Part shown: positions 1-64,000 of the stretch, piece by piece | Position numbering within the stretch: position 1 is the stretch's first letter | Layout: each line of letters begins with the position of its first letter | Origin: Gemmatimonadota bacterium | GTDB lineage: Bacteria; Gemmatimonadota; Gemmatimonadetes; Longimicrobiales; Gaopeijiaceae | NCBI GenBank assembly: GCA_030428885.1 | Contig: JAUIEJ010000013.1 | Coordinates: 1 to 64,000 of the forward strand | Length of the DNA stretch: 64,000 nucleotides | Direction of reading: 5' to 3' | Made by a program: the position numbers and the translations under genes | The notes under the pieces: generated by a model | Told to the model about the DNA's origin: nothing | Seen by the model: the letters and a program-made list of their open reading frames with translations, nothing else | Databases searched by the model: none

Positions 1-488
1 GCCGTCCGATTCGACGTCATCGACACCGTGCACGTCGCCGACGAGCCCGCCGATGCGCAGGCTCCACCCCAGCTCCCGATCTGCCACCCGCTTGAGGGAT
101 TGGCCGTCAGCGTCACGGTCGTTCCGTTCGAGAAGGTCCCTGTGTCGTTCGTCGTGCTCGTGTTCGTCGTGATCCCCGACGGACTCGAACTCACGCTCCC
201 CGACCCGCTCTGGCTGAAGCTCAGCGTCCGGGGCGCCTGCACGAAGTTCACCGATGCCGTCTGATTCGACGTCATCGACACGGTGCACGTCGTAGATGTC
301 CCCGCCGGGACGCATGCTCCGCCCCAGCCGCCGATCTGCCACCCGCTTGAGGGATTGGCCGTCAGCGTCACGGTCGTTCCGTTCGAGAACGTCTCCGTGT
401 CGTTCGTCGTGCTCGTGTTCGTCGTGATCCCCGACGGACTCGAGCTCACACTCCCCGAACCGCTCTGGCTGAAGTTCAGCGTCCGAGG
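1..488 (-). repeat. Two tandem 255-bp coding repeats (85 aa each)
   Basis: The blocks at 1-233 and 256-488 are nearly identical in DNA, with a period of exactly 255 bp, a multiple of three. They encode the two visible InlB-type repeats of the edge lipoprotein. Long stretches, such as the part around 79-150 against 334-405, match base for base including silent positions. This implies recent duplication or gene conversion. More copies may lie outside the window. Confidence 0.85.
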
Positions 489-908
489 CCCGCTATCGTT
501 CCCGCTTTCACGGACGTTGAAGGACCAAGGGGCAGACCAATTTCCCCACTCGCTTGGAGATCCCGCCCGAACCCGCCAATGGTACGACCCCTCACCCAAC
601 CCACTGTCCAACTGATAGCTCGGCGCGTCGACTTCAGCGGAGACTATCGGCTGTGAGAAGTCCGACGTTGCGGAGATTTGAATAGCGTACCGGGTCGCGC
701 CAGTCGTGGAAGCCCATCTGAAGGCCGGACTTGGGCCAACGTCCTGGCCCACCGGCGGGTTCGCTGGACCACTTGGAGGTGTCAGGTCGGGTCCCGGCGA
801 AGACAGAGGCGGATCGACCATTGTGCCATCGCCGCACGCAACGAGTAGAACTGATGCCACGATGAATCGAACGAGCCTAGCCGTTGACCGAACCCTAGCT
901 GCTCTCAT
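1..908 (-). CDS. Lipoprotein with Ig/FN3-like domain and InlB-type repeats (C-terminus beyond window)
   Basis: The frame stays open from the ATG at 908 to the window edge, so about 302 N-terminal codons are visible. The start MRAARVRSTARLVRF is basic, a hydrophobic stretch follows, and a lipobox LVAC puts the lipidated Cys at residue 25. This predicts an envelope-anchored surface or periplasmic lipoprotein. Residues about 45-135 look like an Ig/FN3-type sandwich (GATRYAIQIS, GSYHWRVRAG). From about 140 come two near-identical 85-residue units carrying GSGSVSSSPSGI, NGTTVTLTANPSSGWQIG, WGGAC and CTVSMTSN, the pattern of divergent InlB B-repeats (Flg_new_2-like) with a Cys pair per unit. Such proteins are usually adhesive or structural; the specific role is unknown. 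No Shine-Dalgarno is visible. It diverges from the SARP-type gene at 1251. Confidence 0.8.
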   Translation of the reverse strand, partial: MRAARVRSTARLVRFIVASVLLVACGDGTMVDPPLSSPGPDLTPPSGPANPPVGQDVGPSPAFRWASTTGATRYAIQISATSDFSQPIVSAEVDAPSYQLDSGLGEGSYHWRVRAGSPSEWGNWSAPWSFNVRESGNDSGPRTLNFSQSGSGSVSSSPSGITTNTSTTNDTETFSNGTTVTLTANPSSGWQIGGWGGACVPAGTSTTCTVSMTSNQTASVNFVQAPRTLSFSQSGSGSVSSSPSGITTNTSTTNDTGTFSNGTTVTLTANPSSGWQIGSWGGACASAGSSATCTVSMTSNRT

Positions 909-1250
909 GATGCAAGTCGCTTCGAGGAGGATGATGCCGGCCCACTCTCGGGCACCTGTCTGCCGCGCCTGTTCGGGCGGGTCGACACCAATGGCTTCCC
1001 ACCGTCACACCCGCGTCAAACGCCCCTCGGGGGGTTGTAGGTCGTGGCCGAAACGCCGTTTGGGCCGGTCGCTGGAATCTGCCTAGCGGGCGGATCCATG
1101 CGTCAATCCCCCGTCAATCCTCATGCTTCCACCCCCACCCCCTTGCCGTATTACGCTCCGCAGCCAATCTGAAGTAGACGGGTAGCGCAGATCCTCCGCA
1201 TCGTGGCTGGGGGGCTGCGGACCTTGGACCGTCGACGCGGAGCGACGCCC
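909..1250. other. Divergent intergenic region between lipoprotein and first SARP-type gene
   Basis: These 342 bases have no credible gene. They hold a two-copy direct repeat at 1102-1119 (listed separately), pyrimidine-rich tracts around 1130-1143, and a GGAG at 1239-1242 serving the ATG at 1251. On the minus strand the direct repeat reads as two TTGACG-like boxes, so it could also contribute to a promoter for the lipoprotein. I could not place a confident -10 box for either gene. Confidence 0.5.
1102..1119 (+). promoter_or_regulatory. Candidate SARP-type operator: GTCAATC direct repeat with 11-bp spacing
   Basis: GTCAATC occurs at 1102 and again at 1113, 11 bp apart or one helical turn. SARP/BTAD regulators typically bind direct heptamer repeats with 11-bp periodicity upstream of the -10 region. 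The same arrangement, GTCAATCC then CCGTCAA, recurs at 8681 upstream of asnB. The site is about 150 bp upstream of the first SARP-type gene. Binding is inferred, not shown. Confidence 0.45.
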
Positions 1251-4200
1251 ATGGCCCGGTTCGAGCTGCGGGTTCTCGGATCGCCACACATCCTGGATCA
1301 CGACGGCAACGTCGTCGATCTGCCCCTGGGGAAGCCCCTGGCGGCCCTGTGCTTTCTGGCGGTGGAGCCGACGGCGGTGCGTCGGTCCGATCTGGCGCGC
1401 CTGCTATGGCCGTCCAGCACCGAGTCCCGGGCGAAGGCGTCGATCCGTCAGGCGCTCTGGCTCATTCGGAAGCACACCGATCCCGACATCGTCATCGAGA
1501 GCAACGGCTCTCTCGAGGTGAACCCGGAGATCCTCGCGACCGATCTGACCGCCTTCGAGTCCGACCTGGTCTCCGGGCGATTGGAAGACGCCCTGGGCCG
1601 CTGGTCGGGCGGGCCCTTCGTCGGATTCGCGATTCCCGACGCCTCCGCGTGGCTGAAATGGGCCGACGGAGTTCGCAGCCGATGGGAGGCCCACCTGGGC
1701 CGCGCTCTCGAAGACCGGGCGGCCGCCACAGCCGGCGCCGAGCGAGTCGCGTGGCTCACGAGCGCGGTCGACGTGCGTCCCTACCGCGCTGAGACCTGGC
1801 TCGGCCTCGTCGAGGCACACGTGGAACTGCGGGACCTCGACCACGCCGAGGCCGCCCTGACCCAGCTTCGAAGCGTGAGCGACCCGGAGGACCACGAGGT
1901 CGTGGCCGAAGCCGAGGCCCGGGTCCGACTACTCCGACGATCCGCGTATGACGATCCGTCCGACCGCCTCGTGCCCGACTTCGTGGGCCGTGCGCCCGAG
2001 TTCGCCGAACTCATGGCGGCCTGGCGATCCGCTCGTTCGGGGCGTCCGCGGGTCGTCGGGCTCACGGGGCCCGCCGGCATCGGAAAGAGTGCGCTCTCCG
2101 CCGAAACAGTGCGGCATTGCGAGGCCGACGGCGCCGGAGTGGTGGAGACCCGGGCCGTCCGTGCCGAAGCGCGCTTGGAGTACGGCGTCTTCGCGAGCCT
2201 CGTCGCGGAACTCCTTCGGCGCCCCGGAGCCGCCGGGACCAGCTCCGCGTCGGCCCAGGTGCTGAAGAGCCTGGTCCCCTCGGAAAGCTCAACGGCACCC
2301 GTGGCCTCCCCCCGCGCCACGGTCCTGGCCGATGCGTTCGCCGACCTCCTCGCGGCAGTCGCCGACGAGACGCCGCTGCTGCTTCTCGTCGAAGACGCCC
2401 ACTGGATCGACACCGCATCGGCCGTGGTGCTGCTCCGAGCCGTTCGGAGTCTCCGCAGCACCCCGGTCTTGATGCTCTGGACGTGTCGGACGGAGGGAGC
2501 CGAGAACACCGGCTTCGCCGCCCTGACCGATGCCGCTTCCTCGGCAAGCGCCACGCTGCTCGAGCTTCCACCTCTCGGGCCGGCGGAAGTGGCCGAGATG
2601 GTGGGCCTCATGCTCTCCGGGAGTGACCCGGGCACGTTCGATGATCTGGCTCATCAGCTTCACCGGCGGTCCGAGGGCGTGCCCCTCCACATCGTGGAGC
2701 TCCTCCAGGATCTCCGGGACCGAGGCGCGATCGGAGTGGATAGCAGCGGACGATGGAGGCTGGCGGACGACATCGGCCCTACCCTGGAACTTCGCGAGAG
2801 CCTCGAGGAGACCCAGGGAGACCGCGTCGAACGGCTTACGCCGGAGGCCCGGCGGCTGGGCGTGCTCTTGTCTCAGGCCTTCGACCCTCTGACGGTGGAC
2901 GCGCTCCGCCTTCGCTCGGCTCTCACGGCTGATCAATGCACCGAGGCCCTGAGCCAGTTGTTGGTTCGGGACCTGGCGCGCTGGACGCGGGACGACCGGG
3001 TGGTGATTGCCCACGATTCTCTGCGGGCGGTGTTCCAGGCGGACAGCCCATCGACGCCGTCGGGGGCGACCGCGAAGCGATGGCGCTGGTGGAGTACAGC
3101 CGCCGGGATCACCCTGTTGGTGGCCGGGGCCTGGGCGGTTCGGGGCGGTGCCGCGGAAGAGGGAGCCGCGGCCTACGGCGGGGGCACACTGATGCTCCGC
3201 AGTGCGGACTCGATCCTGATGCTTCAACCAGGCGTCGAGCCAGGTCAGCTCAACCGGGTGGGGAGCCACCCCATCCCGGACGGCATCGGACTGAGGACGG
3301 CAATCCAGCATCGAAACGGCGAGCTTTGGATGGGGGGGACAGCCCTCTCCGACGTCGTCGCCCCCCCAGCGGCGGTGGTCTGGAACGGATCCAGGCTCGA
3401 CACGTTGATCACGGTGGCGGGTGATGCGTCTGCGGCGATCCTGCGACCGCAGGGGGACGCGGCACTCTTGCATGTCCAGAATCCGGACACTTCGACCTAC
3501 CGGTCCATGGTGGTCCGGATGGACCTCGAGAGTGGTGACACGACGGTCCTCGCCGCGGGGTTGGGCAGCTACTCCGCCGCTGGCTGGGCTCCCGACGGCC
3601 AGAGCGTCATCGTCCGCGTGGACAACACCGTCGATTCCATTCGCGTCGTCGACCCATCCGGCTGGGTGCTCGACCAGTTCGAAGCCCCCATCGCCGAGCT
3701 CCTCGGCGCCGAGCCCTGCGGCGAAGGAGTCTTGGTGTGGGGCACCCCACCGGCCCAGCCGATCCGCGCATGGCTGTGGCACCCCAGCGAGAGCGGGCCC
3801 ACCCAGATCGACTTGGGAGTGGCCCAGTTCGCAGGGGCTACGTGCTCTCCTGATGGCTCCATGGTGGCGACGGTGGAGGGCAACCCTACCGAGGAGTATC
3901 TCGTAGTTCGCGACCTCGATGGTGCCGAGTTCGAGCGGTTCAACCTGACCGGGCGTGGAGTGCACTGGGTCGAGTGGCAGCCACCCATTGAAGCCGCACC
4001 GGTGTTGGTCGCCGTGGGGGCGACTTCGGTTGAGCTGGAACGGGGGGCTCGCCGACGGGTCGAGGCCTTCGCCCTCGACGCCGATGGCCGACGGACAACG
4101 GCCCAGCTACGGTGGTCATCCTCGGACCCGGCGGTTGCGTCGGTCCGCGCCGACGGCACCATCGTCGCGAACCGAACGGGCCGCGCCACAATCGCCGCTC

Positions 4201-4865
4201 ACGTTGACGGGTGGCTCTCCGATTCGCTCTTGGTCACCGTCGTGCAGAGGAACCGGATCGACGAGCTCGTGTTCGTCGACTCCTTCCCCGACTTCGATAC
4301 CATTCGATGGAATCCCGTCGGTGACTCCACGCCCGTGCCGATACGCATCGGGGCCCGACCGGCGCTTCGACTGAACGGCAATGGACGGTATCGCGACGCC
4401 ATCGACACGACCGAACGCCTCGACTTCGGCCCGGGGGGGACGGTCGAGATCCTCTTCCGCCTCCGCGACTTCACCCGCATCGATCGGCAGCGAGTGCAGC
4501 TTTGCCTGGACGATCGACATCGAACCCACGGGGTGCCGGCTCGGTTCACATGCGTCACATGGCCCGCCGCCGAGGGATTCGACTTCGACCCTGACGCGAT
4601 TCTGCTCCAGGTCTCCGGTGGCACCCTCGGGAAGATCCCGCTCGGGGGTCGGGTCCTTCCAGGGGAATGGAACACCCTTGCGATCCAGGTGCGGGCGGAC
4701 GGCACGGTCTCGGCCGTCGCCAATGACTCCATCCTCGCGGTGCACCCCGCACCCCTGCGGATGGAACCCGACGCGCGATTCCATATTTCCATTGCACATT
4801 CCGCCGTAGACACCGAGCTCCTCCTGCGAGAAGTGTCGGTCTGGTCCGAGGAGCGGTATCGATGA
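1251..4865 (+). CDS. Membrane-anchored SARP/BTAD regulator fused to NTPase and extracytoplasmic sensor-like region (copy 1)
   Basis: 1,204 residues. The start MARFELRVLG was chosen over a GTG 48 bases upstream because GGAG lies 8 bases before it and the SARP domain begins there. Order: winged-helix DNA-binding domain (1-90), BTAD helical repeats (about 90-235), and an AAA/STAND-like NTPase with Walker A GPAGIGKS (273-280) and Walker B LLLLVED (376-382). One hydrophobic helix follows at about 611-633, preceded by Lys/Arg/Trp residues as expected for N-in topology. Beyond it come a TolB/PD40-like propeller (WAPDGQS), a Big_2-like Ig domain (about 926-1000; RWSSSDPAVASV) and a LamG-like C-terminus. 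This resembles a CadC-type one-component sensor with an NTPase inserted. Its stop overlaps the next start (ATGA), so the two paralogues are probably translationally coupled. Ligand and targets are unknown. Confidence 0.85.
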   Translation: MARFELRVLGSPHILDHDGNVVDLPLGKPLAALCFLAVEPTAVRRSDLARLLWPSSTESRAKASIRQALWLIRKHTDPDIVIESNGSLEVNPEILATDLTAFESDLVSGRLEDALGRWSGGPFVGFAIPDASAWLKWADGVRSRWEAHLGRALEDRAAATAGAERVAWLTSAVDVRPYRAETWLGLVEAHVELRDLDHAEAALTQLRSVSDPEDHEVVAEAEARVRLLRRSAYDDPSDRLVPDFVGRAPEFAELMAAWRSARSGRPRVVGLTGPAGIGKSALSAETVRHCEADGAGVVETRAVRAEARLEYGVFASLVAELLRRPGAAGTSSASAQVLKSLVPSESSTAPVASPRATVLADAFADLLAAVADETPLLLLVEDAHWIDTASAVVLLRAVRSLRSTPVLMLWTCRTEGAENTGFAALTDAASSASATLLELPPLGPAEVAEMVGLMLSGSDPGTFDDLAHQLHRRSEGVPLHIVELLQDLRDRGAIGVDSSGRWRLADDIGPTLELRESLEETQGDRVERLTPEARRLGVLLSQAFDPLTVDALRLRSALTADQCTEALSQLLVRDLARWTRDDRVVIAHDSLRAVFQADSPSTPSGATAKRWRWWSTAAGITLLVAGAWAVRGGAAEEGAAAYGGGTLMLRSADSILMLQPGVEPGQLNRVGSHPIPDGIGLRTAIQHRNGELWMGGTALSDVVAPPAAVVWNGSRLDTLITVAGDASAAILRPQGDAALLHVQNPDTSTYRSMVVRMDLESGDTTVLAAGLGSYSAAGWAPDGQSVIVRVDNTVDSIRVVDPSGWVLDQFEAPIAELLGAEPCGEGVLVWGTPPAQPIRAWLWHPSESGPTQIDLGVAQFAGATCSPDGSMVATVEGNPTEEYLVVRDLDGAEFERFNLTGRGVHWVEWQPPIEAAPVLVAVGATSVELERGARRRVEAFALDADGRRTTAQLRWSSSDPAVASVRADGTIVANRTGRATIAAHVDGWLSDSLLVTVVQRNRIDELVFVDSFPDFDTIRWNPVGDSTPVPIRIGARPALRLNGNGRYRDAIDTTERLDFGPGGTVEILFRLRDFTRIDRQRVQLCLDDRHRTHGVPARFTCVTWPAAEGFDFDPDAILLQVSGGTLGKIPLGGRVLPGEWNTLAIQVRADGTVSAVANDSILAVHPAPLRMEPDARFHISIAHSAVDTELLLREVSVWSEERYR

Positions 4866-7800
4866 GCAGCGGCTCCGCCCCTTTCACCCTCCACCTCCTC
4901 GGCTCGCCTCGGGTCGAGGGCCTGAACGGCACCGCCGAACTCCCCCTTGGAAAACCCCTGGCCCTGCTCTGCTACCTGGCGCTGGAGCCCTCAGGCGTCC
5001 GCCGTTCCGATCTGGCACGCATGCTCTGGCCCTCCTCTCCCGAGTCCCGGGCCAAGGCCTCCATCCGCCAGGCCCTCTGGCTGATCCGCAAGGAGACCGA
5101 CGGCGACATCGTTCGCGAGGAGCAGGGCGAGCTCACCCTCGACGATACCGTGGTCCAGACCGACCTGGCGGCCCTGGGAGGGGACCTCGCCCGGGGCGAC
5201 CTCGCCGAGGCCCTCGAGAGGTGGAACGGGGGTCCCCTGAGCGGTTTCAGCGTTCCCGACGCCCGACCGTGGCTCGCCTGGGCAGACACGGTCCGAGGCC
5301 GTTGGGAGAGCCAGGTGGGACAGGCCGTCGAAGACCGGGCCGCGGCTGCCGAGGGCCACGAGCGGGCCGACTGGCTCCGCCGGGCCGTCGAGGTGCGTCC
5401 CTACCGGGTGGAGGCATGGCTCGCCCTCGTGCAGACACTCGTGGACCTGCGCGACGCGGAGGGCGCGGACGAGGCCATGCTTCAGCTTCGCCAGGTCGCC
5501 GACGAAGACGACATCGAACTCGTCGGTGAGGCGGAGCGGCGAATCCGGCTCCTTCGGCGTACGGCATACGGCGACCCGGGCGAACGTCTCGTACCCGAAT
5601 TCGTGGGCCGGTCGGAGGAGTTCTCCGCCCTCATGCAGGCGTGGCGAAGCGCGCTTTCCGGCAGGAGTCGGGTGGTGGGCATCGTGGGAGAGGCCGGCAC
5701 CGGCAAGACCGCGCTGGCCGCCGAGACCCTGCGGTACGCGGAGGTGGACGAAGGGCAAACCCTCGAGGTCCGGGCCGTCCGCGCCGAGGCCGGGCTCGAC
5801 CTCGGCGTCGTGGGCAGCGTCGTCGCCGACCTCATTCGGCGTCCGGGCGCGGCAGGCACCAGTCCAGGGTCGGCTCAGGCCCTCCGCAGCCTGGTTCCCT
5901 CCGAGGGCGACGCCGTAGCACCCGTTCCCCAGTCCACGACCCTCGCGGACGCCCTCGCCGACCTCCTGGACGCCGTGTCCCACGAGGCCCCGGTCCTGTT
6001 GGTCGTGGACGACGCACATTGGATCGACGAGGCCTCGGCCATCGTTCTCCTCCGGGCGGCGCGCCTGCTCCGCGGATCCCGGGTCCTGATGGTCTGGACC
6101 TGCCGTCCGGGAGAGCACGGGACTCCGAACCGGGGGCTCACCGCGCTGCGAAGCGCCGTGGAGGAAGGCTCGGGCGCCGTGGTGGAGCTCGGTCCGCTGA
6201 CCCAGAGCGAGGTCCGGGAATTGGTGGCGCTGCTCCTCCCGGACTCGGACCCCGAGGTGCTCGCCAACCTCGCCACCCGGATCCACGTCGCGTCGGGTGG
6301 TTCGCCCTTCCACATCGTTGAGATCCTCCAGGTGCTCCGAGGCCAGGGGCTCCTGGGACTGGACGAAGACGGGCTCTGGCTGCTCGCCGAAGACACCAGC
6401 GCCGAGGCCGTTGAGCTGCCCTCTTCCCTCCCCGACGCCCTCGCCCTTCGAATCGAGGAACTGTCGGACCAGGCACGCCGGGTCGGCGCGGAGTTGGCGG
6501 TGGAGGGCGGGCCCCGGGAGCCCTCGGCGCTTCAGCGGTCCGGCGAATTGAGCCGCACCGAGGTCGAAGCGGCCGTGCGCACGCTCCTCGATCGGGGCCT
6601 GGTGCGGTGGACTCGGGACGACCGCCTGGAACTCGCCCACGAAAAGCTGGCGGAGGCGTTTCGAGCCCGCGCCTCGGACGCTACGAGGGGAGCCGTGCGC
6701 CCCCATTGGGGACGATGGATGATCGCGGCGACGGCGGTCTCGATCGCAGCCGCAGCTCTCTTCCTCCTTCGGCCCCGATCCGCCCCTGCTCCCCATTTCG
6801 GTGGCGGGACACTCTGGGTGATGGAAGGACGACAGTGGGTCGGGCACCGATTCCGGGGGGGCAACGACCCGTGGGAGCGGGTGGATTCGATCCGCATTCC
6901 CGACGGCGTCCAGTCCCTCAACCCGCGGGAGAGGATCCGCCTGCCCGACGGTACGTGGGATGTCGTGATCGCCGGGTACTCCGCCAGCGATCAAGAGGAA
7001 GCACCCGACGCGATCCTCGTTCGGAACGGGCAGGTGGACACGGTCTACTCGAGCCCCGGCGATGACGCGTTGAAGCTCATCGGACCGGACGGGCGGACGG
7101 CCCTGCTCCACGTGGAGAACCCGGACTCGTCCCGCTACCGATCCATGCTCGTGCGTGTCGACCTGTGGGGTCGCCGGGATACGACCGTGCTGTCGGCGGG
7201 CGAAACAGGCAGCCACGCCCTCGACTGGAGTCCAGATGGTCGGATTCTAGCCGTTCGAATCGACGCGCCCTGGGACACCTTGGCCCTGATCAGCCCCTCC
7301 GGTCGTCGCCTGGCCACGCTCCCGTCTCCCGGCCCCCATCTTCGGGATGCCGTGCCTTGTGGGCGCGACACCTACCTCCTTTCATCGATTCCCGCGGCGG
7401 AACTGACTCGCCACGACCTCTGGCGGCGGTCGACGGGGGAATTGACACGGTTCCGACCCCGCTACGTTCCACACCAGCCCCCCGTGTGCTCGCCTGACGG
7501 AAGCGCCTTCGCCTACGTCACGGGCGACGGCGACGGCGGTGGTCGGCTCGTCGTGCAGGATCTCGAGGGTGTGGTCCTGTCAAACGGCCCAGTCGTGCCT
7601 CGACGGACTCCACTTCTATGGATTCCTGAACGCGTTGGTGCCCCGGGGCGCGTGGAGATCATCGCAGCCGACGATACTCTGGATCGGGGGAGCCGATCGA
7701 CCCCTGTGGCTCGCGTATACAACGCAAGCGATCGGGTCATGGAACGGGAGGTCCGTTGGGAGTCGGCCCAGCCAGAGATCGCCTCAGTGAATGCGGACGG

Positions 7801-8587
7801 CACGGTGACCGGCAATCGCCCGGGTCAGGCCACACTGCGAGCCGTCGTGGACGACTGGCTCCGTGACTCGGTGTCGATCCAGGTTGTGGCGGCGCCTGGG
7901 GACACAGCCGTCCTCGCTCTTGCAGACTCCTTTCCGTCGATCGACACCACCCGCTGGATCGTGCTTGGTGACCCGCCCCCCGCAGCCCTGTTCGACGACG
8001 ACGCCCGTCCGGCCCTGGACCTCACGGGCGACGGGCGCTACTCCGACGGGATCGCGTCCTGGGAGGAGTTTGCCGTCCCGGGCGGCGCCACACTCGAAGC
8101 CACCTTCCGACTCACAGAATTCGCTCGACCGGATCGGAATCGGATCGTCGTATGCCTGGTTGACGGAGATCCCCCTCCCCGCCCCGGCGTATTCAGCGAC
8201 TGGACTCTGCGCCAGGAGGCCTGCGTCATCTGGCCGGCCGCCAGCGGCCCCGCCGACATCGACACGACGGCGATCACTCTGTCGTCGGCCGGGCAGCCGG
8301 TTGGTGCGGTCCCCATCGGATCCCGACTGCGATCCGGCCGCTGGGAGCGTTTGGGCGTCCAGCTTCGCGCCGACGGGCGGTTCTCGGTCACCGTCAACGA
8401 CACGGTGGTGGCCGTCCATCCCCTCGGCGTGGCAAACCAGCCCGACACTCGGTGGCGAATGGTGGTCCGTGGCGCCGGCGTCGACACCCGCCTCCTCCTC
8501 CGGGACGTCACGTTGTGGCGGGAGGAGCGGTACGGTGTCCTCGAGGAGCCTCCGAACGATGGTCCGGCGGGCGGGGGTCCCCCGTAG
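4862..8587 (+). CDS. Membrane-anchored SARP/BTAD regulator fused to NTPase and extracytoplasmic sensor-like region (copy 2)
   Basis: 1,241 residues, a full-length paralogue of the preceding gene with the same domain order. The SARP winged helix and BTAD share PLGKPLA, RRSDLAR and SRAKASIRQALWLIRK with copy 1. Walker A is GEAGTGKT (276-283) and Walker B LLVVDDAHWID. One membrane helix lies at about 619-640, after an Arg/Trp-containing flank. The outer part again holds DWSPDGR (PD40-like), a Big_2-like unit (RWESAQPEIASVNADG) and a LamG-like domain containing DGRYSDGIASW. DNA-binding and NTPase parts are better conserved between copies than the outer parts, suggesting different signals feeding similar outputs. 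The start overlaps the upstream stop by 4 bp. The tail ends in a Gly/Pro-rich stretch. The two proteins could act as a heteromeric sensor; that is inference. Confidence 0.85.
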   Translation: MSSGSAPFTLHLLGSPRVEGLNGTAELPLGKPLALLCYLALEPSGVRRSDLARMLWPSSPESRAKASIRQALWLIRKETDGDIVREEQGELTLDDTVVQTDLAALGGDLARGDLAEALERWNGGPLSGFSVPDARPWLAWADTVRGRWESQVGQAVEDRAAAAEGHERADWLRRAVEVRPYRVEAWLALVQTLVDLRDAEGADEAMLQLRQVADEDDIELVGEAERRIRLLRRTAYGDPGERLVPEFVGRSEEFSALMQAWRSALSGRSRVVGIVGEAGTGKTALAAETLRYAEVDEGQTLEVRAVRAEAGLDLGVVGSVVADLIRRPGAAGTSPGSAQALRSLVPSEGDAVAPVPQSTTLADALADLLDAVSHEAPVLLVVDDAHWIDEASAIVLLRAARLLRGSRVLMVWTCRPGEHGTPNRGLTALRSAVEEGSGAVVELGPLTQSEVRELVALLLPDSDPEVLANLATRIHVASGGSPFHIVEILQVLRGQGLLGLDEDGLWLLAEDTSAEAVELPSSLPDALALRIEELSDQARRVGAELAVEGGPREPSALQRSGELSRTEVEAAVRTLLDRGLVRWTRDDRLELAHEKLAEAFRARASDATRGAVRPHWGRWMIAATAVSIAAAALFLLRPRSAPAPHFGGGTLWVMEGRQWVGHRFRGGNDPWERVDSIRIPDGVQSLNPRERIRLPDGTWDVVIAGYSASDQEEAPDAILVRNGQVDTVYSSPGDDALKLIGPDGRTALLHVENPDSSRYRSMLVRVDLWGRRDTTVLSAGETGSHALDWSPDGRILAVRIDAPWDTLALISPSGRRLATLPSPGPHLRDAVPCGRDTYLLSSIPAAELTRHDLWRRSTGELTRFRPRYVPHQPPVCSPDGSAFAYVTGDGDGGGRLVVQDLEGVVLSNGPVVPRRTPLLWIPERVGAPGRVEIIAADDTLDRGSRSTPVARVYNASDRVMEREVRWESAQPEIASVNADGTVTGNRPGQATLRAVVDDWLRDSVSIQVVAAPGDTAVLALADSFPSIDTTRWIVLGDPPPAALFDDDARPALDLTGDGRYSDGIASWEEFAVPGGATLEATFRLTEFARPDRNRIVVCLVDGDPPPRPGVFSDWTLRQEACVIWPAASGPADIDTTAITLSSAGQPVGAVPIGSRLRSGRWERLGVQLRADGRFSVTVNDTVVAVHPLGVANQPDTRWRMVVRGAGVDTRLLLRDVTLWREERYGVLEEPPNDGPAGGGPP

Positions 8588-8680
8588 GAAACAAAAGACG
8601 ATCGGACACCGGCGCCCGGGCGCGGCCCCCCGCGTAGCACCGAACACCGGGCCGATCGGAATGGAAGATCGGTGCGCGGT

Positions 8681-8698
8681 GTCAATCCACCGTCAAAA
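8681..8698 (+). promoter_or_regulatory. Second copy of the candidate SARP operator, upstream of asnB
   Basis: GTCAATC at 8681 and GTCAAAA at 8692 are 11 bp apart, and the joined core GTCAATCC-N-CCGTCAA matches the site at 1102. It lies about 110 bp upstream of the asnB ATG. A weak promoter-like pair (TCGACG, 16 bp, TATCCT ending at 8741) follows. The rest of the 204-base gap holds a GCGCCCGGGCGC palindrome and a CGATCGG/CCGATCG inverted pair without a T-tract. Confidence 0.4.
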
Positions 8699-8791
8699 GC
8701 GCCGTTCCGCCCTCGACGCCTGCCGACCGAGCCCCTATCCTCAGAGGTTCGCGCCTCGAGTGTTCGGGCCTTCGTTCCGATCATCCCCCCC

Positions 8792-10747
8792 ATGTGCGGC
8801 TTCGCTGGATTCATCGACCCCGCCCTCCCCGGCGCCCACGGTCCCGACGACGTGCTCCGGGCCATGGTGTCCACCATCGAGCACCGGGGGCCCGACGACG
8901 TCGGCTACGAGAGCGACCCCGACCTGGGGGTGTTCCTGGGCTTCCGACGCCTCTCCATCCAGGACCTGAGCGCCCTGGGGCACCAGCCCATGGAGTCGGC
9001 GTCGAAGCGCTTCGTCATGGTGTTCAACGGCGAGGTCTACAACTTCCTGGAACTCCGGGTGGAGCTTCAGGAGCTGGGATTCTCGTTCCGGGGCGGGAGC
9101 GACACGGAGGTGATCCTGGCGGCCTTCGAGGCCTGGGGACCCGAAGCGGCCGTGGCCCGCCTCCGGGGCATGTTCGCCTTCGCCCTCTTCGATCGGCACG
9201 AGCGGGCCCTCTGGCTCGCCCGGGACCGCATGGGCATCAAGCCCCTCTACGTCTCCCGCCGGGGACCGGCCCTGGTCTTCGGCTCCGAGCTCCGGACCCT
9301 ACTTCCCCACCCCCGCATCGAAGCCCGGGGCGACCGGGAGGCGGCCTGGCACTACCTGCGCACGCTCTACGTCCCGGCGCCCCTCTCCATGCTCGAGGGC
9401 GTGGAAAAGCTCCTGCCGGGCACCCTCGTGCGCTTCGGACTCGGGCCCGACGGCGTGGAGTCCCGTCGCGAGCACCGCTTCTGGAATCTGGAAGAGGTGG
9501 CGTCGGCCTCGGTGGAGACCGGCCGCACCCCGGACGAGGCGGTGGACCAGCTCCACGACATCCTGGCCGAGTCGATCCGGCTTCGCCTCGTGGCGGACGT
9601 TCCCGTGGGAGCCCTCCTCTCCGGGGGCATCGATTCGTCGCTGGTGGTGGCCCTCATGGCAGCCCAGATGGACCAGCCGGTGCGGACCTTCACCATCCGC
9701 TTCGACGATCCCCGCTTCGATGAAGGACCCATGGCCGCCGAGGTGGCGGAGCGGCTGGGCGCCCGCCACACCGCCGTGGAGATGCCCACGTCCCGGGTGC
9801 GGGATCTGATCCCCGAACTGGGCCACATCCTCGACGAACCCCTGGCCAATCCCTCCATCCTCCCGACCCTCCTGGTGTGTCAGGTGGCCCGGCAGGACGT
9901 GGTGGTGGCCCTCTCGGGCGACGGCGGCGACGAACTCTTCGGGGGCTACAACCGCTACGTCCAGGCGCCGGGCATCATCGGCAAGGCGTCGGCCATTCCC
10001 TCGGCGCTGCGCCCACTGGCGGCCCGCCTCATGGAAGCGGGCGTGGGGAGCTCGGCGGTGGAGGCCCTGGGGCGTCGCCTCCAGCCGGGGAACTACGGCG
10101 ATCAGCAATCGTTCTCGGCCCGCCTCCAGCGCGCGGCGGGGATCATCGGGGCCCGGGACGCCCGAGCCGCCTACCTCGAGGCCATGGCCGTGGGACTCCC
10201 CTCCCCTCCCGTCCCCGGGGCCCCGGGACCCAGCCCTCGCATCGACACCGGCGCCTTCGATCGCCACGACGGCAGCCTCTACGCCCGCATGGCGCTCCTG
10301 GACCAGCTCGACTACCTCCCCGACGACCTCCTGGCCAAGGTGGATCGGGCCTCCATGTGGACCGCCCTGGAGGCCCGGGTGCCCATCCTGGACCACAAGG
10401 TGGTGGAGTTCAGTTGGACGCTCCCCGACGACCAGAAGATCCGGGACGGCGTCACCAAGTGGCCCCTGCGCCGCCTGGTGGAGCGCTACCTGCCCAAAGA
10501 GCTCATGGAGCGCCCCAAGATGGGCTTCACCGTACCCGTGGAGCGGTGGCTCCGGGAAGACATGTCGGACTGGATGGCCGAACGCCTCCACCCCGACCAC
10601 CTGGCCCAGCGCGGCCTCTACGACCTCTCCGCCGTGGCCGACGTGCGGCGGCAGTTCGAGGGGGGCCGGGGCGATCTTGGGCTGGCCCTGTGGACCCTGG
10701 CGGTGCTGGAGGACTGGTCGGCCCGTCGCGGCGTCACGTTCGACTGA
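8792..10747 (+). CDS. asnB: Asparagine synthase (glutamine-hydrolysing) / amidotransferase
   Basis: Transfers glutamine amide nitrogen to an AMP-activated carboxylate, classically aspartate to asparagine. 651 residues. The start was chosen so that Cys2 (MCGFAGF) is the N-terminal glutaminase nucleophile; an upstream in-frame start would bury it. The class II glutaminase half has NGEVYNF and the GSDTEV loop. The synthetase half has the pyrophosphate loop SGGIDSS (277-283) and SGDGGDELFGGYNRY. It is about 100 residues longer than E. coli AsnB, like the amidotransferases often found in polysaccharide loci, and rfbB lies tail to tail with it. A sugar-amidating role is therefore possible. Stop codons of asnB and rfbB overlap by 14 bp. 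Confidence 0.9.
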   Translation: MCGFAGFIDPALPGAHGPDDVLRAMVSTIEHRGPDDVGYESDPDLGVFLGFRRLSIQDLSALGHQPMESASKRFVMVFNGEVYNFLELRVELQELGFSFRGGSDTEVILAAFEAWGPEAAVARLRGMFAFALFDRHERALWLARDRMGIKPLYVSRRGPALVFGSELRTLLPHPRIEARGDREAAWHYLRTLYVPAPLSMLEGVEKLLPGTLVRFGLGPDGVESRREHRFWNLEEVASASVETGRTPDEAVDQLHDILAESIRLRLVADVPVGALLSGGIDSSLVVALMAAQMDQPVRTFTIRFDDPRFDEGPMAAEVAERLGARHTAVEMPTSRVRDLIPELGHILDEPLANPSILPTLLVCQVARQDVVVALSGDGGDELFGGYNRYVQAPGIIGKASAIPSALRPLAARLMEAGVGSSAVEALGRRLQPGNYGDQQSFSARLQRAAGIIGARDARAAYLEAMAVGLPSPPVPGAPGPSPRIDTGAFDRHDGSLYARMALLDQLDYLPDDLLAKVDRASMWTALEARVPILDHKVVEFSWTLPDDQKIRDGVTKWPLRRLVERYLPKELMERPKMGFTVPVERWLREDMSDWMAERLHPDHLAQRGLYDLSAVADVRRQFEGGRGDLGLALWTLAVLEDWSARRGVTFD

Positions 10748-11804
10748 GGCGCTCCCGGCACCACGTCTCGTGGGCCACGAACCAGGCCACCGTGTCCCGT
10801 AGCCCGGCGCCCCACGTCACCTCCGGTCGCCACCCCACGGCCCGCTCCACCGCCGACGGGTCGGTGGCGTAGCGCCGGTCGTGCCCCGGCCGGTCGTCCA
10901 CGAAGGTCACCAGGTCGGCGTAGGGCCGCCCCGACGGCGCCGGGGCGAGTTCGTCCAGGAGCCCGCACACCGCCCTCACCACCTCCAGGTTCGTCTTCTC
11001 GCAACGGGCCCCGATGTCGTAGGTCTCGCCCACGACGCCCCGATCCAGCACCGCCGCCAGGGCACGGGCATGGTCGTCGACGTGGATCCAGTCCCGCACG
11101 TTGGTCCCGGCCCCGTAGAGGGGAATCGGCTCCCCCGCCAGCGCCCGGAGCACCACCACGGGAATCAGCTTTTCGGGAAACTGCCACGGCCCGTAGGTGT
11201 TGGTGCCGTGGGTGACGATGGCCGGCACCCCGTAGGTATGGGACCACGCCCGGACGAAATGGTCCGATGCGGCTTTGCTCGCCGCGTAGGGAGAGTGGGG
11301 CGCGTAGGGGCTGCCCTCGTGGAACCGCTCGGGCCCGGTGAGGGGGAGGTCGCCGTAGACCTCGTCGGTGGAGACGTGGACGAGACGAAACGACTCGCGG
11401 TGGCCGGCGCCGTCTCCATCGAGCCAGGTCCGCACGACATCGAGGAGGGTGGCCGTACCCACCACGTTGGTCCGGACGAAGGCCGCCGGGGCGTCGATGG
11501 AGCGGTCCACGTGGGACTCCGCTGCCAGGTGCACCACCGCCCCCGGCCGATGCCGGCGCACCACCTCCGTGAGGGCCGGCCCGTCGCACACGTCGACGTG
11601 CTCGAAGCTGTGCCGGGGGTGGTCGGCCAGGCCGGCCAGCACCCGGAGATCGCCCGCGTAGGTCAGGGCATCCACGGTGACGACCCGGTGGGCGGTGCGT
11701 CCGATCAGATGCCGCACCAACGCCGACCCCACGAACCCCGCCCCCCCCGTGACGAGAACGGTGCGAGGGGCGAGCCCTGGAGCGGAGGCGGTGGAATCGG
11801 TCAT
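10734..11804 (-). CDS. rfbB: dTDP-glucose 4,6-dehydratase
   Basis: Converts dTDP-glucose to dTDP-4-keto-6-deoxyglucose for rhamnose and other deoxysugars of surface glycans. 356 residues, the normal size. Extended SDR fold: NAD-binding GGAGFVGS near residue 20, the HVSTDEVYGD segment with Thr-Asp-Glu catalytic residues, and the YAASK pair (Tyr, Lys). The family signature before the substrate loop reads GTNTYGPWQFPEKLIP instead of the common SNNYGPYQFPEKLIP. The ATG at 11804 was chosen because the Rossmann strand begins shortly after it; the longer open frame upstream is Arg-rich and uncharacteristic. No rfbA, rfbC or rfbD is adjacent, so it is separated from the rest of its pathway. Confidence 0.9.
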   Translation of the reverse strand: MTDSTASAPGLAPRTVLVTGGAGFVGSALVRHLIGRTAHRVVTVDALTYAGDLRVLAGLADHPRHSFEHVDVCDGPALTEVVRRHRPGAVVHLAAESHVDRSIDAPAAFVRTNVVGTATLLDVVRTWLDGDGAGHRESFRLVHVSTDEVYGDLPLTGPERFHEGSPYAPHSPYAASKAASDHFVRAWSHTYGVPAIVTHGTNTYGPWQFPEKLIPVVVLRALAGEPIPLYGAGTNVRDWIHVDDHARALAAVLDRGVVGETYDIGARCEKTNLEVVRAVCGLLDELAPAPSGRPYADLVTFVDDRPGHDRRYATDPSAVERAVGWRPEVTWGAGLRDTVAWFVAHETWCRERLSRT

Positions 11805-11913
11805 CCCGATACGATGCCGCCGTCCCGGGCCCGAGGCCACCCCCGGACCTGACGCCTCCACCGCACCGGAGCGCCGATCCCCCCGGGTCGCGCCGCTGCG
11901 AGCCCCCCGAAGT

Positions 11914-12069
11914 CTCCACAACGGCTCGCCCCCGGCGCAGTGTGTCCGTTTGGGGGCGCCATACCGCCTCGATCCTCCACAACGCCGGGCGAGCGAGCCG
12001 GTTGTGGAGAGTTGATGCGCCCTGGGCGCTCGAATCTTCCACGGCGCACGATTTCGTGCACTTGTGGAG
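11914..12069. repeat. Symmetric cluster of four CTCCACAA / TTGTGGAG motifs
   Basis: CTCCACAAC occurs at 11914-11922 and 11975-11983. The reverse orientation GTTGTGGAG is at 12001-12009, with a near copy (TTGTGGAG) at 12062-12069. The outer and inner pairs share one centre near 11992, and the spacing between copies on each arm is 60-61 bp. The inner pair with flanking CCGG can fold into a hairpin (CTCCACAAC, bulged G, CCGG against CCGGTTGTGGAG). Flanks also partly match (AAnTCTCCACAA). It lies upstream of rfbB and looks like a multi-site operator or a structured RNA element; function unknown. Confidence 0.5.
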
Positions 12070-12108
12070 AGTTGGGGGCGTTCGGAAATCCCCCCCGCAA
12101 ACGCACGA

Positions 12109-12137
12109 CCCCCGCCCCGCACGAGGCGGGACGGGGG
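12109..12137 (-). terminator. Hairpin terminator after the TonB-dependent receptor
   Basis: Read on the minus strand, a GC-rich stem (CCCCCGTCCCGC against GCGGGGCGGGGG, one mismatch) with a four-base loop lies 25 bases after the receptor stop. It is followed by GTCGTGCGTTT rather than a clean T-run. The terminator at 15365 has the same stem edge and the same CGTGCGTTT tail, which supports both. Confidence 0.6.
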
Positions 12138-12161
12138 CCGGCGAACTCGGGGTTTCAGCGA

Positions 12162-14906
12162 TCAGTAGCGGATCGAGAACCCGACGTTGAACGAGCGCGG
12201 CAGGCCGATGAAGATCTCGGCATCGTCGGCGTCGTGGTCTCCGTCGAACCCGTTGAAGCTCGAGTTGTCGACGGCGTCCTGCACGTACATCTGGTCGAAC
12301 AGGTTGAAGACGTTCACGAAGAGGCGCACGTCTCCGCCCCGGGCACCCGGCAGCAGGTTGCTGACGTTGTACGACCCGTGGAGGTCGAACACGCTGTAGC
12401 CCGGCGCCTGCCAGGACTGGGTCGTGTCGTCCGGATCGGTCCGGCTGAACGGATCGTACTCGGCCCAGTGCTTGCCGAAGAGCTTGCTCACGAGCTGGAG
12501 CGACGCTCCGGCGGCCGGGAAGACCGACGCCGCCAGGGCGAACTGCGTCTGGGGCGCGTCACCGACCTTCAGGCCGTCGAGATAGAAGTCGAACGTCTGG
12601 ACCTCACCCGAGCCCTCGTCGGGGCGGTAGGTGCCCGACACGTCGTTGATGTACTCCCACTTGCCCAGCGACGCCGCGGCGTCGAACCGGAAGAGGGGGC
12701 TGGGCTGGAAGGCGCCCGACGCCTCGATCCCCATGTGGCGGGCATCGAGTCCCAGCAGGTTCACGAGACCGTCGGTGTTGTTGCCGTCGATGTTCCGGAC
12801 GAACTGGTTCCGGGTCCGGTCCCGCCACGTGGTGTGGTAGGCGTTGATGTCGAACGACACGCCGCTCTCCAGCGAGCGGTACGTGAAGCCGCCCTCGAAC
12901 GAGAGGAAGGTCTCGTTGGTCGGGTCGGGGTTCTTCACACCCGCGCCGTCGTCGATGACGCCGTCGAAGATCGGCACCTTGGAGACGTAACCCAGGTTCG
13001 TGTAGGTCGACCACTCGTCGGTCAGGTTGTAGACCGCACCACCCTTCACCTGGTAGCCCGTCAGGTTGCCCGACTCGAGCTTCAGGGTCTCGCTCGTGTT
13101 GACCTCGTCCCGCACGAAGAAGTTCTCGTACGAGTAGGAGATCTGCGACAGGCCGAACATCCCGAAGATCGAGCCCTTCTGGCTCGACTTCTCGGCCTGG
13201 AAGTGACCGCCGACCCAGTCCACCGTGTTCTGGTCGTTGTAGTCGATGCGGTCGCCGTAGGTGCGCTGCTGCGCGCCCTCGAACTCGTTGTCGTCATCGA
13301 TCCAGAACGACCCGCCCAGCAGGTCCCGGATGTCCCGGTAGTGGCTGATGGTGGCGGTCCGCCAGTCGACGCCCACCTCGGTGGTGAAGCCGTTGGCGAA
13401 GTCCTTCCGGAGCTTCGAGATCACGCCCCAGGTGTCCTGGCTGTTCACCGACGAGCGCAGGATACCGCCCGAGCCGATGTCGCTGGCCTGGTTGATGGCG
13501 ATGGTGGCGTCCCAGTCGGGATAGCGCTGCGTGTAGTCGTAGATCCACTGCACGCGACCGGCGTCCCGATTCTCGATGGTGCCCGAACCGCCGCCGTCGC
13601 CGCCCGAGTAGTACCCCACGGTGGAGAGGGTGAGGCCGTTCCCGAAGTACGAGTACCAGTTGAGGTTGGCCTGGGGCTTGTGGAAGTAGTTCTCCCGCTC
13701 CTGCAGGTAGCCGTCGAGCTGACGGTCGAAGCGACCGGTCTCGGGACCCACCGAGGCGTACTGCTGCTCGCGGTACGACGTGCTCACGGGCCCGATGTTC
13801 GGGCTCCAGCGCTTGCCGTCGATCTCGGGGGCCTGGGGGAAGTCGCTGAGGGCGGCCGGCTCATACCCGTCGAGGCCCGCGGCGAACTCCTGGTCGATGG
13901 TCCCGGCATTGAGCTTGTAGAGGTTCTGCCCGTGGGTCTGGGGCGCGCCCACGATGTAGAACTCGAGGCGGTTGGTGGGGCTCGCCTGGAACGACGAGGC
14001 CAGGTAGTAGGACCAGGCGTCGGTGTAGGCCCCGATGTACTGGCCGTCACCCGTCTTCTTCGACAGCACGCCCGTGATGGCGAACCGACCGATCTCACCG
14101 GTGGACGCGGTGGCCGTGGTCTTGAGGAACGACCCGCTGCCGAACTCCTGCTTGAGCTGCACCCCACCGGCCTGAGCCGTCGGGTCGGTGATCACGTTCA
14201 TGGTACCACCGATGGAGGGCGTGGCCAGGTTGACGGCCGACAGCCCCCGCTGGACCTGGATGCTGGTCGAGGCGTCGCCCAGACCGTCCCAGTTGGACCA
14301 GTACACCCACCCGTTCTCCATGTCGTTCACGGGCACGCCGTTGATCATGACGGCCGTGTTGCGCTGGCTGAAGCCCCGGACGTTGATCCGGGCGTCACCG
14401 GCGCCTCCACCCTGCTGGGTGGAATAGACGCTGGGCGTGGTGTTGAGGACCAGGGGCAGGTCGCGGGAACCGAGCTGGTTCTGGAGCTGCACCTTGTCCA
14501 CGTCGGTGAAGGCCACGGGCGTCTTCCGCTCCGTGGCCCGGGAGGCGAACACCTCGAGGCCGGCGATGGAGACCGCCTCGCTGGTCATCTCGAAGTCGAC
14601 GGTGCTGGCCTGGCCGGCGCTCACCATGACGTCGGCGCGGGTCTGGCTGGTGAAGCCGATGATCTGCACCTGAACCGTGTACCGGCCCGGGCGCAGGTTC
14701 GGAATGGTGTACCGACCCTGTGCGTCGGCCAGGGCGCCCGACTGGGCACCCGACGACGCCTCGGTCACGACGACCTGGGCGCCGGAGAGGGTCTGCCCCT
14801 CCGACGTCACCCGGCCCTCGATGGACCCGGGCGCCTGAGCGGCCAGGGGGGACCCCCCGAACGCCAGCAGCGCCGCGAGAACCGCGGGCAGACAGAGCTT
14901 TCTCAT
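12162..14906 (-). CDS. TonB-dependent outer-membrane receptor with carboxypeptidase-regulatory-like domain
   Basis: 914 residues. Energised by TonB-ExbB-ExbD, such receptors import a scarce ligand across the outer membrane; the ligand here is unknown. A signal peptide (MRKLCLPAVLAALLAFGG, cleavage near AAQA) precedes a carboxypeptidase-regulatory-like Ig domain (about 27-110; GRYTIPNLRPGRYTVQV). The plug domain follows (about 125-240; DARINVRGFSQRNTAVMING, PSIGGTMNVIT). The rest is a beta-barrel ending SIRY, the aromatic C-terminus typical of such barrels. The ATG at 14906 was chosen because AGGAGG stands 6 bases upstream and the signal peptide starts there. No SusD-like partner is adjacent. 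The leader carries a terminator-like hairpin just before the ribosome binding site. Confidence 0.9.
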   Translation of the reverse strand: MRKLCLPAVLAALLAFGGSPLAAQAPGSIEGRVTSEGQTLSGAQVVVTEASSGAQSGALADAQGRYTIPNLRPGRYTVQVQIIGFTSQTRADVMVSAGQASTVDFEMTSEAVSIAGLEVFASRATERKTPVAFTDVDKVQLQNQLGSRDLPLVLNTTPSVYSTQQGGGAGDARINVRGFSQRNTAVMINGVPVNDMENGWVYWSNWDGLGDASTSIQVQRGLSAVNLATPSIGGTMNVITDPTAQAGGVQLKQEFGSGSFLKTTATASTGEIGRFAITGVLSKKTGDGQYIGAYTDAWSYYLASSFQASPTNRLEFYIVGAPQTHGQNLYKLNAGTIDQEFAAGLDGYEPAALSDFPQAPEIDGKRWSPNIGPVSTSYREQQYASVGPETGRFDRQLDGYLQERENYFHKPQANLNWYSYFGNGLTLSTVGYYSGGDGGGSGTIENRDAGRVQWIYDYTQRYPDWDATIAINQASDIGSGGILRSSVNSQDTWGVISKLRKDFANGFTTEVGVDWRTATISHYRDIRDLLGGSFWIDDDNEFEGAQQRTYGDRIDYNDQNTVDWVGGHFQAEKSSQKGSIFGMFGLSQISYSYENFFVRDEVNTSETLKLESGNLTGYQVKGGAVYNLTDEWSTYTNLGYVSKVPIFDGVIDDGAGVKNPDPTNETFLSFEGGFTYRSLESGVSFDINAYHTTWRDRTRNQFVRNIDGNNTDGLVNLLGLDARHMGIEASGAFQPSPLFRFDAAASLGKWEYINDVSGTYRPDEGSGEVQTFDFYLDGLKVGDAPQTQFALAASVFPAAGASLQLVSKLFGKHWAEYDPFSRTDPDDTTQSWQAPGYSVFDLHGSYNVSNLLPGARGGDVRLFVNVFNLFDQMYVQDAVDNSSFNGFDGDHDADDAEIFIGLPRSFNVGFSIRY

Positions 14907-14928
14907 GGTCTTCCTCCTAAGGGACAAC

Positions 14929-14956
14929 AAAAACCCCGACTCAACCGGAGTCGGGG
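14929..14956 (-). terminator. Terminator-type hairpin in the receptor leader (candidate attenuator)
   Basis: On the minus strand CCCCGACTC, loop CGGTT, GAGTCGGGG forms a perfect 9-bp stem followed by TTTTT (14933-14929). It ends 11 bases before the AGGAGG of the receptor gene. A promoter cannot fit downstream of it, so receptor mRNA should contain it. That makes it a candidate attenuator rather than an ordinary gene-end terminator. Confidence 0.7.
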
Positions 14957-15138
14957 TGGGGGAACAACAAACGTTTCCAACGCGGCGTACAGAACCGTGC
15001 TACCCCACGAGAGGGCACCGACGAAGGGGTGGGAGACCCCGGACTGGAGGGCGGTGAAATCCGCCCGATCACCGGGCCCGAAGCGGGGCATGCTCGCAGT
15101 TCCGAAGGTGGATGGCGAGGGCGATCCTGACGACGGAA

Positions 15139-15170
15139 AAAAGCTAAACAGGCCCCGTTACAAACTCAAA
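15139..15170 (-). promoter_or_regulatory. Candidate promoter of the TonB-dependent receptor
   Basis: On the minus strand TTTG (15170-15167), 20 bases, then TAGCTTTT (15146-15139). This matches the Bacteroidota-type -33/-7 pattern TTTG-N19-21-TAnnTTTG better than the classic sigma-70 boxes. Transcription would start near 15131, giving a leader of about 225 nt. Confidence 0.4.
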
Positions 15171-15236
15171 GGGTGTCGGTAACGCCCACGTAAATCCGCC
15201 ACATTCCGACCCCCTTTCCGCCTTCCTGACGCCACC

Positions 15237-15265
15237 GTCAGATGTTCCCGACAGGAACACCTGAC
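15237..15265. repeat. Inverted repeat GTCAGATGTTCC / GGAACACCTGAC
   Basis: Two 12-base arms with one mismatch and a 5-base spacer, about 70 bp upstream of the candidate receptor promoter. The core CAGATGTTCC reappears exactly on the minus strand at 20260-20251, upstream of the large lipoprotein gene. A dimeric repressor or activator site is plausible; no T-tract argues against a terminator. Confidence 0.45.
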
Positions 15266-15364
15266 GCGCACCGTGGACGCTCGCCACACCGGCCCGCAGA
15301 AGAACCTCGTCCCCCCACCGACGAGGCCGGCCCGCAGGGCGCCCGGAGGGAGGAAACGCACGAA

Positions 15365-15392
15365 CCCCCGCCCAGCCGAAGCTGGACGGGGG
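15365..15392 (-). terminator. Hairpin terminator after the large lipoprotein, UUCG loop
   Basis: On the minus strand the stem CCCCCG, mismatch, CCAGC closes on a TTCG tetraloop (C-UUCG-G in RNA) about 50 bases after the stop at 15441. It is followed by TTCGTGCGTTT. The stem edge and tail resemble the terminator at 12109. Confidence 0.65.
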
Positions 15393-15440
15393 CCGTGTGT
15401 TCCTGCTGTCCGATCCTACTGGACAGCCCTCCGAAGAGGC

Positions 15441-18400
15441 TTAGTTCTGCGCGACGGCAACCCGAATGTCACCGACGTCGCCGCCACCCAGGTCACCGTG
15501 CACCAGAATGGTGTAGGTGCCCGTATCGGCAGCAGTGAACGTCGCGACCTCGTCGTTCTCGTCGAAGTTGTCCCAGGCGCGGGTGACGAACTTCCCGTCC
15601 GGGCCAACCACGATGAATCCGGGGTTGACGACATCACCGACCACGAAGTCCGTGGACCCCGTGATGGTGTAGTTGGTGCCCGCAGTCAGCGACACGGTCA
15701 CCATCTGCGCCTCGATGCCCACGCTGCCGGTCAAGCCGGTGGCAGTACCGTCACCGGGCTGCACGAGGCAGTCGGTTCCGGCCAGGGTCACCTGCGTCGA
15801 CCCGCCAACCGCGACGGACGACACGGCACAGATCTGTGCGTTGACCTCACCAATCCAGGTCGCGCCCGTGTACACGGTCGTAACCGTGGTACCCGTGGCC
15901 ACCCAGGCGATGAAGTTCTGCTCCGTCAGACCCAGCGACTCCTCGTCGGCGACGACGAGCTGGTTCCGAATCGGGTTCACGCGCAGCGAGCCGGGAACAT
16001 CGCTCGCGGCCTGCACCAGGTACCCGGTGTTGGGTCCGGTGGTGAACTGGAACCGACCCTGGTTCGCACCAGGCGTGGTGGCAATCGTACCGTCCGTAAC
16101 CAGCGCGGTAGCGACGGCGACACCAGCCGGGTTCGAGGTCTCATCCCAGATGACGGCATGGCCGTCGTTTCCGTTCGTGGCCGAGCCCTTCACGATGAAG
16201 AACCAGCCGTTCTTGCCGAACGTACCGTTGTCGGCCGGGATGTCCGCCGGATCGATGATGTCACCGGGGATCGGGTTGGTCAGCGTGTACTCGTACCACC
16301 GCCCGAAGGCACCCGTACCGAGGTCGGACACGCGGAGCGTGAACGCGCTGTTGTCCAGCAGACGCGCACGACCGGCCGTGTCGAGGTAGTACATGTTCAC
16401 GTCGGTGTTCGGATCGATGTTCGGGACGAACGTCGCCGTCTGCCCCTTGAACGTGATCCGGGGACGCCCGCCGGAATCGAGGTTGAAGATCCAGCTGGAG
16501 TCGTCGTCCTGGTTCCCGAAGATTCCATCGGGGCCCGAACCGTCGTCAGCGTTGCCGCCGACGCCGTCCGCACCCGGACCGACCGCACCCAGAGCGGGCA
16601 CGAAGTTGGTCGCGATGGTTCCCGGAGCCAAGCAGGTCGGGATCGAGGTCTGGACGAACGTGTTGAACTGCGTGTTCACGAGACCATACGCGGACGAGTG
16701 GTCCCAGGTCCGCCACCGCGGACCACGCGGGCGGTGCACGCGCGGCTCGGTGCCACCGAGCGGATCGACGTCAGCCACGACGGCCGTGCTGGCCGAAGCG
16801 ACGTTCGCCAAGCCGTACTCGTCGGCCCGCACCAGGCAGCCGATGAACTCGGTGGTGATGGCGAGGTTACCGCCGAGGAAGATGTCCTGCGACCCGAAGG
16901 CCGTGTGGGCAACGTTCTCGAGCGGAAGCTGCAGCGTGGTCTCCTCGAACGGCACACCGTCCACATCGGCCGGCGGAACCTGCGAGCCGGGCACGAAGTT
17001 CGGGTGGCTGGCCGCCGAGAGGCTGGCGTACAGCTGGAGCGACAGGATCGAGTTAAAGTCGAACGAGAAGTCCGACATCTTCAGATCCGCGTTGTCCAGG
17101 TTCTCACCGAAGAACGAGTACGGATCGTTCAGATCGAAGGTCACGACCGTCGGCATCTGAACGTTACCCACGTTCGGAGCGTCGTGGTCGGCGATCCCCT
17201 CGCGCGGCGACATGTCCTGCCGGACGTTACCGGCGCGGTCATAGCTCCGCATGTTGTGATCGCGGTACCCATCGTGGGGACCGGGCACGTCCATGGTGGC
17301 CACGTAGGCCCGGAACGGCGTGCCAACCGTGTGAACCGCCACACGACCGGTCTCGGACACGTCGGAGAACGTGTCGGCACCGGCCGGCGTCACATCACTC
17401 TGGCCGTCGAACGCGAAGCCGAGAACGATGGCCGATCCACCCGGAACCACCGGCTGGAGCGTGAAGCCCCAACGCGTGGTGGTGGTGCTGAAGCAGGCGA
17501 GCTCACCCGAGCCGCAGCCCTGCTCGTAGTCCTCGACGACCACACCGGCCACACCGGAGAACCCGTTGCCGCGGTCCGTGGTGTACCCAGCGTACGACCC
17601 GCGCGCCTTACCGAGCACGAACGGAGCGACACCCGTGGTGGTGCTGTTCCAGACCTCGTTACCGAAGGTCGTGTAGTTGGCACCGCCCCGGAGATCCAGG
17701 TCGTAGAAGTCGTCGTCGTACGTGTTGTACTGCGTGCCGGCAACCGTCGGATCCACCAGCGTCAGGCTGTTGTCCGGATCGGTCGTACCGGCGGCGTCGG
17801 AGAAGATCGGCTCGCGGCCGTCGACACCGAACAGGATGTAGTTCGAGGTGTTGATCCAGTTACCGAACTGGTCCCAGTGACGGCCGGCCATGGCGTAGTC
17901 CGTCTCCGTGTCGGAGAACGGCGTGCCGTCGGCCGAACCCGCGTCGGTCAGACCGGGCGAGTCCGTCTCGGGGGGCAGATCCGCACCCACGACCGCATCG
18001 ATGGTCGAGAAGCTCGACGCAGACACGACGCTGGACACGGAAGCACCACCACCGGCGATGGAAGCCGACACGTCCGGACCCGCGATGTAGCTCAGGTGCG
18101 GGTTCCCGGCGGGGTTACCGATACCGAACAGGTCGGCACCGGGGGCGAACGCCGCGTTGGCGTCGTAGCCCACCCACACACCGCCCGTGGGGGCGTTGCC
18201 GTTCTTGTCGGTGGCCGGGTAGACGAACGGATGGTCGTCGGGCGAGGCCTGGACACGATCATCGATGGGATCGTCCCACTTCAGCCAGCCGAGGTAGACG
18301 TCCGAAGCGTCGTTCCAGGTGCCGAGACCCGTCTTCGAGAAGCCGTTGACGCCGATGAAGGCGTTGGCCGGGTGGTCGATGTACGAGTTGACCGACCCGT

Positions 18401-20039
18401 TCACGGGGCTCTCGTTGTCGATACGCAGCACGTCGTTCAGGACGCCGGTACCGGACTGGAGGTCCTCGTTGAAGAACTCGATGTTCTTGATGTTGTTCAC
18501 GCCGGCAGCGGCGTTGAACCCAGGCCCGAACTGACCGAAGGCCGTCTTGGTCTGGATGATGATGTTACGCGCACCGATCAGACCGGTGTTGACGTCGTTG
18601 ATGGACGCGTAGCAGGCCGAACCAGCGGTGCTGGTCGTGCCGCCCGCCTCACAGAACGTGAACGTGAAGGTACCGTCCGCGTTCGGCGTGGTGAGCTCGG
18701 CTCCGCCGATCCCCAGATCCGACCCGAAGCGGAAGGCGTCGAACGCCAGGTTTCCGCGCTGCAGGAGCGGGTTGTTGGGGTCGAACACCTGCGAGTAGAT
18801 GATCGGGTACACCGTGACGTAGATGTCACCCGACAGCCAACGCAGGCCGGTGGAGTTCTGGATGATGAAGTTCGGGAAGGGCTCACCCGTCGTCGGATCA
18901 TTCCAGTCCGTGTTGTCGGCCACGACGCCCAGGTTGATGGCATCGCGGTTCTCGAGCGTCACGTCGACGATGGCGTTGAAGCCCTCTTCGAACTCGGCGA
19001 CGGTCACACGACCATGGATCTCGTAGTCGCCGTTGATGAAGATCGGGTGGTACGGGCGCATGGCGTCCGCGCCGATTCCATCGAACATGTCGGTCGAGGT
19101 GTTGAGCACCTTGATCGACGGATGCGAGCCGTCCTTGCGGCGGAACGCATCGGAGTTCCAGGAGAACGTCACCTCGGTGTCGTCGTTGCTCCCGTCCTGC
19201 ATCTCGGGCGCGACGGACGCGAAGCGCTGCTCAGCGATCTTCCAGATGGTCCCGGTGGACTTCTGGAGGACCCACAGCTCCACGGTCTGGAGGTCGTTGC
19301 CGTTGTCTTCGACCTGGACGGTCACGTCGACACGGCCGACGATCGAGTCGGGGTCCACGGGCAGCGTGGTGGCCGCCGACGTGATCCGCTCGATGGAAAC
19401 CTCCGGAGGCACGATCTCGGTGTCACCCACGAAGTTCACCTGGACAGCCTGGCCGGTGTTGACCGAGACGTTCTGGGTGGTGGGGGTGTCATCGAAGCCC
19501 TCGGCGGGCGGGTTCGGCATCGAGACCGTGTAGTCGCCGGACTTGAGGCCGGAGAAGGTCACGTTGCCCTGGGCGTTGGTGCCCAGCGTCTGGTCGACGC
19601 CGTCGCCCTGGAGGCGAACGTTCGTCACGACGCCGGAGCCGTCGGCCCGGGTCACCGTCACGAGGATCGAGGCGGTGCGCACGAACTGACCGTTGAAGTC
19701 GGCCGTGGCCACCTGACCATCCGTGGCGATGGAAACACTCTGCGTGGTGTTGGAGAACACGACGTCACCCGGGATGCTGCTCAGGGTGACGGAGTAGTTC
19801 CCCTCGACCACGTTGGCGAAGGAGAACGAACCATCCGAACCGGACGTCGTCGACTGCGACGACGCGCCGGCCAGCTGGACCGTTACTCCCGCCAGTCCCT
19901 GTCCCTCTACGGAAACGGTACCGGAGACGGTACCGACGGCCGTTTCGTCGACGGGGGTGATGTTGTCATCACCCTCGTCACAGGCCGCGAGAGGTACGAG
20001 GACCAGCGCCGCCATGAGGAGCCTGTGGAGCTTTCTCAT
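15441..20039 (-). CDS. Very large surface lipoprotein with carboxypeptidase-regulatory-like domains and a C-terminal PPC-like domain
   Basis: 1,532 residues. Signal MRKLHRLLMAALVLVP with lipobox LAAC (Cys20) predicts a lipid anchor. Tandem carboxypeptidase-regulatory-like Ig units follow (about 40-210; GTVSGTVSVEGQGLAGVTVQL, then GNVTFSGLKSGDYTVSMP). A long Asp/Asn/Gly/Thr-rich central region contains many calcium-site-like DxDxDG-type turns. The last 90 residues (FVVGDVVNPGFIVVGPDGK, then GTYTILVHGD) resemble a bacterial pre-peptidase C-terminal domain. No catalytic motif was recognised, so a structural, adhesive or substrate-binding role is likely. The first 12 bases of the gene (ATGAGAAAGCTC) match those of the receptor gene. 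An alternative ATG at 20054 would add five residues. Neighbouring the TonB receptor, it may belong to the same surface system. Confidence 0.75.
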   Translation of the reverse strand: MRKLHRLLMAALVLVPLAACDEGDDNITPVDETAVGTVSGTVSVEGQGLAGVTVQLAGASSQSTTSGSDGSFSFANVVEGNYSVTLSSIPGDVVFSNTTQSVSIATDGQVATADFNGQFVRTASILVTVTRADGSGVVTNVRLQGDGVDQTLGTNAQGNVTFSGLKSGDYTVSMPNPPAEGFDDTPTTQNVSVNTGQAVQVNFVGDTEIVPPEVSIERITSAATTLPVDPDSIVGRVDVTVQVEDNGNDLQTVELWVLQKSTGTIWKIAEQRFASVAPEMQDGSNDDTEVTFSWNSDAFRRKDGSHPSIKVLNTSTDMFDGIGADAMRPYHPIFINGDYEIHGRVTVAEFEEGFNAIVDVTLENRDAINLGVVADNTDWNDPTTGEPFPNFIIQNSTGLRWLSGDIYVTVYPIIYSQVFDPNNPLLQRGNLAFDAFRFGSDLGIGGAELTTPNADGTFTFTFCEAGGTTSTAGSACYASINDVNTGLIGARNIIIQTKTAFGQFGPGFNAAAGVNNIKNIEFFNEDLQSGTGVLNDVLRIDNESPVNGSVNSYIDHPANAFIGVNGFSKTGLGTWNDASDVYLGWLKWDDPIDDRVQASPDDHPFVYPATDKNGNAPTGGVWVGYDANAAFAPGADLFGIGNPAGNPHLSYIAGPDVSASIAGGGASVSSVVSASSFSTIDAVVGADLPPETDSPGLTDAGSADGTPFSDTETDYAMAGRHWDQFGNWINTSNYILFGVDGREPIFSDAAGTTDPDNSLTLVDPTVAGTQYNTYDDDFYDLDLRGGANYTTFGNEVWNSTTTGVAPFVLGKARGSYAGYTTDRGNGFSGVAGVVVEDYEQGCGSGELACFSTTTTRWGFTLQPVVPGGSAIVLGFAFDGQSDVTPAGADTFSDVSETGRVAVHTVGTPFRAYVATMDVPGPHDGYRDHNMRSYDRAGNVRQDMSPREGIADHDAPNVGNVQMPTVVTFDLNDPYSFFGENLDNADLKMSDFSFDFNSILSLQLYASLSAASHPNFVPGSQVPPADVDGVPFEETTLQLPLENVAHTAFGSQDIFLGGNLAITTEFIGCLVRADEYGLANVASASTAVVADVDPLGGTEPRVHRPRGPRWRTWDHSSAYGLVNTQFNTFVQTSIPTCLAPGTIATNFVPALGAVGPGADGVGGNADDGSGPDGIFGNQDDDSSWIFNLDSGGRPRITFKGQTATFVPNIDPNTDVNMYYLDTAGRARLLDNSAFTLRVSDLGTGAFGRWYEYTLTNPIPGDIIDPADIPADNGTFGKNGWFFIVKGSATNGNDGHAVIWDETSNPAGVAVATALVTDGTIATTPGANQGRFQFTTGPNTGYLVQAASDVPGSLRVNPIRNQLVVADEESLGLTEQNFIAWVATGTTVTTVYTGATWIGEVNAQICAVSSVAVGGSTQVTLAGTDCLVQPGDGTATGLTGSVGIEAQMVTVSLTAGTNYTITGSTDFVVGDVVNPGFIVVGPDGKFVTRAWDNFDENDEVATFTAADTGTYTILVHGDLGGGDVGDIRVAVAQN

Positions 20040-20195
20040 GTCTGCTCTGTCCATGGTGTGGTTGGAGAATGCGCCCGGTCGGAGCCGGACGGCGCCGCTT
20101 GGGGCGCAAGACCATCCCGGGCGAATCGCAAGAGGCGTGCCACGAATACGCCCCGGGAAATGGCCTACCACACAACGACTTAGAGATGATGCCCG

Positions 20196-20242
20196 GGGTC
20201 GGAAATCTGTGGATTCGACCTCCGAGGGTCGGAAATCCGTGG
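20196..20242. repeat. Direct repeat GGGTCGGAAATCYGTGG, 30-bp period
   Basis: Two 17-base copies at 20196-20212 and 20226-20242 differ at one base and lie exactly 30 bp apart. They sit about 160-200 bp upstream of the large lipoprotein start and just after fbp. The spacing of nearly three helical turns suits two protein-binding sites on one face. Function unknown. Confidence 0.5.
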
Positions 20243-20250
20243 GTCCACCC

Positions 20251-20264
20251 GGAACATCTGTTCA
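20251..20264. promoter_or_regulatory. Small palindrome GGAACATCTGTTC
   Basis: GAACA-TC-TGTTC is a short inverted repeat overlapping the fbp stop codon. It contains, on the minus strand, the same CAGATGTTCC found upstream of the TonB-receptor promoter at 15239. Listed as a possible shared regulator site. Confidence 0.3.
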
Positions 20265-21269
20265 CCCCGGAGAAGCGCCGTCATCCCGGGCGAGGAACTC
20301 CTCGGCGAGGTCCACCATGTGGGCCGACCCCATGAAGAGCGGCGTGCGCTGGTGGAGCTCGGTGGGCTGGACGTCCATGATGTCGCCCCGCCCCGTGCTG
20401 GCCCGCCCGCCGGCCTGTTCGGCGATGAAGGCCAGGGGGGCGGCCTCGTAGAGAAGGCGCAGCTTGCCCTGGGGCTGTTCGGCGTCGGGCGGATACATGA
20501 AGATGCCGCCCCGCAGGAGCGTGCGGTGGAAGTCCGACACCAGCGACCCGATGTAGCGCTGGGTGTAGTTCTCCTGCTTCAGTCGGTCCACGAACGCCTT
20601 CTGGCCCCCACTCCACCTCGGGGCGTAGGCCTCGTTCACCGAGTAGACCCGATTCGGGGGGTCGGGAAGCGTGACGTCGGGATGGCTGAGGACGAACTCC
20701 CCGATGGAGGGGTCCAGGGTGAATCCGTGGACCCCTGCCCCGCTGGTGTAGACCAGCATGGTGGACGACCCGTACACCACGTAGCCCGCCGCCATCTGCG
20801 CCCGGCCGGGCTGGAGGCAGTCCTCCAGAGCCCCCCGGGGACCCTTGGACACCTTCCGGTGGATCGAGAAGATGGTCCCGATGGACACGTTGACGTCGAT
20901 GTTCGACGACCCGTCCAGGGGATCGTACATGAGGGCGTACTCCCCCGTGGGGAAGCGGGCCGGGATGGCGATGACGTCTTCGTGCTCCTCCGAGGCCATG
21001 CAGCACAGGTTTCCCGTGTGGTCCATGGCGTTGAGGATCACGAGGTCGGCGTATTCGTCGAGCTTCTGCACCGTCTCCCCGTGGACGTTCACCTGATCCG
21101 TCCGCCCGATGACGTCCACGATCCCGGCCTTGTTCACCTCCCGGGCGATGACCTTGGCCGCCAGGGCCAGATCGAAGAGGATGTTGGTGAACTGGCCCGT
21201 GGCCTCCGGATACCGCCGTTCCTGCTCGACGATGTGCCGGGAGAGGGTGACGATGTGGGTATCGAGCAT
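20262..21269 (-). CDS. fbp: Fructose-1,6-bisphosphatase, class I
   Basis: Hydrolyses fructose 1,6-bisphosphate to fructose 6-phosphate, the committed step of gluconeogenesis, in the cytoplasm. 335 residues, the usual class I length. Metal-binding ASEEHED (about 92-98) and the signature DPLDGSSN (116-123) are intact. Sugar-phosphate residues are suggested by YVVYGSSTM, RYIGSLVSDFHR and the late YEAAPLAFIAEQAGGRA segment. The ATG at 21269 has no strong Shine-Dalgarno. comEC ends 73 bp upstream on the same strand, so fbp may be read from its own promoter or as the last gene of the cdd-miaB-comEC run. Confidence 0.95.
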   Translation of the reverse strand: MLDTHIVTLSRHIVEQERRYPEATGQFTNILFDLALAAKVIAREVNKAGIVDVIGRTDQVNVHGETVQKLDEYADLVILNAMDHTGNLCCMASEEHEDVIAIPARFPTGEYALMYDPLDGSSNIDVNVSIGTIFSIHRKVSKGPRGALEDCLQPGRAQMAAGYVVYGSSTMLVYTSGAGVHGFTLDPSIGEFVLSHPDVTLPDPPNRVYSVNEAYAPRWSGGQKAFVDRLKQENYTQRYIGSLVSDFHRTLLRGGIFMYPPDAEQPQGKLRLLYEAAPLAFIAEQAGGRASTGRGDIMDVQPTELHQRTPLFMGSAHMVDLAEEFLARDDGASPG

Positions 21270-21341
21270 GGCGACGCGGGTCGGAGTGCGGCGGGAGGGC
21301 CAGGGGGTATTCGGTGAATAGACGACTCCGCTTCGGGCGGG

Positions 21342-23636
21342 TCAACGTCCCGAGACCACGCTCCACGTCCCGGCGGGGTCGACCCGCAGCCGTACGGCGC
21401 CGCGCTCGTCGGTGCGCCAGATCTCCACGCCCCGCTCCCGGAGGCGGGCCAGGACCTCGGGATCGGGGTGACCGTAGCGATTGCCCCGCCCCACCGAGAC
21501 CAGAGCCACCCGGGGCCGGACGTGGTCCAGGAGGGCCGGATCGGTGGAGGTGGCGCTGCCGTGGTGCCCCGCCTTCAGCACGTCCACGCCGCCGAGGCGG
21601 TCCAGGACCTCCCGCTCCGCGCTCACGGGCGCGTCTCCCGTGAAGAGGATCGACACCCCCCTCCACACCACCTCCACCATGAGGGAGGCCTCGTTGGGAT
21701 CCCGGGCCCGGGCGTCGCCCGGCGGCGGGTGGAGAACCCGGATGGAGACGCCGTCGAGAGACAGGCTGTCGCCCCGGCTGGCCAGCCGCCACGGCGTTCC
21801 GTCGGCCACGGCCCGATCCACGGCGTCACGCCACGGCCCGGCGCCCCGGACGGTGCCCGGGCCCACCACGGCCCCCACCGGAAAGGCGTCCAGAAGCGCC
21901 GAAGCCCCACCCACGTGGTCGGCGTCGGGGTGGGAGAGGATCAGCAGATCGAGGGTCCGGGCCCCGGCCCGACGCAGATCGGCGGCCAGCCGGACACCCG
22001 ACGGCGGGCCGGCGTCCACCACCACCCACCGCCCGCCGGGCGTACGGAGACCGAAGGCGTCGCCCTGCCCCACGTCGAACATGTGCACTTCGAGCGACCC
22101 GTTTCGGAGCAGGTGGCCCGAAACGGGCCAGGCCGACAGCCCGGCCACCGCCCCGGCCGCCACCACCACCCCCCGCACCGCCACCCCCACGCCCGGGCGA
22201 CGAAGGGCGAGCCACCACCCCACCCCCGCCCCTCCGGCGGCGGCCACCACGTCGGGGCGGGCCAGGGCCCAGGAGGCCCCGGGCACCGCCGCCCACGCCT
22301 CCACCCACACCCGGGCGAGACCCAGGAGCCCCTCGGCCCCGGTGGCCGCCACGGCGGCGCCCGGAAGGGAGAGGGCGTCCAGCACCAGGGCGGCGAGCAC
22401 CGACGGGAGGGCCAGGGCCACCAGGGGGGTGGCCCCCAGGGAGGCCGGGAGAGCCACGGTGGACACCCGCTCGAAGTGCCAGGCCACGAACGGAAGGGTG
22501 GCCACCGTGGCGGCCACCGTGACCACCACCGCCTCCAGGGCCGCCCGCATGCGGCCGCCGGGCGGATCCCCCCGGCGGGCGGTCCACGCCGCCACGGCCC
22601 GGGCCGTCCAGGGGCGCGCCCAGACGGCCAGCCCCAGCGCCCCGGCGAAAGACAACTGGGCCCCGATGCGCCCCGCCACCCCCGGGTCCAGGAGCACCAG
22701 CGTGAGCAGCGCGGTGCCCAGGGCCCCTGCCGCCGAGACGGGCCGCCCCACCCAGCGCCCCACGCCCACCAGGGTCAGGAGAAGCGCCGCCCGTGTGGCG
22801 GCATCGGGAAAGCCCAGCACCGCCACGTACGCCCACGCCGCGCCCGCCCCGGCGGCCACGGCCCGCCGCGGCGGCACGACCCGCCCCGCGAGCCAGATGA
22901 TCGATCCGGCCAGGACCCCCACGTGGAAGCCCGAGATGGCCAGGAGGTGGGCCGTGCCGGTGGCGGCGAAGGCCTCCCGGACTTCCCGGGACAGGCCGTC
23001 GCGGCGGGCGAAGACAAGCGCCGCCACCAGGTCGCCCTCTCGGGCGAAGCGCCGCTCCACCCGGGCCACCCCCGCCCGCCGCACCCGGGCCAGGGCCGGC
23101 CCCAGGCCCGGAACCCGGGTCTCCACGACCTCCACGTCGCGGGCCAGGATTACCCCGGCCCTCAGGGGGTCGAGGCCCGGCGCGGCCTGGGCCCGGGTCA
23201 CCCAGCGGCCCTGGACCCGCACGCCCACGCCCTCTCGTCGGGCCGCGCCGTCCAGTGCGGCCCCCTGGACCCGCACCGGGCCGGGACACGGCCCGTCCAC
23301 CACCTCCACCACCACCCGCCCCGGCGCCTCCACCTCCCGCACCCACCCCGACACGGTCAGGGAGCCCGCCTCCCGACTCCACCGGCAGTCGTCCAGGGCC
23401 GTCCGGGTGGCGAGGCTGCCGTGGACCAGGCCGCCCAGGGCCACCAGGGGAATCCAGCGCACCCCCAGGCGCCGACCGCCGGCCACCGACGGAGCGCCCC
23501 CCGCGCCCGGGGGGCGGGCGCCGGGGCCCATGGGACGCACGGCGGCCGCCAGGAAGAGGAGGGCGGCGGGGAGGAGGTCGACTCCCGCCGGAGGGAGGGC
23601 GGCGCCGGCCGCCAGGGCCAGGGCCATTCCCGTCAC
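21342..23636 (-). CDS. comEC: ComEC/Rec2-type DNA uptake channel protein
   Basis: Inner-membrane channel that carries single-stranded DNA into the cytoplasm during natural transformation. 764 residues. Order: N-terminal hydrophobic helices and an OB-like DUF4131 segment (about 90-170), the multi-helix competence domain (about 215-500; TGTAHLLAISGFHVGVLAG is its hallmark), then a metallo-beta-lactamase-like domain (about 525-764). The last contains FDVGQGDAF and LILSHPDADHVGG, the metal-binding HxDxDH pattern. The GTG at 23636 is the first start after an in-frame stop; an ATG three codons later is an alternative. No comEA or pilus genes are in the window. Confidence 0.92.
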   Translation of the reverse strand: MTGMALALAAGAALPPAGVDLLPAALLFLAAAVRPMGPGARPPGAGGAPSVAGGRRLGVRWIPLVALGGLVHGSLATRTALDDCRWSREAGSLTVSGWVREVEAPGRVVVEVVDGPCPGPVRVQGAALDGAARREGVGVRVQGRWVTRAQAAPGLDPLRAGVILARDVEVVETRVPGLGPALARVRRAGVARVERRFAREGDLVAALVFARRDGLSREVREAFAATGTAHLLAISGFHVGVLAGSIIWLAGRVVPPRRAVAAGAGAAWAYVAVLGFPDAATRAALLLTLVGVGRWVGRPVSAAGALGTALLTLVLLDPGVAGRIGAQLSFAGALGLAVWARPWTARAVAAWTARRGDPPGGRMRAALEAVVVTVAATVATLPFVAWHFERVSTVALPASLGATPLVALALPSVLAALVLDALSLPGAAVAATGAEGLLGLARVWVEAWAAVPGASWALARPDVVAAAGGAGVGWWLALRRPGVGVAVRGVVVAAGAVAGLSAWPVSGHLLRNGSLEVHMFDVGQGDAFGLRTPGGRWVVVDAGPPSGVRLAADLRRAGARTLDLLILSHPDADHVGGASALLDAFPVGAVVGPGTVRGAGPWRDAVDRAVADGTPWRLASRGDSLSLDGVSIRVLHPPPGDARARDPNEASLMVEVVWRGVSILFTGDAPVSAEREVLDRLGGVDVLKAGHHGSATSTDPALLDHVRPRVALVSVGRGNRYGHPDPEVLARLRERGVEIWRTDERGAVRLRVDPAGTWSVVSGR

Positions 23637-23688
23637 GGGCGGGAGGCGGCGGCTCAGGGCCGGGCCTCACCACCCCGTGGAGGGCCGT

Positions 23689-24006
23689 TCAGGTCGTCTC
23701 GCTCTCCGACTCGAAGAGGTTGGTCTGATTCCGGTCCACGAAGATCCGGGCCCGCTCTTCCCGATCCTCGTCGGCCAGACGCTCCCGGAGGATCCGCCGC
23801 ACCTTGAGGTCGGAGTGGATCCCGGCCAGGAGCATCACCACCATGCCCAGGATCAGGGCCCCGAAGGCGATGGCGGTGAGGGGGACCCGGTACAGCGTCG
23901 CCACGCCGAGGCGGAGGGTCACCCGCTGGCCGCCGTTGAGGGCGGCGAACCCCATGGACGCCACCAGCACCAGCAGCACGCCCAGGACCCCTCCCAGGCG
24001 GTTCAC
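23689..24006 (-). CDS. Small LapA-like (DUF1049) two-helix membrane protein
   Basis: 105 residues with a GTG start that overlaps the miaB stop (GTGA), hence easily missed. Two hydrophobic helices (about 3-22, GGVLGVLLVLVASMGFAAL; and about 40-61, VPLTAIAFGALILGMVVMLLAG) flank a short loop with ALNGGQRVTLRLG. A charged, coiled-coil-prone tail then carries DLKVRRILRERLADEDREERARIF. This matches the LapA/YciS family, whose E. coli member works with LapB in controlling LPS synthesis. No LapB-like partner is adjacent. Role inferred from topology and motif. Confidence 0.7.
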   Translation of the reverse strand: MNRLGGVLGVLLVLVASMGFAALNGGQRVTLRLGVATLYRVPLTAIAFGALILGMVVMLLAGIHSDLKVRRILRERLADEDREERARIFVDRNQTNLFESESETT

Positions 24007-25409
24007 CCCCCGACCTCCACCGCCTCGTGGGCCGTGATCCGTTCGCCGGCGAAGGTGGCCCCGGTGGTGGAGGTCAGCACCACCGTGCGGTAGCTCCCCA
24101 CCCAGGAGAGGTCGCCGGGAAAGGCCACCACCTTGTTGCGCCGCGTGCGACCCAGGACGTGCCCCGGGTCCCGGGCTCCCTTCTCCACCAGCACCTCTTC
24201 CACCCGTCCCACCTCGCCGGCGTTGATCTCGGCCTGGATGCCCCGGGCCACGTCGATGAGCTCCTCGAGGCGGGCCTGGGCCACGGCGTCGGGAATGAAG
24301 TCGCCCTCGGGCAGCCGGGTCGCCGGCGTACCGTCCCGCAGGGAGTACTTGTAGGTGAAGGCGTCGTCGAAGCGCACCGTGCGCATGAGGTCCAGGGTAT
24401 CGCGGAACTCGTCGTCGGTCTCGCCGGGAAAGCCCACGATGATGTCGGTGCTCAGCGCCAGATCGGGAATGGCCCGCCGGGCCATCTCCACCTTCTCCAG
24501 GAAGGAGTCCACCGTGTAGCGCCGCACCATGCGCTTCAGGGTGCGGTCGTTGCCCGACTGGGCCGGGAGGTGGAGCTGCTCGCACACCGCCGGCTCCCGG
24601 GCCATGACCTCCACCAGCTCGGGGGTGAGATCGTTGGGATGGGGCGAGGTGAAACGCACGCGGCGGATCCCGGGCACCCGGGCCACGGCCTCCAGCAGGC
24701 GGGCGAAGCTCCACTCGCCGGCGACGTACGAGTTCACGGTCTGCCCCAGGAGGGTGACCTCGCTCACGCCGCCGGCGGCGATGCCCGCCACCTCGGCCAG
24801 GATCTCGTGGGGATCCCGGTTCTTCTCCGGACCCCGGACGTAGGGCACGATGCAGAACGTGCAGCGGTGGTCACACCCGCGCTGGATGGGCACCCACGCC
24901 GCCACCTCCGAGGTGCGGCGCTGCTCCAGCCCCTGGTAGTTCTCCCCGGTGTCGAGATCCAGCACCGTCAACTGGGGACCCCGTTTCCGGGACCCGGGCG
25001 ACGCCACCGTCGCCAGCGCCGGGGGCACGGCCTCGGCCTCGCCGCCGTCCCGCAGCCGGTCCAGGACGTCGGGAAGGCGCCGGTACCCGTCGGGCCCCAT
25101 GACCAGGTCCACGTAGGGCGCTTTGCGCGCCAGGTCGTCGCCCATGCGCTGGGCCATGCACCCCGTGACCCCCAGCACCAGGTCCGGCCGCTCGGTCTTC
25201 AACCCCTTGAGCTGGGCCACCCGCCCCAGCACCCGCTGCTCGGCGTGCTCCCGGATGGCGCAGGTGTTGACCAGGATCACGTCGGCGTCCTCGGGACGGT
25301 CGGCGATGGCGTACCCCCGGGCTTCGAGGATGCCGGCCATCAGCTCGCCGTCGCTGATGTTCATCTGGCAGCCGTACGTCTCGACGTACGCGCGTTGGGT
25401 CCGGGTCAT
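24003..25409 (-). CDS. miaB: tRNA-2-methylthio-N6-isopentenyladenosine-37 methylthiotransferase
   Basis: Radical-SAM enzyme adding a methylthio group to N6-isopentenyl-A37 of tRNAs that read UNN codons. 468 residues. The N-terminal UPF0004 domain has Cys14, Cys50 and Cys84 for the auxiliary [4Fe-4S] cluster. The radical-SAM core has CDHRCTFC (Cys179, 183, 186). The C-terminal TRAM-like domain spans about 400-460. ETYGCQMN and GCMAQRMG are MiaB-type rather than MtaB-type. It overlaps mtaB upstream (ATGA) and the LapA-like gene downstream (GTGA). A miaA partner is not in the window. Confidence 0.95.
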   Translation of the reverse strand: MTRTQRAYVETYGCQMNISDGELMAGILEARGYAIADRPEDADVILVNTCAIREHAEQRVLGRVAQLKGLKTERPDLVLGVTGCMAQRMGDDLARKAPYVDLVMGPDGYRRLPDVLDRLRDGGEAEAVPPALATVASPGSRKRGPQLTVLDLDTGENYQGLEQRRTSEVAAWVPIQRGCDHRCTFCIVPYVRGPEKNRDPHEILAEVAGIAAGGVSEVTLLGQTVNSYVAGEWSFARLLEAVARVPGIRRVRFTSPHPNDLTPELVEVMAREPAVCEQLHLPAQSGNDRTLKRMVRRYTVDSFLEKVEMARRAIPDLALSTDIIVGFPGETDDEFRDTLDLMRTVRFDDAFTYKYSLRDGTPATRLPEGDFIPDAVAQARLEELIDVARGIQAEINAGEVGRVEEVLVEKGARDPGHVLGRTRRNKVVAFPGDLSWVGSYRTVVLTSTTGATFAGERITAHEAVEVGG

Positions 25410-26731
25410 GGTGCCGACGCGGGGTGGGCGGGAACAGGGTCGAAGAGGTCAATATACAGGTCGTCGGGCCCCGCATGGAGGCGACCCCGGAACAGCCCCC
25501 GACTCCCGGGCACGGGAATCGACGTCTCGACCCGCACCCGCAGGTAGTCGCCGGTGAGGGCCCGGCCCCCGTCTTCCAGCACGACTTCGGCCTCGCCTCC
25601 GGCTCGGGCGGCGCGGTAGGCGGCGCCCTTCCGGGACACCCGCTCCCGGAGGTCCCGGCTCCGTTCTCCCGCCACGCGCTGGGGCACGGGCATCTCCTGC
25701 TGGAGCTGGGCGGCCACCGTGTCGTCCCGGGGCGAGAACGGAAAGACGTGGAGGTAGGTGAAGGGCAACTCATCCACCAGCGCGGCCGTGTCGGCGTGAT
25801 CGGCCTCGGTCTCGCCGGGGAACCCGGTGATGACGTCGGCCCCCAGTCCAAGGACCGGGACACGTTCGGCGATCTCCAGGGCCCTCCGGCGGTACTGCTC
25901 CCGGGTGTGCCAGCGTCGCATGCGGCGAAGGACCGGATCAGCCCCCGACTGGAGCGGCATGTGGAGGTGGGGCGCCAACCGCCCCCCCGAGTCCACGAGC
26001 CGGTCCACCAGGCGATCGTCGATCTCGGTGGCCTCGATGCTCCCCAGTCGGAAGCGTACGTCGGGGACTCCGTCCAGGAGGCGCTCCACCAGCGTGGAGA
26101 GGGTCTCGGCACCGTCCAGGTCCAGGCCGTAGTGGCCGATGTGGACGCCGGTGAGGACCAGCTCCGGGTGGGCCGCCGCCAGAACCCGCGCTTCGGCCAC
26201 CACCTCGTCGGGGGATCGGGACCGGCTCGCCCCCCGGGCCAGTCGCGTGGCGCAGAAGGCGCACTTCCGGTCGCAGCCGTCCTGGATCTTCAGCCAGCCC
26301 CGGGTTCCACCCCGTCGGCGGCGCAGGAGCTCGGCGCCCACGGGCTCGGTGTCCAGCCGGTCCAGCCCCCGGCGATCGGTGAGCTGCACCAGGGCCGGCG
26401 CCGCCCCCCCCACCGCCCCGGCCACCTCCACCGGGTCGTGCCCGGGCACCACGCCGTCCACCCCCATGGCCCGGTAGTCGGGCGCCTTGAGGGCGGCCGA
26501 GCAGCCGGCCACCACAATGCGCACGCCGGGATGGCGACGGCGGAGCCGCCCCACGAGCCGGCGGGCGTCGGCGTCGGCCTGGTTGGTGACGGTGCAGGTG
26601 TTCAGGACCACCACGTCGGCCTCGCCGGCCTCGCTCACCGTGCCGGCGCCCCGGGCCTCGAGCTCCTGCCGCATGCGCTCCGTGTCGTACTGGTTCGCCT
26701 TGCAGCCGAAGGTGTGGTAGTGGACCCGCAC
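25406..26731 (-). CDS. mtaB: tRNA t6A37 methylthiotransferase
   Basis: Radical-SAM methylthiotransferase converting t6A37 to ms2t6A37 in ANN-decoding tRNAs. 441 residues. UPF0004 cysteines are at 10, 46 and 77 (HTFGCKANQYD, NTCTVTN, VAGCSA), and the radical-SAM triad is CDRKCAFC (153, 157, 160). TFGCKxNQ and the short ARGxxRSR loop after the triad distinguish it from MiaB. The C-terminus is a TRAM-like barrel. The GTG at 26731 was chosen because homology begins there and it leaves 13 bp after the outer-membrane gene stop; the open frame upstream is that gene read out of frame. It precedes miaB with a 4-bp overlap, so both A37 thiomethylases are co-expressed. Confidence 0.92.
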   Translation of the reverse strand: MRVHYHTFGCKANQYDTERMRQELEARGAGTVSEAGEADVVVLNTCTVTNQADADARRLVGRLRRRHPGVRIVVAGCSAALKAPDYRAMGVDGVVPGHDPVEVAGAVGGAAPALVQLTDRRGLDRLDTEPVGAELLRRRRGGTRGWLKIQDGCDRKCAFCATRLARGASRSRSPDEVVAEARVLAAAHPELVLTGVHIGHYGLDLDGAETLSTLVERLLDGVPDVRFRLGSIEATEIDDRLVDRLVDSGGRLAPHLHMPLQSGADPVLRRMRRWHTREQYRRRALEIAERVPVLGLGADVITGFPGETEADHADTAALVDELPFTYLHVFPFSPRDDTVAAQLQQEMPVPQRVAGERSRDLRERVSRKGAAYRAARAGGEAEVVLEDGGRALTGDYLRVRVETSIPVPGSRGLFRGRLHAGPDDLYIDLFDPVPAHPASAP

Positions 26732-26744
26732 CGGGTGGGCCCGT

Positions 26745-27920
26745 CTAGAAGCCCGAGAGGCGCACCGACGTGGCCAGGCGCCAGAACCGCTCTTCGAAGC
26801 CGCCGGCCTGCCGCATGCCCCGCTCCAGCGCGAGGTCCAGGCGGGCCAGGAGCACCTCGCCGCTGGTGAGGAGATCCATGCCCAGGCCGGCGGAGAAGGC
26901 CGACTCCCCGGGATCGGCGGCGCCGTCGGTGGTGAACGGGAGGGGCGTGTCCCGATACCCCAGGCGCAACTGGGACGGCTTGCCCAGGATGGACGCCCCG
27001 CCCCACTCCACCCCTCCGCCCCAGGCGAAGGTGTCCCGGGCGCCGCTGTCGTCGAACGACCCGTCCACCGACGACCACCCGGCCCGGTGCATCCCCAGGA
27101 CGGCCCGAAGCTGGGGCGACAGTACCGCCGTGGCGCCGACCCGGATCTCGTCGGGGAGGGCGAAGGTGGCTTCGGCCCCGGCGGTGTTTTCGTCGGGGAG
27201 AGCGTCCAGATCGCTGGACCAGGTGTAGGCCGCCGCCACGTGGAGGATGTCGCCCAGGTCGGCGGCGGCCCCCAGGGACGCGATCCACCCCCGGTAGCTC
27301 CAGCGCCCGCCGATCTGGAAGGTGGGAAGGGTGGACCCCACATCGAGGGAGTCGAACGAACGGGTGAACACCCGCGACACGTCGCCGATGTTGCGCCCGA
27401 TCTGGAGTCCCACATCGACGTTGTCGGTGAGGGACCGGGCCAGCCCCAGCCGCACCGACGAGATGCCGCCGTCGGACTGGAACTCGTCGGTGACCACTCC
27501 CATGCTGCCCTGCCCGTCCAGGTCGATGCGCTCGGTGGACGAAGAGGTCCAGCGCTGATCCAGGAGTCCGCCGAACGACACGGTCACCGTGCCGAAGGTG
27601 GCCGGATACCCCAGGGAGATGTACGGGAATCGGGTGCCGGAGAAGTCGCCCGCCGCGCCGTCGCCCTCGAAGTCGGCCCAACTCGTCTGGAACGAGAAGC
27701 CCACCGAGGGAATGCGCAGACGGGCCGCCGCCGCCGGATCCACCACCGACAGCTCGCCGCCGATGAGGCCGATGCCCATGCTGCCCAGGGCCACGCCCCG
27801 GCCGTCGGTGGCCACCAGGGGAAGCCCCAGACCGCGGGACGACAGGAGGGACTGGGCGTGGGCCGGAGCCGCCGCCGCCAGCACCAGGAGCGCGAGGAAG
27901 CCGGAGCGCAGGGTCCTCAT
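26745..27920 (-). CDS. Outer-membrane beta-barrel protein (FadL/PorV-like fold), function unknown
   Basis: 391 residues. Signal peptide MRTLRSGFLALLVLAAAAPAHAQ. The N-terminal VALGSMGIGLIGGELSVVDP resembles the start of FadL/PorV-type barrels. Alternating polar/hydrophobic strands follow, and the protein ends SVRLSGF with the C-terminal Phe used for barrel assembly. The ATG at 27920 overlaps the stop of the upstream lipoprotein (ATGA), and the two are probably partners in the outer membrane. It may transport hydrophobic compounds; this is a fold-level guess. Confidence 0.6.
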   Translation of the reverse strand: MRTLRSGFLALLVLAAAAPAHAQSLLSSRGLGLPLVATDGRGVALGSMGIGLIGGELSVVDPAAAARLRIPSVGFSFQTSWADFEGDGAAGDFSGTRFPYISLGYPATFGTVTVSFGGLLDQRWTSSSTERIDLDGQGSMGVVTDEFQSDGGISSVRLGLARSLTDNVDVGLQIGRNIGDVSRVFTRSFDSLDVGSTLPTFQIGGRWSYRGWIASLGAAADLGDILHVAAAYTWSSDLDALPDENTAGAEATFALPDEIRVGATAVLSPQLRAVLGMHRAGWSSVDGSFDDSGARDTFAWGGGVEWGGASILGKPSQLRLGYRDTPLPFTTDGAADPGESAFSAGLGMDLLTSGEVLLARLDLALERGMRQAGGFEERFWRLATSVRLSGF

Positions 27921-29218
27921 CGGATCTCCACGGTGTCGGTCACGGTCAGGATCAGGCGGAGGGCGGGGGCCCCCTCGGTGCCGGGACCGGCGAAGGTCCC
28001 GAACCCGATGGAGAGAGGCTCCAGGGGGGTGAGGAGCACCAGGTCCCGCACCTTCTGCCCCACCGAGTCGTCCACCAGCGATCGGACGAAGGTCGTCACG
28101 GGAATGGAGACGGTCTGCCCCGCCCCGTCCCCGAACCACTCAGGGGCCATGGAGACCCCCAGGGCCCCCACCAGGGACGTGCCCAGGGGCGACTTGGGCA
28201 GGAGATCCGGCGCCAGGACCGCCCGGGCGTCGAGGAAGATGGAATCGGCGGGCTGGAAGGCCGCCTCGGTCGCCGCCGTGGTGAGGATCAGGGTGGCGCT
28301 GTTGAGGCGCTCGGGGGTGAGCTCCAGGGGGCAGCCCACCAGGGCGCACACCTGGGGCGAACCCTCCACGGCCTCGGGAAGGTCGAGGGTGATGACCGAC
28401 CGCCACGATGGAGCGCCCCCGACCCGGATGCCCCCGTCCTCGGGCGTGGGAAGGGGATCGTAGATGAACGTCCGGGCCGTGGGCGGCGCGTTGAGGATCA
28501 CCACCGTGTCCTGGTGGATGTTGGGCCGGGCCCGGAGGCGCAGGTCGGCGTCCACCAGGTTGATCCGGATGCCCGGCGTCTCCAGGTCGAACCGCACCCC
28601 GGGCCCTGCCTCCAGGGTGTCGCCCAGGGTCGCCACCGTGGCCGAGTCGAGTTCGATGACGATGGAGTCGCCCTGTTCGGGGTCCCACTCCGCCGACCCC
28701 AACGGCATCACCGGACCGGCGCCGGGCTCGTCCCAGAGCTGGAGGTCGTTGATGGTGTCCACCGCCACGGTCCACGAGGCCGAGGGACCGTAGAAGGCCC
28801 GGGTCAGGGCCCCGGCCGACACCTGCACCGGCCCGTCGGGGCGATTGGCCTCGGTGGTGTCGAAGCGGGCCACCAGGTAGCCGCTCAGGAAGGTGAAGGA
28901 CGAGTCGGCCCGGGTCGTCCCCGTGGAGTCCACCACCGAGGCCACCCACGGGAAGACGTTGAACCGGGTGATCACCCGGGAGTCCAGCGACCCCTCGAAG
29001 TCCTGGGCCAGGACCGCCTCGAAGAGCTCGCTGGGCGTACCGAACCCGCTGTAGCCCTGGACACCCTCGGCGAAATCGGCGAAGGGAAGGACGATCTCCA
29101 CGGTCCGCGGCTCCAGGGGAATCAGCCCGCCGTCGGACGACGTGGGCGTGATCTCCTCGCAGGCCAGCAGTCCCCAGGAGGCGGAAACGATTCCCGCCAC
29201 CAACCACGCACGCTTCAC
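27917..29218 (-). CDS. Lipoprotein of unknown function
   Basis: 433 residues with a GTG start overlapping the cdd stop (GTGA). VKRAWLVAGIVSASWG leads to the lipobox LLAC (Cys20), predicting a lipid-anchored envelope protein. The body is beta-rich with many Thr/Ser/Asp residues. Recognisable stretches are VEIVLPFADF, TRFNVFPWVASV and APPTARTFIYDPLPTP. The general look (DUF4270-like surface lipoproteins of the FCB group) is suggestive only. It overlaps the downstream outer-membrane protein by 4 bp. I do not recognise a catalytic site. Confidence 0.6.
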   Translation of the reverse strand: MKRAWLVAGIVSASWGLLACEEITPTSSDGGLIPLEPRTVEIVLPFADFAEGVQGYSGFGTPSELFEAVLAQDFEGSLDSRVITRFNVFPWVASVVDSTGTTRADSSFTFLSGYLVARFDTTEANRPDGPVQVSAGALTRAFYGPSASWTVAVDTINDLQLWDEPGAGPVMPLGSAEWDPEQGDSIVIELDSATVATLGDTLEAGPGVRFDLETPGIRINLVDADLRLRARPNIHQDTVVILNAPPTARTFIYDPLPTPEDGGIRVGGAPSWRSVITLDLPEAVEGSPQVCALVGCPLELTPERLNSATLILTTAATEAAFQPADSIFLDARAVLAPDLLPKSPLGTSLVGALGVSMAPEWFGDGAGQTVSIPVTTFVRSLVDDSVGQKVRDLVLLTPLEPLSIGFGTFAGPGTEGAPALRLILTVTDTVEIR

Positions 29219-29649
29219 CCGATCTCCTCGTCTTCGGACGGCGCCGCCGCGGGTCGCCGATGATCTCGCAATACGAACCGGACGGGCAGAAGCACGTCCA
29301 GCGTCCAACGCCGCACGTCTCCCCCCGCCTCGGACACGATCTCCAGGTCCGGAGCGAACTCCGTCAACGCCTGCCGGCAGGCGCCGCAGGGCGCCACCGC
29401 CTCGACCCCCTCGGTGCTCAGGGCCAGACGCCGAAACGACCGGTGCCCCGCGGCCACGGCGGCCGACAGGGCCCCCCGCTCGGCGCAGAGGGTCACGGGC
29501 GACGACGCGTTCTCCACGTTGCACCCCTCGAACAACGACCCGTCCGTCGATTCCAGGACGGCCCCCACCGGATACCCGGAATAGGGAGCGTACGCCCGGC
29601 CGCGCGCCGCGCGGGCACGGGCGAGGAGCGCATCGTCGTCGAGCCTCAC
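29215..29649 (-). CDS. cdd: Cytidine deaminase
   Basis: Deaminates cytidine and deoxycytidine to uridine and deoxyuridine in pyrimidine salvage. 144 residues, the size of the homotetrameric class. Catalytic CAE (Cys55, Glu57) and zinc-binding PCGAC (Cys88, Cys91) are intact, with the substrate motif GCNVENAS just before. The GTG at 29649 overlaps the alr stop (GTGA), giving VRLDDDALLARARAARGRAYAPYSGYP. The C-terminus has an unusual Pro/Ala/Glu-rich tail (AAAPSEDEEIG). Confidence 0.92.
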   Translation of the reverse strand: MRLDDDALLARARAARGRAYAPYSGYPVGAVLESTDGSLFEGCNVENASSPVTLCAERGALSAAVAAGHRSFRRLALSTEGVEAVAPCGACRQALTEFAPDLEIVSEAGGDVRRWTLDVLLPVRFVLRDHRRPAAAPSEDEEIG

Positions 29650-30776
29650 TCCGCCTCCGTCCAGGTCCTGGGAAGGCGGGGCGTCCAGCCGGTGAGGATC
29701 TCGTACGAGATGGTGTCGGCCAGGGCCGCCACCTCGTCCAGGGAGATCTCCTCCATGCCGTCGCGTCCCACCAGGGTCGCCACGTTCCCCGCCTCTACAC
29801 CGGGCAGGCCCGAAATGTTTGCCACCGCCACATCCATGGAGATGCGCCCCACCAGGGGCACCCGCCGCCCCGCCACCAGAGCGTGGCCCCGGTTGCCCAG
29901 ACAGCGGGGAAGCCCGTCGCCGTAGCCCACCGCCAGGGTGGCCCACCGCTCGGGCCTCTCGGCCCGGTAGGTGGCGCCGTACCCCACCGTGGCGCCGGCC
30001 GGCACGTCGGCCACCCGGACGATGCGCGCCCGCACGGCCGCCACGGGCTCGGGGGTGGGGAGGTCGGGGCCGATGCCGCCGCCGTAGAGGAAGATCCCGG
30101 GCCGGGCCCCGCCCGCCCGGGCCCCGAGACGGAAGGCCCCGGCCGAGTTGGCCACGTGGAGCCGCACCGACGGCGGAGGGACCAGGGCCGACACCACGGC
30201 CTGGAACGCCCGGAGCTGATCGTCCACCCCCGGCCCCCCGGCCTCGTCGGCGGAGTGGAGGTGGGTGAAGAGGCCGTCCCAGCGGAGTCCCCCGGCGGGT
30301 CCGTCCCGGAGGGCCGCCACGGCCGGGGCCCATCGGGCCGGAGACGACGCCGGAAACCCCGCTCGCCCCATCCCCGTGTCCACCTCCAGGTGCACCCGGG
30401 CCGGCCGCCCCCGGCGACGTCCCTCGGCGGCCAGGAGGTCCAGCAACGCCCCGTCGGACACCGCCACGGCCAGCTCCAGGGCCACCGCGGCCTCCACCTC
30501 CCCGGGGGGGATGGGCGAAAAGACGATGACGGCATCGTCCACGCCGGCATCCCGCAGCGCGGCCCCTTCGGCCAGGGTGGCCACCCCCCACGCCGCCGGG
30601 CCCTCGGGGGCCAGGGCCTGAACCACCTGCCGGGCCCCGAGCCCGTACCCGTCGGCCTTCACCATGGGCACGATCCACGGATCGGGACCCAGGGCCCGGG
30701 CCACGCGCCGGTAGTTGCGGCGAAGGGCCGGGGCCGCGACCTCGATCCAGGCGCGGGTGCGGGGAGGGATGTCCAT
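29646..30776 (-). CDS. alr: Alanine racemase
   Basis: PLP enzyme interconverting L- and D-alanine, supplying D-Ala for peptidoglycan. 376 residues. The PLP lysine is Lys40 in VPMVKADGYGLG. The catalytic Tyr of the C-terminal domain is expected near VGYGATYRAERPERWATLAVGYGDG. LVGRISMD is also conserved. The ATG at 30776 was chosen over an open extension to 30845 because family homology begins there (MDIPPRTRAWIEV). It heads the run alr-cdd-lipoprotein-OMP-mtaB-miaB and diverges from mazG across 98 bp. Confidence 0.93.
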   Translation of the reverse strand: MDIPPRTRAWIEVAAPALRRNYRRVARALGPDPWIVPMVKADGYGLGARQVVQALAPEGPAAWGVATLAEGAALRDAGVDDAVIVFSPIPPGEVEAAVALELAVAVSDGALLDLLAAEGRRRGRPARVHLEVDTGMGRAGFPASSPARWAPAVAALRDGPAGGLRWDGLFTHLHSADEAGGPGVDDQLRAFQAVVSALVPPPSVRLHVANSAGAFRLGARAGGARPGIFLYGGGIGPDLPTPEPVAAVRARIVRVADVPAGATVGYGATYRAERPERWATLAVGYGDGLPRCLGNRGHALVAGRRVPLVGRISMDVAVANISGLPGVEAGNVATLVGRDGMEEISLDEVAALADTISYEILTGWTPRLPRTWTEAE

Positions 30777-30874
30777 GGTGGACGAAAGATGCGGAAGCGC
30801 CCGAACGGAACAAGGGAGGCGGAACCGGCGGACCCGCGTTGACACCGGCGGCCGTTCGGGCGAGTTCTCGGACC

Positions 30875-31681
30875 ATGGCGACTCCCCCCGATCCCGTCCC
30901 CGGCTCCGACCACGCCCGCACCACCCCCGGCTCCCTGGACCGGGCCCTGGCCCTGGTCCGATTCCTCCGGGCGAACTGCCCCTGGGACGCGGCCCAGACG
31001 CCCCGCACCCTGGTGCCCCATCTCGTGGAGGAGACCCACGAAGTGGTGGACGCCATCCACGGCGACGATGCCCGGGCCCTGGAGGGCGAACTGGGCGACC
31101 TGCTGCTGAACCTCGCCTTCCAGATGGTGCTGGGGGAGGAGGCCGGCGCCTTCGACGGCGACTCCGTGACCCGGGCGCTGGAAGAGAAGATGGCCCGGCG
31201 CCACCCCCATCTCTACGGACTGGGGGAGAAGGAGGACTGGGAGCGCCTCAAGGCCCGGGAGCGGGAGGGGGCCGACGAAAGCGACGGCGTGCTCGACGGC
31301 CTGGCCTCGGGCCTGGACCCCCTCACCCGGGCCCACCGCATCCAGGACCGGGTGGCGGGGGTGGGCTTCGACTGGGACGACCACCGGGGTGCCTGGGACA
31401 AGGTCGCCGAAGAGCTCGAGGAAGTGCGGGAAGCCCTGGAGGACGGCGAGAGCGAGGCCGTGGAGGAGGAGCTGGGCGATCTGCTCTTCGCCGTGGTCAA
31501 TCTGGTGCGCCTGGCGGGCACGCACCCGGTGGGCGCCCTGGACCGGGCGAACCGCAAGTTCCACCGACGCTTCGAGGCGCTGGAAGGGCTCGCCCGGGAG
31601 CGGGGCGTGGTGCTGGGAGAGGCGTCCCTCGCCGAACTCGATGGGCTGTGGGACGCCGTGAAGGCCGCGGAGAAAGGCTGA
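30875..31681 (+). CDS. mazG: Nucleoside triphosphate pyrophosphohydrolase
   Basis: Hydrolyses (d)NTPs to NMP and pyrophosphate, a house-cleaning and stringent-response-related enzyme. 268 residues with two tandem MazG folds, as in E. coli. NCPWDxxQT followed by EETHEVVDAI and ELGDLLLNL form the first metal site; EELEEVREALE and EELGDLLFAVVNL form the second. The C-terminal NRKFHRRF motif is present. The ATG at 30875 was preferred to an in-frame TTG at 30839. It is the only plus-strand gene between 11 and 59 kb and ends 6 bp before the convergent dehydrogenase. Confidence 0.93.
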   Translation: MATPPDPVPGSDHARTTPGSLDRALALVRFLRANCPWDAAQTPRTLVPHLVEETHEVVDAIHGDDARALEGELGDLLLNLAFQMVLGEEAGAFDGDSVTRALEEKMARRHPHLYGLGEKEDWERLKAREREGADESDGVLDGLASGLDPLTRAHRIQDRVAGVGFDWDDHRGAWDKVAEELEEVREALEDGESEAVEEELGDLLFAVVNLVRLAGTHPVGALDRANRKFHRRFEALEGLARERGVVLGEASLAELDGLWDAVKAAEKG

Positions 31682-31687
31682 GGCCCC

Positions 31688-32719
31688 TCAGTATCCGGCG
31701 TCGACGTCCACCCGGTTGCGCATGGCCTCGACCCGGTGGTCGAGGAAACACGCCAGGTTGTGAAGGACCAGATCCGCTTCCCGGCGCCAGAAGCCGTCGG
31801 TGACCGGCGAGACGTGGGGGGTGACCAGCACCCGCTCCATGGCCCAGAGGGGGGACTCGGGGCCCAGAGGCTCCCGGGCGAAAACGTCGAGGCCGGCCCC
31901 CCGGAGGTGTCCCGAGCGCAGGGCGTCCACCAGCGCGTCCTCCACCACGATCTTCCCCCGGGCGACGTTCACGAGCACGGCGCCCCGCTTCATGCGGGCG
32001 AAGGCCGAGGCATCCAGGAGTCCCCGGGTCTCGGGGGTGTCGGGGGCCGTGACCACCACCACGTCGCTCTCCTCCAGCAACCGGGCCAGGCCGGCCTCGC
32101 CCACCCCCACCTCCACGCCCTCGGGCCCCGGGCCCGCCGTGCGTTTCAGGCCCACGACCCGGGCCCCCAGGCACCGCAGTCGCACGGCCACCTCCGTGCC
32201 GATTCCCCCGAGCCCCAGGACCCCCACCGTCATGGTCGAGAGCTCCCGGATCGGGGCCTCGGCCGCGTAGAACGGATCCGTGTCCCACCGCCCCCGGGCC
32301 TGGTTCCGCACCGCGAAATCGAAGCCCCGGCTGAAGTGGAGAATCATGCCCAGAACCGCCTCGGCCATGGGGGGGCCGTGGATTCCCGCCGAGTTGGTGA
32401 ACACCGGCGCCCGCTCCCGCAGCGTGGGCGTGATGGAGCTGCCCACCCCCGCCGATCCCGTGTGGACCCACCCGATGTCGGGTCCCGCCCGGAGCACGTC
32501 CTCGGCGATGCCGAAGCCCATGTAGATGCGGGCGTCGGCCACGGCCTCCAGCACCGCTGGATGGGCCCGGGCCGTGCCGTCGCCCGTACCCTCGGTGGGG
32601 GTGTCCAGCACCGCCAGGGTCCAGTCGTCCGGGAGGGCCTCCCGGAGCTCGGCGGCGAACCAGTCGGGGCGGGCCCAGACCGGTCGCTGGTCGTTCATGT
32701 CCAGAACGACGTGGGCCAC
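31688..32719 (-). CDS. D-2-hydroxyacid dehydrogenase family protein
   Basis: 343 residues. NAD(P)-dependent reduction of a 2-keto acid or the reverse is expected; the substrate is not predictable. The Rossmann motif GLGGIG, then NVARGKIVVEDALVDALRSGHLRGAGLDVF (catalytic Arg and Asp/Glu region), and TPHVSPVT supply the active-site Arg, Glu and His of the family. The catalytic-domain N-terminus (about 1-110) is divergent. The GTG at 32719 is used; ATG at 32698 is an alternative. It follows asnS by 13 bp and may be co-transcribed. It is probably not serA, since no ACT domain is present. Confidence 0.8.
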   Translation of the reverse strand: MAHVVLDMNDQRPVWARPDWFAAELREALPDDWTLAVLDTPTEGTGDGTARAHPAVLEAVADARIYMGFGIAEDVLRAGPDIGWVHTGSAGVGSSITPTLRERAPVFTNSAGIHGPPMAEAVLGMILHFSRGFDFAVRNQARGRWDTDPFYAAEAPIRELSTMTVGVLGLGGIGTEVAVRLRCLGARVVGLKRTAGPGPEGVEVGVGEAGLARLLEESDVVVVTAPDTPETRGLLDASAFARMKRGAVLVNVARGKIVVEDALVDALRSGHLRGAGLDVFAREPLGPESPLWAMERVLVTPHVSPVTDGFWRREADLVLHNLACFLDHRVEAMRNRVDVDAGY

Positions 32720-32732
32720 GGTCGCCCTCGCC

Positions 32733-34028
32733 CTACGGATTCAGGCGGTTCATGAGGCGGGGGTACGGAATGAACTCCCGGATGTGATGGCGCCCGGTGA
32801 TCCACGCCACGGTGCGCTCGATACCCAGTCCGAAGCCCGAGTGGGGGAACGACCCGTAGCGCCGCAGATCCAGGTACCAGCCGTAGGCCTCCTCGGGGAG
32901 CTTCTCCTCGGCGATGCGCTCCCGGAGCCGGTCCAGGTCGTCTTCGCGCTGGGAACCTCCGATGATCTCGCCGTAGCCCTCGGGAGCCAGGAGGTCGTCG
33001 CAGAGCACCGTCCGGGGGTCGTCGGGGTTCTCCTTCATGTAGAACGCCTTGGCCGCCTTCGGATAGTTGTAGACGAAGAGGGGCAGATCGTAGTCCTCGG
33101 TGAGGGACACCTCGTCGGGCGCCCCCAGGTCCTGACCCCACTCCACCTCACTGCCCTTCTCCTGCAGCCGGGCCACGGCGTCGGTGTACGAGATGCGGGG
33201 GAAGGGCGCCTTCACGTGCTCCAGCTTCGAGGTGTCCCGCTCCAGCACCTTCAGCTCCTCGCCGCACCGCTCCAGGGCGCGCTCCACCAGGTACGAGACG
33301 TAGTCCTCCTGGAGGCGCATGTTGTCGTCGGAATCGGCGAAGGCCACCTCGGGCTCCACCATCCAGAACTCGGTGAGGTGCCGCCGGGTCTTGGACTTCT
33401 CGGCCCGGAAGGTGGGTCCGAAGCAGTACACGCGACGGAACGCCGGGCAGGCCGTCTCCACGTACAACTGCCCCGTCTGGGCCAGATACGCCTTCTCGCC
33501 GAAGTAGTCGGTCTCGAAGAGGGTGCCGGCGTGCTCCCCGATGGACCCCGTGAGGATGGGGGTGTCGATGCGGGTGAAGCCCCGGTTGTAGAAGAAGTCG
33601 TGGGTGGCCTGGGAGATCTCGGCCCGGACCTTGAGCCCGGCCCGCTGCTGGCTCGAACGCAGCCAAAGGTGCCGGTGATCCAGGAGGAAATCGACCCCGT
33701 GCTCCTTGGGCTGGATCGGGTACTCGTCGGAGGGCGAGAGCAGCTCGAGCCCCGTCACCCCGAGCTCGAATCCGCCGGGGGCCCGGGGTTCCTCCCGCAC
33801 CGCCCCGGTGAGGGCCACGGTGCATTCCTGGGTGAGGGTGCCATGGGACTCCCACACGGCGGGGTCGAGCTCCTTCTTCAGGAACACGCCCTGGACCACG
33901 CCGGTGCCGTCCCGGACGACGGCGAAGGCCACCTTGCCGTGGGCCCGGGTGGTTTCCACCCAACCGGTGACGGTGACTTCCTCGCCCACATGGGCGTTCA
34001 GGTCGCGGATCTCGACGGAATGGGCCAT
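32733..34028 (-). CDS. asnS: Asparaginyl-tRNA synthetase
   Basis: Class II synthetase charging tRNA-Asn. 431 residues. An N-terminal OB anticodon-binding domain (about 15-100) precedes the catalytic core with motif 2 (FRAEKSKTRRHLTEFWMVE) and motif 3 (GFGLGIERTVAWI). Asn rather than Asp specificity is supported by overall length, the absence of the AspRS GAD insertion, and IGGSQRE. With asnB in the same window, both free Asn synthesis and direct charging seem available. A 12-bp direct repeat lies in the 81-bp gap upstream. Confidence 0.93.
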   Translation of the reverse strand: MAHSVEIRDLNAHVGEEVTVTGWVETTRAHGKVAFAVVRDGTGVVQGVFLKKELDPAVWESHGTLTQECTVALTGAVREEPRAPGGFELGVTGLELLSPSDEYPIQPKEHGVDFLLDHRHLWLRSSQQRAGLKVRAEISQATHDFFYNRGFTRIDTPILTGSIGEHAGTLFETDYFGEKAYLAQTGQLYVETACPAFRRVYCFGPTFRAEKSKTRRHLTEFWMVEPEVAFADSDDNMRLQEDYVSYLVERALERCGEELKVLERDTSKLEHVKAPFPRISYTDAVARLQEKGSEVEWGQDLGAPDEVSLTEDYDLPLFVYNYPKAAKAFYMKENPDDPRTVLCDDLLAPEGYGEIIGGSQREDDLDRLRERIAEEKLPEEAYGWYLDLRRYGSFPHSGFGLGIERTVAWITGRHHIREFIPYPRLMNRLNP

Positions 34029-34039
34029 GCGTCAGGAAG

Positions 34040-34078
34040 GTGCGGGGTGAACCGGAGACGTCGGACGTGCGGGGTGAA
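34040..34078. repeat. Direct repeat GTGCGGGGTGAA upstream of asnS
   Basis: Perfect 12-base copies at 34040-34051 and 34067-34078, 27 bp apart, in the short recG-asnS gap; a GCCGA-AA-TCGGC palindrome follows at 34083. They could be operator sites or chance in a GC-rich gap. Confidence 0.35.
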
Positions 34079-34109
34079 ATGTGCCGAAATCGGCGGGAGG
34101 CCGCACCCC

Positions 34110-36221
34110 CTACCCCACCCCGAACAGCTTGAGGCGCTCGGCGTAGCGGGCCTCCAGGACGCCCCGCACCCGGACGTGGGCCGGATCGTCCAGTTCGGGG
34201 TCGGCCTCCACGATGCGACGGGCGAGGCGCTGGGCCTCCAGGAGGATCCCTTCGTCCCGGGAGAGGTCGGCGAAGCGCAGGACCGGGTCGCGGCCGTGCT
34301 GCTGGCTGCCGAAGAGATCGCCCTGCCCCCGGATCCGGAGATCGGCCCGGGCGATCTCGAAGCCGTCGGTGGTGTCCCGGAACACCTTCAGGCGCTCGGC
34401 GGCGTCGCCCCCCACCTCGGCCACCAGGACGCAGAAGCTCTCGTCGCTCCCCCGCCCCACCCGCCCCCGGAGCTGGTGGAGCTGGGAGAGGCCGAACCGT
34501 TCGGCGTGCTCGATGACCATGACCGTGGCGTTGGGCACGTCGATGCCCACCTCGATGACCGAGGTGGCCACCAGGAGTTCCAGTTCTCCCGAAAGAAACG
34601 CCCGCATGGTGGCGTCCTTCTCGTCGGAGTGCATCTGGCCGTGGAGCAGTCCCAGGCGCCGGTGCGAAAACACTTCGCTGGACAGCCGCTCGAACTCCTG
34701 GGTGGCGGCCCGGAGGTCGACCTTCTCCGACTCCTCCACCAGGGGATACACCACGTAGGCCTGGCGCCCCTGGGACAACTGCTCGTCCACGAAGCCGTAC
34801 ACGGCGTCCCGGCTCCGGGGGTAGCGAAGAAACGTCTGGATGGGCTTCCGCCCCGGGGGCAGCTCGTCCAGGACGCTCAGGTCCAGGTCGCCGTAGAGGG
34901 TGAGAGCGAGGGAGCGGGGGATGGGCGTGGCCGACATGACCAGGACGTCGGGCGGCGGCTCCCGCTCGGCCAGGAGCATGCGCTGCCGCACCCCGAAGCG
35001 GTGCTGTTCGTCCACCACCACCAGCCCGAGCCGGCGGAACTCCACGCCTTCCTGCAGGAGCGCGTGGGTGCCGACCACGAGCTGGGCGTCGCCCCCGGCC
35101 AGGGCCGCCAGGGCGTTCCGTCGGTCGGCGGCACCCAGACGGCCCGTGAGGAGCGCCACCTCCACCGGGAGGTCGGCGGTGAGCTCCCGGAGTTTCCGGG
35201 CGTGCTGCTCGGCCAGCAGTTCCGTGGGGGCCAGAAGCACCGACTGCCACCCGCCCTCGGCGGCCAGGAGCATGGCAAACAGAGCCACCAGGGTCTTCCC
35301 CGCCCCCACGTCGCCCTGGAGCATGCGGTTCATGCGCCGGGTCGAGGTCATGTCGGCGGTGATCTCCCGGAGCACCGCCGCCTGGGCGTGGGTCAGGGAG
35401 AACGGCAGGCTCTCGTGGAGGGGGCGGATCAGGGTGTTGGTGCGCTGGGCCGCGATGCCCGGCCGCTCCCGGGTCTGGCGGTGCCGGACCTGGGCCTGGA
35501 CGATCTGGAGAAAGAAGAGCTCGTCGAAGGCCAGCCGCTTGCGCCCCGTCTCGGCGTCGGCCAGGGAGGTGGGGCGATGGAGGGACTCCAGCGCCTCGGC
35601 CAGCCCCGGGAGTCCCAGGCGGGTCCGTTCGTCGTCGGGGAGGTACTCCTCCGCCGCCACCAGCCGGAGCAGGCTCTCCAGGTTCTTCTCGAACACGCCC
35701 CGGAGCACCCACTGGGGCACGTCTTCCGAGGCGGGATAGGCCACGAAGATGGCGCCTTCCGGGCCCTCTTCTCCCGTGTCGCCCTCGTCGCCCCGTCCCA
35801 TGAGGGTGAACTCCCGGGGTTGGATCTGGCGGCCGTGGAAGAACTTCACCGGCCCGGTCACCAGGAGCACGTCGCCTTCCCGGAGCTTCCGGTCCAGCCA
35901 GGGCTGACCGGGCCAGGCCACGGTGATGCGCCCGGTGGCGTCTTCCAGCACCGCCTGGAAGATCCGCAGACCGGCCCGGGTGGGGATCACCCCCTTGGTC
36001 CGGACCCGTCCCCGGACCGTGGCGTCCATCCCCACGTCCAGGTCGGCGATGTCGTCCACCGTGGAGGCGTCGTCGTAGCGCCGGGGCACGTGGAAGAGGA
36101 CGTCCCGGGCCGTGAGGAGTCCCATGCGCTGGAGCCCCTCGGCGCGCCGCGGACCGACGCCCTTCAGAAACTGGACCGGCTTGTCCAGGAGCGAGAAGTC
36201 CACCTCACGGCCCCGGCTCAT
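34110..36221 (-). CDS. recG: ATP-dependent DNA helicase RecG
   Basis: Branch-migrating helicase that regresses stalled forks. 703 residues. The N-terminal wedge/OB domain (about 55-160) starts after a helix-hairpin-helix-like FLKGVGPRRAEGL. The SF2 core carries motif I GDVGAGKT, motif II DEQH (VVVDEQHRFGVRQR), motif III MSATPIPR, and motifs V-VI (TSVIEVGIDVPNA, HQLRGRVGRG). The C-terminal TRG region is complete. It starts 4 bp after the ftsY stop, so the two are co-transcribed. Confidence 0.95.
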   Translation of the reverse strand: MSRGREVDFSLLDKPVQFLKGVGPRRAEGLQRMGLLTARDVLFHVPRRYDDASTVDDIADLDVGMDATVRGRVRTKGVIPTRAGLRIFQAVLEDATGRITVAWPGQPWLDRKLREGDVLLVTGPVKFFHGRQIQPREFTLMGRGDEGDTGEEGPEGAIFVAYPASEDVPQWVLRGVFEKNLESLLRLVAAEEYLPDDERTRLGLPGLAEALESLHRPTSLADAETGRKRLAFDELFFLQIVQAQVRHRQTRERPGIAAQRTNTLIRPLHESLPFSLTHAQAAVLREITADMTSTRRMNRMLQGDVGAGKTLVALFAMLLAAEGGWQSVLLAPTELLAEQHARKLRELTADLPVEVALLTGRLGAADRRNALAALAGGDAQLVVGTHALLQEGVEFRRLGLVVVDEQHRFGVRQRMLLAEREPPPDVLVMSATPIPRSLALTLYGDLDLSVLDELPPGRKPIQTFLRYPRSRDAVYGFVDEQLSQGRQAYVVYPLVEESEKVDLRAATQEFERLSSEVFSHRRLGLLHGQMHSDEKDATMRAFLSGELELLVATSVIEVGIDVPNATVMVIEHAERFGLSQLHQLRGRVGRGSDESFCVLVAEVGGDAAERLKVFRDTTDGFEIARADLRIRGQGDLFGSQQHGRDPVLRFADLSRDEGILLEAQRLARRIVEADPELDDPAHVRVRGVLEARYAERLKLFGVG

Positions 36222-36225
36222 GGCA

Positions 36226-37146
36226 TCACTCGAAGATGCCCTCCGCGAAGGCGTCCACGTCGAAGGTCTGGAGGTCGTCCACGCCCTCGCCCGTGCCCAC
36301 CAGCTTCACCGGGAGTCCGTACTCCTCCTGGAGGGCCACGATGATGCCGCCCCGGGCCGACGAATCCATCTTGGTGAGGATCACCCCCGACACCTCCACC
36401 ACCTCGCCGAAGGCCCTCACCTGGGAGAGGGAGTTCTGGCCCAGGGTGGCGTCCAGGACCATGAGGGTTTCGTGGGGCGCGCCCTCGATCTTCCGCTCGA
36501 TGACCCGGTGCACCTTCCGCAACTGCTCCATGAGGTTGCGGTTGGTGTGGAGCCGGCCCGCCGTGTCCACAAGCACCACGTCGACGTTCCGGGCCACGGC
36601 GGCCTCCACGGCGTCGAAGGCCACCGCCGCCGGATCCCCGCCCTGCTGGCCCCGGAGGAACTGGGCGCCGATGCGCTTCGCCCACATCTCGAGCTGCTCC
36701 ACGGCGCCGGCCCGGAAGGTGTCGCCGGCGGCCACGAGGACCGAGCGGCCCTCCTGCACCAGGCGGTTCGCCAACTTGGCGATGGAGGTCGTCTTACCGA
36801 CCCCGTTCACCCCCACGATGAGGTAGACCGTGGGCCCGGCGTCGGCGGCGTGGAGGTAGGCGTCCTTCGACGGCTCCAGGATCCGGCGCAGCTCCCCCTC
36901 CAGCGCGGCCCGGAAGTCGGCGCCTTTCTGCACCTTCCCCTTCCGGTTCTCGCTCTCCACGTGGTCCACGAGGCGGAGGGTCGCCTTCACCCCGAAGTCC
37001 GAGGCCAGGAGCTTTTCCTCCAGCGACTCCAGGGTCTCGTCGTCCACGCCCTTCGCCAGGACCTGGACGTCGGTCATCATGAGGTCGACGGCGCGGCGCC
37101 AGAGCGACTTCTTCTTTTCGGCGGACTTCTTGAAGAGACGGGCCAT
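36226..37146 (-). CDS. ftsY: Signal recognition particle receptor FtsY
   Basis: SRP GTPase docking ribosome-nascent-chain complexes to SecYEG. 306 residues, a short form lacking the acidic A domain of E. coli; the N-terminus is a basic amphipathic helix (MARLFKKSAEKKKSLWRR) that can bind membrane. The N domain spans about 20-95. G1 is GVNGVGKT (112-119), followed by DTFRAGAVEQLE, DTAGRLHTN and TKMDSSARGG. The last differs slightly from the common TKLDGTAKGG. Follows the BatA-like gene by 18 bp and precedes recG. Confidence 0.95.
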   Translation of the reverse strand: MARLFKKSAEKKKSLWRRAVDLMMTDVQVLAKGVDDETLESLEEKLLASDFGVKATLRLVDHVESENRKGKVQKGADFRAALEGELRRILEPSKDAYLHAADAGPTVYLIVGVNGVGKTTSIAKLANRLVQEGRSVLVAAGDTFRAGAVEQLEMWAKRIGAQFLRGQQGGDPAAVAFDAVEAAVARNVDVVLVDTAGRLHTNRNLMEQLRKVHRVIERKIEGAPHETLMVLDATLGQNSLSQVRAFGEVVEVSGVILTKMDSSARGGIIVALQEEYGLPVKLVGTGEGVDDLQTFDVDAFAEGIFE

Positions 37147-37164
37147 GGAGGCGAAGCGGGAGGA

Positions 37165-39096
37165 TCAGCGCAGTCCGGACCGGCGGCGGAGGATCCACTC
37201 CGCGGACAGGAGGCCCAGAAGCAGCAGGTACGGCCAGGGCGAAGTGCGCAGGGGGCGACCGGGACCCGCGGTGCGCACGGCGTCGGTGCCCGGGTCCCAC
37301 GCGGTGAGGGTGGTGTCCCGGGGCCACCGAAACTCGTCGGTATGGGACTCCAACTCCAGTCTTCCGGACCAGCTCCGGTCCCGGGCGGCCAGGGAGTCGG
37401 GAGCCAGGACCCGGGCCGTCCATGCGTAGCTCCCGGCCTCCCGGGACGGGAGGGTGGCCCGGCCGTCGTCGCCCACCTGCACCGTGTCGGTGCGGGAGCC
37501 CGCGCCGTCCACGCCGGCGGTGACCACCTCCACCGTGCCCCCTGGCGCCACCGGCGCCCACCACGCCACGGGGCGCCCGGCCGGGGCCACCCGCTCGGCT
37601 GGACCCAGACCGCCGCCGGGGGCCTCGTCGTCCAGGGCCAGGAGCCACCCGGCCACCCCGGACCAGAGGCGGTCGTAGGCGTCGGTGCCGGGACCGGGGC
37701 GGAAGCCCCAGCGCCAGAAGCCCCGGGCCAGGACCACGGCGCGGCGGCCCCCGTCCCGTTCCTGGAGGGCCACGACCCCGGCCCGGAGGCCTCCGGCCCG
37801 CTCCAGCTCCAGGGCGGTGGCGGTGCCGGCGGCGTCGGGCGCCAGGGGCGAGGCCAGGGGCGGGAGGTCGGCCCACGGCACCCCGGCGAAGGCCGCCGCC
37901 AGGGGGCCCCCGGCGGCCGCGGCGTACCACTCCCCCGTCCGGGGACCGTCGGCGGTAACGCCCGCCGCGGCGGCGCCCTCCACGTCGTGGGGGAACACAA
38001 GCACCCGCCGCCCCTCGGCCTGGGCCCGGACCAACCAGGCCGGGGCCTGCCCGGTGAGCCCGTGGACCACCAGGAAGCGGGCATCCTGGGCCACCCGGGA
38101 GAGGGCCGCGTCGTCCAGCACGCCGCCGCTCCCGTCCATGGGGAGGAAGGCGTCGTCGCCCACGGCGAGCCATCCCCGGGTGGGCAGCCCCGTGACCCGC
38201 TCCAGCACCGGCATGAGGAAGCGGGGCTCCCAGTCGGGCTCCAGCGACACCAGGGCCAGGAGCCCCTCCAGCGGATCGACCTCGGTGAAGGCCGAGCGCA
38301 CGTCGTCGGCCGCCACGGCGTCGGCCTCCAGCACCACCCGGGCCCGCCACAACACGGGTCCCGCCGTATCGGGGAGGGCCACGGGGAGTCGGACCGACAC
38401 GGTGCGCCCCGGTCCCGGGAGGCGCACCGACGACTCCCCGGCGGGCTCGCCGTTGCGGAGCAGCTCGACCCGGGCCTCGGCGCCCTCGGCGGCGGCGGTT
38501 CCGTACACCTCCACCGTCACCTCCACCTCTTCTTCGGCTCGCCCCGTGGCCGGGACGTCCAGCCCGGCGATCCCCGCGGAGCGGAGGTCCTCGCCCACGT
38601 CCACGAAGCGGAGGGCCAGCTCCAGGCTCTCCCGGAGGGCGGCCACCTCGGGCACGTCGGCCAGGCGGAGGTCGCTCAGCACCGTGATCTCCCGGGCCCC
38701 GGCCTCGGCGGCCCGGCGCAGGACGGGAGCGAGGCGGCTGCCGGCCTCGTCGGCGCCCCCGTCGGCGGTGGGCGCCCCGAAGTCGGCGGTGCGGAGATCG
38801 TCGTCGTCCGCGGGGCGTTCGGCGGCGGCCCGCTGGGCCGGCGACGTCCCCGACGGGCCCGGGACCTCCATGGACGGAGAGGCGTCCACCACGACCCACT
38901 CCCGAGGCGGGCCGTCGCCGCCGGCGGTGGGGAGGGAGAGGTCGGCCAGGAGGATCAGGACCCCCACGAGGATCGCCGCCCGGAGCGCGGCCAGACGGCC
39001 GCGACCCGCGATGGGGAGCTCCCGCCGCCGATAGACCTGGACGGCGAAGAGCGTCGCCGCCACCGCCGCCACACCCGCCAGAAGGGGACCCGTCAC
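37165..39096 (-). CDS. BatA/VWA-like membrane protein, function unknown
   Basis: 643 residues with a GTG start. An N-terminal membrane helix pair (about 4-18 and 40-56) is followed by VVVDASPSMEVPG, a DxSxS MIDAS-like motif typical of BatA/BatB-type von Willebrand A domains. The rest of the VWA fold looks degenerate: after the MIDAS segment there is an Asp/Ala-rich insertion. Ig-like beta-rich domains follow, and a C-terminal helix (SPWPYLLLLGLLSAEWIL) ends in basic residues. In the FCB group such proteins accompany MoxR-type ATPases and DUF58 proteins, but none is adjacent here. It sits between the M23 peptidase and ftsY. Confidence 0.55.
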   Translation of the reverse strand: MTGPLLAGVAAVAATLFAVQVYRRRELPIAGRGRLAALRAAILVGVLILLADLSLPTAGGDGPPREWVVVDASPSMEVPGPSGTSPAQRAAAERPADDDDLRTADFGAPTADGGADEAGSRLAPVLRRAAEAGAREITVLSDLRLADVPEVAALRESLELALRFVDVGEDLRSAGIAGLDVPATGRAEEEVEVTVEVYGTAAAEGAEARVELLRNGEPAGESSVRLPGPGRTVSVRLPVALPDTAGPVLWRARVVLEADAVAADDVRSAFTEVDPLEGLLALVSLEPDWEPRFLMPVLERVTGLPTRGWLAVGDDAFLPMDGSGGVLDDAALSRVAQDARFLVVHGLTGQAPAWLVRAQAEGRRVLVFPHDVEGAAAAGVTADGPRTGEWYAAAAGGPLAAAFAGVPWADLPPLASPLAPDAAGTATALELERAGGLRAGVVALQERDGGRRAVVLARGFWRWGFRPGPGTDAYDRLWSGVAGWLLALDDEAPGGGLGPAERVAPAGRPVAWWAPVAPGGTVEVVTAGVDGAGSRTDTVQVGDDGRATLPSREAGSYAWTARVLAPDSLAARDRSWSGRLELESHTDEFRWPRDTTLTAWDPGTDAVRTAGPGRPLRTSPWPYLLLLGLLSAEWILRRRSGLR

Positions 39097-39157
39097 CGGC
39101 GCTCCGGCCCGATCCGGCCGTCCCTCTCCCGCCCCCGTGAGGCGGGGACCCGCCGCG

Positions 39158-40492
39158 TCACCGCTGGGGCGCCTCGGACGGCGGCACGCCGGACTCGTCG
39201 GCCATGCGCTCGCCGGGATCGGCGGGAGGATCGTTCTCGTCCACGTCGGCGATCCGATCGGCCGACGGCGAGGGCACGAGCTCCAGGAGGGCCATGCGGG
39301 GGGTCAGTTCGGCCGTCCACCGGTCCATGACCTCGCCGGGCACCGGGTCACCGTTGGGCAGATCCACGGCCAGGGGATCCACGTGGCGCCCGTTGCGGAT
39401 CATCTCGTAGTGCAGGTGGGGCCCGGTGGCCAGGCCCGTCATGCCCACGTAGCCCACCACGTCGCCCTGGGACACCCGGGACCCCACCCGGACGCCGGCG
39501 GCGAACCGGCTCATGTGGCCGTAGCGGGTGGTGAACCCGTTGGCGTGGGCGATGACCACGGCGTTGCCCAGCCCCCCCAGGGCGCCCCGATGCTGCACGA
39601 CGCCGTCGGCGGTGGCCATGATGGGCGTCCCGGCGTCGGCGGCGTAGTCCACGCCCCGGTGGGCCCGGATGGTGTTCAGGATGGGGTGCCGGCGGCCCGG
39701 GTTGTACCGGGACGAGATGCGGCGGAACGTCAGGGGCTTCAACAGAAACGAACGCCGGACCGAATTGCCGTCCTCGTCGTAGTACGACCCCTCGCCGTCG
39801 CCGTTGGGATCGAACCAGATGGCCCGGTAGGCCTTGCCCACGTTGACGAACTCGGCGGCGACCACGTGGCCGCCCCGCATGGATCCGTCGGGCCGCACCT
39901 GGCGCTCGAAGGCCACCCGGAACTCGTCGCCGGGCTGGATCTGGCGAGAGAAGTCGAGCTGCCACTGGAACACCTTGTCCAGCTCGTCGACCAGGATGCC
40001 CTTGTCGTTGTAGGGCATGTCCAGGAGGTCGTCGTTCTCCACCAGCGACGCCCAGAGGGACTGCTCGATGGACCCGGACACCAGGAGGGTGTCGATGCGG
40101 GTGGGGGTCTCCACCACCGTGGACGACCAGGCGTAGGGACCCCGGGTGATGCGGACGGTCTCGTCGGGGTTGAGCACCACGTCGACCCCCCGGAGGGTGC
40201 CCTCGCCCACGAAGCGGAGGACCACCTCGGAGTCGACCTTGAGGCGACGGGGACTGGCCCGTTCCTGAAACGCCAGGAGCACGGCCTGCTGCTCGCCCCG
40301 GTCCAGGTTCTCCTCGAGGATCCCCCCCAGGGTCTCGCCCGGGCCGAGGATGCGCACCTCCCGGTGCTCCGCCGGTTCGGCGTAGATCTTCTCCAGGACC
40401 CCGGCGTCGGGCGTGCTGCACGCGGACGCCAACACCGCACCCACGGCCAGGAGGCCGTGGAGCGGGGCAGCGGAAGTTCGGGCTGAGGTCAT
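39158..40492 (-). CDS. M23-family peptidoglycan endopeptidase, lipoprotein
   Basis: 444 residues. Cleaves or regulates cleavage of peptide cross-links in peptidoglycan. The start at 40492 was chosen because GGAGA precedes it by 3 bases; an in-frame start 18 bases upstream lacks this. The signal ends SAC near residue 25, probably lipidated. A LysM-like/OapA-like N-terminal half (GPGETLGGILEENL) leads to the LytM/M23 domain (about 280-390): HRGVDYAADAGTPI, GHMSRF and HLHYE, with zinc ligands His, Asp and His all present, so it should be active. It lies directly after ftsZ, suggesting a septal function such as daughter-cell separation. Confidence 0.88.
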   Translation of the reverse strand: MTSARTSAAPLHGLLAVGAVLASACSTPDAGVLEKIYAEPAEHREVRILGPGETLGGILEENLDRGEQQAVLLAFQERASPRRLKVDSEVVLRFVGEGTLRGVDVVLNPDETVRITRGPYAWSSTVVETPTRIDTLLVSGSIEQSLWASLVENDDLLDMPYNDKGILVDELDKVFQWQLDFSRQIQPGDEFRVAFERQVRPDGSMRGGHVVAAEFVNVGKAYRAIWFDPNGDGEGSYYDEDGNSVRRSFLLKPLTFRRISSRYNPGRRHPILNTIRAHRGVDYAADAGTPIMATADGVVQHRGALGGLGNAVVIAHANGFTTRYGHMSRFAAGVRVGSRVSQGDVVGYVGMTGLATGPHLHYEMIRNGRHVDPLAVDLPNGDPVPGEVMDRWTAELTPRMALLELVPSPSADRIADVDENDPPADPGERMADESGVPPSEAPQR

Positions 40493-40500
40493 GGGTCTCC

Positions 40501-40537
40501 GGGGACGCACGCTCCGGCGAGTCGGAGCGTGCGCCCC
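40501..40537 (-). terminator. Strong hairpin between ftsZ and the M23 gene (possible terminator or RNA-processing element)
   Basis: CGCACGCTCCG at 40506-40516 pairs perfectly with CGGAGCGTGCG at 40523-40533 around a 6-base loop; outer GGGG/CCCC can extend the stem past one bulge. It lies just after the ftsZ stop and just before the M23 GGAGA. There is no T-tract, so it may lower read-through or stabilise the dcw transcript rather than end it. Confidence 0.4.
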
Positions 40538-40544
40538 GGGTCGC

Positions 40545-41795
40545 CTAGTCCATCTGCCGACGAATGAACGTCGGAATGTCGAGTTCGCCGATCTCGGTCG
40601 ACGACACCGGTCGGCCCGGCATGCGACCGAGCCTGGGCGCCGGCTCCACGGAGAACGACGCTCCCCCTCCCACCGCGACCTGCCGCTGCATCTGCGGCAC
40701 GGCGGTTTCGGCGATCTGCGTTTCGATGTCCATCTGCTTCACCTTGGACACCGCAGGCCGCTGGGCCGTTGTCCGGGCCGGCTGGGGGGCCGGACGCCGG
40801 AAATCGTGGTTGATGACCTGCCGCTCCTCGCCGGGCGAATCGAAGCCCGTGGCGATGACCGTAACCCGGACCTTCCCCTCGAGTTCGGGATCGTGCACCG
40901 CGCCGAAGATGATCTCGGCTTCGTCGCCGGCCTCTTCCTGAATGATAGTGGAGATCTGGGTGACCTCGTCAATGGCGAGGTCCATGCCTCCGGTGATGTT
41001 GATCAGGACGCCCTTGGCGCCGGCGATGGACACGTTGTCCAGGAGCGGCGAGGAGATGGCCTCCTGGGCCGCTTCCTGGGCCCGGTTGTCGCCCTCGCCG
41101 AAGCCCGACCCCATGAGGGCCGGCCCGCGGCACGACATGATGGTCCGCACGTCGGCGAAGTCGACGTTCACCTCACCCGACACCCGGATCAGGTCGCTGA
41201 TGCCCTGGGTGGCGTGGAGGAGCACCTCGTCGGCCTTCTTCAGGGCGTCCTTGAACGTCGTGCCCTTGGGCACCACCGCCAGCAGCCGGTCGTTGGGCAC
41301 CACGATCACAGTATCGACCGACCGCTTGAGCTCCGCGAGCCCCTGCTCGGCCTGCCGCAGCCGCTTCTTGCCCTCGAAGGCGAAGGGCCGGGTGACGATG
41401 CCGATGGTGAGGGCGCCCATCTCCCGGGCGATCTCGGCCACGATGGGGGCGGCACCGGTTCCGGTGCCCCCGCCCATGCCGGCGGTGATGAACACCAGGT
41501 CGGCGCCGTCCAGCGCCTTGCGCACGTCCTCCTGGGACTCGTGCACGGCCTGACGACCGATCTCGGGGCGGGCTCCGGCGCCCAGTCCCCGGGTGAGCTT
41601 CTTGCCGATCTGCATGGTGACCTGGGCCAGGGAGCCCTTCAGGGCCTGGGCGTCGGTGTTCATGGAGATGAACTCCACGCCCTCCAGCTCCTCGTCGACC
41701 ATGCGGTTGACCGCGTTGCCGCCGGCGCCGCCGACGCCCACCACCTTCATGGCGGCGTTCTGGGTCGGGGTCTCCTCGAATTCGAAGATCATCAT
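40545..41795 (-). CDS. ftsZ: Cell division GTPase FtsZ
   Basis: Tubulin homologue forming the Z-ring. 416 residues. Contains [11 protein letters not shown], the tubulin signature GGGTGTG (108-114), NTDAQAL, and the T7 loop region [12 protein letters not shown] with its catalytic Asp. The C-terminal linker (about 320-400) is followed by the conserved tail [11 protein letters not shown] for FtsA and ZipA-type partners. AGGAG stands 7 bases before the first ATG. It is separated from ftsA by 133 bp, the largest gap in the dcw run. Confidence 0.98.
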
Positions 41796-41928
41796 TCTCT
41801 CGCTCCTGCGTTCGTTCGGGACGGGGGATCGGTGGGATGGGCGAGGCGCCGGGGTGGCGCCCGCATTCGTCGCAGGGGCGGATCGGGTCCGGCCCGGGGG
41901 CGAGCCGCCGGCGTGAAGGAGCGGGACA

Positions 41929-43161
41929 TCAGAAGAACTCCCTCAGCCAGGCGCCGACCTTGGAGACCACGGCCGAGGCCACGGTGGTGGCCCCCTCGCC
42001 CGTCTCGTGGAAGCGCTCGCTGCCCCAGAGGGTGAGCCCCACGGCCGCCGAGAAGCGGGGACGCCCCACGCTGTCGGCGAGTCCGCCGAGCCCCTCGCCG
42101 GGGAATCCCAGGCGCACGGGGGCGGCGAAGACCTGCTCGGCCAGGTCGATGATGCCCGGCAGCGCCGCCGAGCCCCCGGTGATGACCACCCCGGCGCCCA
42201 GTTTGTCGGCCAGGTCGGCCCGATCGAGCTCGCGCTGCACCAGGCCGAAGAGCTCGTCCAGCCGCTGCTCGGCGATGTGGGCGATGAGCTCCCGGGCCAC
42301 GTGGCGCACCTGCCCCGGGGCGGGCCCCGGCACCTCCACCGTTTCGTGGGGATCCACGAACCGGCCCGAGGCGGCGCCGAAGGTCTCCTTGGCGCGCCGG
42401 GCTTCGGCGAAGGGAATGGACAGCCCCTTCACCAGATCGGTGGTCACGGCGGTGCCCGCCACGGGGATCACCGCCACGTGGCGCAGCTTGCCCTCGTAGT
42501 AGACCGCCATCTCGGTGGTGGCGGCGCCGATCTCCACCATGGCGGCCCCCACCTCCTTCTCGTCTTCGGTGAGGACGGCCCGGGCCGTGGCCAGGGGCTC
42601 CAGCACCAGCTCCTGGACCGCGTAGCCCGCCCGGGTCACGGCCTTGCGGAGATTGCCGGCGGCGGTGGCCGAACAACTCACCAGATGCACCTCGGTTTCG
42701 AGGCGGGTGCCGTTCATCCCCACCGGGTCCTTGATGCCCCGCTGGTGGTCCACCACGTACTCCACGGGAATGGCGTGGAGCAGCTCCCGGTCGGGTCCCA
42801 GGGCCACGGCCCGGGCCACCTCGTGGACCCGGTTCACGTCGCCCGGCGTCACCTCGTCGTCGTGGACGGCCACGACCCCCATGGAGGGCCACGCCTCGAT
42901 GTGGTCCCCCGAGAGTCCCGCGTAGACCCGATCCACCGTGACGCCGGCCATGAGTTCGGCCTCCTTCAGCGCCGTGCGGATGGAGTCGGTGGTCTCCTCG
43001 AGGTTGGTGACCCGCTCCCCCCGCATGCCGGCGGTGCGGGTCTGGCCCACGCCCAGGATCTTGAGTCCCGACGGCCGCCCGGGCTCCACCGGAAGCTCCC
43101 CGATGACGGCACAGGTCTTGGTGGTGCCGATGTCCAGTCCCGCGATCAGATTCGTTCGCAT
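41929..43161 (-). CDS. ftsA: Cell division protein FtsA
   Basis: Actin-like ATPase tethering FtsZ filaments to the membrane. 410 residues. Phosphate-1 GLDIGTTKT, the 1C SHS2 domain (about 85-165), phosphate-2 [14 protein letters not shown] and the adenosine motif [10 protein letters not shown] are present. The C-terminal amphipathic helix [10 protein letters not shown] is the membrane-targeting sequence. Lies 4 bp after ftsQ. As in other members, ATP binding and polymerisation are expected. Confidence 0.96.
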
Positions 43162-43165
43162 GGCG

Positions 43166-43936
43166 TCACCCGGTTCCCAGGCCCACGACGACCTGATCGT
43201 CCCACCGCACGTCGATGAAGCGGGGGGTGGCCGTGGAGTCGTTTTCGAGTTCGATGCCCAGCACCGAGAGGCCGGCGTCGATCCGGGCAGGATCCACCGG
43301 GAGGCGCATCTTCACCCGGAGGCTCGGCGAGGAGCCCCAGAACGCCGTGAACGAGCCGTCGGCTTCCTCCCGCAACTCGGAGAGGCGGCCGTGGAAGGCC
43401 GGATCCTGCCGGAGGGCGGCCACGGCCTCGACCTGGCGGCGGAGACGGTGGGGCGGAAGCACGCCGTCTTCGGCGCCCTCGGCGGGCCGGAGCCGCACCA
43501 CCGGGAGGTCGAGATGCACCCGGCTCGGATCCACCGGGAGGATGCGGCCCTCGATGTCCACGGGCTCCAGGACGGGGGTGGCCACGAAGGCCACGGGCTC
43601 CCGCTCCTCGATCTCCAGCACGAGGGTCGACGGCAGGCGGCGGCGGACCCGCACGTGGCGCACCACGGGGTGGGCCGCCACCGCGGCCTCCCACGCCGAC
43701 GGGTCGTCCCACACCGAGGCCGAATCGGGCACGCCGGCCCGCTCCAGGATCTCCCGGTCGTCCACGAGTCGCGCCCCCTCCACCCGCACCGTGGCGACGT
43801 CGAAGAGGGGGACCCTGGCCAGCATGCCGGGGAGGGACCGGAACCCGGCCACGGCGGCCCCGACGACCACGACCGCGGCCAGGGACTTGAGCACCACCGG
43901 CCCGCGGCCGTGGAGGGAGAACGGGGGACTACGCAT
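43166..43936 (-). CDS. ftsQ: Cell division protein FtsQ (DivIB)
   Basis: Bitopic divisome protein, partner of FtsB and FtsL. 256 residues. A short cytoplasmic N-terminus, one membrane helix (about 15-33; LKSLAAVVVVGAAVAGF), then a POTRA domain (about 45-115; FDVATVRVEGARLVDDREIL) and the beta-domain (EEREPVAFV, DIEGRILP). Its ATG overlaps the murC stop by 8 bp. ftsB is not seen. Confidence 0.9.
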   Translation of the reverse strand: MRSPPFSLHGRGPVVLKSLAAVVVVGAAVAGFRSLPGMLARVPLFDVATVRVEGARLVDDREILERAGVPDSASVWDDPSAWEAAVAAHPVVRHVRVRRRLPSTLVLEIEEREPVAFVATPVLEPVDIEGRILPVDPSRVHLDLPVVRLRPAEGAEDGVLPPHRLRRQVEAVAALRQDPAFHGRLSELREEADGSFTAFWGSSPSLRVKMRLPVDPARIDAGLSVLGIELENDSTATPRFIDVRWDDQVVVGLGTG

Positions 43937-45326
43937 GGGCGGTGGCCTTCAGGTGGGCGAGGAGAGCCGGGCCGGTGGCGTCGATGGAGCCCGCGCCCAT
44001 GGTGAGCACCACGTCTCCGGGCTCCAGGTCGGCCGCCACCGCGGCAGCGAGTCGATCCAGCGCGGGTTCGTAGGCGACGTCGGCTCCGGCACGCCGGGCG
44101 GCATTGGCCACCAGGGTGCCGTCCACCCCGGGGATGGGCGCCTCCCGGGCGGGAAACACGTCGGTGAGCCAGACCCGGTCGGCCCGGGCCAGGGCCTGGC
44201 CGAAGGCGTCGGCGAAGTCCCGGGTGCGGGAGTAGAGGTGGGGCTGGAAGACGGCCACGAGGCGGCGGCCGGGCCAGGCGGCCCGGGCGGCGTCCAGGGT
44301 GGCCACGATCTCGGTGGGGTGGTGGGCGTAGTCGTCCACCACGTCGATCCCCCCCGCCGAGCCCAGGTGCTGGAAACGGCGGCCCACGCCCCGGAATGCC
44401 GCCCACCCCCGTCGGATGTCGTCCCACGACGCACCCAGGTGCCGGGCCACGGCGCCGGCGGCCAGGGCGTTGCGCAGGTTGTGGTCGCCGGGCACCCCCA
44501 GGCGGGCCTCGCCCCGGTCCACCCCCGTCTCCATCACCCGGAACCGGGACCCGGCGGCGTCGTGGCGCACGTCCACGGCCCGGAGCTGGGTGCCCGCCGA
44601 CAGGCCGTAGGTGGGGCCGGCGCCCGGTCGGTCGGCCAGGAGGGCGGCGGCGCCGGGATCGTCGCCGCAGATCACCACGGCGCCCCCGGGGCGCACCCGC
44701 TCCAGGAACTCCCGGAAGGCGGCCCGGACGCCGTCCACGTCGCCGTAGATGTCCAGGTGGTCGGCCTCCACGTTGGTCACCACCGCCACGTCGGGAGCCA
44801 GGGCGTGGAACGACCGGTCGAACTCGTCGGCCTCCACCACGAAGAGCTCGCCGCCGCCTCGCCGCACGTTGCCGCCCCACGCCGGCACGGTGCCCCCCAC
44901 GAATCCCGTGGGATCGAGCCCCGCGGCGGCCAGGACCTCCACCGTGAGGGCGGTGGTGCTCGTCTTTCCGTGGGTGCCGGCGATGGCCACCACCGTTCCC
45001 CGGGAGACCAGGGACCCCAGCGCTTCGGCCCGCTTCAGGACGGGAATGCCCCGCTCCCGGGCCCGGGCCAGTTCGGGGTGCCCCGCCGGAACCGCCGAGG
45101 TGTAGACCAGGGCCACGGCATGGTCGGCGTGGGCCGCATCGTGCCCCAGCGACACCTGGGCCCCCAGGCTCGACAGGCGGGCGGTGGCGGGTCCGGCCTT
45201 CAGGTCACAGCCCGTGACCCGGCCTCCCTCGTCCACGAGCCACTCGGCCAGGGCACACATTCCGGCGCCGCCGATGCCCATGAAGTGCACCGGGCCCGTG
45301 CGGGAGAGAGCGGCGAGGTCGATCAC
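43929..45326 (-). CDS. murC: UDP-N-acetylmuramate--L-alanine ligase
   Basis: Adds L-Ala to UDP-MurNAc, the first amino acid of the stem peptide. 465 residues. N-terminal nucleotide-sugar domain GIGGAGM (17-23), ATP loop GTHGKT (117-122), EADEFDRSFH, NVEADHLDIYGD, and the C-terminal DDYAHHPTEI that places it as MurC. The GTG at 45326 overlaps the murG stop (GTGA), and the end overlaps ftsQ. murB and ddl, which often follow murC, are absent. Confidence 0.96.
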   Translation of the reverse strand: MIDLAALSRTGPVHFMGIGGAGMCALAEWLVDEGGRVTGCDLKAGPATARLSSLGAQVSLGHDAAHADHAVALVYTSAVPAGHPELARARERGIPVLKRAEALGSLVSRGTVVAIAGTHGKTSTTALTVEVLAAAGLDPTGFVGGTVPAWGGNVRRGGGELFVVEADEFDRSFHALAPDVAVVTNVEADHLDIYGDVDGVRAAFREFLERVRPGGAVVICGDDPGAAALLADRPGAGPTYGLSAGTQLRAVDVRHDAAGSRFRVMETGVDRGEARLGVPGDHNLRNALAAGAVARHLGASWDDIRRGWAAFRGVGRRFQHLGSAGGIDVVDDYAHHPTEIVATLDAARAAWPGRRLVAVFQPHLYSRTRDFADAFGQALARADRVWLTDVFPAREAPIPGVDGTLVANAARRAGADVAYEPALDRLAAAVAADLEPGDVVLTMGAGSIDATGPALLAHLKATAHA

Positions 45327-46468
45327 GACGCCCCCTCGTGGGCCCGGGGCGGAAGCAACGTCTCGAGGCGCCGGGCGATGTCCAGGGCGCCGTGGGGGCG
45401 GCCCCGCTCCCGGGCGGCCGCGGCCAGGGCCTCGCGGCGCTCCGGATTCCCGAACACGTCGTCCAGGGCCGCACCCAGCGCCGCGCCGTCCAACTCCGAC
45501 TCCGGGAGGTGAACCGCCGCCCCCGCCGCCGCCAGCGCACGGGCGTTGAGGGTCTGGTGGTCCGCCGCCGCCGTGGGGAGGGGGACGACGATGGAGGGCA
45601 GGCCCCAGGCCAGGAACTCGGCGGTGGACATGGCTCCGGCCCGACCCACCGCCACGTCGGCGGCGGAGAGAGCCGCCGGCATGTCGTGGATGTAGCCCAG
45701 GGCCCGGACCCAGGTCGGACTCCCCATCTCGTCCAGCGCCGCGGCCACACCCTCGATGTGGGTCGGGCCCGTGGACCAGAGGATCTGGTAGGCCGGCGGG
45801 TCGTCCCGGCGTGTGCGCACCCACTCCAGGACGGCGTCGTTGAGGGCCCGGGCGCCCTGGCTCGCCCCGGTCACCAGAACCACCGGACGCCGGGGATCGA
45901 GGCCGAACGACGCCCGGTCGGCGGCCCGGTCCCGCGCCGTGGGGACCCGCACCGGGTTGCCCGAATGCTCCACCACCGTCCTGGCCCGGGCCGGCAGATG
46001 GTCGGCCGCTTCGGGAAAGGCCACGTGGATCTGGTCGGCGAACCGGGCGAGGAGCCGGGTGGTGACCCCCGGAAGGGCGTTCTGCTCCTGGAGGGCCAGG
46101 GGCACCCCCAGAAGGGCCGCCAGGAGGCCCGCCGGGGCCGCGGCGTAGCCGCCGGTCACCACGACCAGCTCCGGCCGGAGCCGGCGGAACCGGCCCGCAA
46201 GCGACGCCATGGAGCGGACGAGCGCGCCCCCCACGGCGAGGTTCGCCACCACGCCCCCGCCCCGGCGGAGCCCCCGGACCGGGAGCAGCACGTGCTCGAG
46301 CCCCCGCTCCGGGAGAATCCGGGCCTCGAGACCCCGCTCGGCGCCGATGAACACCGGACGGAGCCCGGGGCGGAGGGATCCCAGGGCGTCGGCCAGGGCC
46401 AGGGCCGGGTAGAGGTGCCCCCCGGTCCCACCGCCGGCGAAGAAGACCACGGGAGGCGCCTCATGCAC
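45323..46468 (-). CDS. murG: Lipid II synthase MurG (GT28)
   Basis: Transfers GlcNAc from UDP-GlcNAc to lipid I, giving lipid II at the inner face of the membrane. 381 residues. N-terminal FAGGGTGGHLYPALA loop, EQNALPG, SGNPVR, TGASQGARALN, and the UDP-binding GRAGAMSTAE and P-rich PLPTAAADHQ. Starts with GTG CAT GAG; these bases overlap the ftsW stop by 8. The common QGGSQGA is TGASQGA here. Immediately upstream of murC (GTGA overlap). Confidence 0.95.
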   Translation of the reverse strand: MHEAPPVVFFAGGGTGGHLYPALALADALGSLRPGLRPVFIGAERGLEARILPERGLEHVLLPVRGLRRGGGVVANLAVGGALVRSMASLAGRFRRLRPELVVVTGGYAAAPAGLLAALLGVPLALQEQNALPGVTTRLLARFADQIHVAFPEAADHLPARARTVVEHSGNPVRVPTARDRAADRASFGLDPRRPVVLVTGASQGARALNDAVLEWVRTRRDDPPAYQILWSTGPTHIEGVAAALDEMGSPTWVRALGYIHDMPAALSAADVAVGRAGAMSTAEFLAWGLPSIVVPLPTAAADHQTLNARALAAAGAAVHLPESELDGAALGAALDDVFGNPERREALAAAARERGRPHGALDIARRLETLLPPRAHEGAS

Positions 46469-47714
46469 GGGCCCTCCGGGTCGCCAGGGAGGCCCGGGAG
46501 CGGGAACTCCGGGCGAGATCGTCGGTCCGGCGGCGCTCCTCCTGCTCCGGCCGCCAGTCCCGATCCGTCTCCCGCGCCACGGCCATGAGGATCCCCACGG
46601 CGGCCAGGGTCACCACCAGGTTCGTCCGCCCGTACGAGACCAGGGGCAGGGCCAGGCCCGTGGTGGGGAGGAGGCCCACGCCCACCATCATGTGGAGCAC
46701 GGCGTGGAGGGCGATGAGGTTGGTGATGCCCAGCGCCAGCAACTGGCCGAAGAGGTCGGGGGCGCGCCGGGCGATGCGGAAACCCAGGACCACGAAGGCC
46801 ATGTAGAGCACCACCACACCCACCACGCCCAGGAAGCCCCACTCCTCGCCCACCATGGCGAAGATGAAGTCGTTGTGGGGCTCGGGGAGGAACGCGTACT
46901 TCTGCTGCCCGTTGCCGAAGCCCCGACCCGTGAGTCCCCCGGAGCCCAGGGCGATGAGGGACTGGTAGAGCTGGTAGCCGGCCCCCGAGGGATCGGAGGC
47001 CGGATCCAGGAAGGCCTGGATGCGGGCCGCCCGGAAGCCCGAGGCCAACTGGGCCAGGAGCATGGGCACCGCCAGGAGTCCCAGGAACGCGAAGTGGCCG
47101 ACCCGCCCTCCGGCGGCGAAGACGATGAGCGCCGCCACCGTGGCCATGAGCAGGGCCGTGGAGAGGTCGGGCTGGAGCATGATGGGGACGAGGAGCAGTC
47201 CCCAGATCAGGAGGAACGGCGCCAGGCCCCGGCTCAGGCTCCGGAACTCGCCCTGCTTCCGCACGGCCAGCATGGCCGTCCAGGTCACGATGGAGACCTT
47301 GGCCAGATCGGAGGGCTGGAAGCGGATGCCCAGATCGAGCCACCGGCGGGCGCCTTTGGCGGCGTGGGTCAGCCCCTCGGTGAAGGGCAGCACCACCATG
47401 AGGAGCAGCACCACGCTGATCCACAGCATGGGCCACGCCAGGGCCTCCCACAGCCGGTACGGCAGGCGGGCGCAGAGCACCAGGGCCACCAGCCCCACCG
47501 CGGCGCCCGTGGCCTGGGACAACACGTAGTAGTGATCGGCCAGCCCGGCCTGCTGAGCCATGAAGACGCTGGCCGAGTAGAGGGTGACGAGACCGAACGA
47601 CAGGAGCAGGAGCGTCACCGCGAAGAGCGCCGGGCCTTCCCATCCCCGACCCAGTCCCACGTCGGGGAGGGCCACGGTCTTGGTCACCAGGTCCAGGGGT
47701 CGCCGATCGTTCAT
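46461..47714 (-). CDS. ftsW: Septal peptidoglycan glycosyltransferase FtsW (SEDS family)
   Basis: SEDS polymerase that joins lipid II and works with FtsI. 417 residues with about ten membrane helices. Hallmarks: KGARRWLDLG, FQPSDLAK (extracellular loop with an expected catalytic Asp), GSGGLTGRGFGNGQQKYAFLPEPHNDFIFA and LPLVSYGRTNL; the usual TGLPLPFMSYGGS is slightly varied to TTGLALPLVSYGRT. The ATG at 47714 overlaps the murD stop (ATGA). An Arg-rich C-terminal tail (about 380-417) is probably cytoplasmic. Confidence 0.95.
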   Translation of the reverse strand: MNDRRPLDLVTKTVALPDVGLGRGWEGPALFAVTLLLLSFGLVTLYSASVFMAQQAGLADHYYVLSQATGAAVGLVALVLCARLPYRLWEALAWPMLWISVVLLLMVVLPFTEGLTHAAKGARRWLDLGIRFQPSDLAKVSIVTWTAMLAVRKQGEFRSLSRGLAPFLLIWGLLLVPIMLQPDLSTALLMATVAALIVFAAGGRVGHFAFLGLLAVPMLLAQLASGFRAARIQAFLDPASDPSGAGYQLYQSLIALGSGGLTGRGFGNGQQKYAFLPEPHNDFIFAMVGEEWGFLGVVGVVVLYMAFVVLGFRIARRAPDLFGQLLALGITNLIALHAVLHMMVGVGLLPTTGLALPLVSYGRTNLVVTLAAVGILMAVARETDRDWRPEQEERRRTDDLARSSRSRASLATRRARA

Positions 47715-49072
47715 GCCGCCGCCTCCCGGGCCAGTTCGGCGAAGCGACGTCCCCGGGCCTCGTAGTTGGTGAACTCGTCGAACGACGAGGCCGCCGGACT
47801 CAGCAGGATCCAGTCGCCCTCCCGGGCCCGGGCCCGGGCCTCGGCCACGGCGCCGGCGAGATCGGGGGCCTCCACCACCTCGAGTCCGGGCACGGCCCGG
47901 AGGCGGGCGGCGAAGCGGGGGCCGGCGGCGCCGTAGCACACCGCAGCCCGCACGGGTCCCGGAAGCACGGCGGCCAGGGGCTCCAGCGATTCGCCCTTGT
48001 CGGTGCCGCCCAGGAGGAGCAGGACCCTGGCCGCCACGCTGGTGACGGCGCTGACGGTGGCGGCCACGTTGGTGGCCTTGCTGTCGTTCACCCAGGTGAG
48101 GCCCCCGCCCCGGGCCACGGGCTCCATGCGGTGGGGAAGCGCCCGGGCCGAAGCCAGGCCCCGGGCCAGGACCTCGGGCGACACGCCCGCCAGGCGGGCC
48201 GTTAGGGCGGCGGCCAGGGCGTTGGCCACGTTGTGGAGTCCCAGAAGGGGCACGTCGGCCCGGGGCAGAAGGGGCTCCTCGGGTCCATGGGGGTCGAGAC
48301 GAAGCACCAGAACGTCTTCCCGCAGATACGCTTGGACGCCCTCGGTGCGGGTCGTGCTGAAGGTGTAGCGGGTCCCGGGACACCCTCCCGCCAGGGCCCT
48401 CACCTCGGGCTGATCGCCCAGGACCCAGCGACTCGCCGGCGTGGCGTTGGCGAACAGCCGGGCCTTGTCGCCCCAGTAGGCCTCCACGTCGGCGTACCGG
48501 TCGAGATGGTCGGGGGCCAGGTTGGTGAGGACGCCGATGTCCGGCGCGAAGCGCTCGGTGTCGGCGAGTTGGAAGGAGCTCACCTCCAGGACGTACCACG
48601 CCGGCGGCGGCTCCAGGGCCACCAGCTCCGACGCCGCCGGGGCCAGCCCCCCGCCCACGTTGCCCCCCACGCCGACCCGCAGTCCCGCCTCCCGGAGGAG
48701 GTGGGCCACCAGGAGCGTCGTGGTGGTCTTGCCGTTGGTACCGGTGACGGCGATCAGTGGCGCGCGGAAGAACCGAACGGCGAACTCGGGTTCGGAGACC
48801 CAGCGGCATCCCCGCTCCCGAAGCGCCCGGAGCACCGGAGCGTGGGGAGGGATTCCTGGACTGACCACCACGACGGAGGCGGCGGCGATCCGATCGAGGT
48901 CGTGGGCTCCCAACTCGACGTCGGCGCCCAGCTCTCGGAGCTGGGCTCCACGAGCTGCAGTCGGGGCGTCAGTGCGGAGATCCGAGACATAAGCGGGTGC
49001 TCCCTGTGCGAGGGCCAGACGGGCCGCGGCGTCGCCGCTGCTCCCGAGGCCGAGGATTGCGACGGCGGTCAC
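47711..49072 (-). CDS. murD: UDP-N-acetylmuramoyl-L-alanine--D-glutamate ligase
   Basis: Adds D-Glu to UDP-MurNAc-L-Ala. 453 residues. N-terminal GLGSSG (8-13), ATP-loop GTNGKT (111-116), EVSSFQL, NLAPDHLDRY, WVNDSKATN and a C-terminal SPAASSFDEFTNYEARG. These last two identify MurD. The GTG at 49072 overlaps the mraY stop (GTGA). The N-terminal Rossmann region is Ala-rich and somewhat shortened compared with E. coli. Confidence 0.95.
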   Translation of the reverse strand: MTAVAILGLGSSGDAAARLALAQGAPAYVSDLRTDAPTAARGAQLRELGADVELGAHDLDRIAAASVVVVSPGIPPHAPVLRALRERGCRWVSEPEFAVRFFRAPLIAVTGTNGKTTTTLLVAHLLREAGLRVGVGGNVGGGLAPAASELVALEPPPAWYVLEVSSFQLADTERFAPDIGVLTNLAPDHLDRYADVEAYWGDKARLFANATPASRWVLGDQPEVRALAGGCPGTRYTFSTTRTEGVQAYLREDVLVLRLDPHGPEEPLLPRADVPLLGLHNVANALAAALTARLAGVSPEVLARGLASARALPHRMEPVARGGGLTWVNDSKATNVAATVSAVTSVAARVLLLLGGTDKGESLEPLAAVLPGPVRAAVCYGAAGPRFAARLRAVPGLEVVEAPDLAGAVAEARARAREGDWILLSPAASSFDEFTNYEARGRRFAELAREAAA

Positions 49073-50175
49073 CGGATCTTCAGGGTGGAGATGGCGACCA
49101 TGGCGGAGAGGATCCCGAGGATCCAGAACCGGATGACGACGGTGGTCTCGTCCCACCCCAGCTTCTCGAAGTGGTGGTGGAGCGGAGCCATGCGGAACAC
49201 GCGCCGGCCTTCGCCGAACCGGCGCTTGGTGTAGCGGAACCAGCCCACCTGGATCATCACCGAGAGCCCTTCGGCGACGAACACGCCTCCGATGATGAGG
49301 AGGAGGAACTCGGCCTTGAGGAGGATCGCCATGACGGCGAGGGCGCCTCCGATGGCCAGGGACCCCGTGTCGCCCATGAAGACCTGGGCGGGGTGGGCGT
49401 TGTACCAGAGGAACCCCAGGATGCCCCCGGCCAGGGCCAGGGCGAAGATGGCCATCTCCCCTGCCCCGGGGAGGTAGAACAGGCCCAGGTAGGCCGAGGT
49501 GTCGACCCGCCCCGTGATGTAGGCGATGAGGGCGAACGTGGCCGTGGCGATGGCCCCGAGGCCGCCGGCGAGTCCGTCCAGGCCGTCGGTGAGATTCACG
49601 GCGTTGGAGGTGAAGCCCACCAGCAGGGTGACGAAGGCCACGAAGGCCGGGGGCCAGAAGGCCGCGGCGTACTCGGAGAAGAAGGGCAGCCCGGTCCAGG
49701 TCGACGGAAACGGCGAAATGGGGTGGAGCACCAGGAAGACGCCCAGGGCCAGCCCGAAGCTCAGTTGGCCCAGCAGCTTCGCCCGGGCCACCAGCCCCTC
49801 CGACGAGCGCCGCACGATCTTCAGGTAGTCGTCCAGGAAGCCGATGGCCCCCATCCACACCAGTCCCGCCAGGCAGAGGCCCGTGTACCAGTTGGTGAGG
49901 TCGGCCCAGAGCAGGGTCGACACCACGCAGGCCGCGATGATGAGGGTGCCCCCCATGGTGGGGGTGCCGGCCTTGGTGAGGTGGGCCTCGGGTCCGTGCT
50001 CCCGCACGATCTGCCCCACCTTCATCCGGGTGAGGGCCCGGATCACGGCGGGCCCCAGGACGAAGGCGATGAGGAGCGCCGTCACCAGCGCGCCGGCGGC
50101 TCTGAACGTGTTGTATACGAACAGATTGAAGAGGATGTGCACCTCGGCGAACCGGGGCAGGAGATGGTAGAGCAT
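49069..50175 (-). CDS. mraY: Phospho-N-acetylmuramoyl-pentapeptide transferase
   Basis: Transfers phospho-MurNAc-pentapeptide to undecaprenyl phosphate, making lipid I. 368 residues with about ten membrane helices. GTPTMGG near the N-terminus, the Asp pair FLDDYLK, NLTDGLDGLAGG, FMGDTGSLAIGG and the late APLHHHFEKLGW loop are all present. The ATG overlaps the last base of the murF stop (TGATG). Confidence 0.97.
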   Translation of the reverse strand: MLYHLLPRFAEVHILFNLFVYNTFRAAGALVTALLIAFVLGPAVIRALTRMKVGQIVREHGPEAHLTKAGTPTMGGTLIIAACVVSTLLWADLTNWYTGLCLAGLVWMGAIGFLDDYLKIVRRSSEGLVARAKLLGQLSFGLALGVFLVLHPISPFPSTWTGLPFFSEYAAAFWPPAFVAFVTLLVGFTSNAVNLTDGLDGLAGGLGAIATATFALIAYITGRVDTSAYLGLFYLPGAGEMAIFALALAGGILGFLWYNAHPAQVFMGDTGSLAIGGALAVMAILLKAEFLLLIIGGVFVAEGLSVMIQVGWFRYTKRRFGEGRRVFRMAPLHHHFEKLGWDETTVVIRFWILGILSAMVAISTLKIR

Positions 50176-51569
50176 CAGCCCTCTCCCTCGGTTCCGAAGT
50201 CCACCTCGAGGAGCTCGAGCAGCCGCTCCAGCGCCACGCCGCGGGACCCCTTGAGGAGCACGATCTCGTCTCCCCGAAGGTGTTCCCGGAGCAGGGCGTA
50301 GCCGGCGCGGGCGTCGGACTCCACCAGCACCCGGGGGGTGCCCTGGGACCGGGGCTCGGCCACGTCGGCGAAGTGCCCCGTGGCCAGGAGCAGGTCCACG
50401 TCCCGGCCCAGGGCGTCGTGCCACACCTGCCGGTGCAGCGCCTCGGATTCCTCGCCCAGCTCCAGCATGGAGCCCAGGACCACGGCCTTCCGGGATCCCG
50501 GCGCCCGCTGCTCCAGGAGGTCGAGGGCCACGCCCACCGACTGGGGGTTGGCGTTGTAGCAGTCCACGATGACCGCCAGATCGCCGATGCGCCGGATCTC
50601 GCCCCGCATGCCCCGGGGCTCCACCCCGCCCAGGGCCTCGGCGGCGGCCCGGAGGTCCACGGCCAGTTCCCGGGCGGCGGCCAGGGCCAGGAGCGCGTTC
50701 ACCACCGCGTGGCGCCCCGCCATGCGCAGGCGCACCCGGTGGCCCTCCCAGCGGAAGGAGTGATAGCCCCAGACGTCCACCTCCACGTCCCGGGGGCGGA
50801 GGTCGTCGTCGGCCCGTTCGCTCCACCCGGCGACCCGGACGCCGGGCACCACCGCCCGGGCCCGATCCGGGAGGTCGGCCGGCGTGTCGCCCACCACCGC
50901 GCGGCCGCCGGCGGCGAGGCCCCGGAGCAGGTCGAGTTCCTCCTCCACGGCGCCGTCCCGGCTGCCCAGCCCCTCGAGGTGCTCCTCCCCCACCGTGACC
51001 AGGAGGGCCACGTCGGGCCGGGCGATCTCGGCCAGGGCCGCCATCTCGCCCCGCTCGCTGGTGCCCATCTCCACCACCACGGCGCCGGCGTCGGCCGGGG
51101 CCCGGAGCAGGGTCAGGGGCACGCCGATGCGGTTGTTCTCGTTGGCCCGGGTGGCGTGGACCGTGCGGCCCGCGCCCAGGGCGGCGGCGGTGAGTTCCTT
51201 GGTGGACGTCTTCCCGGCCGACCCGCCGATGCCCACCACGGCGGCGGGAAGGGCGTCGCGGCGGTGCCGCGCCAGACGGCCCAGGGACACCAGGGTGTCG
51301 TCCACCGGGTAGAGCACCCCCTCGCCGGCTTCGGTGACGGGGCGGGACACCACGGCGCCTCGGGCTCCCGAGGCGAAGGCGTCGGCCACGAAGTGGTGCC
51401 CGTCGAAGCGGGGACCCACCAGGGCCAGGAAGAGGTCGCCCTCCTCCACGCTGCGGGAATCGGTGGTCACCCGATCGTAGGACGGGCCCAGGTCGTCGCC
51501 GGCGGGACGGAGTCCCAGCGCCGTGCGCACTTCGGCGTCGTTCCAGGCGAAGGGCTGGGCCGGGGTCAT
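50175..51569 (-). CDS. murF: UDP-N-acetylmuramoyl-tripeptide--D-alanyl-D-alanine ligase
   Basis: Adds D-Ala-D-Ala to complete the pentapeptide. 464 residues. N-terminal SRSVEEGDLFLAL, ATP loop GSAGKTSTKE (116-125), NENNRIGVP, EMGTSERGEMA, VGEEHLEGLGS and DCYNANPQS place it as MurF. Overlaps murE by 4 bp (ATGA) and mraY by one base. No ddl is adjacent, so D-Ala-D-Ala must be made from a gene elsewhere. Confidence 0.96.
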   Translation of the reverse strand: MTPAQPFAWNDAEVRTALGLRPAGDDLGPSYDRVTTDSRSVEEGDLFLALVGPRFDGHHFVADAFASGARGAVVSRPVTEAGEGVLYPVDDTLVSLGRLARHRRDALPAAVVGIGGSAGKTSTKELTAAALGAGRTVHATRANENNRIGVPLTLLRAPADAGAVVVEMGTSERGEMAALAEIARPDVALLVTVGEEHLEGLGSRDGAVEEELDLLRGLAAGGRAVVGDTPADLPDRARAVVPGVRVAGWSERADDDLRPRDVEVDVWGYHSFRWEGHRVRLRMAGRHAVVNALLALAAARELAVDLRAAAEALGGVEPRGMRGEIRRIGDLAVIVDCYNANPQSVGVALDLLEQRAPGSRKAVVLGSMLELGEESEALHRQVWHDALGRDVDLLLATGHFADVAEPRSQGTPRVLVESDARAGYALLREHLRGDEIVLLKGSRGVALERLLELLEVDFGTEGEG

Positions 51570-53035
51570 CCGCCCCTCCGATCCGCCAGGGCCTGGGCCA
51601 CCACGGTGCGCTCGTCCAGGGCGCGCCGCTCGGTGCCCACGATCTGGTAGGTCTCGTGCCCCTTCCCGGCGAGCACCACCACGTCGCCGGTGACGGCCTC
51701 GGCGATGATGCCGCGGATGGCGGCCACCCGGTCCACCTCCCGCACGTGGTCCGCCCCGGCGAGCCCCACCTCCAGGTCGTCGAGGATGGCCTCGGGATCT
51801 TCGGTGCGGGGGTTGTCCGACGTCACCCAGATGCGGTCGGCGTGGCGGGCCACGGCCTCGGCCATGGGACCGCGCTTGCTGGCGTCCCGGTCGCCGCCGG
51901 CGCCGAAGAGCACCCGCAGGCTGCCCCGGGCCAGGGGCCGCACCGAAGTGAGGAGGTTCTCCAGGGCGTCGGGGGTGTGGGCGAAGTCGATGATGACGGC
52001 GAAGGGCTCCCGGGCCACCACCTCCATGCGCCCCGCCACCTGGGGGGCGGTGGCCAGGCGGGCCACCGCGGTCTGGAAGGGCACACCCGCCACCAGCGCC
52101 GCCGTGAGGGCGGCCAGGGCGTTCTCCACGTTGAACCGCCCCGGGAGGGGGAGCTTCACCGTGGCCCGCTCGTCGCCCCACCGCACGGTGAAGCGGCTGC
52201 CCGCGGGACCGCACTCCACGTCGTCGGCGGCCACGTCGGCCTCGATGTGGACGCCGTACCGGAGCATGCGGGTCAGTTCCACCCGGGTCCACGCCGCCTC
52301 GGCGGCGTTCACCACCGCCCGGCCGTCGACCTTGAGCAGCTCGATGAGACGCAGCTTCGCGTCACGGTAGCGGCTGAACGTGCCGTGGTAGTCCAGGTGG
52401 TCCAGGGAGAGGTTGGTGAAGACGGCGACGTCGAAGCTCAGGGCGTCGAGCCGGCGCTGGTCCATGGCGTGGGACGACGCCTCCATGACGACCCACTCCA
52501 CGCCCACGTCCCGGAGGTCCCGGAGGGTCCGGGCGAGTTCCACCGGCCCGGGGGTGGTCAGGGTCCCGCCCCCGTGGATCTGGCCGTCGGGGCCCACCAC
52601 GCCCAGGGTGCCCAGGGCCGCGGCAGGGGCCTGGGCGGCCAGGAGGTGACGGGTCAGGACGGCCGTGGTGGTCTTGCCGTTGGTACCCGTCACGGCCACG
52701 GTCCGGAGACTCCGGGAGGGGCGGCCGAAGACCTCGTCAGCGGCCTTCGCCGCGGCGACCCGTCCGTCGGACACCACGAGCTGGGGGATCATGACCCCGC
52801 TCACGGCCCGCTCCACCACGGCGGCCACGGCGCCCCGGGCGGCCGCGTCGGCCACGTAATCGTGGGCGTCGGTGGTGGATCCGGCCCACGCCAGGAAGAG
52901 GTCGCCGGGCTCCACGGTTCGGGAATCCTGGGACACCCCCAGAACCGCGGCGTCCTCCGGGCCCACGATCTCCGTCAGGAGACCGTCGGCGCGGAGGACC
53001 GAAGCCAGGGCCGAGAGTCGGATCCCCGGGCTCAT
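51566..53035 (-). CDS. murE: UDP-N-acetylmuramoyl-tripeptide synthetase (meso-DAP-adding type)
   Basis: Adds the third stem residue. 489 residues. DSRTVEPGDLFLAW, ATP-loop GTNGKT (117-122), TTPGPVEL, EASSHAMDQ, NLSLDHLDYHG, FAHTPDALE and the specificity motif DNPR (407-410) are present. DNPR is the hallmark of meso-diaminopimelate-adding enzymes, so a Gram-negative-type A1-gamma wall is predicted. Overlaps ftsI and murF by 4 bp each. GGAGG lies just before the ATG inside the ftsI tail. Confidence 0.96.
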   Translation of the reverse strand: MSPGIRLSALASVLRADGLLTEIVGPEDAAVLGVSQDSRTVEPGDLFLAWAGSTTDAHDYVADAAARGAVAAVVERAVSGVMIPQLVVSDGRVAAAKAADEVFGRPSRSLRTVAVTGTNGKTTTAVLTRHLLAAQAPAAALGTLGVVGPDGQIHGGGTLTTPGPVELARTLRDLRDVGVEWVVMEASSHAMDQRRLDALSFDVAVFTNLSLDHLDYHGTFSRYRDAKLRLIELLKVDGRAVVNAAEAAWTRVELTRMLRYGVHIEADVAADDVECGPAGSRFTVRWGDERATVKLPLPGRFNVENALAALTAALVAGVPFQTAVARLATAPQVAGRMEVVAREPFAVIIDFAHTPDALENLLTSVRPLARGSLRVLFGAGGDRDASKRGPMAEAVARHADRIWVTSDNPRTEDPEAILDDLEVGLAGADHVREVDRVAAIRGIIAEAVTGDVVVLAGKGHETYQIVGTERRALDERTVVAQALADRRGG

Positions 53036-55005
53036 GGTCCTCCTCCCCGCACCCGCAGCCGCACGGTGTCGCCGAGCTGGAGTCTCGTGCCGGGACCGGG
53101 ATCGGTGCCCACCACCGCGCCGGCCCCGTCCGACCACACCCGGAACCCCGCGGCGTGGAGGCGGCGGATGGCGGCCCGGGGCGTGAGCCCCTTCACCTCG
53201 GGCACCCGGAGGTCCCCGCCCTCCGGGGGAAGGGGCGTGGCGGGTGCGCCCTCGGTGTCCACGGCCACGAAGCGGGAGTCCAGGAGGCCGTCGGAGGCCT
53301 CCACGGACCGGTCCGAACGCCGGGCCTGGATGAGGCGGGCCCGGCTCAGGGGCGACTGGCGGGAGGCCAGGGCGGCCTCCATGGTGGCCCGGATCACCGG
53401 CGCGGCCACCGCGCCGCCGTAGTACTCGGCGCCCCGGGGGGCGTCGAGCTTGGCGTAGACCACGATCTGGGGGTCGTCGGCCGGGAAGTACCCCACGAAC
53501 GAGGCGTAGTAGTCGCTTCCGTAGGACCGGTTCTCGGCGATCCGCGCCGTGCCGCTCTTCCCCGCCACCCGGTAGGTGTCCATCTGGGCCCGGGTGCCCG
53601 TGCCGTCCTCCACCACCGACACCAGCACCTCGCTGATGGACCGGGTCACGGCCGCCGACACGACGTCCCGCACCACCCGGGGGCGGGTGGCGTCCACCGC
53701 GCCCGCGGGCGTCCGGGTCTCCCGGATGATGCGGGGCTCCATGAGCCGCCCCCCGTTGGCCAGGGAGCCGTAGGCCATGGCCATCTGGAGGGGGGTCACG
53801 TTGAGCTCGTACCCGATGGCCAGGGACTGGGGACTCTGCCCGGACCAGTCCTCGGGCCGCCGCAGCAGTCCCGACGCCTCGCCCGGGAGGGTCAGCCCCG
53901 TGGGGGAGCCGAAGCCGAAGTCCCGGAGATGGGCGTACTGGGCCTCGGGCGTCAGCCCCAGGGCCACCTTGGCGATCCCCACGTTGGACGATTCCCGGAG
54001 GGCCTCGGCGAAGGTGATGACCCCCGAGCCGTGGGTGTCGCGCAGCGTCCGGCCGTTGATGCGCCACCACCCCTGGCCGATGTCCACCGAGTCCTCCAGC
54101 GTGGCCACGCCTTCGGAGAGGACCGCCGCCACGGTGAAGGGCTTGAGGGTGGAGCCGGGCTCGTAGGGGGCGTTGATGGCCGAGAGGGCGTTGGTGTTGC
54201 CCTGCTGGACGCTGGCCAGCGCCAGGATGTCGCCGGTGTGGGGGTCCACCACCAGCACGTCGCCCCCCAGGGCGTCGTGTTCGGCGATGGCCGCCCGGAG
54301 TTCGGTCTCGGCGATCTCCTGGAGGTCGACGTCGATGGTGAGGACCACGTCGCCGCCGGCCGACGGCTCCCGGAGCACCACGGTCTGCCCCGGAATGGCC
54401 CGGCCCCGGTTGTCCTTGGCGGTCTGCTCCAGCCCCGACGTTCCGGCCAGGTGGGCGTCGAAGGCCTGCTCGATGCCGCCCCGCCAGACGCCGTCGACCT
54501 CCCGGCCCAGGAGTCCCAGAGCCAGGTCGCCGTAAGGGGCCTCCCGGGTGAGTTCCCGATGGATGTGGACGCCGTGGAACCGCCGCACCTGCTCCTGGTC
54601 CGCAGCGCCGTAGCGGGTGCCGATGACGACCCACGCGTCGCGGCCGGGCTTCCACTCCGAGATCTGGCGGAGCTGGGACCGGGTGGCCCCCAGGTCGTCC
54701 CGGAGGATCGCCAGGAGGGTGTCCCGCTGGGACTCCCGCACCTGATCCGCGGCCACACCGATCTCGAAGCGCTCCCGGCTCACCACCAGGGGAATGCCGT
54801 TGCGGTCGAGGATCGCGCCCCGGGGCGCCGGAATCTCGGTGGACGCGAGCTGCTGCTCCGCCGCCGCCGCCCGCCAGTCGCCGGCCTCCAGCACCTGGAC
54901 CTGAAAAGCCCGGAGCACGATGAGGGCTCCGGCGCCCAGCCACCCGGCCAGGAGCACACGCCGGCGCCAGGCCGGGGGAGCGGCAGGAGAACGGCGGCGG
55001 CTCAT
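53032..55005 (-). CDS. ftsI: Septal transpeptidase FtsI (PBP3-like) with C-terminal PASTA domain
   Basis: Cross-links septal peptidoglycan with FtsW. 657 residues. Short cytoplasmic basic N-terminus, one membrane helix (about 17-36), dimerisation/pedestal domain with RGAILDRNGIPL, then the transpeptidase with STLK (Ser285 nucleophile), SSN (339-341) and KSGT (483-486). The last 60 residues (VPEVKGLTPRAAIRRLHAAGF) form a single PASTA repeat, more common in SpoVD/PBP2x proteins of Gram-positives. Overlaps ftsL and murE by 4 bp. Confidence 0.95.
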   Translation of the reverse strand: MSRRRSPAAPPAWRRRVLLAGWLGAGALIVLRAFQVQVLEAGDWRAAAAEQQLASTEIPAPRGAILDRNGIPLVVSRERFEIGVAADQVRESQRDTLLAILRDDLGATRSQLRQISEWKPGRDAWVVIGTRYGAADQEQVRRFHGVHIHRELTREAPYGDLALGLLGREVDGVWRGGIEQAFDAHLAGTSGLEQTAKDNRGRAIPGQTVVLREPSAGGDVVLTIDVDLQEIAETELRAAIAEHDALGGDVLVVDPHTGDILALASVQQGNTNALSAINAPYEPGSTLKPFTVAAVLSEGVATLEDSVDIGQGWWRINGRTLRDTHGSGVITFAEALRESSNVGIAKVALGLTPEAQYAHLRDFGFGSPTGLTLPGEASGLLRRPEDWSGQSPQSLAIGYELNVTPLQMAMAYGSLANGGRLMEPRIIRETRTPAGAVDATRPRVVRDVVSAAVTRSISEVLVSVVEDGTGTRAQMDTYRVAGKSGTARIAENRSYGSDYYASFVGYFPADDPQIVVYAKLDAPRGAEYYGGAVAAPVIRATMEAALASRQSPLSRARLIQARRSDRSVEASDGLLDSRFVAVDTEGAPATPLPPEGGDLRVPEVKGLTPRAAIRRLHAAGFRVWSDGAGAVVGTDPGPGTRLQLGDTVRLRVRGGGP

Positions 55006-55283
55006 CGGCCCGCTCCGGCCCAGATCTGGAGCTCTTCGCCCTCGGGGTTGTGCATGCCCAGTTCGTTCTGGGCCCGGGTCACGATGACGCTGCGGCTCTC
55101 CAGGTACCGGATCCGGGACACCAGCTCGTCTTCCCGGGCCTGCTGCAGCTCCATGCGCGACTCCAGGTCCTCCACCTCGGAGAGCACCCGGAGCCCCCGG
55201 CCCTGCCGGGCCGCCACGAGGCTCAGGGCCGCCAGGAGCGCGGCCAGGGCCAGGGCGATGCGGGTCATGGTGCCGCCCTTCAT
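55002..55283 (-). CDS. ftsL: Cell division protein FtsL-like
   Basis: 93 residues: a short basic start, one membrane helix (about 7-24; RIALALAALLAALSLVAA) and a coiled coil (about 30-65; LSEVEDLESRMELQQAREDELVSRIRYLE), then a short tail containing ARNELGM-type residues (RAQNELGMHNPEGEE). Sequence is weakly conserved in this family, so assignment rests on size, topology and position between rsmH and ftsI. ATG at 55283 overlaps the rsmH stop, with GGAGGA 7 bases upstream; a second ATG at 55268 is possible. Confidence 0.85.
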   Translation of the reverse strand: MKGGTMTRIALALAALLAALSLVAARQGRGLRVLSEVEDLESRMELQQAREDELVSRIRYLESRSVIVTRAQNELGMHNPEGEELQIWAGAGR

Positions 55284-56218
55284 GCCGCCTTCCTCCACGC
55301 CCGCAGGAGCGCGCTCCGCGCCCGGGGGTTGGCGTCCACCTCGTCGCTGGTGGGACGCTCGGGCTTCCGGGTGAGGAGGGATCCCAGGGCCGCACCCCGG
55401 CAGACGCACACCGGCAACTCGGGGGGGCACACGCACGTCCGGCTCCACTCCCGGAAGGCGTTCTTCACGATCCGGTCTTCCAGGCTGTGGTAGGCGATGA
55501 CCACCAGGGTCCCGCCGGCCCGGAGGGCGTCCCGCAGGGCCGGGAGGGCCGCCTCCAACGCCTCCAGCTCGCCGTTCACGGCGATGCGGAGGGCCTGGAA
55601 GATCCGGGCCTTGTCCTGGGCGTCGGTGCGGGGCCCCAGCACCCGCACCACGGCCGCCACCAGATGCTCGGAGGTGGCGAAGGGCGTCGTCTCGCGACGG
55701 CGCGCCACCTCCCGGGCCAGCGCCCGGGCCCGCCTCTCCTCGCCGTAGGTGCGGAAGATCCGCTCCAGCTCCTCGGGGGCGGCGGTGTTCAGGAGGTCGG
55801 CGGCCGTGGGCCCCTGGGAGGCCATGCGCATGTCCAGCGGCGCCCCCTCCCGGAAGGTGAAGCCCCGGGCGTCGACGTCGATCTGGTGCGAGCTGATGCC
55901 CAGGTCCAGGAGCGCGCCGTCGATGCCCCGGTCCCGCACCTCCAGGTCGTCCACCACGTCGTCGAAGCGCACCTGGAGGAAGCGCACCCGATCGGCCCAG
56001 GGCGCCAGCGCCTCCCGGGCGGCGGCCAGGGCCCGGGGATCCCGATCCACCGCCAGGAGGCGGCAGTCGGGGCAGTGCTCCAGGATCAGGCGCGCGTGTC
56101 CCCCACCCCCCACCGTGCCGTCGACGTAGAGCCCTCCGTCCCGGGGGTCCAGGAGTTCCACCGAACGCGGCCCCAGGACGGGCACGTGGTGGAAGTCCGG
56201 CGGCGTGGTCTCGCTCAT
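55280..56218 (-). CDS. rsmH: 16S rRNA m4C1402 methyltransferase RsmH (MraW)
   Basis: Methylates N4 of C1402 in the 30S P site. 312 residues. HVPVLxxxxxELL start, SAM loop DGTVGGGGHA, DRDP, DLGISSHQID, QALRIAVNGEL and YHSLEDRIVKNAF are all family hallmarks. Four Cys lie near the C-terminus (TCVCPPELPVCVC), a putative metal site seen in some members. ATG overlaps the mraZ stop (ATGA). Confidence 0.96.
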   Translation of the reverse strand: MSETTPPDFHHVPVLGPRSVELLDPRDGGLYVDGTVGGGGHARLILEHCPDCRLLAVDRDPRALAAAREALAPWADRVRFLQVRFDDVVDDLEVRDRGIDGALLDLGISSHQIDVDARGFTFREGAPLDMRMASQGPTAADLLNTAAPEELERIFRTYGEERRARALAREVARRRETTPFATSEHLVAAVVRVLGPRTDAQDKARIFQALRIAVNGELEALEAALPALRDALRAGGTLVVIAYHSLEDRIVKNAFREWSRTCVCPPELPVCVCRGAALGSLLTRKPERPTSDEVDANPRARSALLRAWRKAA

Positions 56219-56649
56219 CCGAAGATCCGGTGGGCGACCTTGGCCAGGTCCGGCGCGGTGGCCTTCTTGACCGTGGACTCGTAGGTGGCCGGGTCCCACA
56301 ACTCGATGCGGTCGATATTTCCGTTGACCAGCACGGTGCCCCCCAGGTCGGCGGCCTCCTGGAGCCAGGACGGCACGAGGATCCGCCCCTGCTTATCGGG
56401 GCTCACCTCCACGGCCGTGGAGACGATCTCCCGCACGTGATGCCACGCCTCGGGCTCGGTCTTCCGGAACTCCACCAGGCGCCCCTGGACCTCGGACCAC
56501 ACCTCGGGGGGGAAGAGGGTCAGGTACGGCCGCTCCCACTGGAGGAGCACGAAGCGGTCTCCGTCCACCGCGCGGCGAAACGCCGACGGCAGGGAGACAC
56601 GCCCCTTCTCGTCCATCTGGTGCTCGTAGCGGCCCAGAAACCCGTTCAC
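56215..56649 (-). CDS. mraZ: Transcriptional regulator MraZ
   Basis: AbrB-type DNA-binding protein that regulates the dcw operon it heads. 144 residues, normal length. Two tandem SpoVT/AbrB halves: FLGRYEHQMDEKGRVSLPSAFR and VSPDKQGRILVPSWL. The GTG at 56649 was chosen because the family begins FxGxYEH; the longer frame upstream is not typical. Three TGGG motifs on the opposite strand lie 13-55 bp upstream (see findings). A candidate promoter is 47-75 bp upstream. Confidence 0.93.
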   Translation of the reverse strand: MNGFLGRYEHQMDEKGRVSLPSAFRRAVDGDRFVLLQWERPYLTLFPPEVWSEVQGRLVEFRKTEPEAWHHVREIVSTAVEVSPDKQGRILVPSWLQEAADLGGTVLVNGNIDRIELWDPATYESTVKKATAPDLAKVAHRIFG

Positions 56650-56695
56650 GAGGGTACGAAGTGGGATTGTGAGGCATGAAATGGGGACTGCAGGC

Positions 56696-56724
56696 AAGAT
56701 AGGTGGGCGCCGAGAGGGGCGCAA
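56696..56724 (-). promoter_or_regulatory. Candidate dcw promoter upstream of mraZ
   Basis: On the minus strand TTGCGC (56724-56719), 17 bases, TATCTT (56701-56696). The implied start near 56689 gives a 40-nt leader. No better promoter is seen between the upstream terminator and mraZ. Confidence 0.45.
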
Positions 56725-56923
56725 GGATCGGTTTCCCAGGAAAACGCCCCAGCGCCGCAGCCTCCCCGGAGTCCCGATCCACCGCATCTCTCCGCCACGA
56801 ACCGGCCTTCAGACCTCCCTCCCGACGCGCCGGATTCCGAACGAAACCCGAAGACCGAAGACGTCGTCCCACTTCATCCCCCGGAGCATGCCCCCGCCCT
56901 CCCCCGCGTCCCCTACGGACAAG

Positions 56924-56959
56924 AAAAACGGCGCCGCGGGGCGAACCCCGCGGCGCCGT
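56924..56959 (-). terminator. Strong intrinsic terminator after the TPR gene
   Basis: On the minus strand a perfect 14-bp stem (ACGGCGCCGCGGGG pairing with its complement) closes on TTCG and is followed by TTTTT, 35 bases after the TPR stop. This insulates the dcw operon from the TPR gene. Confidence 0.9.
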
Positions 56960-56994
56960 CGTGGCGCCGACCGTGAACCCAGTCGGGTGGAGCG

Positions 56995-58743
56995 TCAGCG
57001 ACCCCGCCGGATGATGGCGTTCTGGATCTCCATGTACTGCCGGACGTTGTCCATGATCTGGTCCGGGTTGATCCCCACGGTGGGGGCGTACGACGCACCG
57101 GCCTGGAGGAGCGGGAGGGCCCGCTCGAACATGGGCAGCGAGGCCCGGGCCGTCTCCAGGGTGTTGGGCTCCTGGGTGGCCACACCCTTCAGGTAGAGGC
57201 CGTACCCGTGCCAGAAGTCCATCTGGGCCGTGAGCTCGGCGTTGAGGTCGAACTCCTTGGCGGCCTCCACGCCGGCGATGCCGTAGTCCAGGTTCCGGTT
57301 CGGGTTCCGGGTGTCGAGCCCCTTGCTGTACGCATCGGCGAAGAGGAGCTGGCCCATGCGATTCGGATCCGCGCCACGCTCCACCGCCTGGTGCATCAGG
57401 GGCAGGGCGTCGTCGCGGCGGCCGGCGGCGATGAAGAGATTGGCCTGACGGGCGTACAGATCCGGGTACTCGGGATCGATGGCCTCGATGCGGGCCAGGG
57501 CGTTCACCGCGTCGTCGATGCGCTCCAGCCGCTGGAGCGCGGTGGAGTAGACCGAGAGGAGCGACGGCTCGTCGCCGTAGACGCCCAGGGCCTCCTCGGC
57601 GAACGAGACGGCGTTGTCGGCCTCACCGATCTGGGCGTAGGCCGAGACCACGTTCCGGACGATGCCGACCTCCATGGAGTCACCCCGGGCCTCGAAGGCC
57701 CGGCTCAGGGCGTCGATGGCCTTCTGGTAGAGGGCCACCACCTCCGGCGGCAGGCTCTCGGCGCCCCCGGCCTGCGTCCCCTCGGGGGTGGCCTGACGGG
57801 CCGCCTCCATGGCGTAGCTGCCCAGGTCGCCCAGGAGGTCGGGCGAGCCCTCGCCCTCGATGCCCTGCTCCAGGAGAAGCATGGCGCCCTCGGCGTCGCC
57901 GGCCTGGTACATGTCGTAGGCGATCCGGCGCCGCACGGCGTCGGCGTTGGGGTTCACCTCGAGGTACCGGCTGTAATACTCCCGGCCCGCCTCGGGACGA
58001 TTCAGGGTCGTGGCCAGGTAGCCGGCCAGGTTGAGGGCGTCCTCGTTGTACGGATCGACCTCGATGATCATCTCGACGTTGGTGAGGGCTTCCTCGTTCC
58101 GGTCGAGCTGGCGCAGGGTCTGGGCGAGCTGGTAACGCGCGCCCGTGTCGGCCTCGTTCTTCGCCAGGGCGTCGTTGCAGTTCCGCAGCGACGCCTCCCA
58201 GTCCTCCTGCTGCGCGTAGTCGAAGCAGAAGAGGCGGAGACGCAGGGTCTGGACGAGCTCGTCGAAGGCCCCGGCGATGCGCTGGGCGGCCTCTTCCTTC
58301 TCGTCCTTGTGGACCGTGAAGCCGTCCACGGGGAACCGGGCCGAACCCTGGGCGTCCACGAACTCGATGTCGTAGAACGTCCGGTTGTCGCCCTCCACGC
58401 GGTAGTTCGCGCACACGGCGATTCCCGCGTTGATCTGAGGCGCCAACTGGATCGTGGAGATGCAGTTCAGATCCTCCATCTTCAGATCGAAGCGGCGGAG
58501 CTGATCCCGGATGTCGTTGCGTTCGATGGGCTGGTGGGTGGCCAGCTCATTGATGATGTCCCGCAGTTCGTCGGCGACGTCCTCACCCCAACCGCGATCC
58601 TGTCCGTCCGTGGCGAACAGGTCCGGCACGAGGACCCTCACCCGCCCCATCTCCTGCTGGGCGGACACGGCCTCCACAGTGAGGACCGGAGCGACGATGA
58701 GGGCGGCGATCGCCACGACTGCAAGCTTCAGCCGTCCAATCAT
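56995..58743 (-). CDS. Exported tetratricopeptide-repeat protein
   Basis: 582 residues. Signal peptide MIGRLKLAVVAIAALIVAPVLTVEAVSAQQ. Residues about 35-160 form an N-terminal domain like the FlgO/TolB-type beta-alpha unit (VRVLVPDLFATDGQDRGWG). At least six TPR-like helical pairs follow from about 175 to 560 (DTGARYQLAQTLRQLDRNEEAL, then AGRRDDALPLMHQAVERGAD). A periplasmic scaffolding role is likely. Start ATG 58743 has GGGAGA 6 bases upstream. It has its own promoter (58876-58905) and terminator, so it is monocistronic. No enzyme motif is seen. Confidence 0.8.
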   Translation of the reverse strand: MIGRLKLAVVAIAALIVAPVLTVEAVSAQQEMGRVRVLVPDLFATDGQDRGWGEDVADELRDIINELATHQPIERNDIRDQLRRFDLKMEDLNCISTIQLAPQINAGIAVCANYRVEGDNRTFYDIEFVDAQGSARFPVDGFTVHKDEKEEAAQRIAGAFDELVQTLRLRLFCFDYAQQEDWEASLRNCNDALAKNEADTGARYQLAQTLRQLDRNEEALTNVEMIIEVDPYNEDALNLAGYLATTLNRPEAGREYYSRYLEVNPNADAVRRRIAYDMYQAGDAEGAMLLLEQGIEGEGSPDLLGDLGSYAMEAARQATPEGTQAGGAESLPPEVVALYQKAIDALSRAFEARGDSMEVGIVRNVVSAYAQIGEADNAVSFAEEALGVYGDEPSLLSVYSTALQRLERIDDAVNALARIEAIDPEYPDLYARQANLFIAAGRRDDALPLMHQAVERGADPNRMGQLLFADAYSKGLDTRNPNRNLDYGIAGVEAAKEFDLNAELTAQMDFWHGYGLYLKGVATQEPNTLETARASLPMFERALPLLQAGASYAPTVGINPDQIMDNVRQYMEIQNAIIRRGR

Positions 58744-58875
58744 TCTCTGTCTCCCTGGGCACGGGGCCCGAGTGGTGTGCGTGGGCCCTGGGGGGCCTGT
58801 CCAGCTCTTCGGGTGAGCATACCGAAGACCTGCTCCGAATTGTTCCGAGGTTCCGCCTGGGGGCGAAAGCCGGCC

Positions 58876-58905
58876 AATCTATGCCCCCCCACCGTGGGGG
58901 GTCAA
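58876..58905 (-). promoter_or_regulatory. Candidate promoter of the TPR gene with palindrome in its spacer
   Basis: On the minus strand TTGACC (58905-58900), 18 bases, TAGATT (58881-58876). The spacer contains CCCCCCAC-G-GTGGGGGG, a near-perfect palindrome. Start near 58869 leaves a leader of about 125 nt. Confidence 0.6.
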
Positions 58906-59019
58906 CCGACGAGTGGATCCGAGCCGTTCCGGGGGCACCGGTCACGGGGGTCCGTCGTCACCCTTCCCTTCCGCAAATACCATACCGGCCCCGGGCCGAT
59001 CCCTTACACCCGTAGATCG

Positions 59020-59466
59020 TCACGGCCCCGTCACGGGCCGCCCGCCGGGGGCGAAGGGCCCGTCCAGCGCCTCGATGGCGCCGCGCATCTCGTCGGGAAT
59101 CGCCTTGCTCCGCGCGGCTTCGTAGTCGTACATGATCTGGGTGGTGGCCCCGGAGACCAGGAGCTCCCCCTCCCCGGACCGCACCTCGTACTCCATCTCG
59201 AAGTGGCGCTTGCCCAGGCGCGACACCCGCACCGCCACATCGAGGCGTTGAGGCCACAGGATGCGGGCGTGGTACCGCATCCGAGCCTCGCCCAGGATGT
59301 AGTCGACGTCGTCCAGGGTGCCCCGCCCCACCACCTCCCGCCAGTACGCCGCCCGGGCCTCCTCGAAATACACCAGGGCGTGGGAATGGTGGGCATGCCC
59401 CCCGATGTCCACGTCCTTGAAGCGGACGTCGACGGGGTGGTGGAAGCGAAAGGGGGACTCGTCCAT
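59020..59466 (-). CDS. Acyl-CoA thioesterase, YbgC/4HBT hotdog family
   Basis: 148 residues, a single hotdog domain. Expected to hydrolyse short- to medium-chain acyl-CoA. VRFKDVDIGGHAHHSHALVYFEEAR matches the family's N-terminal catalytic segment, with VDIGGHAHHSHALVY where YbgC has D(S/T)D..G.VYHANY; the catalytic Asp is kept as Asp in KDVDIGG. RLGKRHFEMEYEV is the core strand. GGGAGA lies 4 bases before the ATG at 59466. It diverges from the thiO-like gene by 130 bp. Confidence 0.8.
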   Translation of the reverse strand: MDESPFRFHHPVDVRFKDVDIGGHAHHSHALVYFEEARAAYWREVVGRGTLDDVDYILGEARMRYHARILWPQRLDVAVRVSRLGKRHFEMEYEVRSGEGELLVSGATTQIMYDYEAARSKAIPDEMRGAIEALDGPFAPGGRPVTGP

Positions 59467-59596
59467 GGGCTCTCCCGGAGAGGTCGACCGCTCCCTCACC
59501 CCGGGGCGGGGCGAGGGTTCCCGGACCGGACCTTCATCCCGCCGCCCGGGCGTCCTACCTTCCGGCGCCGACCTCCTTCCTCGCACCTGTCGCACC

Positions 59597-60733
59597 ATGG
59601 CATCCCGACCCGACGCCGTCATCGTTGGCGGAGGCATCATCGGTCTGGCCGCCGCCTGGACCCTGGCCCGGCGCGGCGCCACCGTCACCCTCTTCGAGAG
59701 GGACCCCGTGCCCCGAGGCGCCACCTGGGCCGCCGGCGGGATGCTGGTGCCCCTGGGGGAGGCCCCCGACCCGGGCCCGTTCCTCTCATTCGGCCTGGCG
59801 GGGCTGGCGGCGTGGCCCGACTGGGCCCGGACCCTGGAGGAGGCCGCCGAGCGCCCCGTGGACTTCACCCGGTGCGGCAAGCTCCTGGTGGCCGACGACG
59901 CCGAGGCGGCGGCGGCCCTCCGTCGGCGGTTCGACTGGCAGGACGCCGACGGCCACGACGTGCGCTGGCTGGATCGGGCGGGAGTGGAGCGGGTGGCCCC
60001 GGCCCTGGCCCCCCGGTGGGCCCACGGGCTGCATCTCCCGGACCAGGCTCGAGTCGACCCCCGGCGCACCGGGCGGGCGCTGACCGCAGCGGCCCGGAGC
60101 GCCGGCGTGGAGCTCCGGTTCGGCGAGGCGGTGGAGCAGATCCTGCGCCTGGACGGGCGCGTCGGGGGCGTGCGGACCGCCCACGGGGCCACCGTGGCCG
60201 CCGGGGCGGTGGTGGTGGCGGCCGGCGCCTGGAGCGGCGGCCTGTCGGGCCTGCCCCGCCCGCTGCCGGTTCGACCCGTGCGGGGACAGATGCTGTCCCT
60301 GGAGCTGGACGCCCCCGTGGTGGACGGCCTGGTGGCCGGGGCCGGCGCCTACCTGATCCCCCGGCGGGGGGAAGACGACCGGCCGCTCCTGGTGGTGGGG
60401 GCCTCCATGGAGGAGGCGGGGTTCACGGTGGCCACCGACGACCCCACGGTGGACGGCCTGCGCCGAGCCGCCGAGGCCCTGGTGCCCGAGCTGCGGGAGG
60501 CGCCCGAGCACGCCCGGTGGGCGGGGCTGCGCCCCGGCACCCCCGACGACCTGCCGGTCCTGGGCGTCGATCCCGAGCTCGACGGGCTGGTGTATGCCAC
60601 GGGCCACCACCGCAACGGGATCCTCCTGGCGCCCGTCACCGCCGAGGCGGTGGCCGGGCTGGTGGCCGGAGAGATGCTCTCCGAGCCGTGGGCCCGGGCC
60701 TTCGCCCCCACCCGCTTCCACGGCGGGCGGTGA
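59597..60733 (+). CDS. thiO: FAD-dependent glycine/D-amino-acid oxidase, ThiO-like
   Basis: 378 residues. Oxidises glycine (or another amine) to the imine with release of H2O2; in thiamine synthesis dehydroglycine feeds the thiazole. FAD-binding GGGIIGLAAAWTLARRGATVTLFE at the N-terminus, RGATWAAGGMLVPLGE, AAGAWSGGL, and the C-terminal GLRPGTPDDLPVLG with GHHRNGILLAPVTAE are ThiO/DAO hallmarks. No other thi genes are adjacent, so exact substrate is uncertain. Ends 18 bp before the convergent DUF4097 gene. Confidence 0.82.
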   Translation: MASRPDAVIVGGGIIGLAAAWTLARRGATVTLFERDPVPRGATWAAGGMLVPLGEAPDPGPFLSFGLAGLAAWPDWARTLEEAAERPVDFTRCGKLLVADDAEAAAALRRRFDWQDADGHDVRWLDRAGVERVAPALAPRWAHGLHLPDQARVDPRRTGRALTAAARSAGVELRFGEAVEQILRLDGRVGGVRTAHGATVAAGAVVVAAGAWSGGLSGLPRPLPVRPVRGQMLSLELDAPVVDGLVAGAGAYLIPRRGEDDRPLLVVGASMEEAGFTVATDDPTVDGLRRAAEALVPELREAPEHARWAGLRPGTPDDLPVLGVDPELDGLVYATGHHRNGILLAPVTAEAVAGLVAGEMLSEPWARAFAPTRFHGGR

Positions 60734-60751
60734 GCGAAGACCCGGCGCGGG

Positions 60752-61795
60752 TCAGTTCCCCACGATCCGGATGGCGCCCGATCCGGTGTCGATGGTGATG
60801 CGCCCCCGTCCGTCTCCCAGCACCCCGCGAATGTAGTTGCGGCGCTGGGTGCGGAGCTGAAGCGGAATGTCCACGTTGATGCCGCCGCTTCCGCTGTCGG
60901 CCTCGATCTCGGCGTCCACGCCCTGGGGCACCCGGAGGGTGACGCCCCCCGAGCCCGTGTCGATCTCGATCCGATCCACGGCCGTGAGGACCTCCACGTC
61001 CACCGCCCCCGACCCCGTGTCCACCAGGACGTCGGCAGCGGCCACCCGCACCAGATCCACGCCCCCGGACCCCGTGTCCACTTCCACCACGTCGGCCTCG
61101 ATGTCGGCGGCGTCCACGGACCCGGAGCCCGTGTCCACCAGGAGCGCCGGTCCCCGGACCCCGTCCACCCGCACCGAGCCCGAGCCCGTGTCCACCGCCA
61201 CCTCACCCTCCACGTCGGACACGCTCACGCCCCCGGACCCGGTATCCACCGAGACGCGGCCCACCACGTCCTCCACGTCCACCCGCCCCGAGGCGAGATC
61301 GAGTTCCACGTCTCCCCGGAGTCCCCGGGCCGACGCCTCGCCCACCGCCAGGTACACCCGGATGTCCCGACCCTCGGGCACCTCGATGCGCAGATCGGCG
61401 TGGGCCTCCAGCCCCCGGCCCGAATTCCGGACCCGGACCCGGTCGCCCCGGTCGCCCCATCCCCCGCCCCAGGTGCCGTCGTCCCGCACCTGGAGGGTCG
61501 TGGAGTAGTTGCCGCCGTTGCCCCGGTCGTAGACGACCTCGTCGTCGGGATACCGGACCACCAGGGCGTCCCACCCCTGGACGTCCCGGGTCTCCACCTC
61601 CAGGGCTCCGCCGTCGTCGCCGCCCCGCATGAGGGTGACCACCACCTCGCTCCCCGAGCCCCGAACCACTTCCACGTCACCGGCGAGGTTGTACACCGCC
61701 ACCTGCCGCCCATCCAGTCGGTAGGTCTCCTGTCCGGCAACCGGAACGGCCGCCAGAGCCATGGCCACCACCGCGGCCTTCGTCATGCGTCGCAC
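60752..61795 (-). CDS. DUF4097-type beta-repeat protein, copy 3 (DTGSG repeats)
   Basis: 347 residues. GTG at 61795 is used because GGGAG lies 6 bases upstream; the ATG at 61786 is 15 bases from it. Signal VRRMTKAAVVAMALAAVPVAGQ predicts export. From about 150 to the end the sequence is a right-handed beta-helix-like repeat in which DTGSG (or DSGSG) recurs eight times about every 20-24 residues (VDTGSGSVDA, VDTGSGGVDL). This is the DUF4097/Toast-rack-like putative adhesin family. The three neighbours of this type are likely one operon behind an anti-sigma-like gene. Confidence 0.85.
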   Translation of the reverse strand: MRRMTKAAVVAMALAAVPVAGQETYRLDGRQVAVYNLAGDVEVVRGSGSEVVVTLMRGGDDGGALEVETRDVQGWDALVVRYPDDEVVYDRGNGGNYSTTLQVRDDGTWGGGWGDRGDRVRVRNSGRGLEAHADLRIEVPEGRDIRVYLAVGEASARGLRGDVELDLASGRVDVEDVVGRVSVDTGSGGVSVSDVEGEVAVDTGSGSVRVDGVRGPALLVDTGSGSVDAADIEADVVEVDTGSGGVDLVRVAAADVLVDTGSGAVDVEVLTAVDRIEIDTGSGGVTLRVPQGVDAEIEADSGSGGINVDIPLQLRTQRRNYIRGVLGDGRGRITIDTGSGAIRIVGN

Positions 61796-61815
61796 GAGCG
61801 TCTCCCTGTTCGAAT

Positions 61816-62736
61816 TCAGCGGATCCGGATGGACCCGTTGACGGTCTTGATGTCGAGATCGGGTCCGCCGTCTCCCAGGCGTCCCTGCACGCTGCGACGG
61901 CCCACCCGGCCGTCCACCATGAGGGGCAGATCCGAATCCAGTCCCCCGTTCACCCACGAGGCGTCCAGGTCGGCGTCCACGTCGTCGGGAAGGTCCAGTT
62001 CGATGGAGCCGTTCACCGTCTCGAACTCGGCGCCTTCGGGCATCCACCGCCCCATGGCGGCGGTGATGGAGCCGTTGACGGTCTGGGCCCGGGCGAAGCC
62101 CCGGGTGGTGACCTCCACGTCGCCGTTCACCGTGCGGGCCGAGACGTCGGACACCAGCTCCTGGGCGTCCACGTCGCCGTTCACCGTGCGGATGTCCAGA
62201 CGGACCCCGGCGGGCACCTCCACCCGGAAGCGCACCGAGACGTCGTTGTTGCGCACGCTGCTGCGGTAGTCGTCCCCCGAGCCGCACCGGTTCTCCCGTT
62301 CGCCCGAGGGCGTGGGATAGACGGCGCAGAAGGTCATGCCCTCGTCGTGCTCCACCATCACCACCCGCACCTCGTCGGGGTCGGAGCGGCGGGCCGACTT
62401 CTCGGCGGTCACCACCACCCGGTCGCCGCTGGACGGCACGGCTTCCACGGGACCGTTGACCCCGCGAATCTCCACCACCTGCCCGTCGGCCAGGGTGCCG
62501 GCCCACCGGAAGGGGTCGTCGGCCGACGCCGTCTGGCCATCGCCGTCCCGGACGTCCACGACCGTGACGGTGTGGACCACGTCCCGACCCAGGACCCGGA
62601 GCACCGCCTCCACCGCCGAGTCCACCACCCGATCCACCGCCGCCACCACCGGGTGGCCCGGCATGAGTCGGGGCGTGAGCACCACGCCCGCCGCCACCGC
62701 CACCACCGCGATTCCCAGTCCCGTCCTCGCTCGCAT
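61816..62736 (-). CDS. DUF4097-type beta-repeat protein, copy 2 (TVNG repeats)
   Basis: 306 residues. Signal/anchor MRARTGLGIAVVAVAAGVVLTP. The repeat is TVNG (five copies) plus WVNG and GVNG, with VEVPAGVRLDIRTVNGDVDAQ typical of the family. A Cys pair (FCAVYPTP, NRCGSGDDY) in the middle may form a disulfide. AGAGGA precedes the ATG at 62736. Lies 20 bp upstream of copy 3 and 16 bp after copy 1. Confidence 0.85.
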   Translation of the reverse strand: MRARTGLGIAVVAVAAGVVLTPRLMPGHPVVAAVDRVVDSAVEAVLRVLGRDVVHTVTVVDVRDGDGQTASADDPFRWAGTLADGQVVEIRGVNGPVEAVPSSGDRVVVTAEKSARRSDPDEVRVVMVEHDEGMTFCAVYPTPSGERENRCGSGDDYRSSVRNNDVSVRFRVEVPAGVRLDIRTVNGDVDAQELVSDVSARTVNGDVEVTTRGFARAQTVNGSITAAMGRWMPEGAEFETVNGSIELDLPDDVDADLDASWVNGGLDSDLPLMVDGRVGRRSVQGRLGDGGPDLDIKTVNGSIRIR

Positions 62737-62752
62737 CGTTCCTCTCTCCCGG

Positions 62753-63664
62753 TCAGCGCCCCGGCCCGTGCCGGAGCTGGATGTCACCGTCGAACACCTG
62801 GATGTCCAACTGGGCGCCCCCCGATCCCATGCGGAATCGGAGCGGTTGCCCCGCCTGGACCCGTCCCACCCGCACCGGGAATCCCGGCACGAATTCTCCG
62901 TCGAACGTCGCCACTTCCACGTCCGCCTCGGCGTCGGGCGGAACGATGGCCACCACATCTCCATCGTGGGTCACGATGTGCACCCGCGATCCCCGGGCCA
63001 GGGGGCCCCGGTAGTGCACGTCGCCGTCCACCGTGGTGGCGTCCACCTCGCTCGACGCCACACCGTCGAGAATCAGGTCGCCGTCCAGCGACTGGGCCGA
63101 CGCCCGGGGGCCCCGCACGTCGCGCATGCGCACCCGCCCGTCGACGGTGTGGGCGTGCACGCTCCCCCCCACGTCGTCGATCTCGATGTCGCCGTCCACG
63201 GTCTGGAGATCGAGGTCGCCCTGGATCCCCGACGCCCGCAGGTCGCCGTCCACCACGCCCACCCGGAGTCCCCCGCCCAGCGCCCGAGCCGAGACCTCGA
63301 GGCTCTGCCCCGAGATCTCCACCTCGACCCCCGGGGGCACGCCCAGGCGCAGGGTCCGGTCCAACTCCCGATCCGCCGCCCGGGGGCGGATCACCACCCG
63401 GCGGCCGCGCCGGGTCACCGCCACGCCGCTGCGGCGATCCCGGTCCTCCACGTGGAGGTCGCCCCCCCGCACGCCTTCCACCACCACCCGGCCCTCCCGG
63501 GCCTCCAGCACCACCACGTCGCCGGGCTCCACGGGCACCAGGGTGTCGAGCACCGGCGCGGGAGGGGCGCCGTCGACGCCCACGGGGTCCACGCCGCGCC
63601 CCTCGGGCGCCGCCACGAGCACGCCGGCCACTGCGGCCACCGGAATCAGGGCGAGGAGTCGCAC
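62753..63664 (-). CDS. DUF4097-type beta-repeat protein, copy 1 (VDGD repeats)
   Basis: 303 residues, GTG start at 63664, three bases after the stop of the anti-sigma-like gene. Signal MRLLALIPVAAVAGVLVAAP. Eight DGD/DGR/DGE units (TVDGDIEIDDVGG, TVDGRVRMRDVRG, SLDGDLILDGV) form the beta-repeat, preceded by VPPGVEVEISGQSLEVSA. It is much more Arg-rich than its neighbours. Probably exported or membrane-anchored; ligand unknown. Confidence 0.85.
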   Translation of the reverse strand: MRLLALIPVAAVAGVLVAAPEGRGVDPVGVDGAPPAPVLDTLVPVEPGDVVVLEAREGRVVVEGVRGGDLHVEDRDRRSGVAVTRRGRRVVIRPRAADRELDRTLRLGVPPGVEVEISGQSLEVSARALGGGLRVGVVDGDLRASGIQGDLDLQTVDGDIEIDDVGGSVHAHTVDGRVRMRDVRGPRASAQSLDGDLILDGVASSEVDATTVDGDVHYRGPLARGSRVHIVTHDGDVVAIVPPDAEADVEVATFDGEFVPGFPVRVGRVQAGQPLRFRMGSGGAQLDIQVFDGDIQLRHGPGR

Positions 63665-63667
63665 GGC

Positions 63668-64000
63668 TCAGTCGTCCGCGGCCAGGAGCGAGGTGGCCTG
63701 GCGGAGGAAGGCCCGCTGCCGGGCCACCGCCCCCTCCAGATGCCGCCGCACGTAGGCGTTGTCCGGATCCCGTTCCAGCGCCGCCCGGCTCTCGGCCACG
63801 GCGGTCTGGATGATGGACAGGTTCTTCTTCAGCACCTGGACCGTCTCGGGGTCGAGCCCCGCGGGATCGGTGCTGAGCAGCCGCTCCAGCTCCGAGACCT
63901 CCCGGGCCAGCACGGCGGCGTCGACACCCTCGGCCACGAAGGTCGCGGGGGACGTGCCGTCGGAAACGGGCGCCGTGGCCACCGACTCCGGGGCCGGGGC
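63668..64000 (-). CDS. Anti-sigma-factor-like protein, C-terminal part (start beyond window)
   Basis: 111 C-terminal residues are visible; the frame remains open to the edge. ELERLLSTDPAGLDPETVQVLKKNL and ESRAALERDPDNAYVRRHL are helical and coiled-coil-prone. They resemble the C-terminal part of zinc-finger anti-sigma proteins that precede DUF4097 genes in Gemmatimonadota; the zinc-finger part is out of view. The name rests on this remembered family pattern and context. Confidence 0.55.
   Translation of the reverse strand, partial: APAPESVATAPVSDGTSPATFVAEGVDAAVLAREVSELERLLSTDPAGLDPETVQVLKKNLSIIQTAVAESRAALERDPDNAYVRRHLEGAVARQRAFLRQATSLLAADD

Follow-up and report, generated by a model that had tools for sequence, protein, structure and literature searches.

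A predicted SARP-type operator upstream of a regulator gene pair and an asnB-like gene in a Gemmatimonadota bacterium

Two 7-bp direct repeats at positions 1102–1119 of the window (the whole 64,000-nt stretch analyzed here) form a predicted conserved operator of the SARP type. We consider it probable, and the best reading of the locus, that the SARP-type regulators encoded next to the site control their own expression and that of an asnB-like gene located downstream. The site is rare in the genome and conserved at both promoters, where it lies at fixed distances from promoter-like hexamers, and the first regulator has a SARP fold in the structural model. An initial annotation had suggested an autoregulatory site that could also control a divergent surface lipoprotein gene. 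The first part of this suggestion is supported by the rarity of the operator-like site before the SARP-type gene and by its presence in a congener, G003, and, in degenerate form, in a second one, G001; the lipoprotein output is not.

The repeat reads GTCAATC-CCCC-GTCAATC on the plus strand. The two GTCAATC 7-mers (1102–1108 and 1113–1119) are separated by a 4-bp spacer, which gives an 11-bp period, and the identical run at this period is 9 bp long. The repeat described in the initial annotation is thus exact in the sequence, its ~7-bp units and 11-bp period are indeed in the style of SARP sites, and the region is divergent as claimed, with the lipoprotein gene running on the minus strand from 908 and the SARP-type gene starting with the ATG at 1251. 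To estimate how often such repeats arise by chance, 5000 dinucleotide shuffles of the 342-bp intergenic region (909–1250) were used as the null model. Runs of ≥9 bp were obtained with P = 0.0016 at period 11 and P = 0.035 when all periods between 8 and 24 were allowed. The P value for GTCAA-N6-GTCAA was 0.0002. Judged by these values, the local surprise is only moderate. Within the 64-kb window, 1102–1119 is the only repeat with a period-11 run of ≥9 bp. The decisive evidence for the site is its rarity in the genome and its conserved position, not the local statistics.

The repeat precedes the genes of two SARP-type regulators, regulator 1 (1251–4865, plus strand, 1204 amino acids) and regulator 2 (4862–8587, plus strand, 1241 amino acids). 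The start of the second gene overlaps the stop of the first by four bases, and the two look like one coupled operon. Since the N-terminus is conserved, the ATG at 1251 was preferred to the GTG at 1203 as the SARP start. The gene after the pair (8792–10747, plus strand; Asn_synthase and GATase_7 domains) encodes an asnB-like amidotransferase of the asparagine synthase family, whose best NCBIfam match, the XrtA/PEP-CTERM polysaccharide amidotransferase, is below the model cut-off. A sugar-nucleotide dehydratase gene (10734–12122) converges on asnB. Adjoining these polysaccharide genes on the minus strand (12162–20171) are two long CarboxypepD_reg genes, the first with a TonB-receptor plug. On the other side of the intergenic region, the divergent lipoprotein-like gene (3–908, minus strand) contains near-identical InlB-B-type repeats and is cut by the edge of the window and contig. 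No Rfam match was found in 1–12500.

When the entire genome (5,393,349 bases) was searched for GTCAATC-N4-GTCAA with ≤1 mismatch, two matches were obtained, both exact, at 1102 and 8681. The shorter GTCAA-N6-GTCAA also had two matches in the 5.39 Mb, at these same places only. The motif is therefore rare and does not occur randomly at many sites. The 8681 copy, a putative asnB operator GTCAATC-CACC-GTCAAAA (8681–8698, plus strand; GTCAA-N6-GTCAA at 8681–8696), is located 111 bp before the asnB ATG. It had been overlooked in the initial annotation and provides the strongest support for the site reported there. A second, weaker pair, CGTCACACCCGCGTCAAAC (1003–1021, plus strand), likewise overlooked, lies 98 bp upstream of the 1102–1119 pair and has one mismatch to the degenerate unit pair CGTCAAWSNNSCGTCAAWS. 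With ≤2 mismatches, CGTCAAWSNNSCGTCAAWS matched seven places in the genome, the best being 1101 (no mismatches) and 1003 (one mismatch), while 8680 is among the five with two mismatches. One locus thus contains three repeat pairs, all inside 7.7 kb. None of the two-mismatch matches on contigs C2, C10, C17, and C20 is located before a SARP gene, and these were taken as chance. Elsewhere in the window, CGTCACGGCCCCGTCACGG (59018–59036) is an 11-bp direct repeat of the GTCACGG type with four mismatches to the operator.

A corresponding arrangement is seen in G003, a genome of the same genus. Downstream of its SARP pair, whose N-termini show 65% and 57% identity to that of regulator 1, come a methyltransferase-like gene and then asnB (76% identical). 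The site GTCAATCCCGCGTCAATC (L129:5923) precedes the ATG of the first SARP gene by 150 bp, compared to 149 bp in the genome under study, and GTCAAAGCAGCGTCAACG (L129:15478) precedes the asnB ATG by 137 bp. A third SARP gene of this congener, a paralogue (G003:C4), has GTCAAAGACCCGTCAAAC (L132:6889) 130 bp before its ATG. In G001, the orthologue (58% identical) is preceded by GCAAACGGGCGTCAAACTCCCATCAATG (L130:9130), which consists of three degenerate tandem 11-bp units; the last two start 128 bp before the SARP ATG. The motif is thus not absent from orthologous promoters, being kept in G003 and degenerate in G001. Two results of this comparison count against our reading: The asnB promoter of G001 is itself without repeats, and no such site was found in G002, where the closest SARP homologue is 43% identical. 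A search of the order (154 genomes) revealed no close orthologue outside the genus.

Six genomes of the genus (27.0 Mb) contain 11 matches to GTCAA-N6-GTCAA, five of them at SARP/asnB promoters (in G000, the genome under study, and G003) and six elsewhere; the latter also count against our reading. A good copy in G001 (L130 18743–18761, L221:270) is located 1.23 kb upstream of asnB between convergent genes. Judged by eye, the genes beside this copy are ECF sigma factor–, anti-sigma factor–, and lipoprotein-like. Another copy in the same genome, GTCAAAGTCGCGTCAA (G001:C1:413728, L214 ~5744), adjoins the start of a gene that by eye is response regulator–like. The copy in G004 (C223:440, L216 440–455) precedes, in inverse orientation, a polysaccharide gene that by eye is CapD-like. 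No SARP homologue was detected in G004, a genome with 78% completeness, and this copy is a further point against. Two matches in G010 were taken as chance: The first covers part of the start codon of a distant SARP gene, and the second is 1.6 kb off. For matches in G060, G068, G078, G107, G111, G123, G129, and G132, no SARP gene was recognized by eye in the open reading frame lists of the loci.

Promoter-like hexamers are located at fixed distances from the repeats. In all four SARP promoters compared, a conserved TTGC begins 23 bp after the repeat end; here, it is part of TTGCCG (1143–1148, plus strand), the putative −35 element of the SARP operon. In both asnB promoters with the site, 14 bp separate the repeat end from TCGACG-N17-TATCST, which reads TCGACG-N17-TATCCT in the genome under study (putative asnB promoter, 8713–8741, plus strand) and TCGACG-N17-TATCGT in G003. 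Upstream of G001 asnB, the −10 TATCAT is retained and the repeats are gone. When the four SARP promoters were aligned on their repeats, 29 of 210 columns were invariant. Of these, 11 fall within the repeat of 18 bp, and another 6 belong to the block that surrounds TTGC. These putative SARP and asnB promoters are suggested by conservation, with no confident assignment of a SARP −10. None of them was found by a generic consensus promoter scan, so they would be weak or nonconsensus. The repeats would lie upstream of the presumed −35 in both cases. The fixed 23- and 14-bp spacings lead us to read the site as an operator upstream of −35, similar to that of PimR rather than that of AfsR. The gene downstream of the SARP pair, asnB, is probably a conserved second target, predicted from sequence and not mentioned in the initial annotation.

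The N-terminus of regulator 1 was modeled using an alignment of 25 N-termini, with a mean pLDDT of 95.1. The best PDB matches of the model found by Foldseek were AfsR (8hvr/8k60, initiation complex) and EmbR, with E values from 5.9e-9 to 2.0e-6. Superposition on these structures gave VIA Z of 16.7 to 14.9 (220 to 224 aligned, rmsd of 4.4 to 4.6), and the next match had Z of 13.6. A Pfam search over the N-terminal homologues matched BTAD in 17 and Trans_reg_C in 7 of the 25. Regulator 1 alone had no single-sequence Pfam match to Trans_reg_C or BTAD, which counts against the SARP assignment, and a single-sequence PDB search gave weak AfsR matches along with others that were taken as chance. On the basis of the model, we assign the N-terminus as a SARP domain, an OmpR-type winged helix followed by BTA.

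The SARP domain is followed by an AAA_16 ATPase, with an additional subthreshold TOMM kinase/cyclase match, then by what is likely a membrane helix, and then by a beta part that comprises a propeller, Big_2, and a last beta domain. By hydropathy only, the top hydrophobic 19-mer falls at residues 612 to 622 (~615) in five of seven proteins of the genus; in regulator 1 and the G002 protein, it falls in the ATPase part. The C-terminal 571 residues gave an all-beta model (mean pLDDT of 80.3, pTM of 0.55) with matches to TolB-type propellers and sialidases, and a Big_2 domain is present. The last beta domain may be lectin-like. The regulators appear to be membrane-anchored, with a predicted topology that places the DNA binding and ATPase parts inside and the propeller, Ig, and beta part outside. 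When the genome contigs were scanned with regulator 1, 80 loci were obtained, whose best segments were 24 to 35% identical and fell nearly always in the ATPase part; these loci were set aside. A third, distant SARP-like match in the genome (G000:C11:281898-282260, L148) is 30% identical over 122 residues.

We also assessed 61 upstream regions of SARP-type genes: 59 from roughly the best of a longer match list, plus those of regulators 1 and 2 from the window. The set does not include L174 and L148, and L145 contributes only 12 bp of upstream DNA. GTCAA-N6-GTCAA was detected in 3 of the 61 regions, all from this genus, a narrow distribution that counts against our reading; GTCA-N7-GTCA in gene direction was detected in 5. 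Among the 61 sequences long enough for a period comparison, asnB included, 8 had perfect 7-mers at period 11, compared to 7 at period 12, 7 at period 22, and 0 to 4 at the rest of periods 8 to 24. Since the values for periods 12 and 22 are nearly equal, we do not claim a general period-11 enrichment upstream of SARP genes. A literature search for Gemmatimonad with AfsR found nothing, and among the matches listed for Gemmatimonad with SARP or BTAD, no such operator is described. SARPs are known mainly as activators of actinomycete antibiotic clusters.

A different protein could bind the site. If another OmpR/PhoB-type response regulator recognized it, for example as a PHO box–like element, that protein would control the SARP operon and asnB; we regard this as unlikely. 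In the PHO box, a 4-nt spacer separates two direct repeats of 7 nt, and the Escherichia coli core is CTGTCAT (PMC4415409), so that the 7 + 4 layout and GTCA-N7-GTCA are common to it and the present site. In addition, the G001:C1:413728 copy adjoins a response-regulator gene, and the G004 copy is present without a SARP match. However, GTCA-N7-GTCA was found in none of the phoU/pst stretches of G000, G001, G003, G004, and G005 (L208, L209, L211, L212, and L213), and neither of its two occurrences in the phoU/pst stretch of G002 (L210) is at pstS. A global regulon would also be expected to have many sites, whereas the genome has two. The PHO box was rejected as a simple answer, although this result says no more than that the motif is missing from the local phosphate genes.

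An output directed mainly at the divergent lipoprotein gene, a target that the initial annotation had envisaged, is similarly improbable. The lipoprotein and SARP genes share the divergent region, and because the 1003–1021 pair is ~95 bp from the lipoprotein start codon, this gene may still be an output. However, both the 1102–1119 and 1003–1021 pairs are oriented toward the SARP gene, and the 1003–1021 pair has no counterpart at that place in G003, G003:C4, or G001. In G003, moreover, the divergent neighbor of the SARP gene is an NAD-dependent epimerase instead of a lipoprotein, yet the SARP-side site and the TTGC distance are kept; the comparison therefore does not support the lipoprotein as output.

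Negative autoregulation, in which the protein bound at the upstream site would limit its own expression and repress asnB as well, seems to us slightly less likely again. The position of binding alone does not fix the sign of regulation, and regulators often repress themselves. However, the repeats do not overlap the promoter but precede its presumed −35, and the studied SARPs AfsR and PimR are activators (PMC10936776, PMC5930380). Last, a chance repeat in a GC-rich genome is highly improbable: The any-period shuffle value and the chance-looking matches in G010 and other relatives would allow it, but only two copies exist in 5.39 Mb, both in the SARP/asnB locus, and their conserved positions in G003 already contradict it.

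Returning to the favored reading, autoregulation with control of asnB, each of the two 7-bp repeats would be occupied by one protomer, the two protomers being neighbors on the same helix face. We infer that the binders are the SARP-type regulators themselves and that they would activate transcription in a class I–like manner from upstream of the −35. The targets would be their own two-gene operon and asnB, whose promoter bears the second copy. Being anchored in the membrane, as predicted, the regulators might relay a signal from the envelope or from polysaccharide to asnB and, through it, to the synthesis of surface polymers. Tentatively, and with somewhat less than even confidence, we propose that the membrane-tethered SARP pair is a one-component envelope sensor, the outer part of which reads the state of the surface polymer and which activates its own operon and the polysaccharide amidotransferase gene via an almost private operator. 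The locus provides a candidate operator for an unstudied SARP branch, in which the SARP domain is combined with what is likely a membrane helix and with an outer part resembling a sensor. This branch would be tied to surface-polymer genes rather than to antibiotics. With two promoters and two proteins, the locus offers a small and direct test system.

Among known systems, ToxR/CadC-type regulators combine an inner winged helix, a membrane helix, and a large outer part, an architecture that the present regulators may share; here, in contrast, a BTA domain and an ATPase are located between the DNA binding part and the putative helix. A term search of the main text of a membrane-regulator survey found no mention of SARP or BTAD (PMC10269533). 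The PHO box of PhoB has the same 7-nt direct repeats, 4-nt spacers, and GTCA core (PMC4415409), whereas the present motif was not found at the pst genes of the genus, and in the genome under study it occurs at the SARP/asnB locus only. The direct repeats bound by SARPs generally have a period of 11 or 22 bp, and 8 bp lie between the 3′ repeat and the −10 (PMC10936776); the present repeats, with units of ~7 bp, agree with this in period. AfsR of Streptomyces coelicolor shares with regulator 1 the SARP fold, the ATPase-type domain next to it, and two 11-bp direct repeats as a site. However, the afs box is centered at −29.5 and overlaps the −35 (PMC10936776), whereas here 14 bp (asnB) or 23 bp (SARP operon) separate the repeats from the presumed −35, and the canonical 8-bp distance from the 3′ repeat to the −10 is not seen at the inferred promoters. 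AfsR also has a C-terminal TPR domain, whereas the corresponding part here probably contains a membrane helix, followed by beta domains. The closest parallel in layout is PimR of Streptomyces natalensis, a SARP-LAL regulator that recognizes CGGCAAG heptamers spaced by 4 bp; they are located upstream of the −35, a position that fits class I activation (PMC5930380). Its sites have two or three units, as do those described here, and the heptamer resembles CGTCAAT of the present site. PimR acts on the gene of another regulator within an antibiotic cluster, while here the predicted targets are the regulators' own operon and an amidotransferase gene, and the regulator, unlike PimR, is apparently membrane-anchored. 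At the promoters as inferred, the site thus corresponds to a PimR-like SARP-LAL operator, and the upstream-of-−35 geometry of PimR appears in an unstudied SARP branch.

Follow-up and report, generated by a model that had tools for sequence, protein, structure and literature searches.

Characterised STAND transcription factors such as MalT and AfsR are cytoplasmic, and we know of no energy-using switch in the characterised one-component membrane regulators, such as CadC and ToxR. Under the control of its sensor, MalT alternates between an ADP-bound monomer and an ATP-bound oligomer (PMC10427625). In AfsR, the SARP domain is restrained by the NOD and TPR modules, and ATP binding activates the protein without a change in oligomeric state (PMC10936776). 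A survey of transmembrane regulators makes no mention of NTPases, BTAD, or SARP domains in its main text (PMC10269533).

Two tandem genes in a 64,000-nucleotide stretch of a Gemmatimonadota genome (the window) encode proteins, P0001 and P0002, that resemble parts of several of these systems. Like CadC and ToxR, they are predicted to have an N-terminal winged helix, one membrane helix, and a periplasmic C-terminal sensor, but where CadC-type regulators lead from the winged helix into the membrane helix with no NTPase, these proteins place a BTAD and a STAND ATPase between the DNA-binding domain and the membrane. Like AfsR and other large SARPs of Streptomyces (SARP-NOD-TPR), they have a SARP module followed by an adjacent STAND/NOD ATPase (Z 16.5, residues 6 to 234). 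However, in place of the arm and TPR sensor of AfsR (PMC10936776), P0001 and P0002 have a membrane helix and a predicted periplasmic exterior, and they differ from the soluble large-SARP plan of NOD followed by a TPR sensor in that the C-terminal half is all-beta after the membrane helix. They are also unlike MalT, which senses maltotriose in the cytoplasm through a repeat-type sensor and carries its DNA-binding domain at the C terminus (PMC10427625). By prediction, both are transmembrane transcription regulators in the sense of a DNA-binding domain combined with one or more membrane helices (PMC10269533), and they are probably inner-membrane receptors that cross the membrane once and activate transcription directly, with a SARP output, a STAND switch, and a periplasmic sensor.

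Tandem paralogous genes

1251 to 4865, plus strand: P0001, first receptor (1,204-aa ORF; full-length homologue of P0002)
4862 to 8587, plus strand: P0002, second receptor (1,241-aa ORF)

The first-pass annotation, made from the sequence alone, had described two tandem ORFs with an ATGA overlap and full-length homology implying duplication, and both descriptions were exact. The ATGA at 4862 to 4865 is common to the two ORFs (a 4-nt overlap on the same strand), and the products align end to end with 46 to 47% identity. Because of this overlap and an RBS-like GAGGAG 5' of the P0002 start, translational coupling of P0001 and P0002 is likely, in line with the coupled expression proposed earlier.

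Domain-HMM searches and structure prediction, which the same annotation had proposed as checks, placed AAA_16 and Big_2 above the Pfam cut-off in both proteins, with the remaining modules of P0002 assigned by fold matches. For structure prediction, the N half of P0002 (residues 1 to 608) was modeled alone (pLDDT 86.5), and the C half (residues 600 to 1241) was modeled apart from it with a moderate pLDDT of 75.

Pairing did not turn out to be usual. Adjacent copies were found in only 2 of the 17 genomes scored in depth, the source genome and G045 of the same genus, while most genomes were single-copy. In G045, both genes occupy the same locus, with a gap in place of the overlap, and the pair orthologues are only about 48% identical, compared to 62 to 84% for neighboring genes. 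In a tree, P0001 grouped with the first G045 copy (99/98), and P0002 grouped with the second G045 copy, a third G045 copy, and G042 (95/94). This grouping by position dates the duplication to before these species diverged; on this sequence evidence, the pairing is local and the duplication old.

A SARP output module joined to a STAND NTPase

1254 to 1949, plus strand: P0001 winged helix and BTAD (SARP output module; limits from alignment to P0002)
4874 to 5569, plus strand: P0002 winged helix (residues 5 to 97) and BTAD (residues 98 to 236); AF2 pLDDT about 90; AfsR/EmbR fold matches
1971 to 3059, plus strand: P0001 STAND NTPase (AAA_16, E 1.9e-22; Walker A GPAGIGKS at residue 273; assigned with motifs)
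5591 to 6685, plus strand: P0002 STAND NTPase (residues 244 to 608; AAA_16, E 2.2e-21; MalT/NRC1/Apaf-1 folds; hallmark residues in 27 to 28 of 28 homologues)

Pfam called neither a BTAD nor a winged helix in P0001 or P0002 themselves. The SARP assignment was supported by the predicted fold, in which residues 4 to 234 of P0002 matched the SARP domain of AfsR in its RNA polymerase complex (8k60, Z 16.5; 8hvr, Z 16.4), with EmbR also matching this region (Z 14.4). Among 28 homologues, Pfam called BTAD in 16 (best E, 1.6e-10), Trans_reg_C in 2, and PD40 in 5. The fold matches and the BTAD calls describe an OmpR-type winged helix followed by a BTAD, as the annotation had read it.

The NTPase, for which only intact Walker A and B motifs had been claimed, belongs on the basis of motifs and modeled fold to the narrower STAND type. 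The closest fold to P0002 residues 244 to 608 was that of MalT (8bob, Z 22.2 over 306 residues, 3.4 A), and a sensor-controlled nucleotide switch is expected here too; NRC1 (Z 21.4), Apaf-1 (Z 20.6), and the STAND protein 6mfv (Z 20.4) also matched. Walker A and B, a sensor-1 Arg, GxP, an MHD-like His, and the NBD-HD-WHD fold were all found. For example, the G, G, G, and K of Walker A, D384 of Walker B, GxP, and the MHD-like H593 were invariant in 28/28 homologues, and the sensor-1 R415 was kept in 27/28. One correction to the Walker B claim is that the first acid in P0001 is E (LLLLVEDAHW). nSTAND1 (PF20703) had no match in P0001 or P0002 up to E 1 and matched 3 of the 28 homologues (best E, 0.0017). 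Anti-phage STAND (Avs-like) defense was considered and rejected, as no PADLOC defense model matched up to E 0.01.

Membrane topology and the putative sensor

3090 to 3149, plus strand: P0001 membrane helix (approximate, from alignment; weak hydrophobicity, 1.34)
6713 to 6772, plus strand: P0002 membrane helix (residues 618 to 637; hydrophobicity, 1.84; conserved position; positive-inside bias)
3156 to 3992, plus strand: P0001 beta-propeller (from alignment; P0002 counterpart a fold match)
4005 to 4265, plus strand: P0001 Big_2 domain (Pfam E, 1.1e-5)
4269 to 4862, plus strand: P0001 concanavalin-like domain (from alignment; P0002 counterpart a fold match)
6782 to 7633, plus strand: P0002 TolB-like propeller (residues 641 to 924; invariant Cys833 and Cys876; TolB fold match)
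7649 to 7915, plus strand: P0002 Big_2 domain (Pfam E, 2.4e-8)
7919 to 8536, plus strand: P0002 concanavalin-like jelly roll (residues 1020 to 1225; invariant Cys1098 and Cys1121; fold matches)

A hydrophobic 19-mer lies at the same position in 25 homologues (Kyte-Doolittle, 1.3 to 2.7), with the P0001 segment the weakest of the set compared to the clear segment of P0002. AF2 placed a helix at residues 622 to 635 of P0002 with low confidence (region pLDDT about 54), followed in the C half model by nearly all strands. Across the 25 homologues, the mean number of Lys plus Arg per 20 residues was 2.88 before the helix and 0.88 after it, and in 41 wider relatives from the phylum the values were 5.07 and 1.83. 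Four exterior cysteines were invariant in 14/14 sequences, with a spacing (833/876 and 1098/1121) that suits two disulfides, and the cytoplasmic half had no invariant cysteine. Because of the positive charge on the cytoplasmic side, the restriction of invariant cysteines to the exterior, and the extracytoplasmic type of the folds, the predicted placement of the C-terminal half outside the cytoplasm is fairly secure, and the earlier reading of one membrane helix with an outer C-terminal half was retained, with a weak helix in P0001. The window also encodes a TonB-dependent receptor with a Plug domain (12162 to 14906), which implies an outer membrane; in this apparent diderm, the exterior most likely faces the periplasm rather than the outside medium. 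The exterior had been put at about 570 outer residues; its outer location stands, but its length is about 570 to 620 aa and its likely compartment is the periplasm.

The exterior was also correctly anticipated to be propeller-, Big_2-, and LamG-like. The P0002 propeller matched TolB (Z 19.3 over 259 residues, 3.4 A), and the last ~200 residues matched concanavalin-like folds, with Z scores of 16.0 for beta-glucanases and 15.4 for the lectin domain of Emp46p. An enzymatic (GH16) exterior was considered, since the folds match, but a motif scan showed that the catalytic ExDxxE motif is absent from both exteriors, so binding by the exterior is more likely than catalysis. In the close pair G050/G051, the winged helix, BTAD, and STAND modules were 78, 70, and 82% identical, and the propeller, Big_2, and concanavalin-like domains were 36, 44, and 47% identical. 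Faster divergence of the exterior than of the core is the pattern expected of a sensor. A conserved core with such rapidly evolving exteriors resembles receptor diversification, and the variation could serve to map ligands.

Distribution in the phylum and beyond

Full-length relatives were found in the source genome's own GTDB-style family and in a single genome from a second family. A strong match to profile A1 was present in 146 of 395 genomes of the phylum, mostly covering only the WH-BTAD-STAND core. Of 59 core proteins examined, which were the best hits and mostly long frames and therefore do not give an unbiased fraction, 41 had a helix scoring 1.6 or more and, after it, an exterior of 250 aa or longer, 7 had a weaker helix, and 11 had neither or were cut or short. 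Exterior lengths in these relatives fall chiefly into two classes, of about 600 aa and about 300 aa. PD40 and Big_2 occur together in several, and L098 combines BTAD, AAA_16, PD40, Big_2, and a weak Laminin_G_3 match in one ORF. A few members of 710 to 760 aa have no helix or exterior and represent soluble relatives. The survey of spread suggested by the first-pass annotation therefore found the architecture widespread; judged by predicted domain layout, transmembrane STAND regulators are phylum-wide and not confined to the P0001/P0002 locus.

Outside the phylum, a Chloroflexota protein (L036) has the same core with no helix seen. A scan of the genome collection with P0002 returned relatives of the core or NTPase only, with no helix after the NTPase in those inspected. 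A plasmid search left the exterior unmatched and matched the core weakly in 13 records (best, 26% identity). In Lentzea and Streptomyces, most nSTAND1 proteins inspected have a strong helix (2.4 to 2.8) directly after the NTPase, followed by WD40/propeller repeats, and one of these, L157:4431-7208 from Lentzea, has an N-terminal HTH_31. This protein has the same order of DNA-binding domain, STAND, strong helix, and propeller as P0001 and P0002, but its HTH_31 is unrelated, its NTPase is nSTAND1 rather than AAA_16, and its exterior is WD40 rather than a TolB-like propeller with Big_2 and concanavalin-like domains. Because Actinobacteria hold this analogous layout, the order appears to be a design that recurs with different domain families. 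Closer to home, a protein of the source genome (L005, G000:C11:281898) has a similar N-terminal winged helix-BTAD module, a membrane helix, and a PD40 propeller, but unlike P0001 and P0002 has no NTPase.

No description of this architecture or of its actinobacterial parallel was found in the literature searched, coverage of which was incomplete. The suggestion of an undescribed signaling class is to that extent sustained, but the class is not new in kind, as its modules are already known and Actinobacteria have a parallel layout. A transmembrane transcription regulator with a STAND switch is a genuine architecture, widespread in its phylum.

Proposed mechanism and alternatives

Working from the domains, motifs, helix and orientation, conserved family, and old duplication established by computation, we infer a ligand, nucleotide switch, oligomer, heteromer, and target genes for P0001 and P0002. 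The N-terminal SARP module would bind promoter DNA and RNA polymerase in the manner of AfsR, and the STAND module would switch with its nucleotide, autoinhibited with ADP at rest and active with ATP. For the periplasmic sensor of propeller, Ig, and concanavalin-like domains, the most likely ligand is a glycan or an envelope protein. By analogy, ligand binding in the periplasm would act through the membrane helix to release the STAND module, relieving autoinhibition and leading to nucleotide exchange and probably to assembly in the membrane, and the activated core would free or cluster the SARP heads on a promoter. Assembly may not be the output, since ATP left the oligomeric state of AfsR unchanged. 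The paralogues, which are probably cotranslated, may respond to related ligands, or the two may combine in a mixed assembly.

Such a family would join membrane one-component regulation with STAND switching. It would raise the question of how one helix can carry a signal from the periplasm to reset an NLR-like ATPase, and it would supply many testable receptors from a phylum that has been little studied. A more tentative proposal, possible at this stage, is that of a large undescribed class whose members, on binding a periplasmic ligand, undergo ADP/ATP exchange and NLR-like assembly across the membrane, with SARP as the direct output; if true, a single polypeptide would serve as membrane receptor, energy-dependent threshold switch, and transcription factor.

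The ATGA overlap and the retention of the pair by positional orthology in two species could also reflect a co-component-like arrangement, an obligate heteromer in which one paralogue binds DNA and the other senses or inhibits. Heterodimeric co-component systems such as VtrA/VtrC provide a precedent (PMC9214523). However, both paralogues carry a full SARP module and the STAND motifs and most genomes have single copies, making such a division of labor unlikely. That regulated proteolysis near the helix, in response to an exterior signal, frees a soluble SARP-STAND half into the cytoplasm is quite unlikely. A PPIase and an M50B protease (HEISH) adjoin a family member in three related genomes, but the source genome has the same PPIase-M50B pair with no receptor gene in the flanks examined. 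Because it is present there without a receptor, it looks like a housekeeping pair, and the neighboring protease was dropped as support for release. Least probable is a soluble regulator in which the hydrophobic stretch is a buried hinge from the STAND module to a cytoplasmic propeller, as in Apaf-1 with its WD40 repeats; STAND proteins with cytoplasmic propellers exist, the P0001 segment is weak, and some relatives in the phylum lack a helix, but nearly all homologues have a clear helix, and the positive-inside bias, the invariant exterior cysteines, and the TolB-like and concanavalin-like folds also count against it.

Genomic neighborhood

3 to 908, minus strand: lipoprotein-like gene with Divergent InlB B-repeats (Pfam E, 1e-11), divergent to the pair and cut by the contig end
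8792 to 10747, plus strand: asparagine synthase-like amidotransferase (Pfam E, 6.6e-96), downstream, with synteny to the pair kept in G045

The divergent lipoprotein-like gene, which begins at 908 and is truncated by the contig end inside a 255-bp tandem repeat, is a plausible candidate for a regulatory target. A guessed heptamer repeat tried as a SARP site gave no match, a result of little weight. A promoter scan upstream of the pair gave a single 9-of-12 match at 884 to 911, which falls within the 5' end of that gene and was set aside. At the G045 locus, another gene stands in place of the lipoprotein-like gene, and the downstream orthologues are the asparagine synthase (75.7% identity), a dehydratase (70.6%), and a repeat protein (68.8%).

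Relatives of the receptor pair

Between receptors at two loci in other genomes (L013 and L015; G050 and G051), identity was 70 to 82% in the cytoplasmic core and 36 to 47% in the exterior. This unusually sharp contrast may stem from exchange of the predicted sensor or from its rapid diversification.

The genome encoding the pair also carries an NTPase-free, CadC-like cousin of P0001 and P0002 (L005:31-1974, minus strand, at C11:281898), which joins a winged-helix/BTAD-like module, assigned via similarity to P0002 residues 1 to 149, to a membrane helix and a PD40 propeller. In Lentzea, three tandem genes (L157:1462-10053, plus strand) each encode nSTAND1 and a membrane helix, with the middle gene (4431-7208) ordered HTH_31-nSTAND1-helix-WD40.

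Gene neighborhoods

In G044, the ORF directly adjoining the receptor gene (L100:13401-14009, minus strand) has a start that by eye resembles an NRPS adenylation domain. In the window, the following minus-strand features were noted:

3-908, minus: lipoprotein-like gene (lipobox VLLVACG) with Divergent InlB B-repeats, divergent from the pair and truncated by the contig end within a 255-bp tandem repeat that spans 1-489 with 90% matches
12162-14906, minus: TonB-dependent receptor-like protein with a Plug domain, absent between the same neighbors in G045, a congeneric genome carrying this locus
15441-20015, minus: secreted-looking 1,524-aa protein with carboxypeptidase-regulatory and SpaA/SdrD_B-like folds
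~40545-56649, minus: long gene run that, by eye, looks like a cluster for division and cell-wall functions (ftsZ, ftsA, mur genes, mraY, ftsW, mraZ)

Because the G045 counterpart of the secreted-looking protein has 1,303 aa and is 69% identical, its repeat number is possibly variable.
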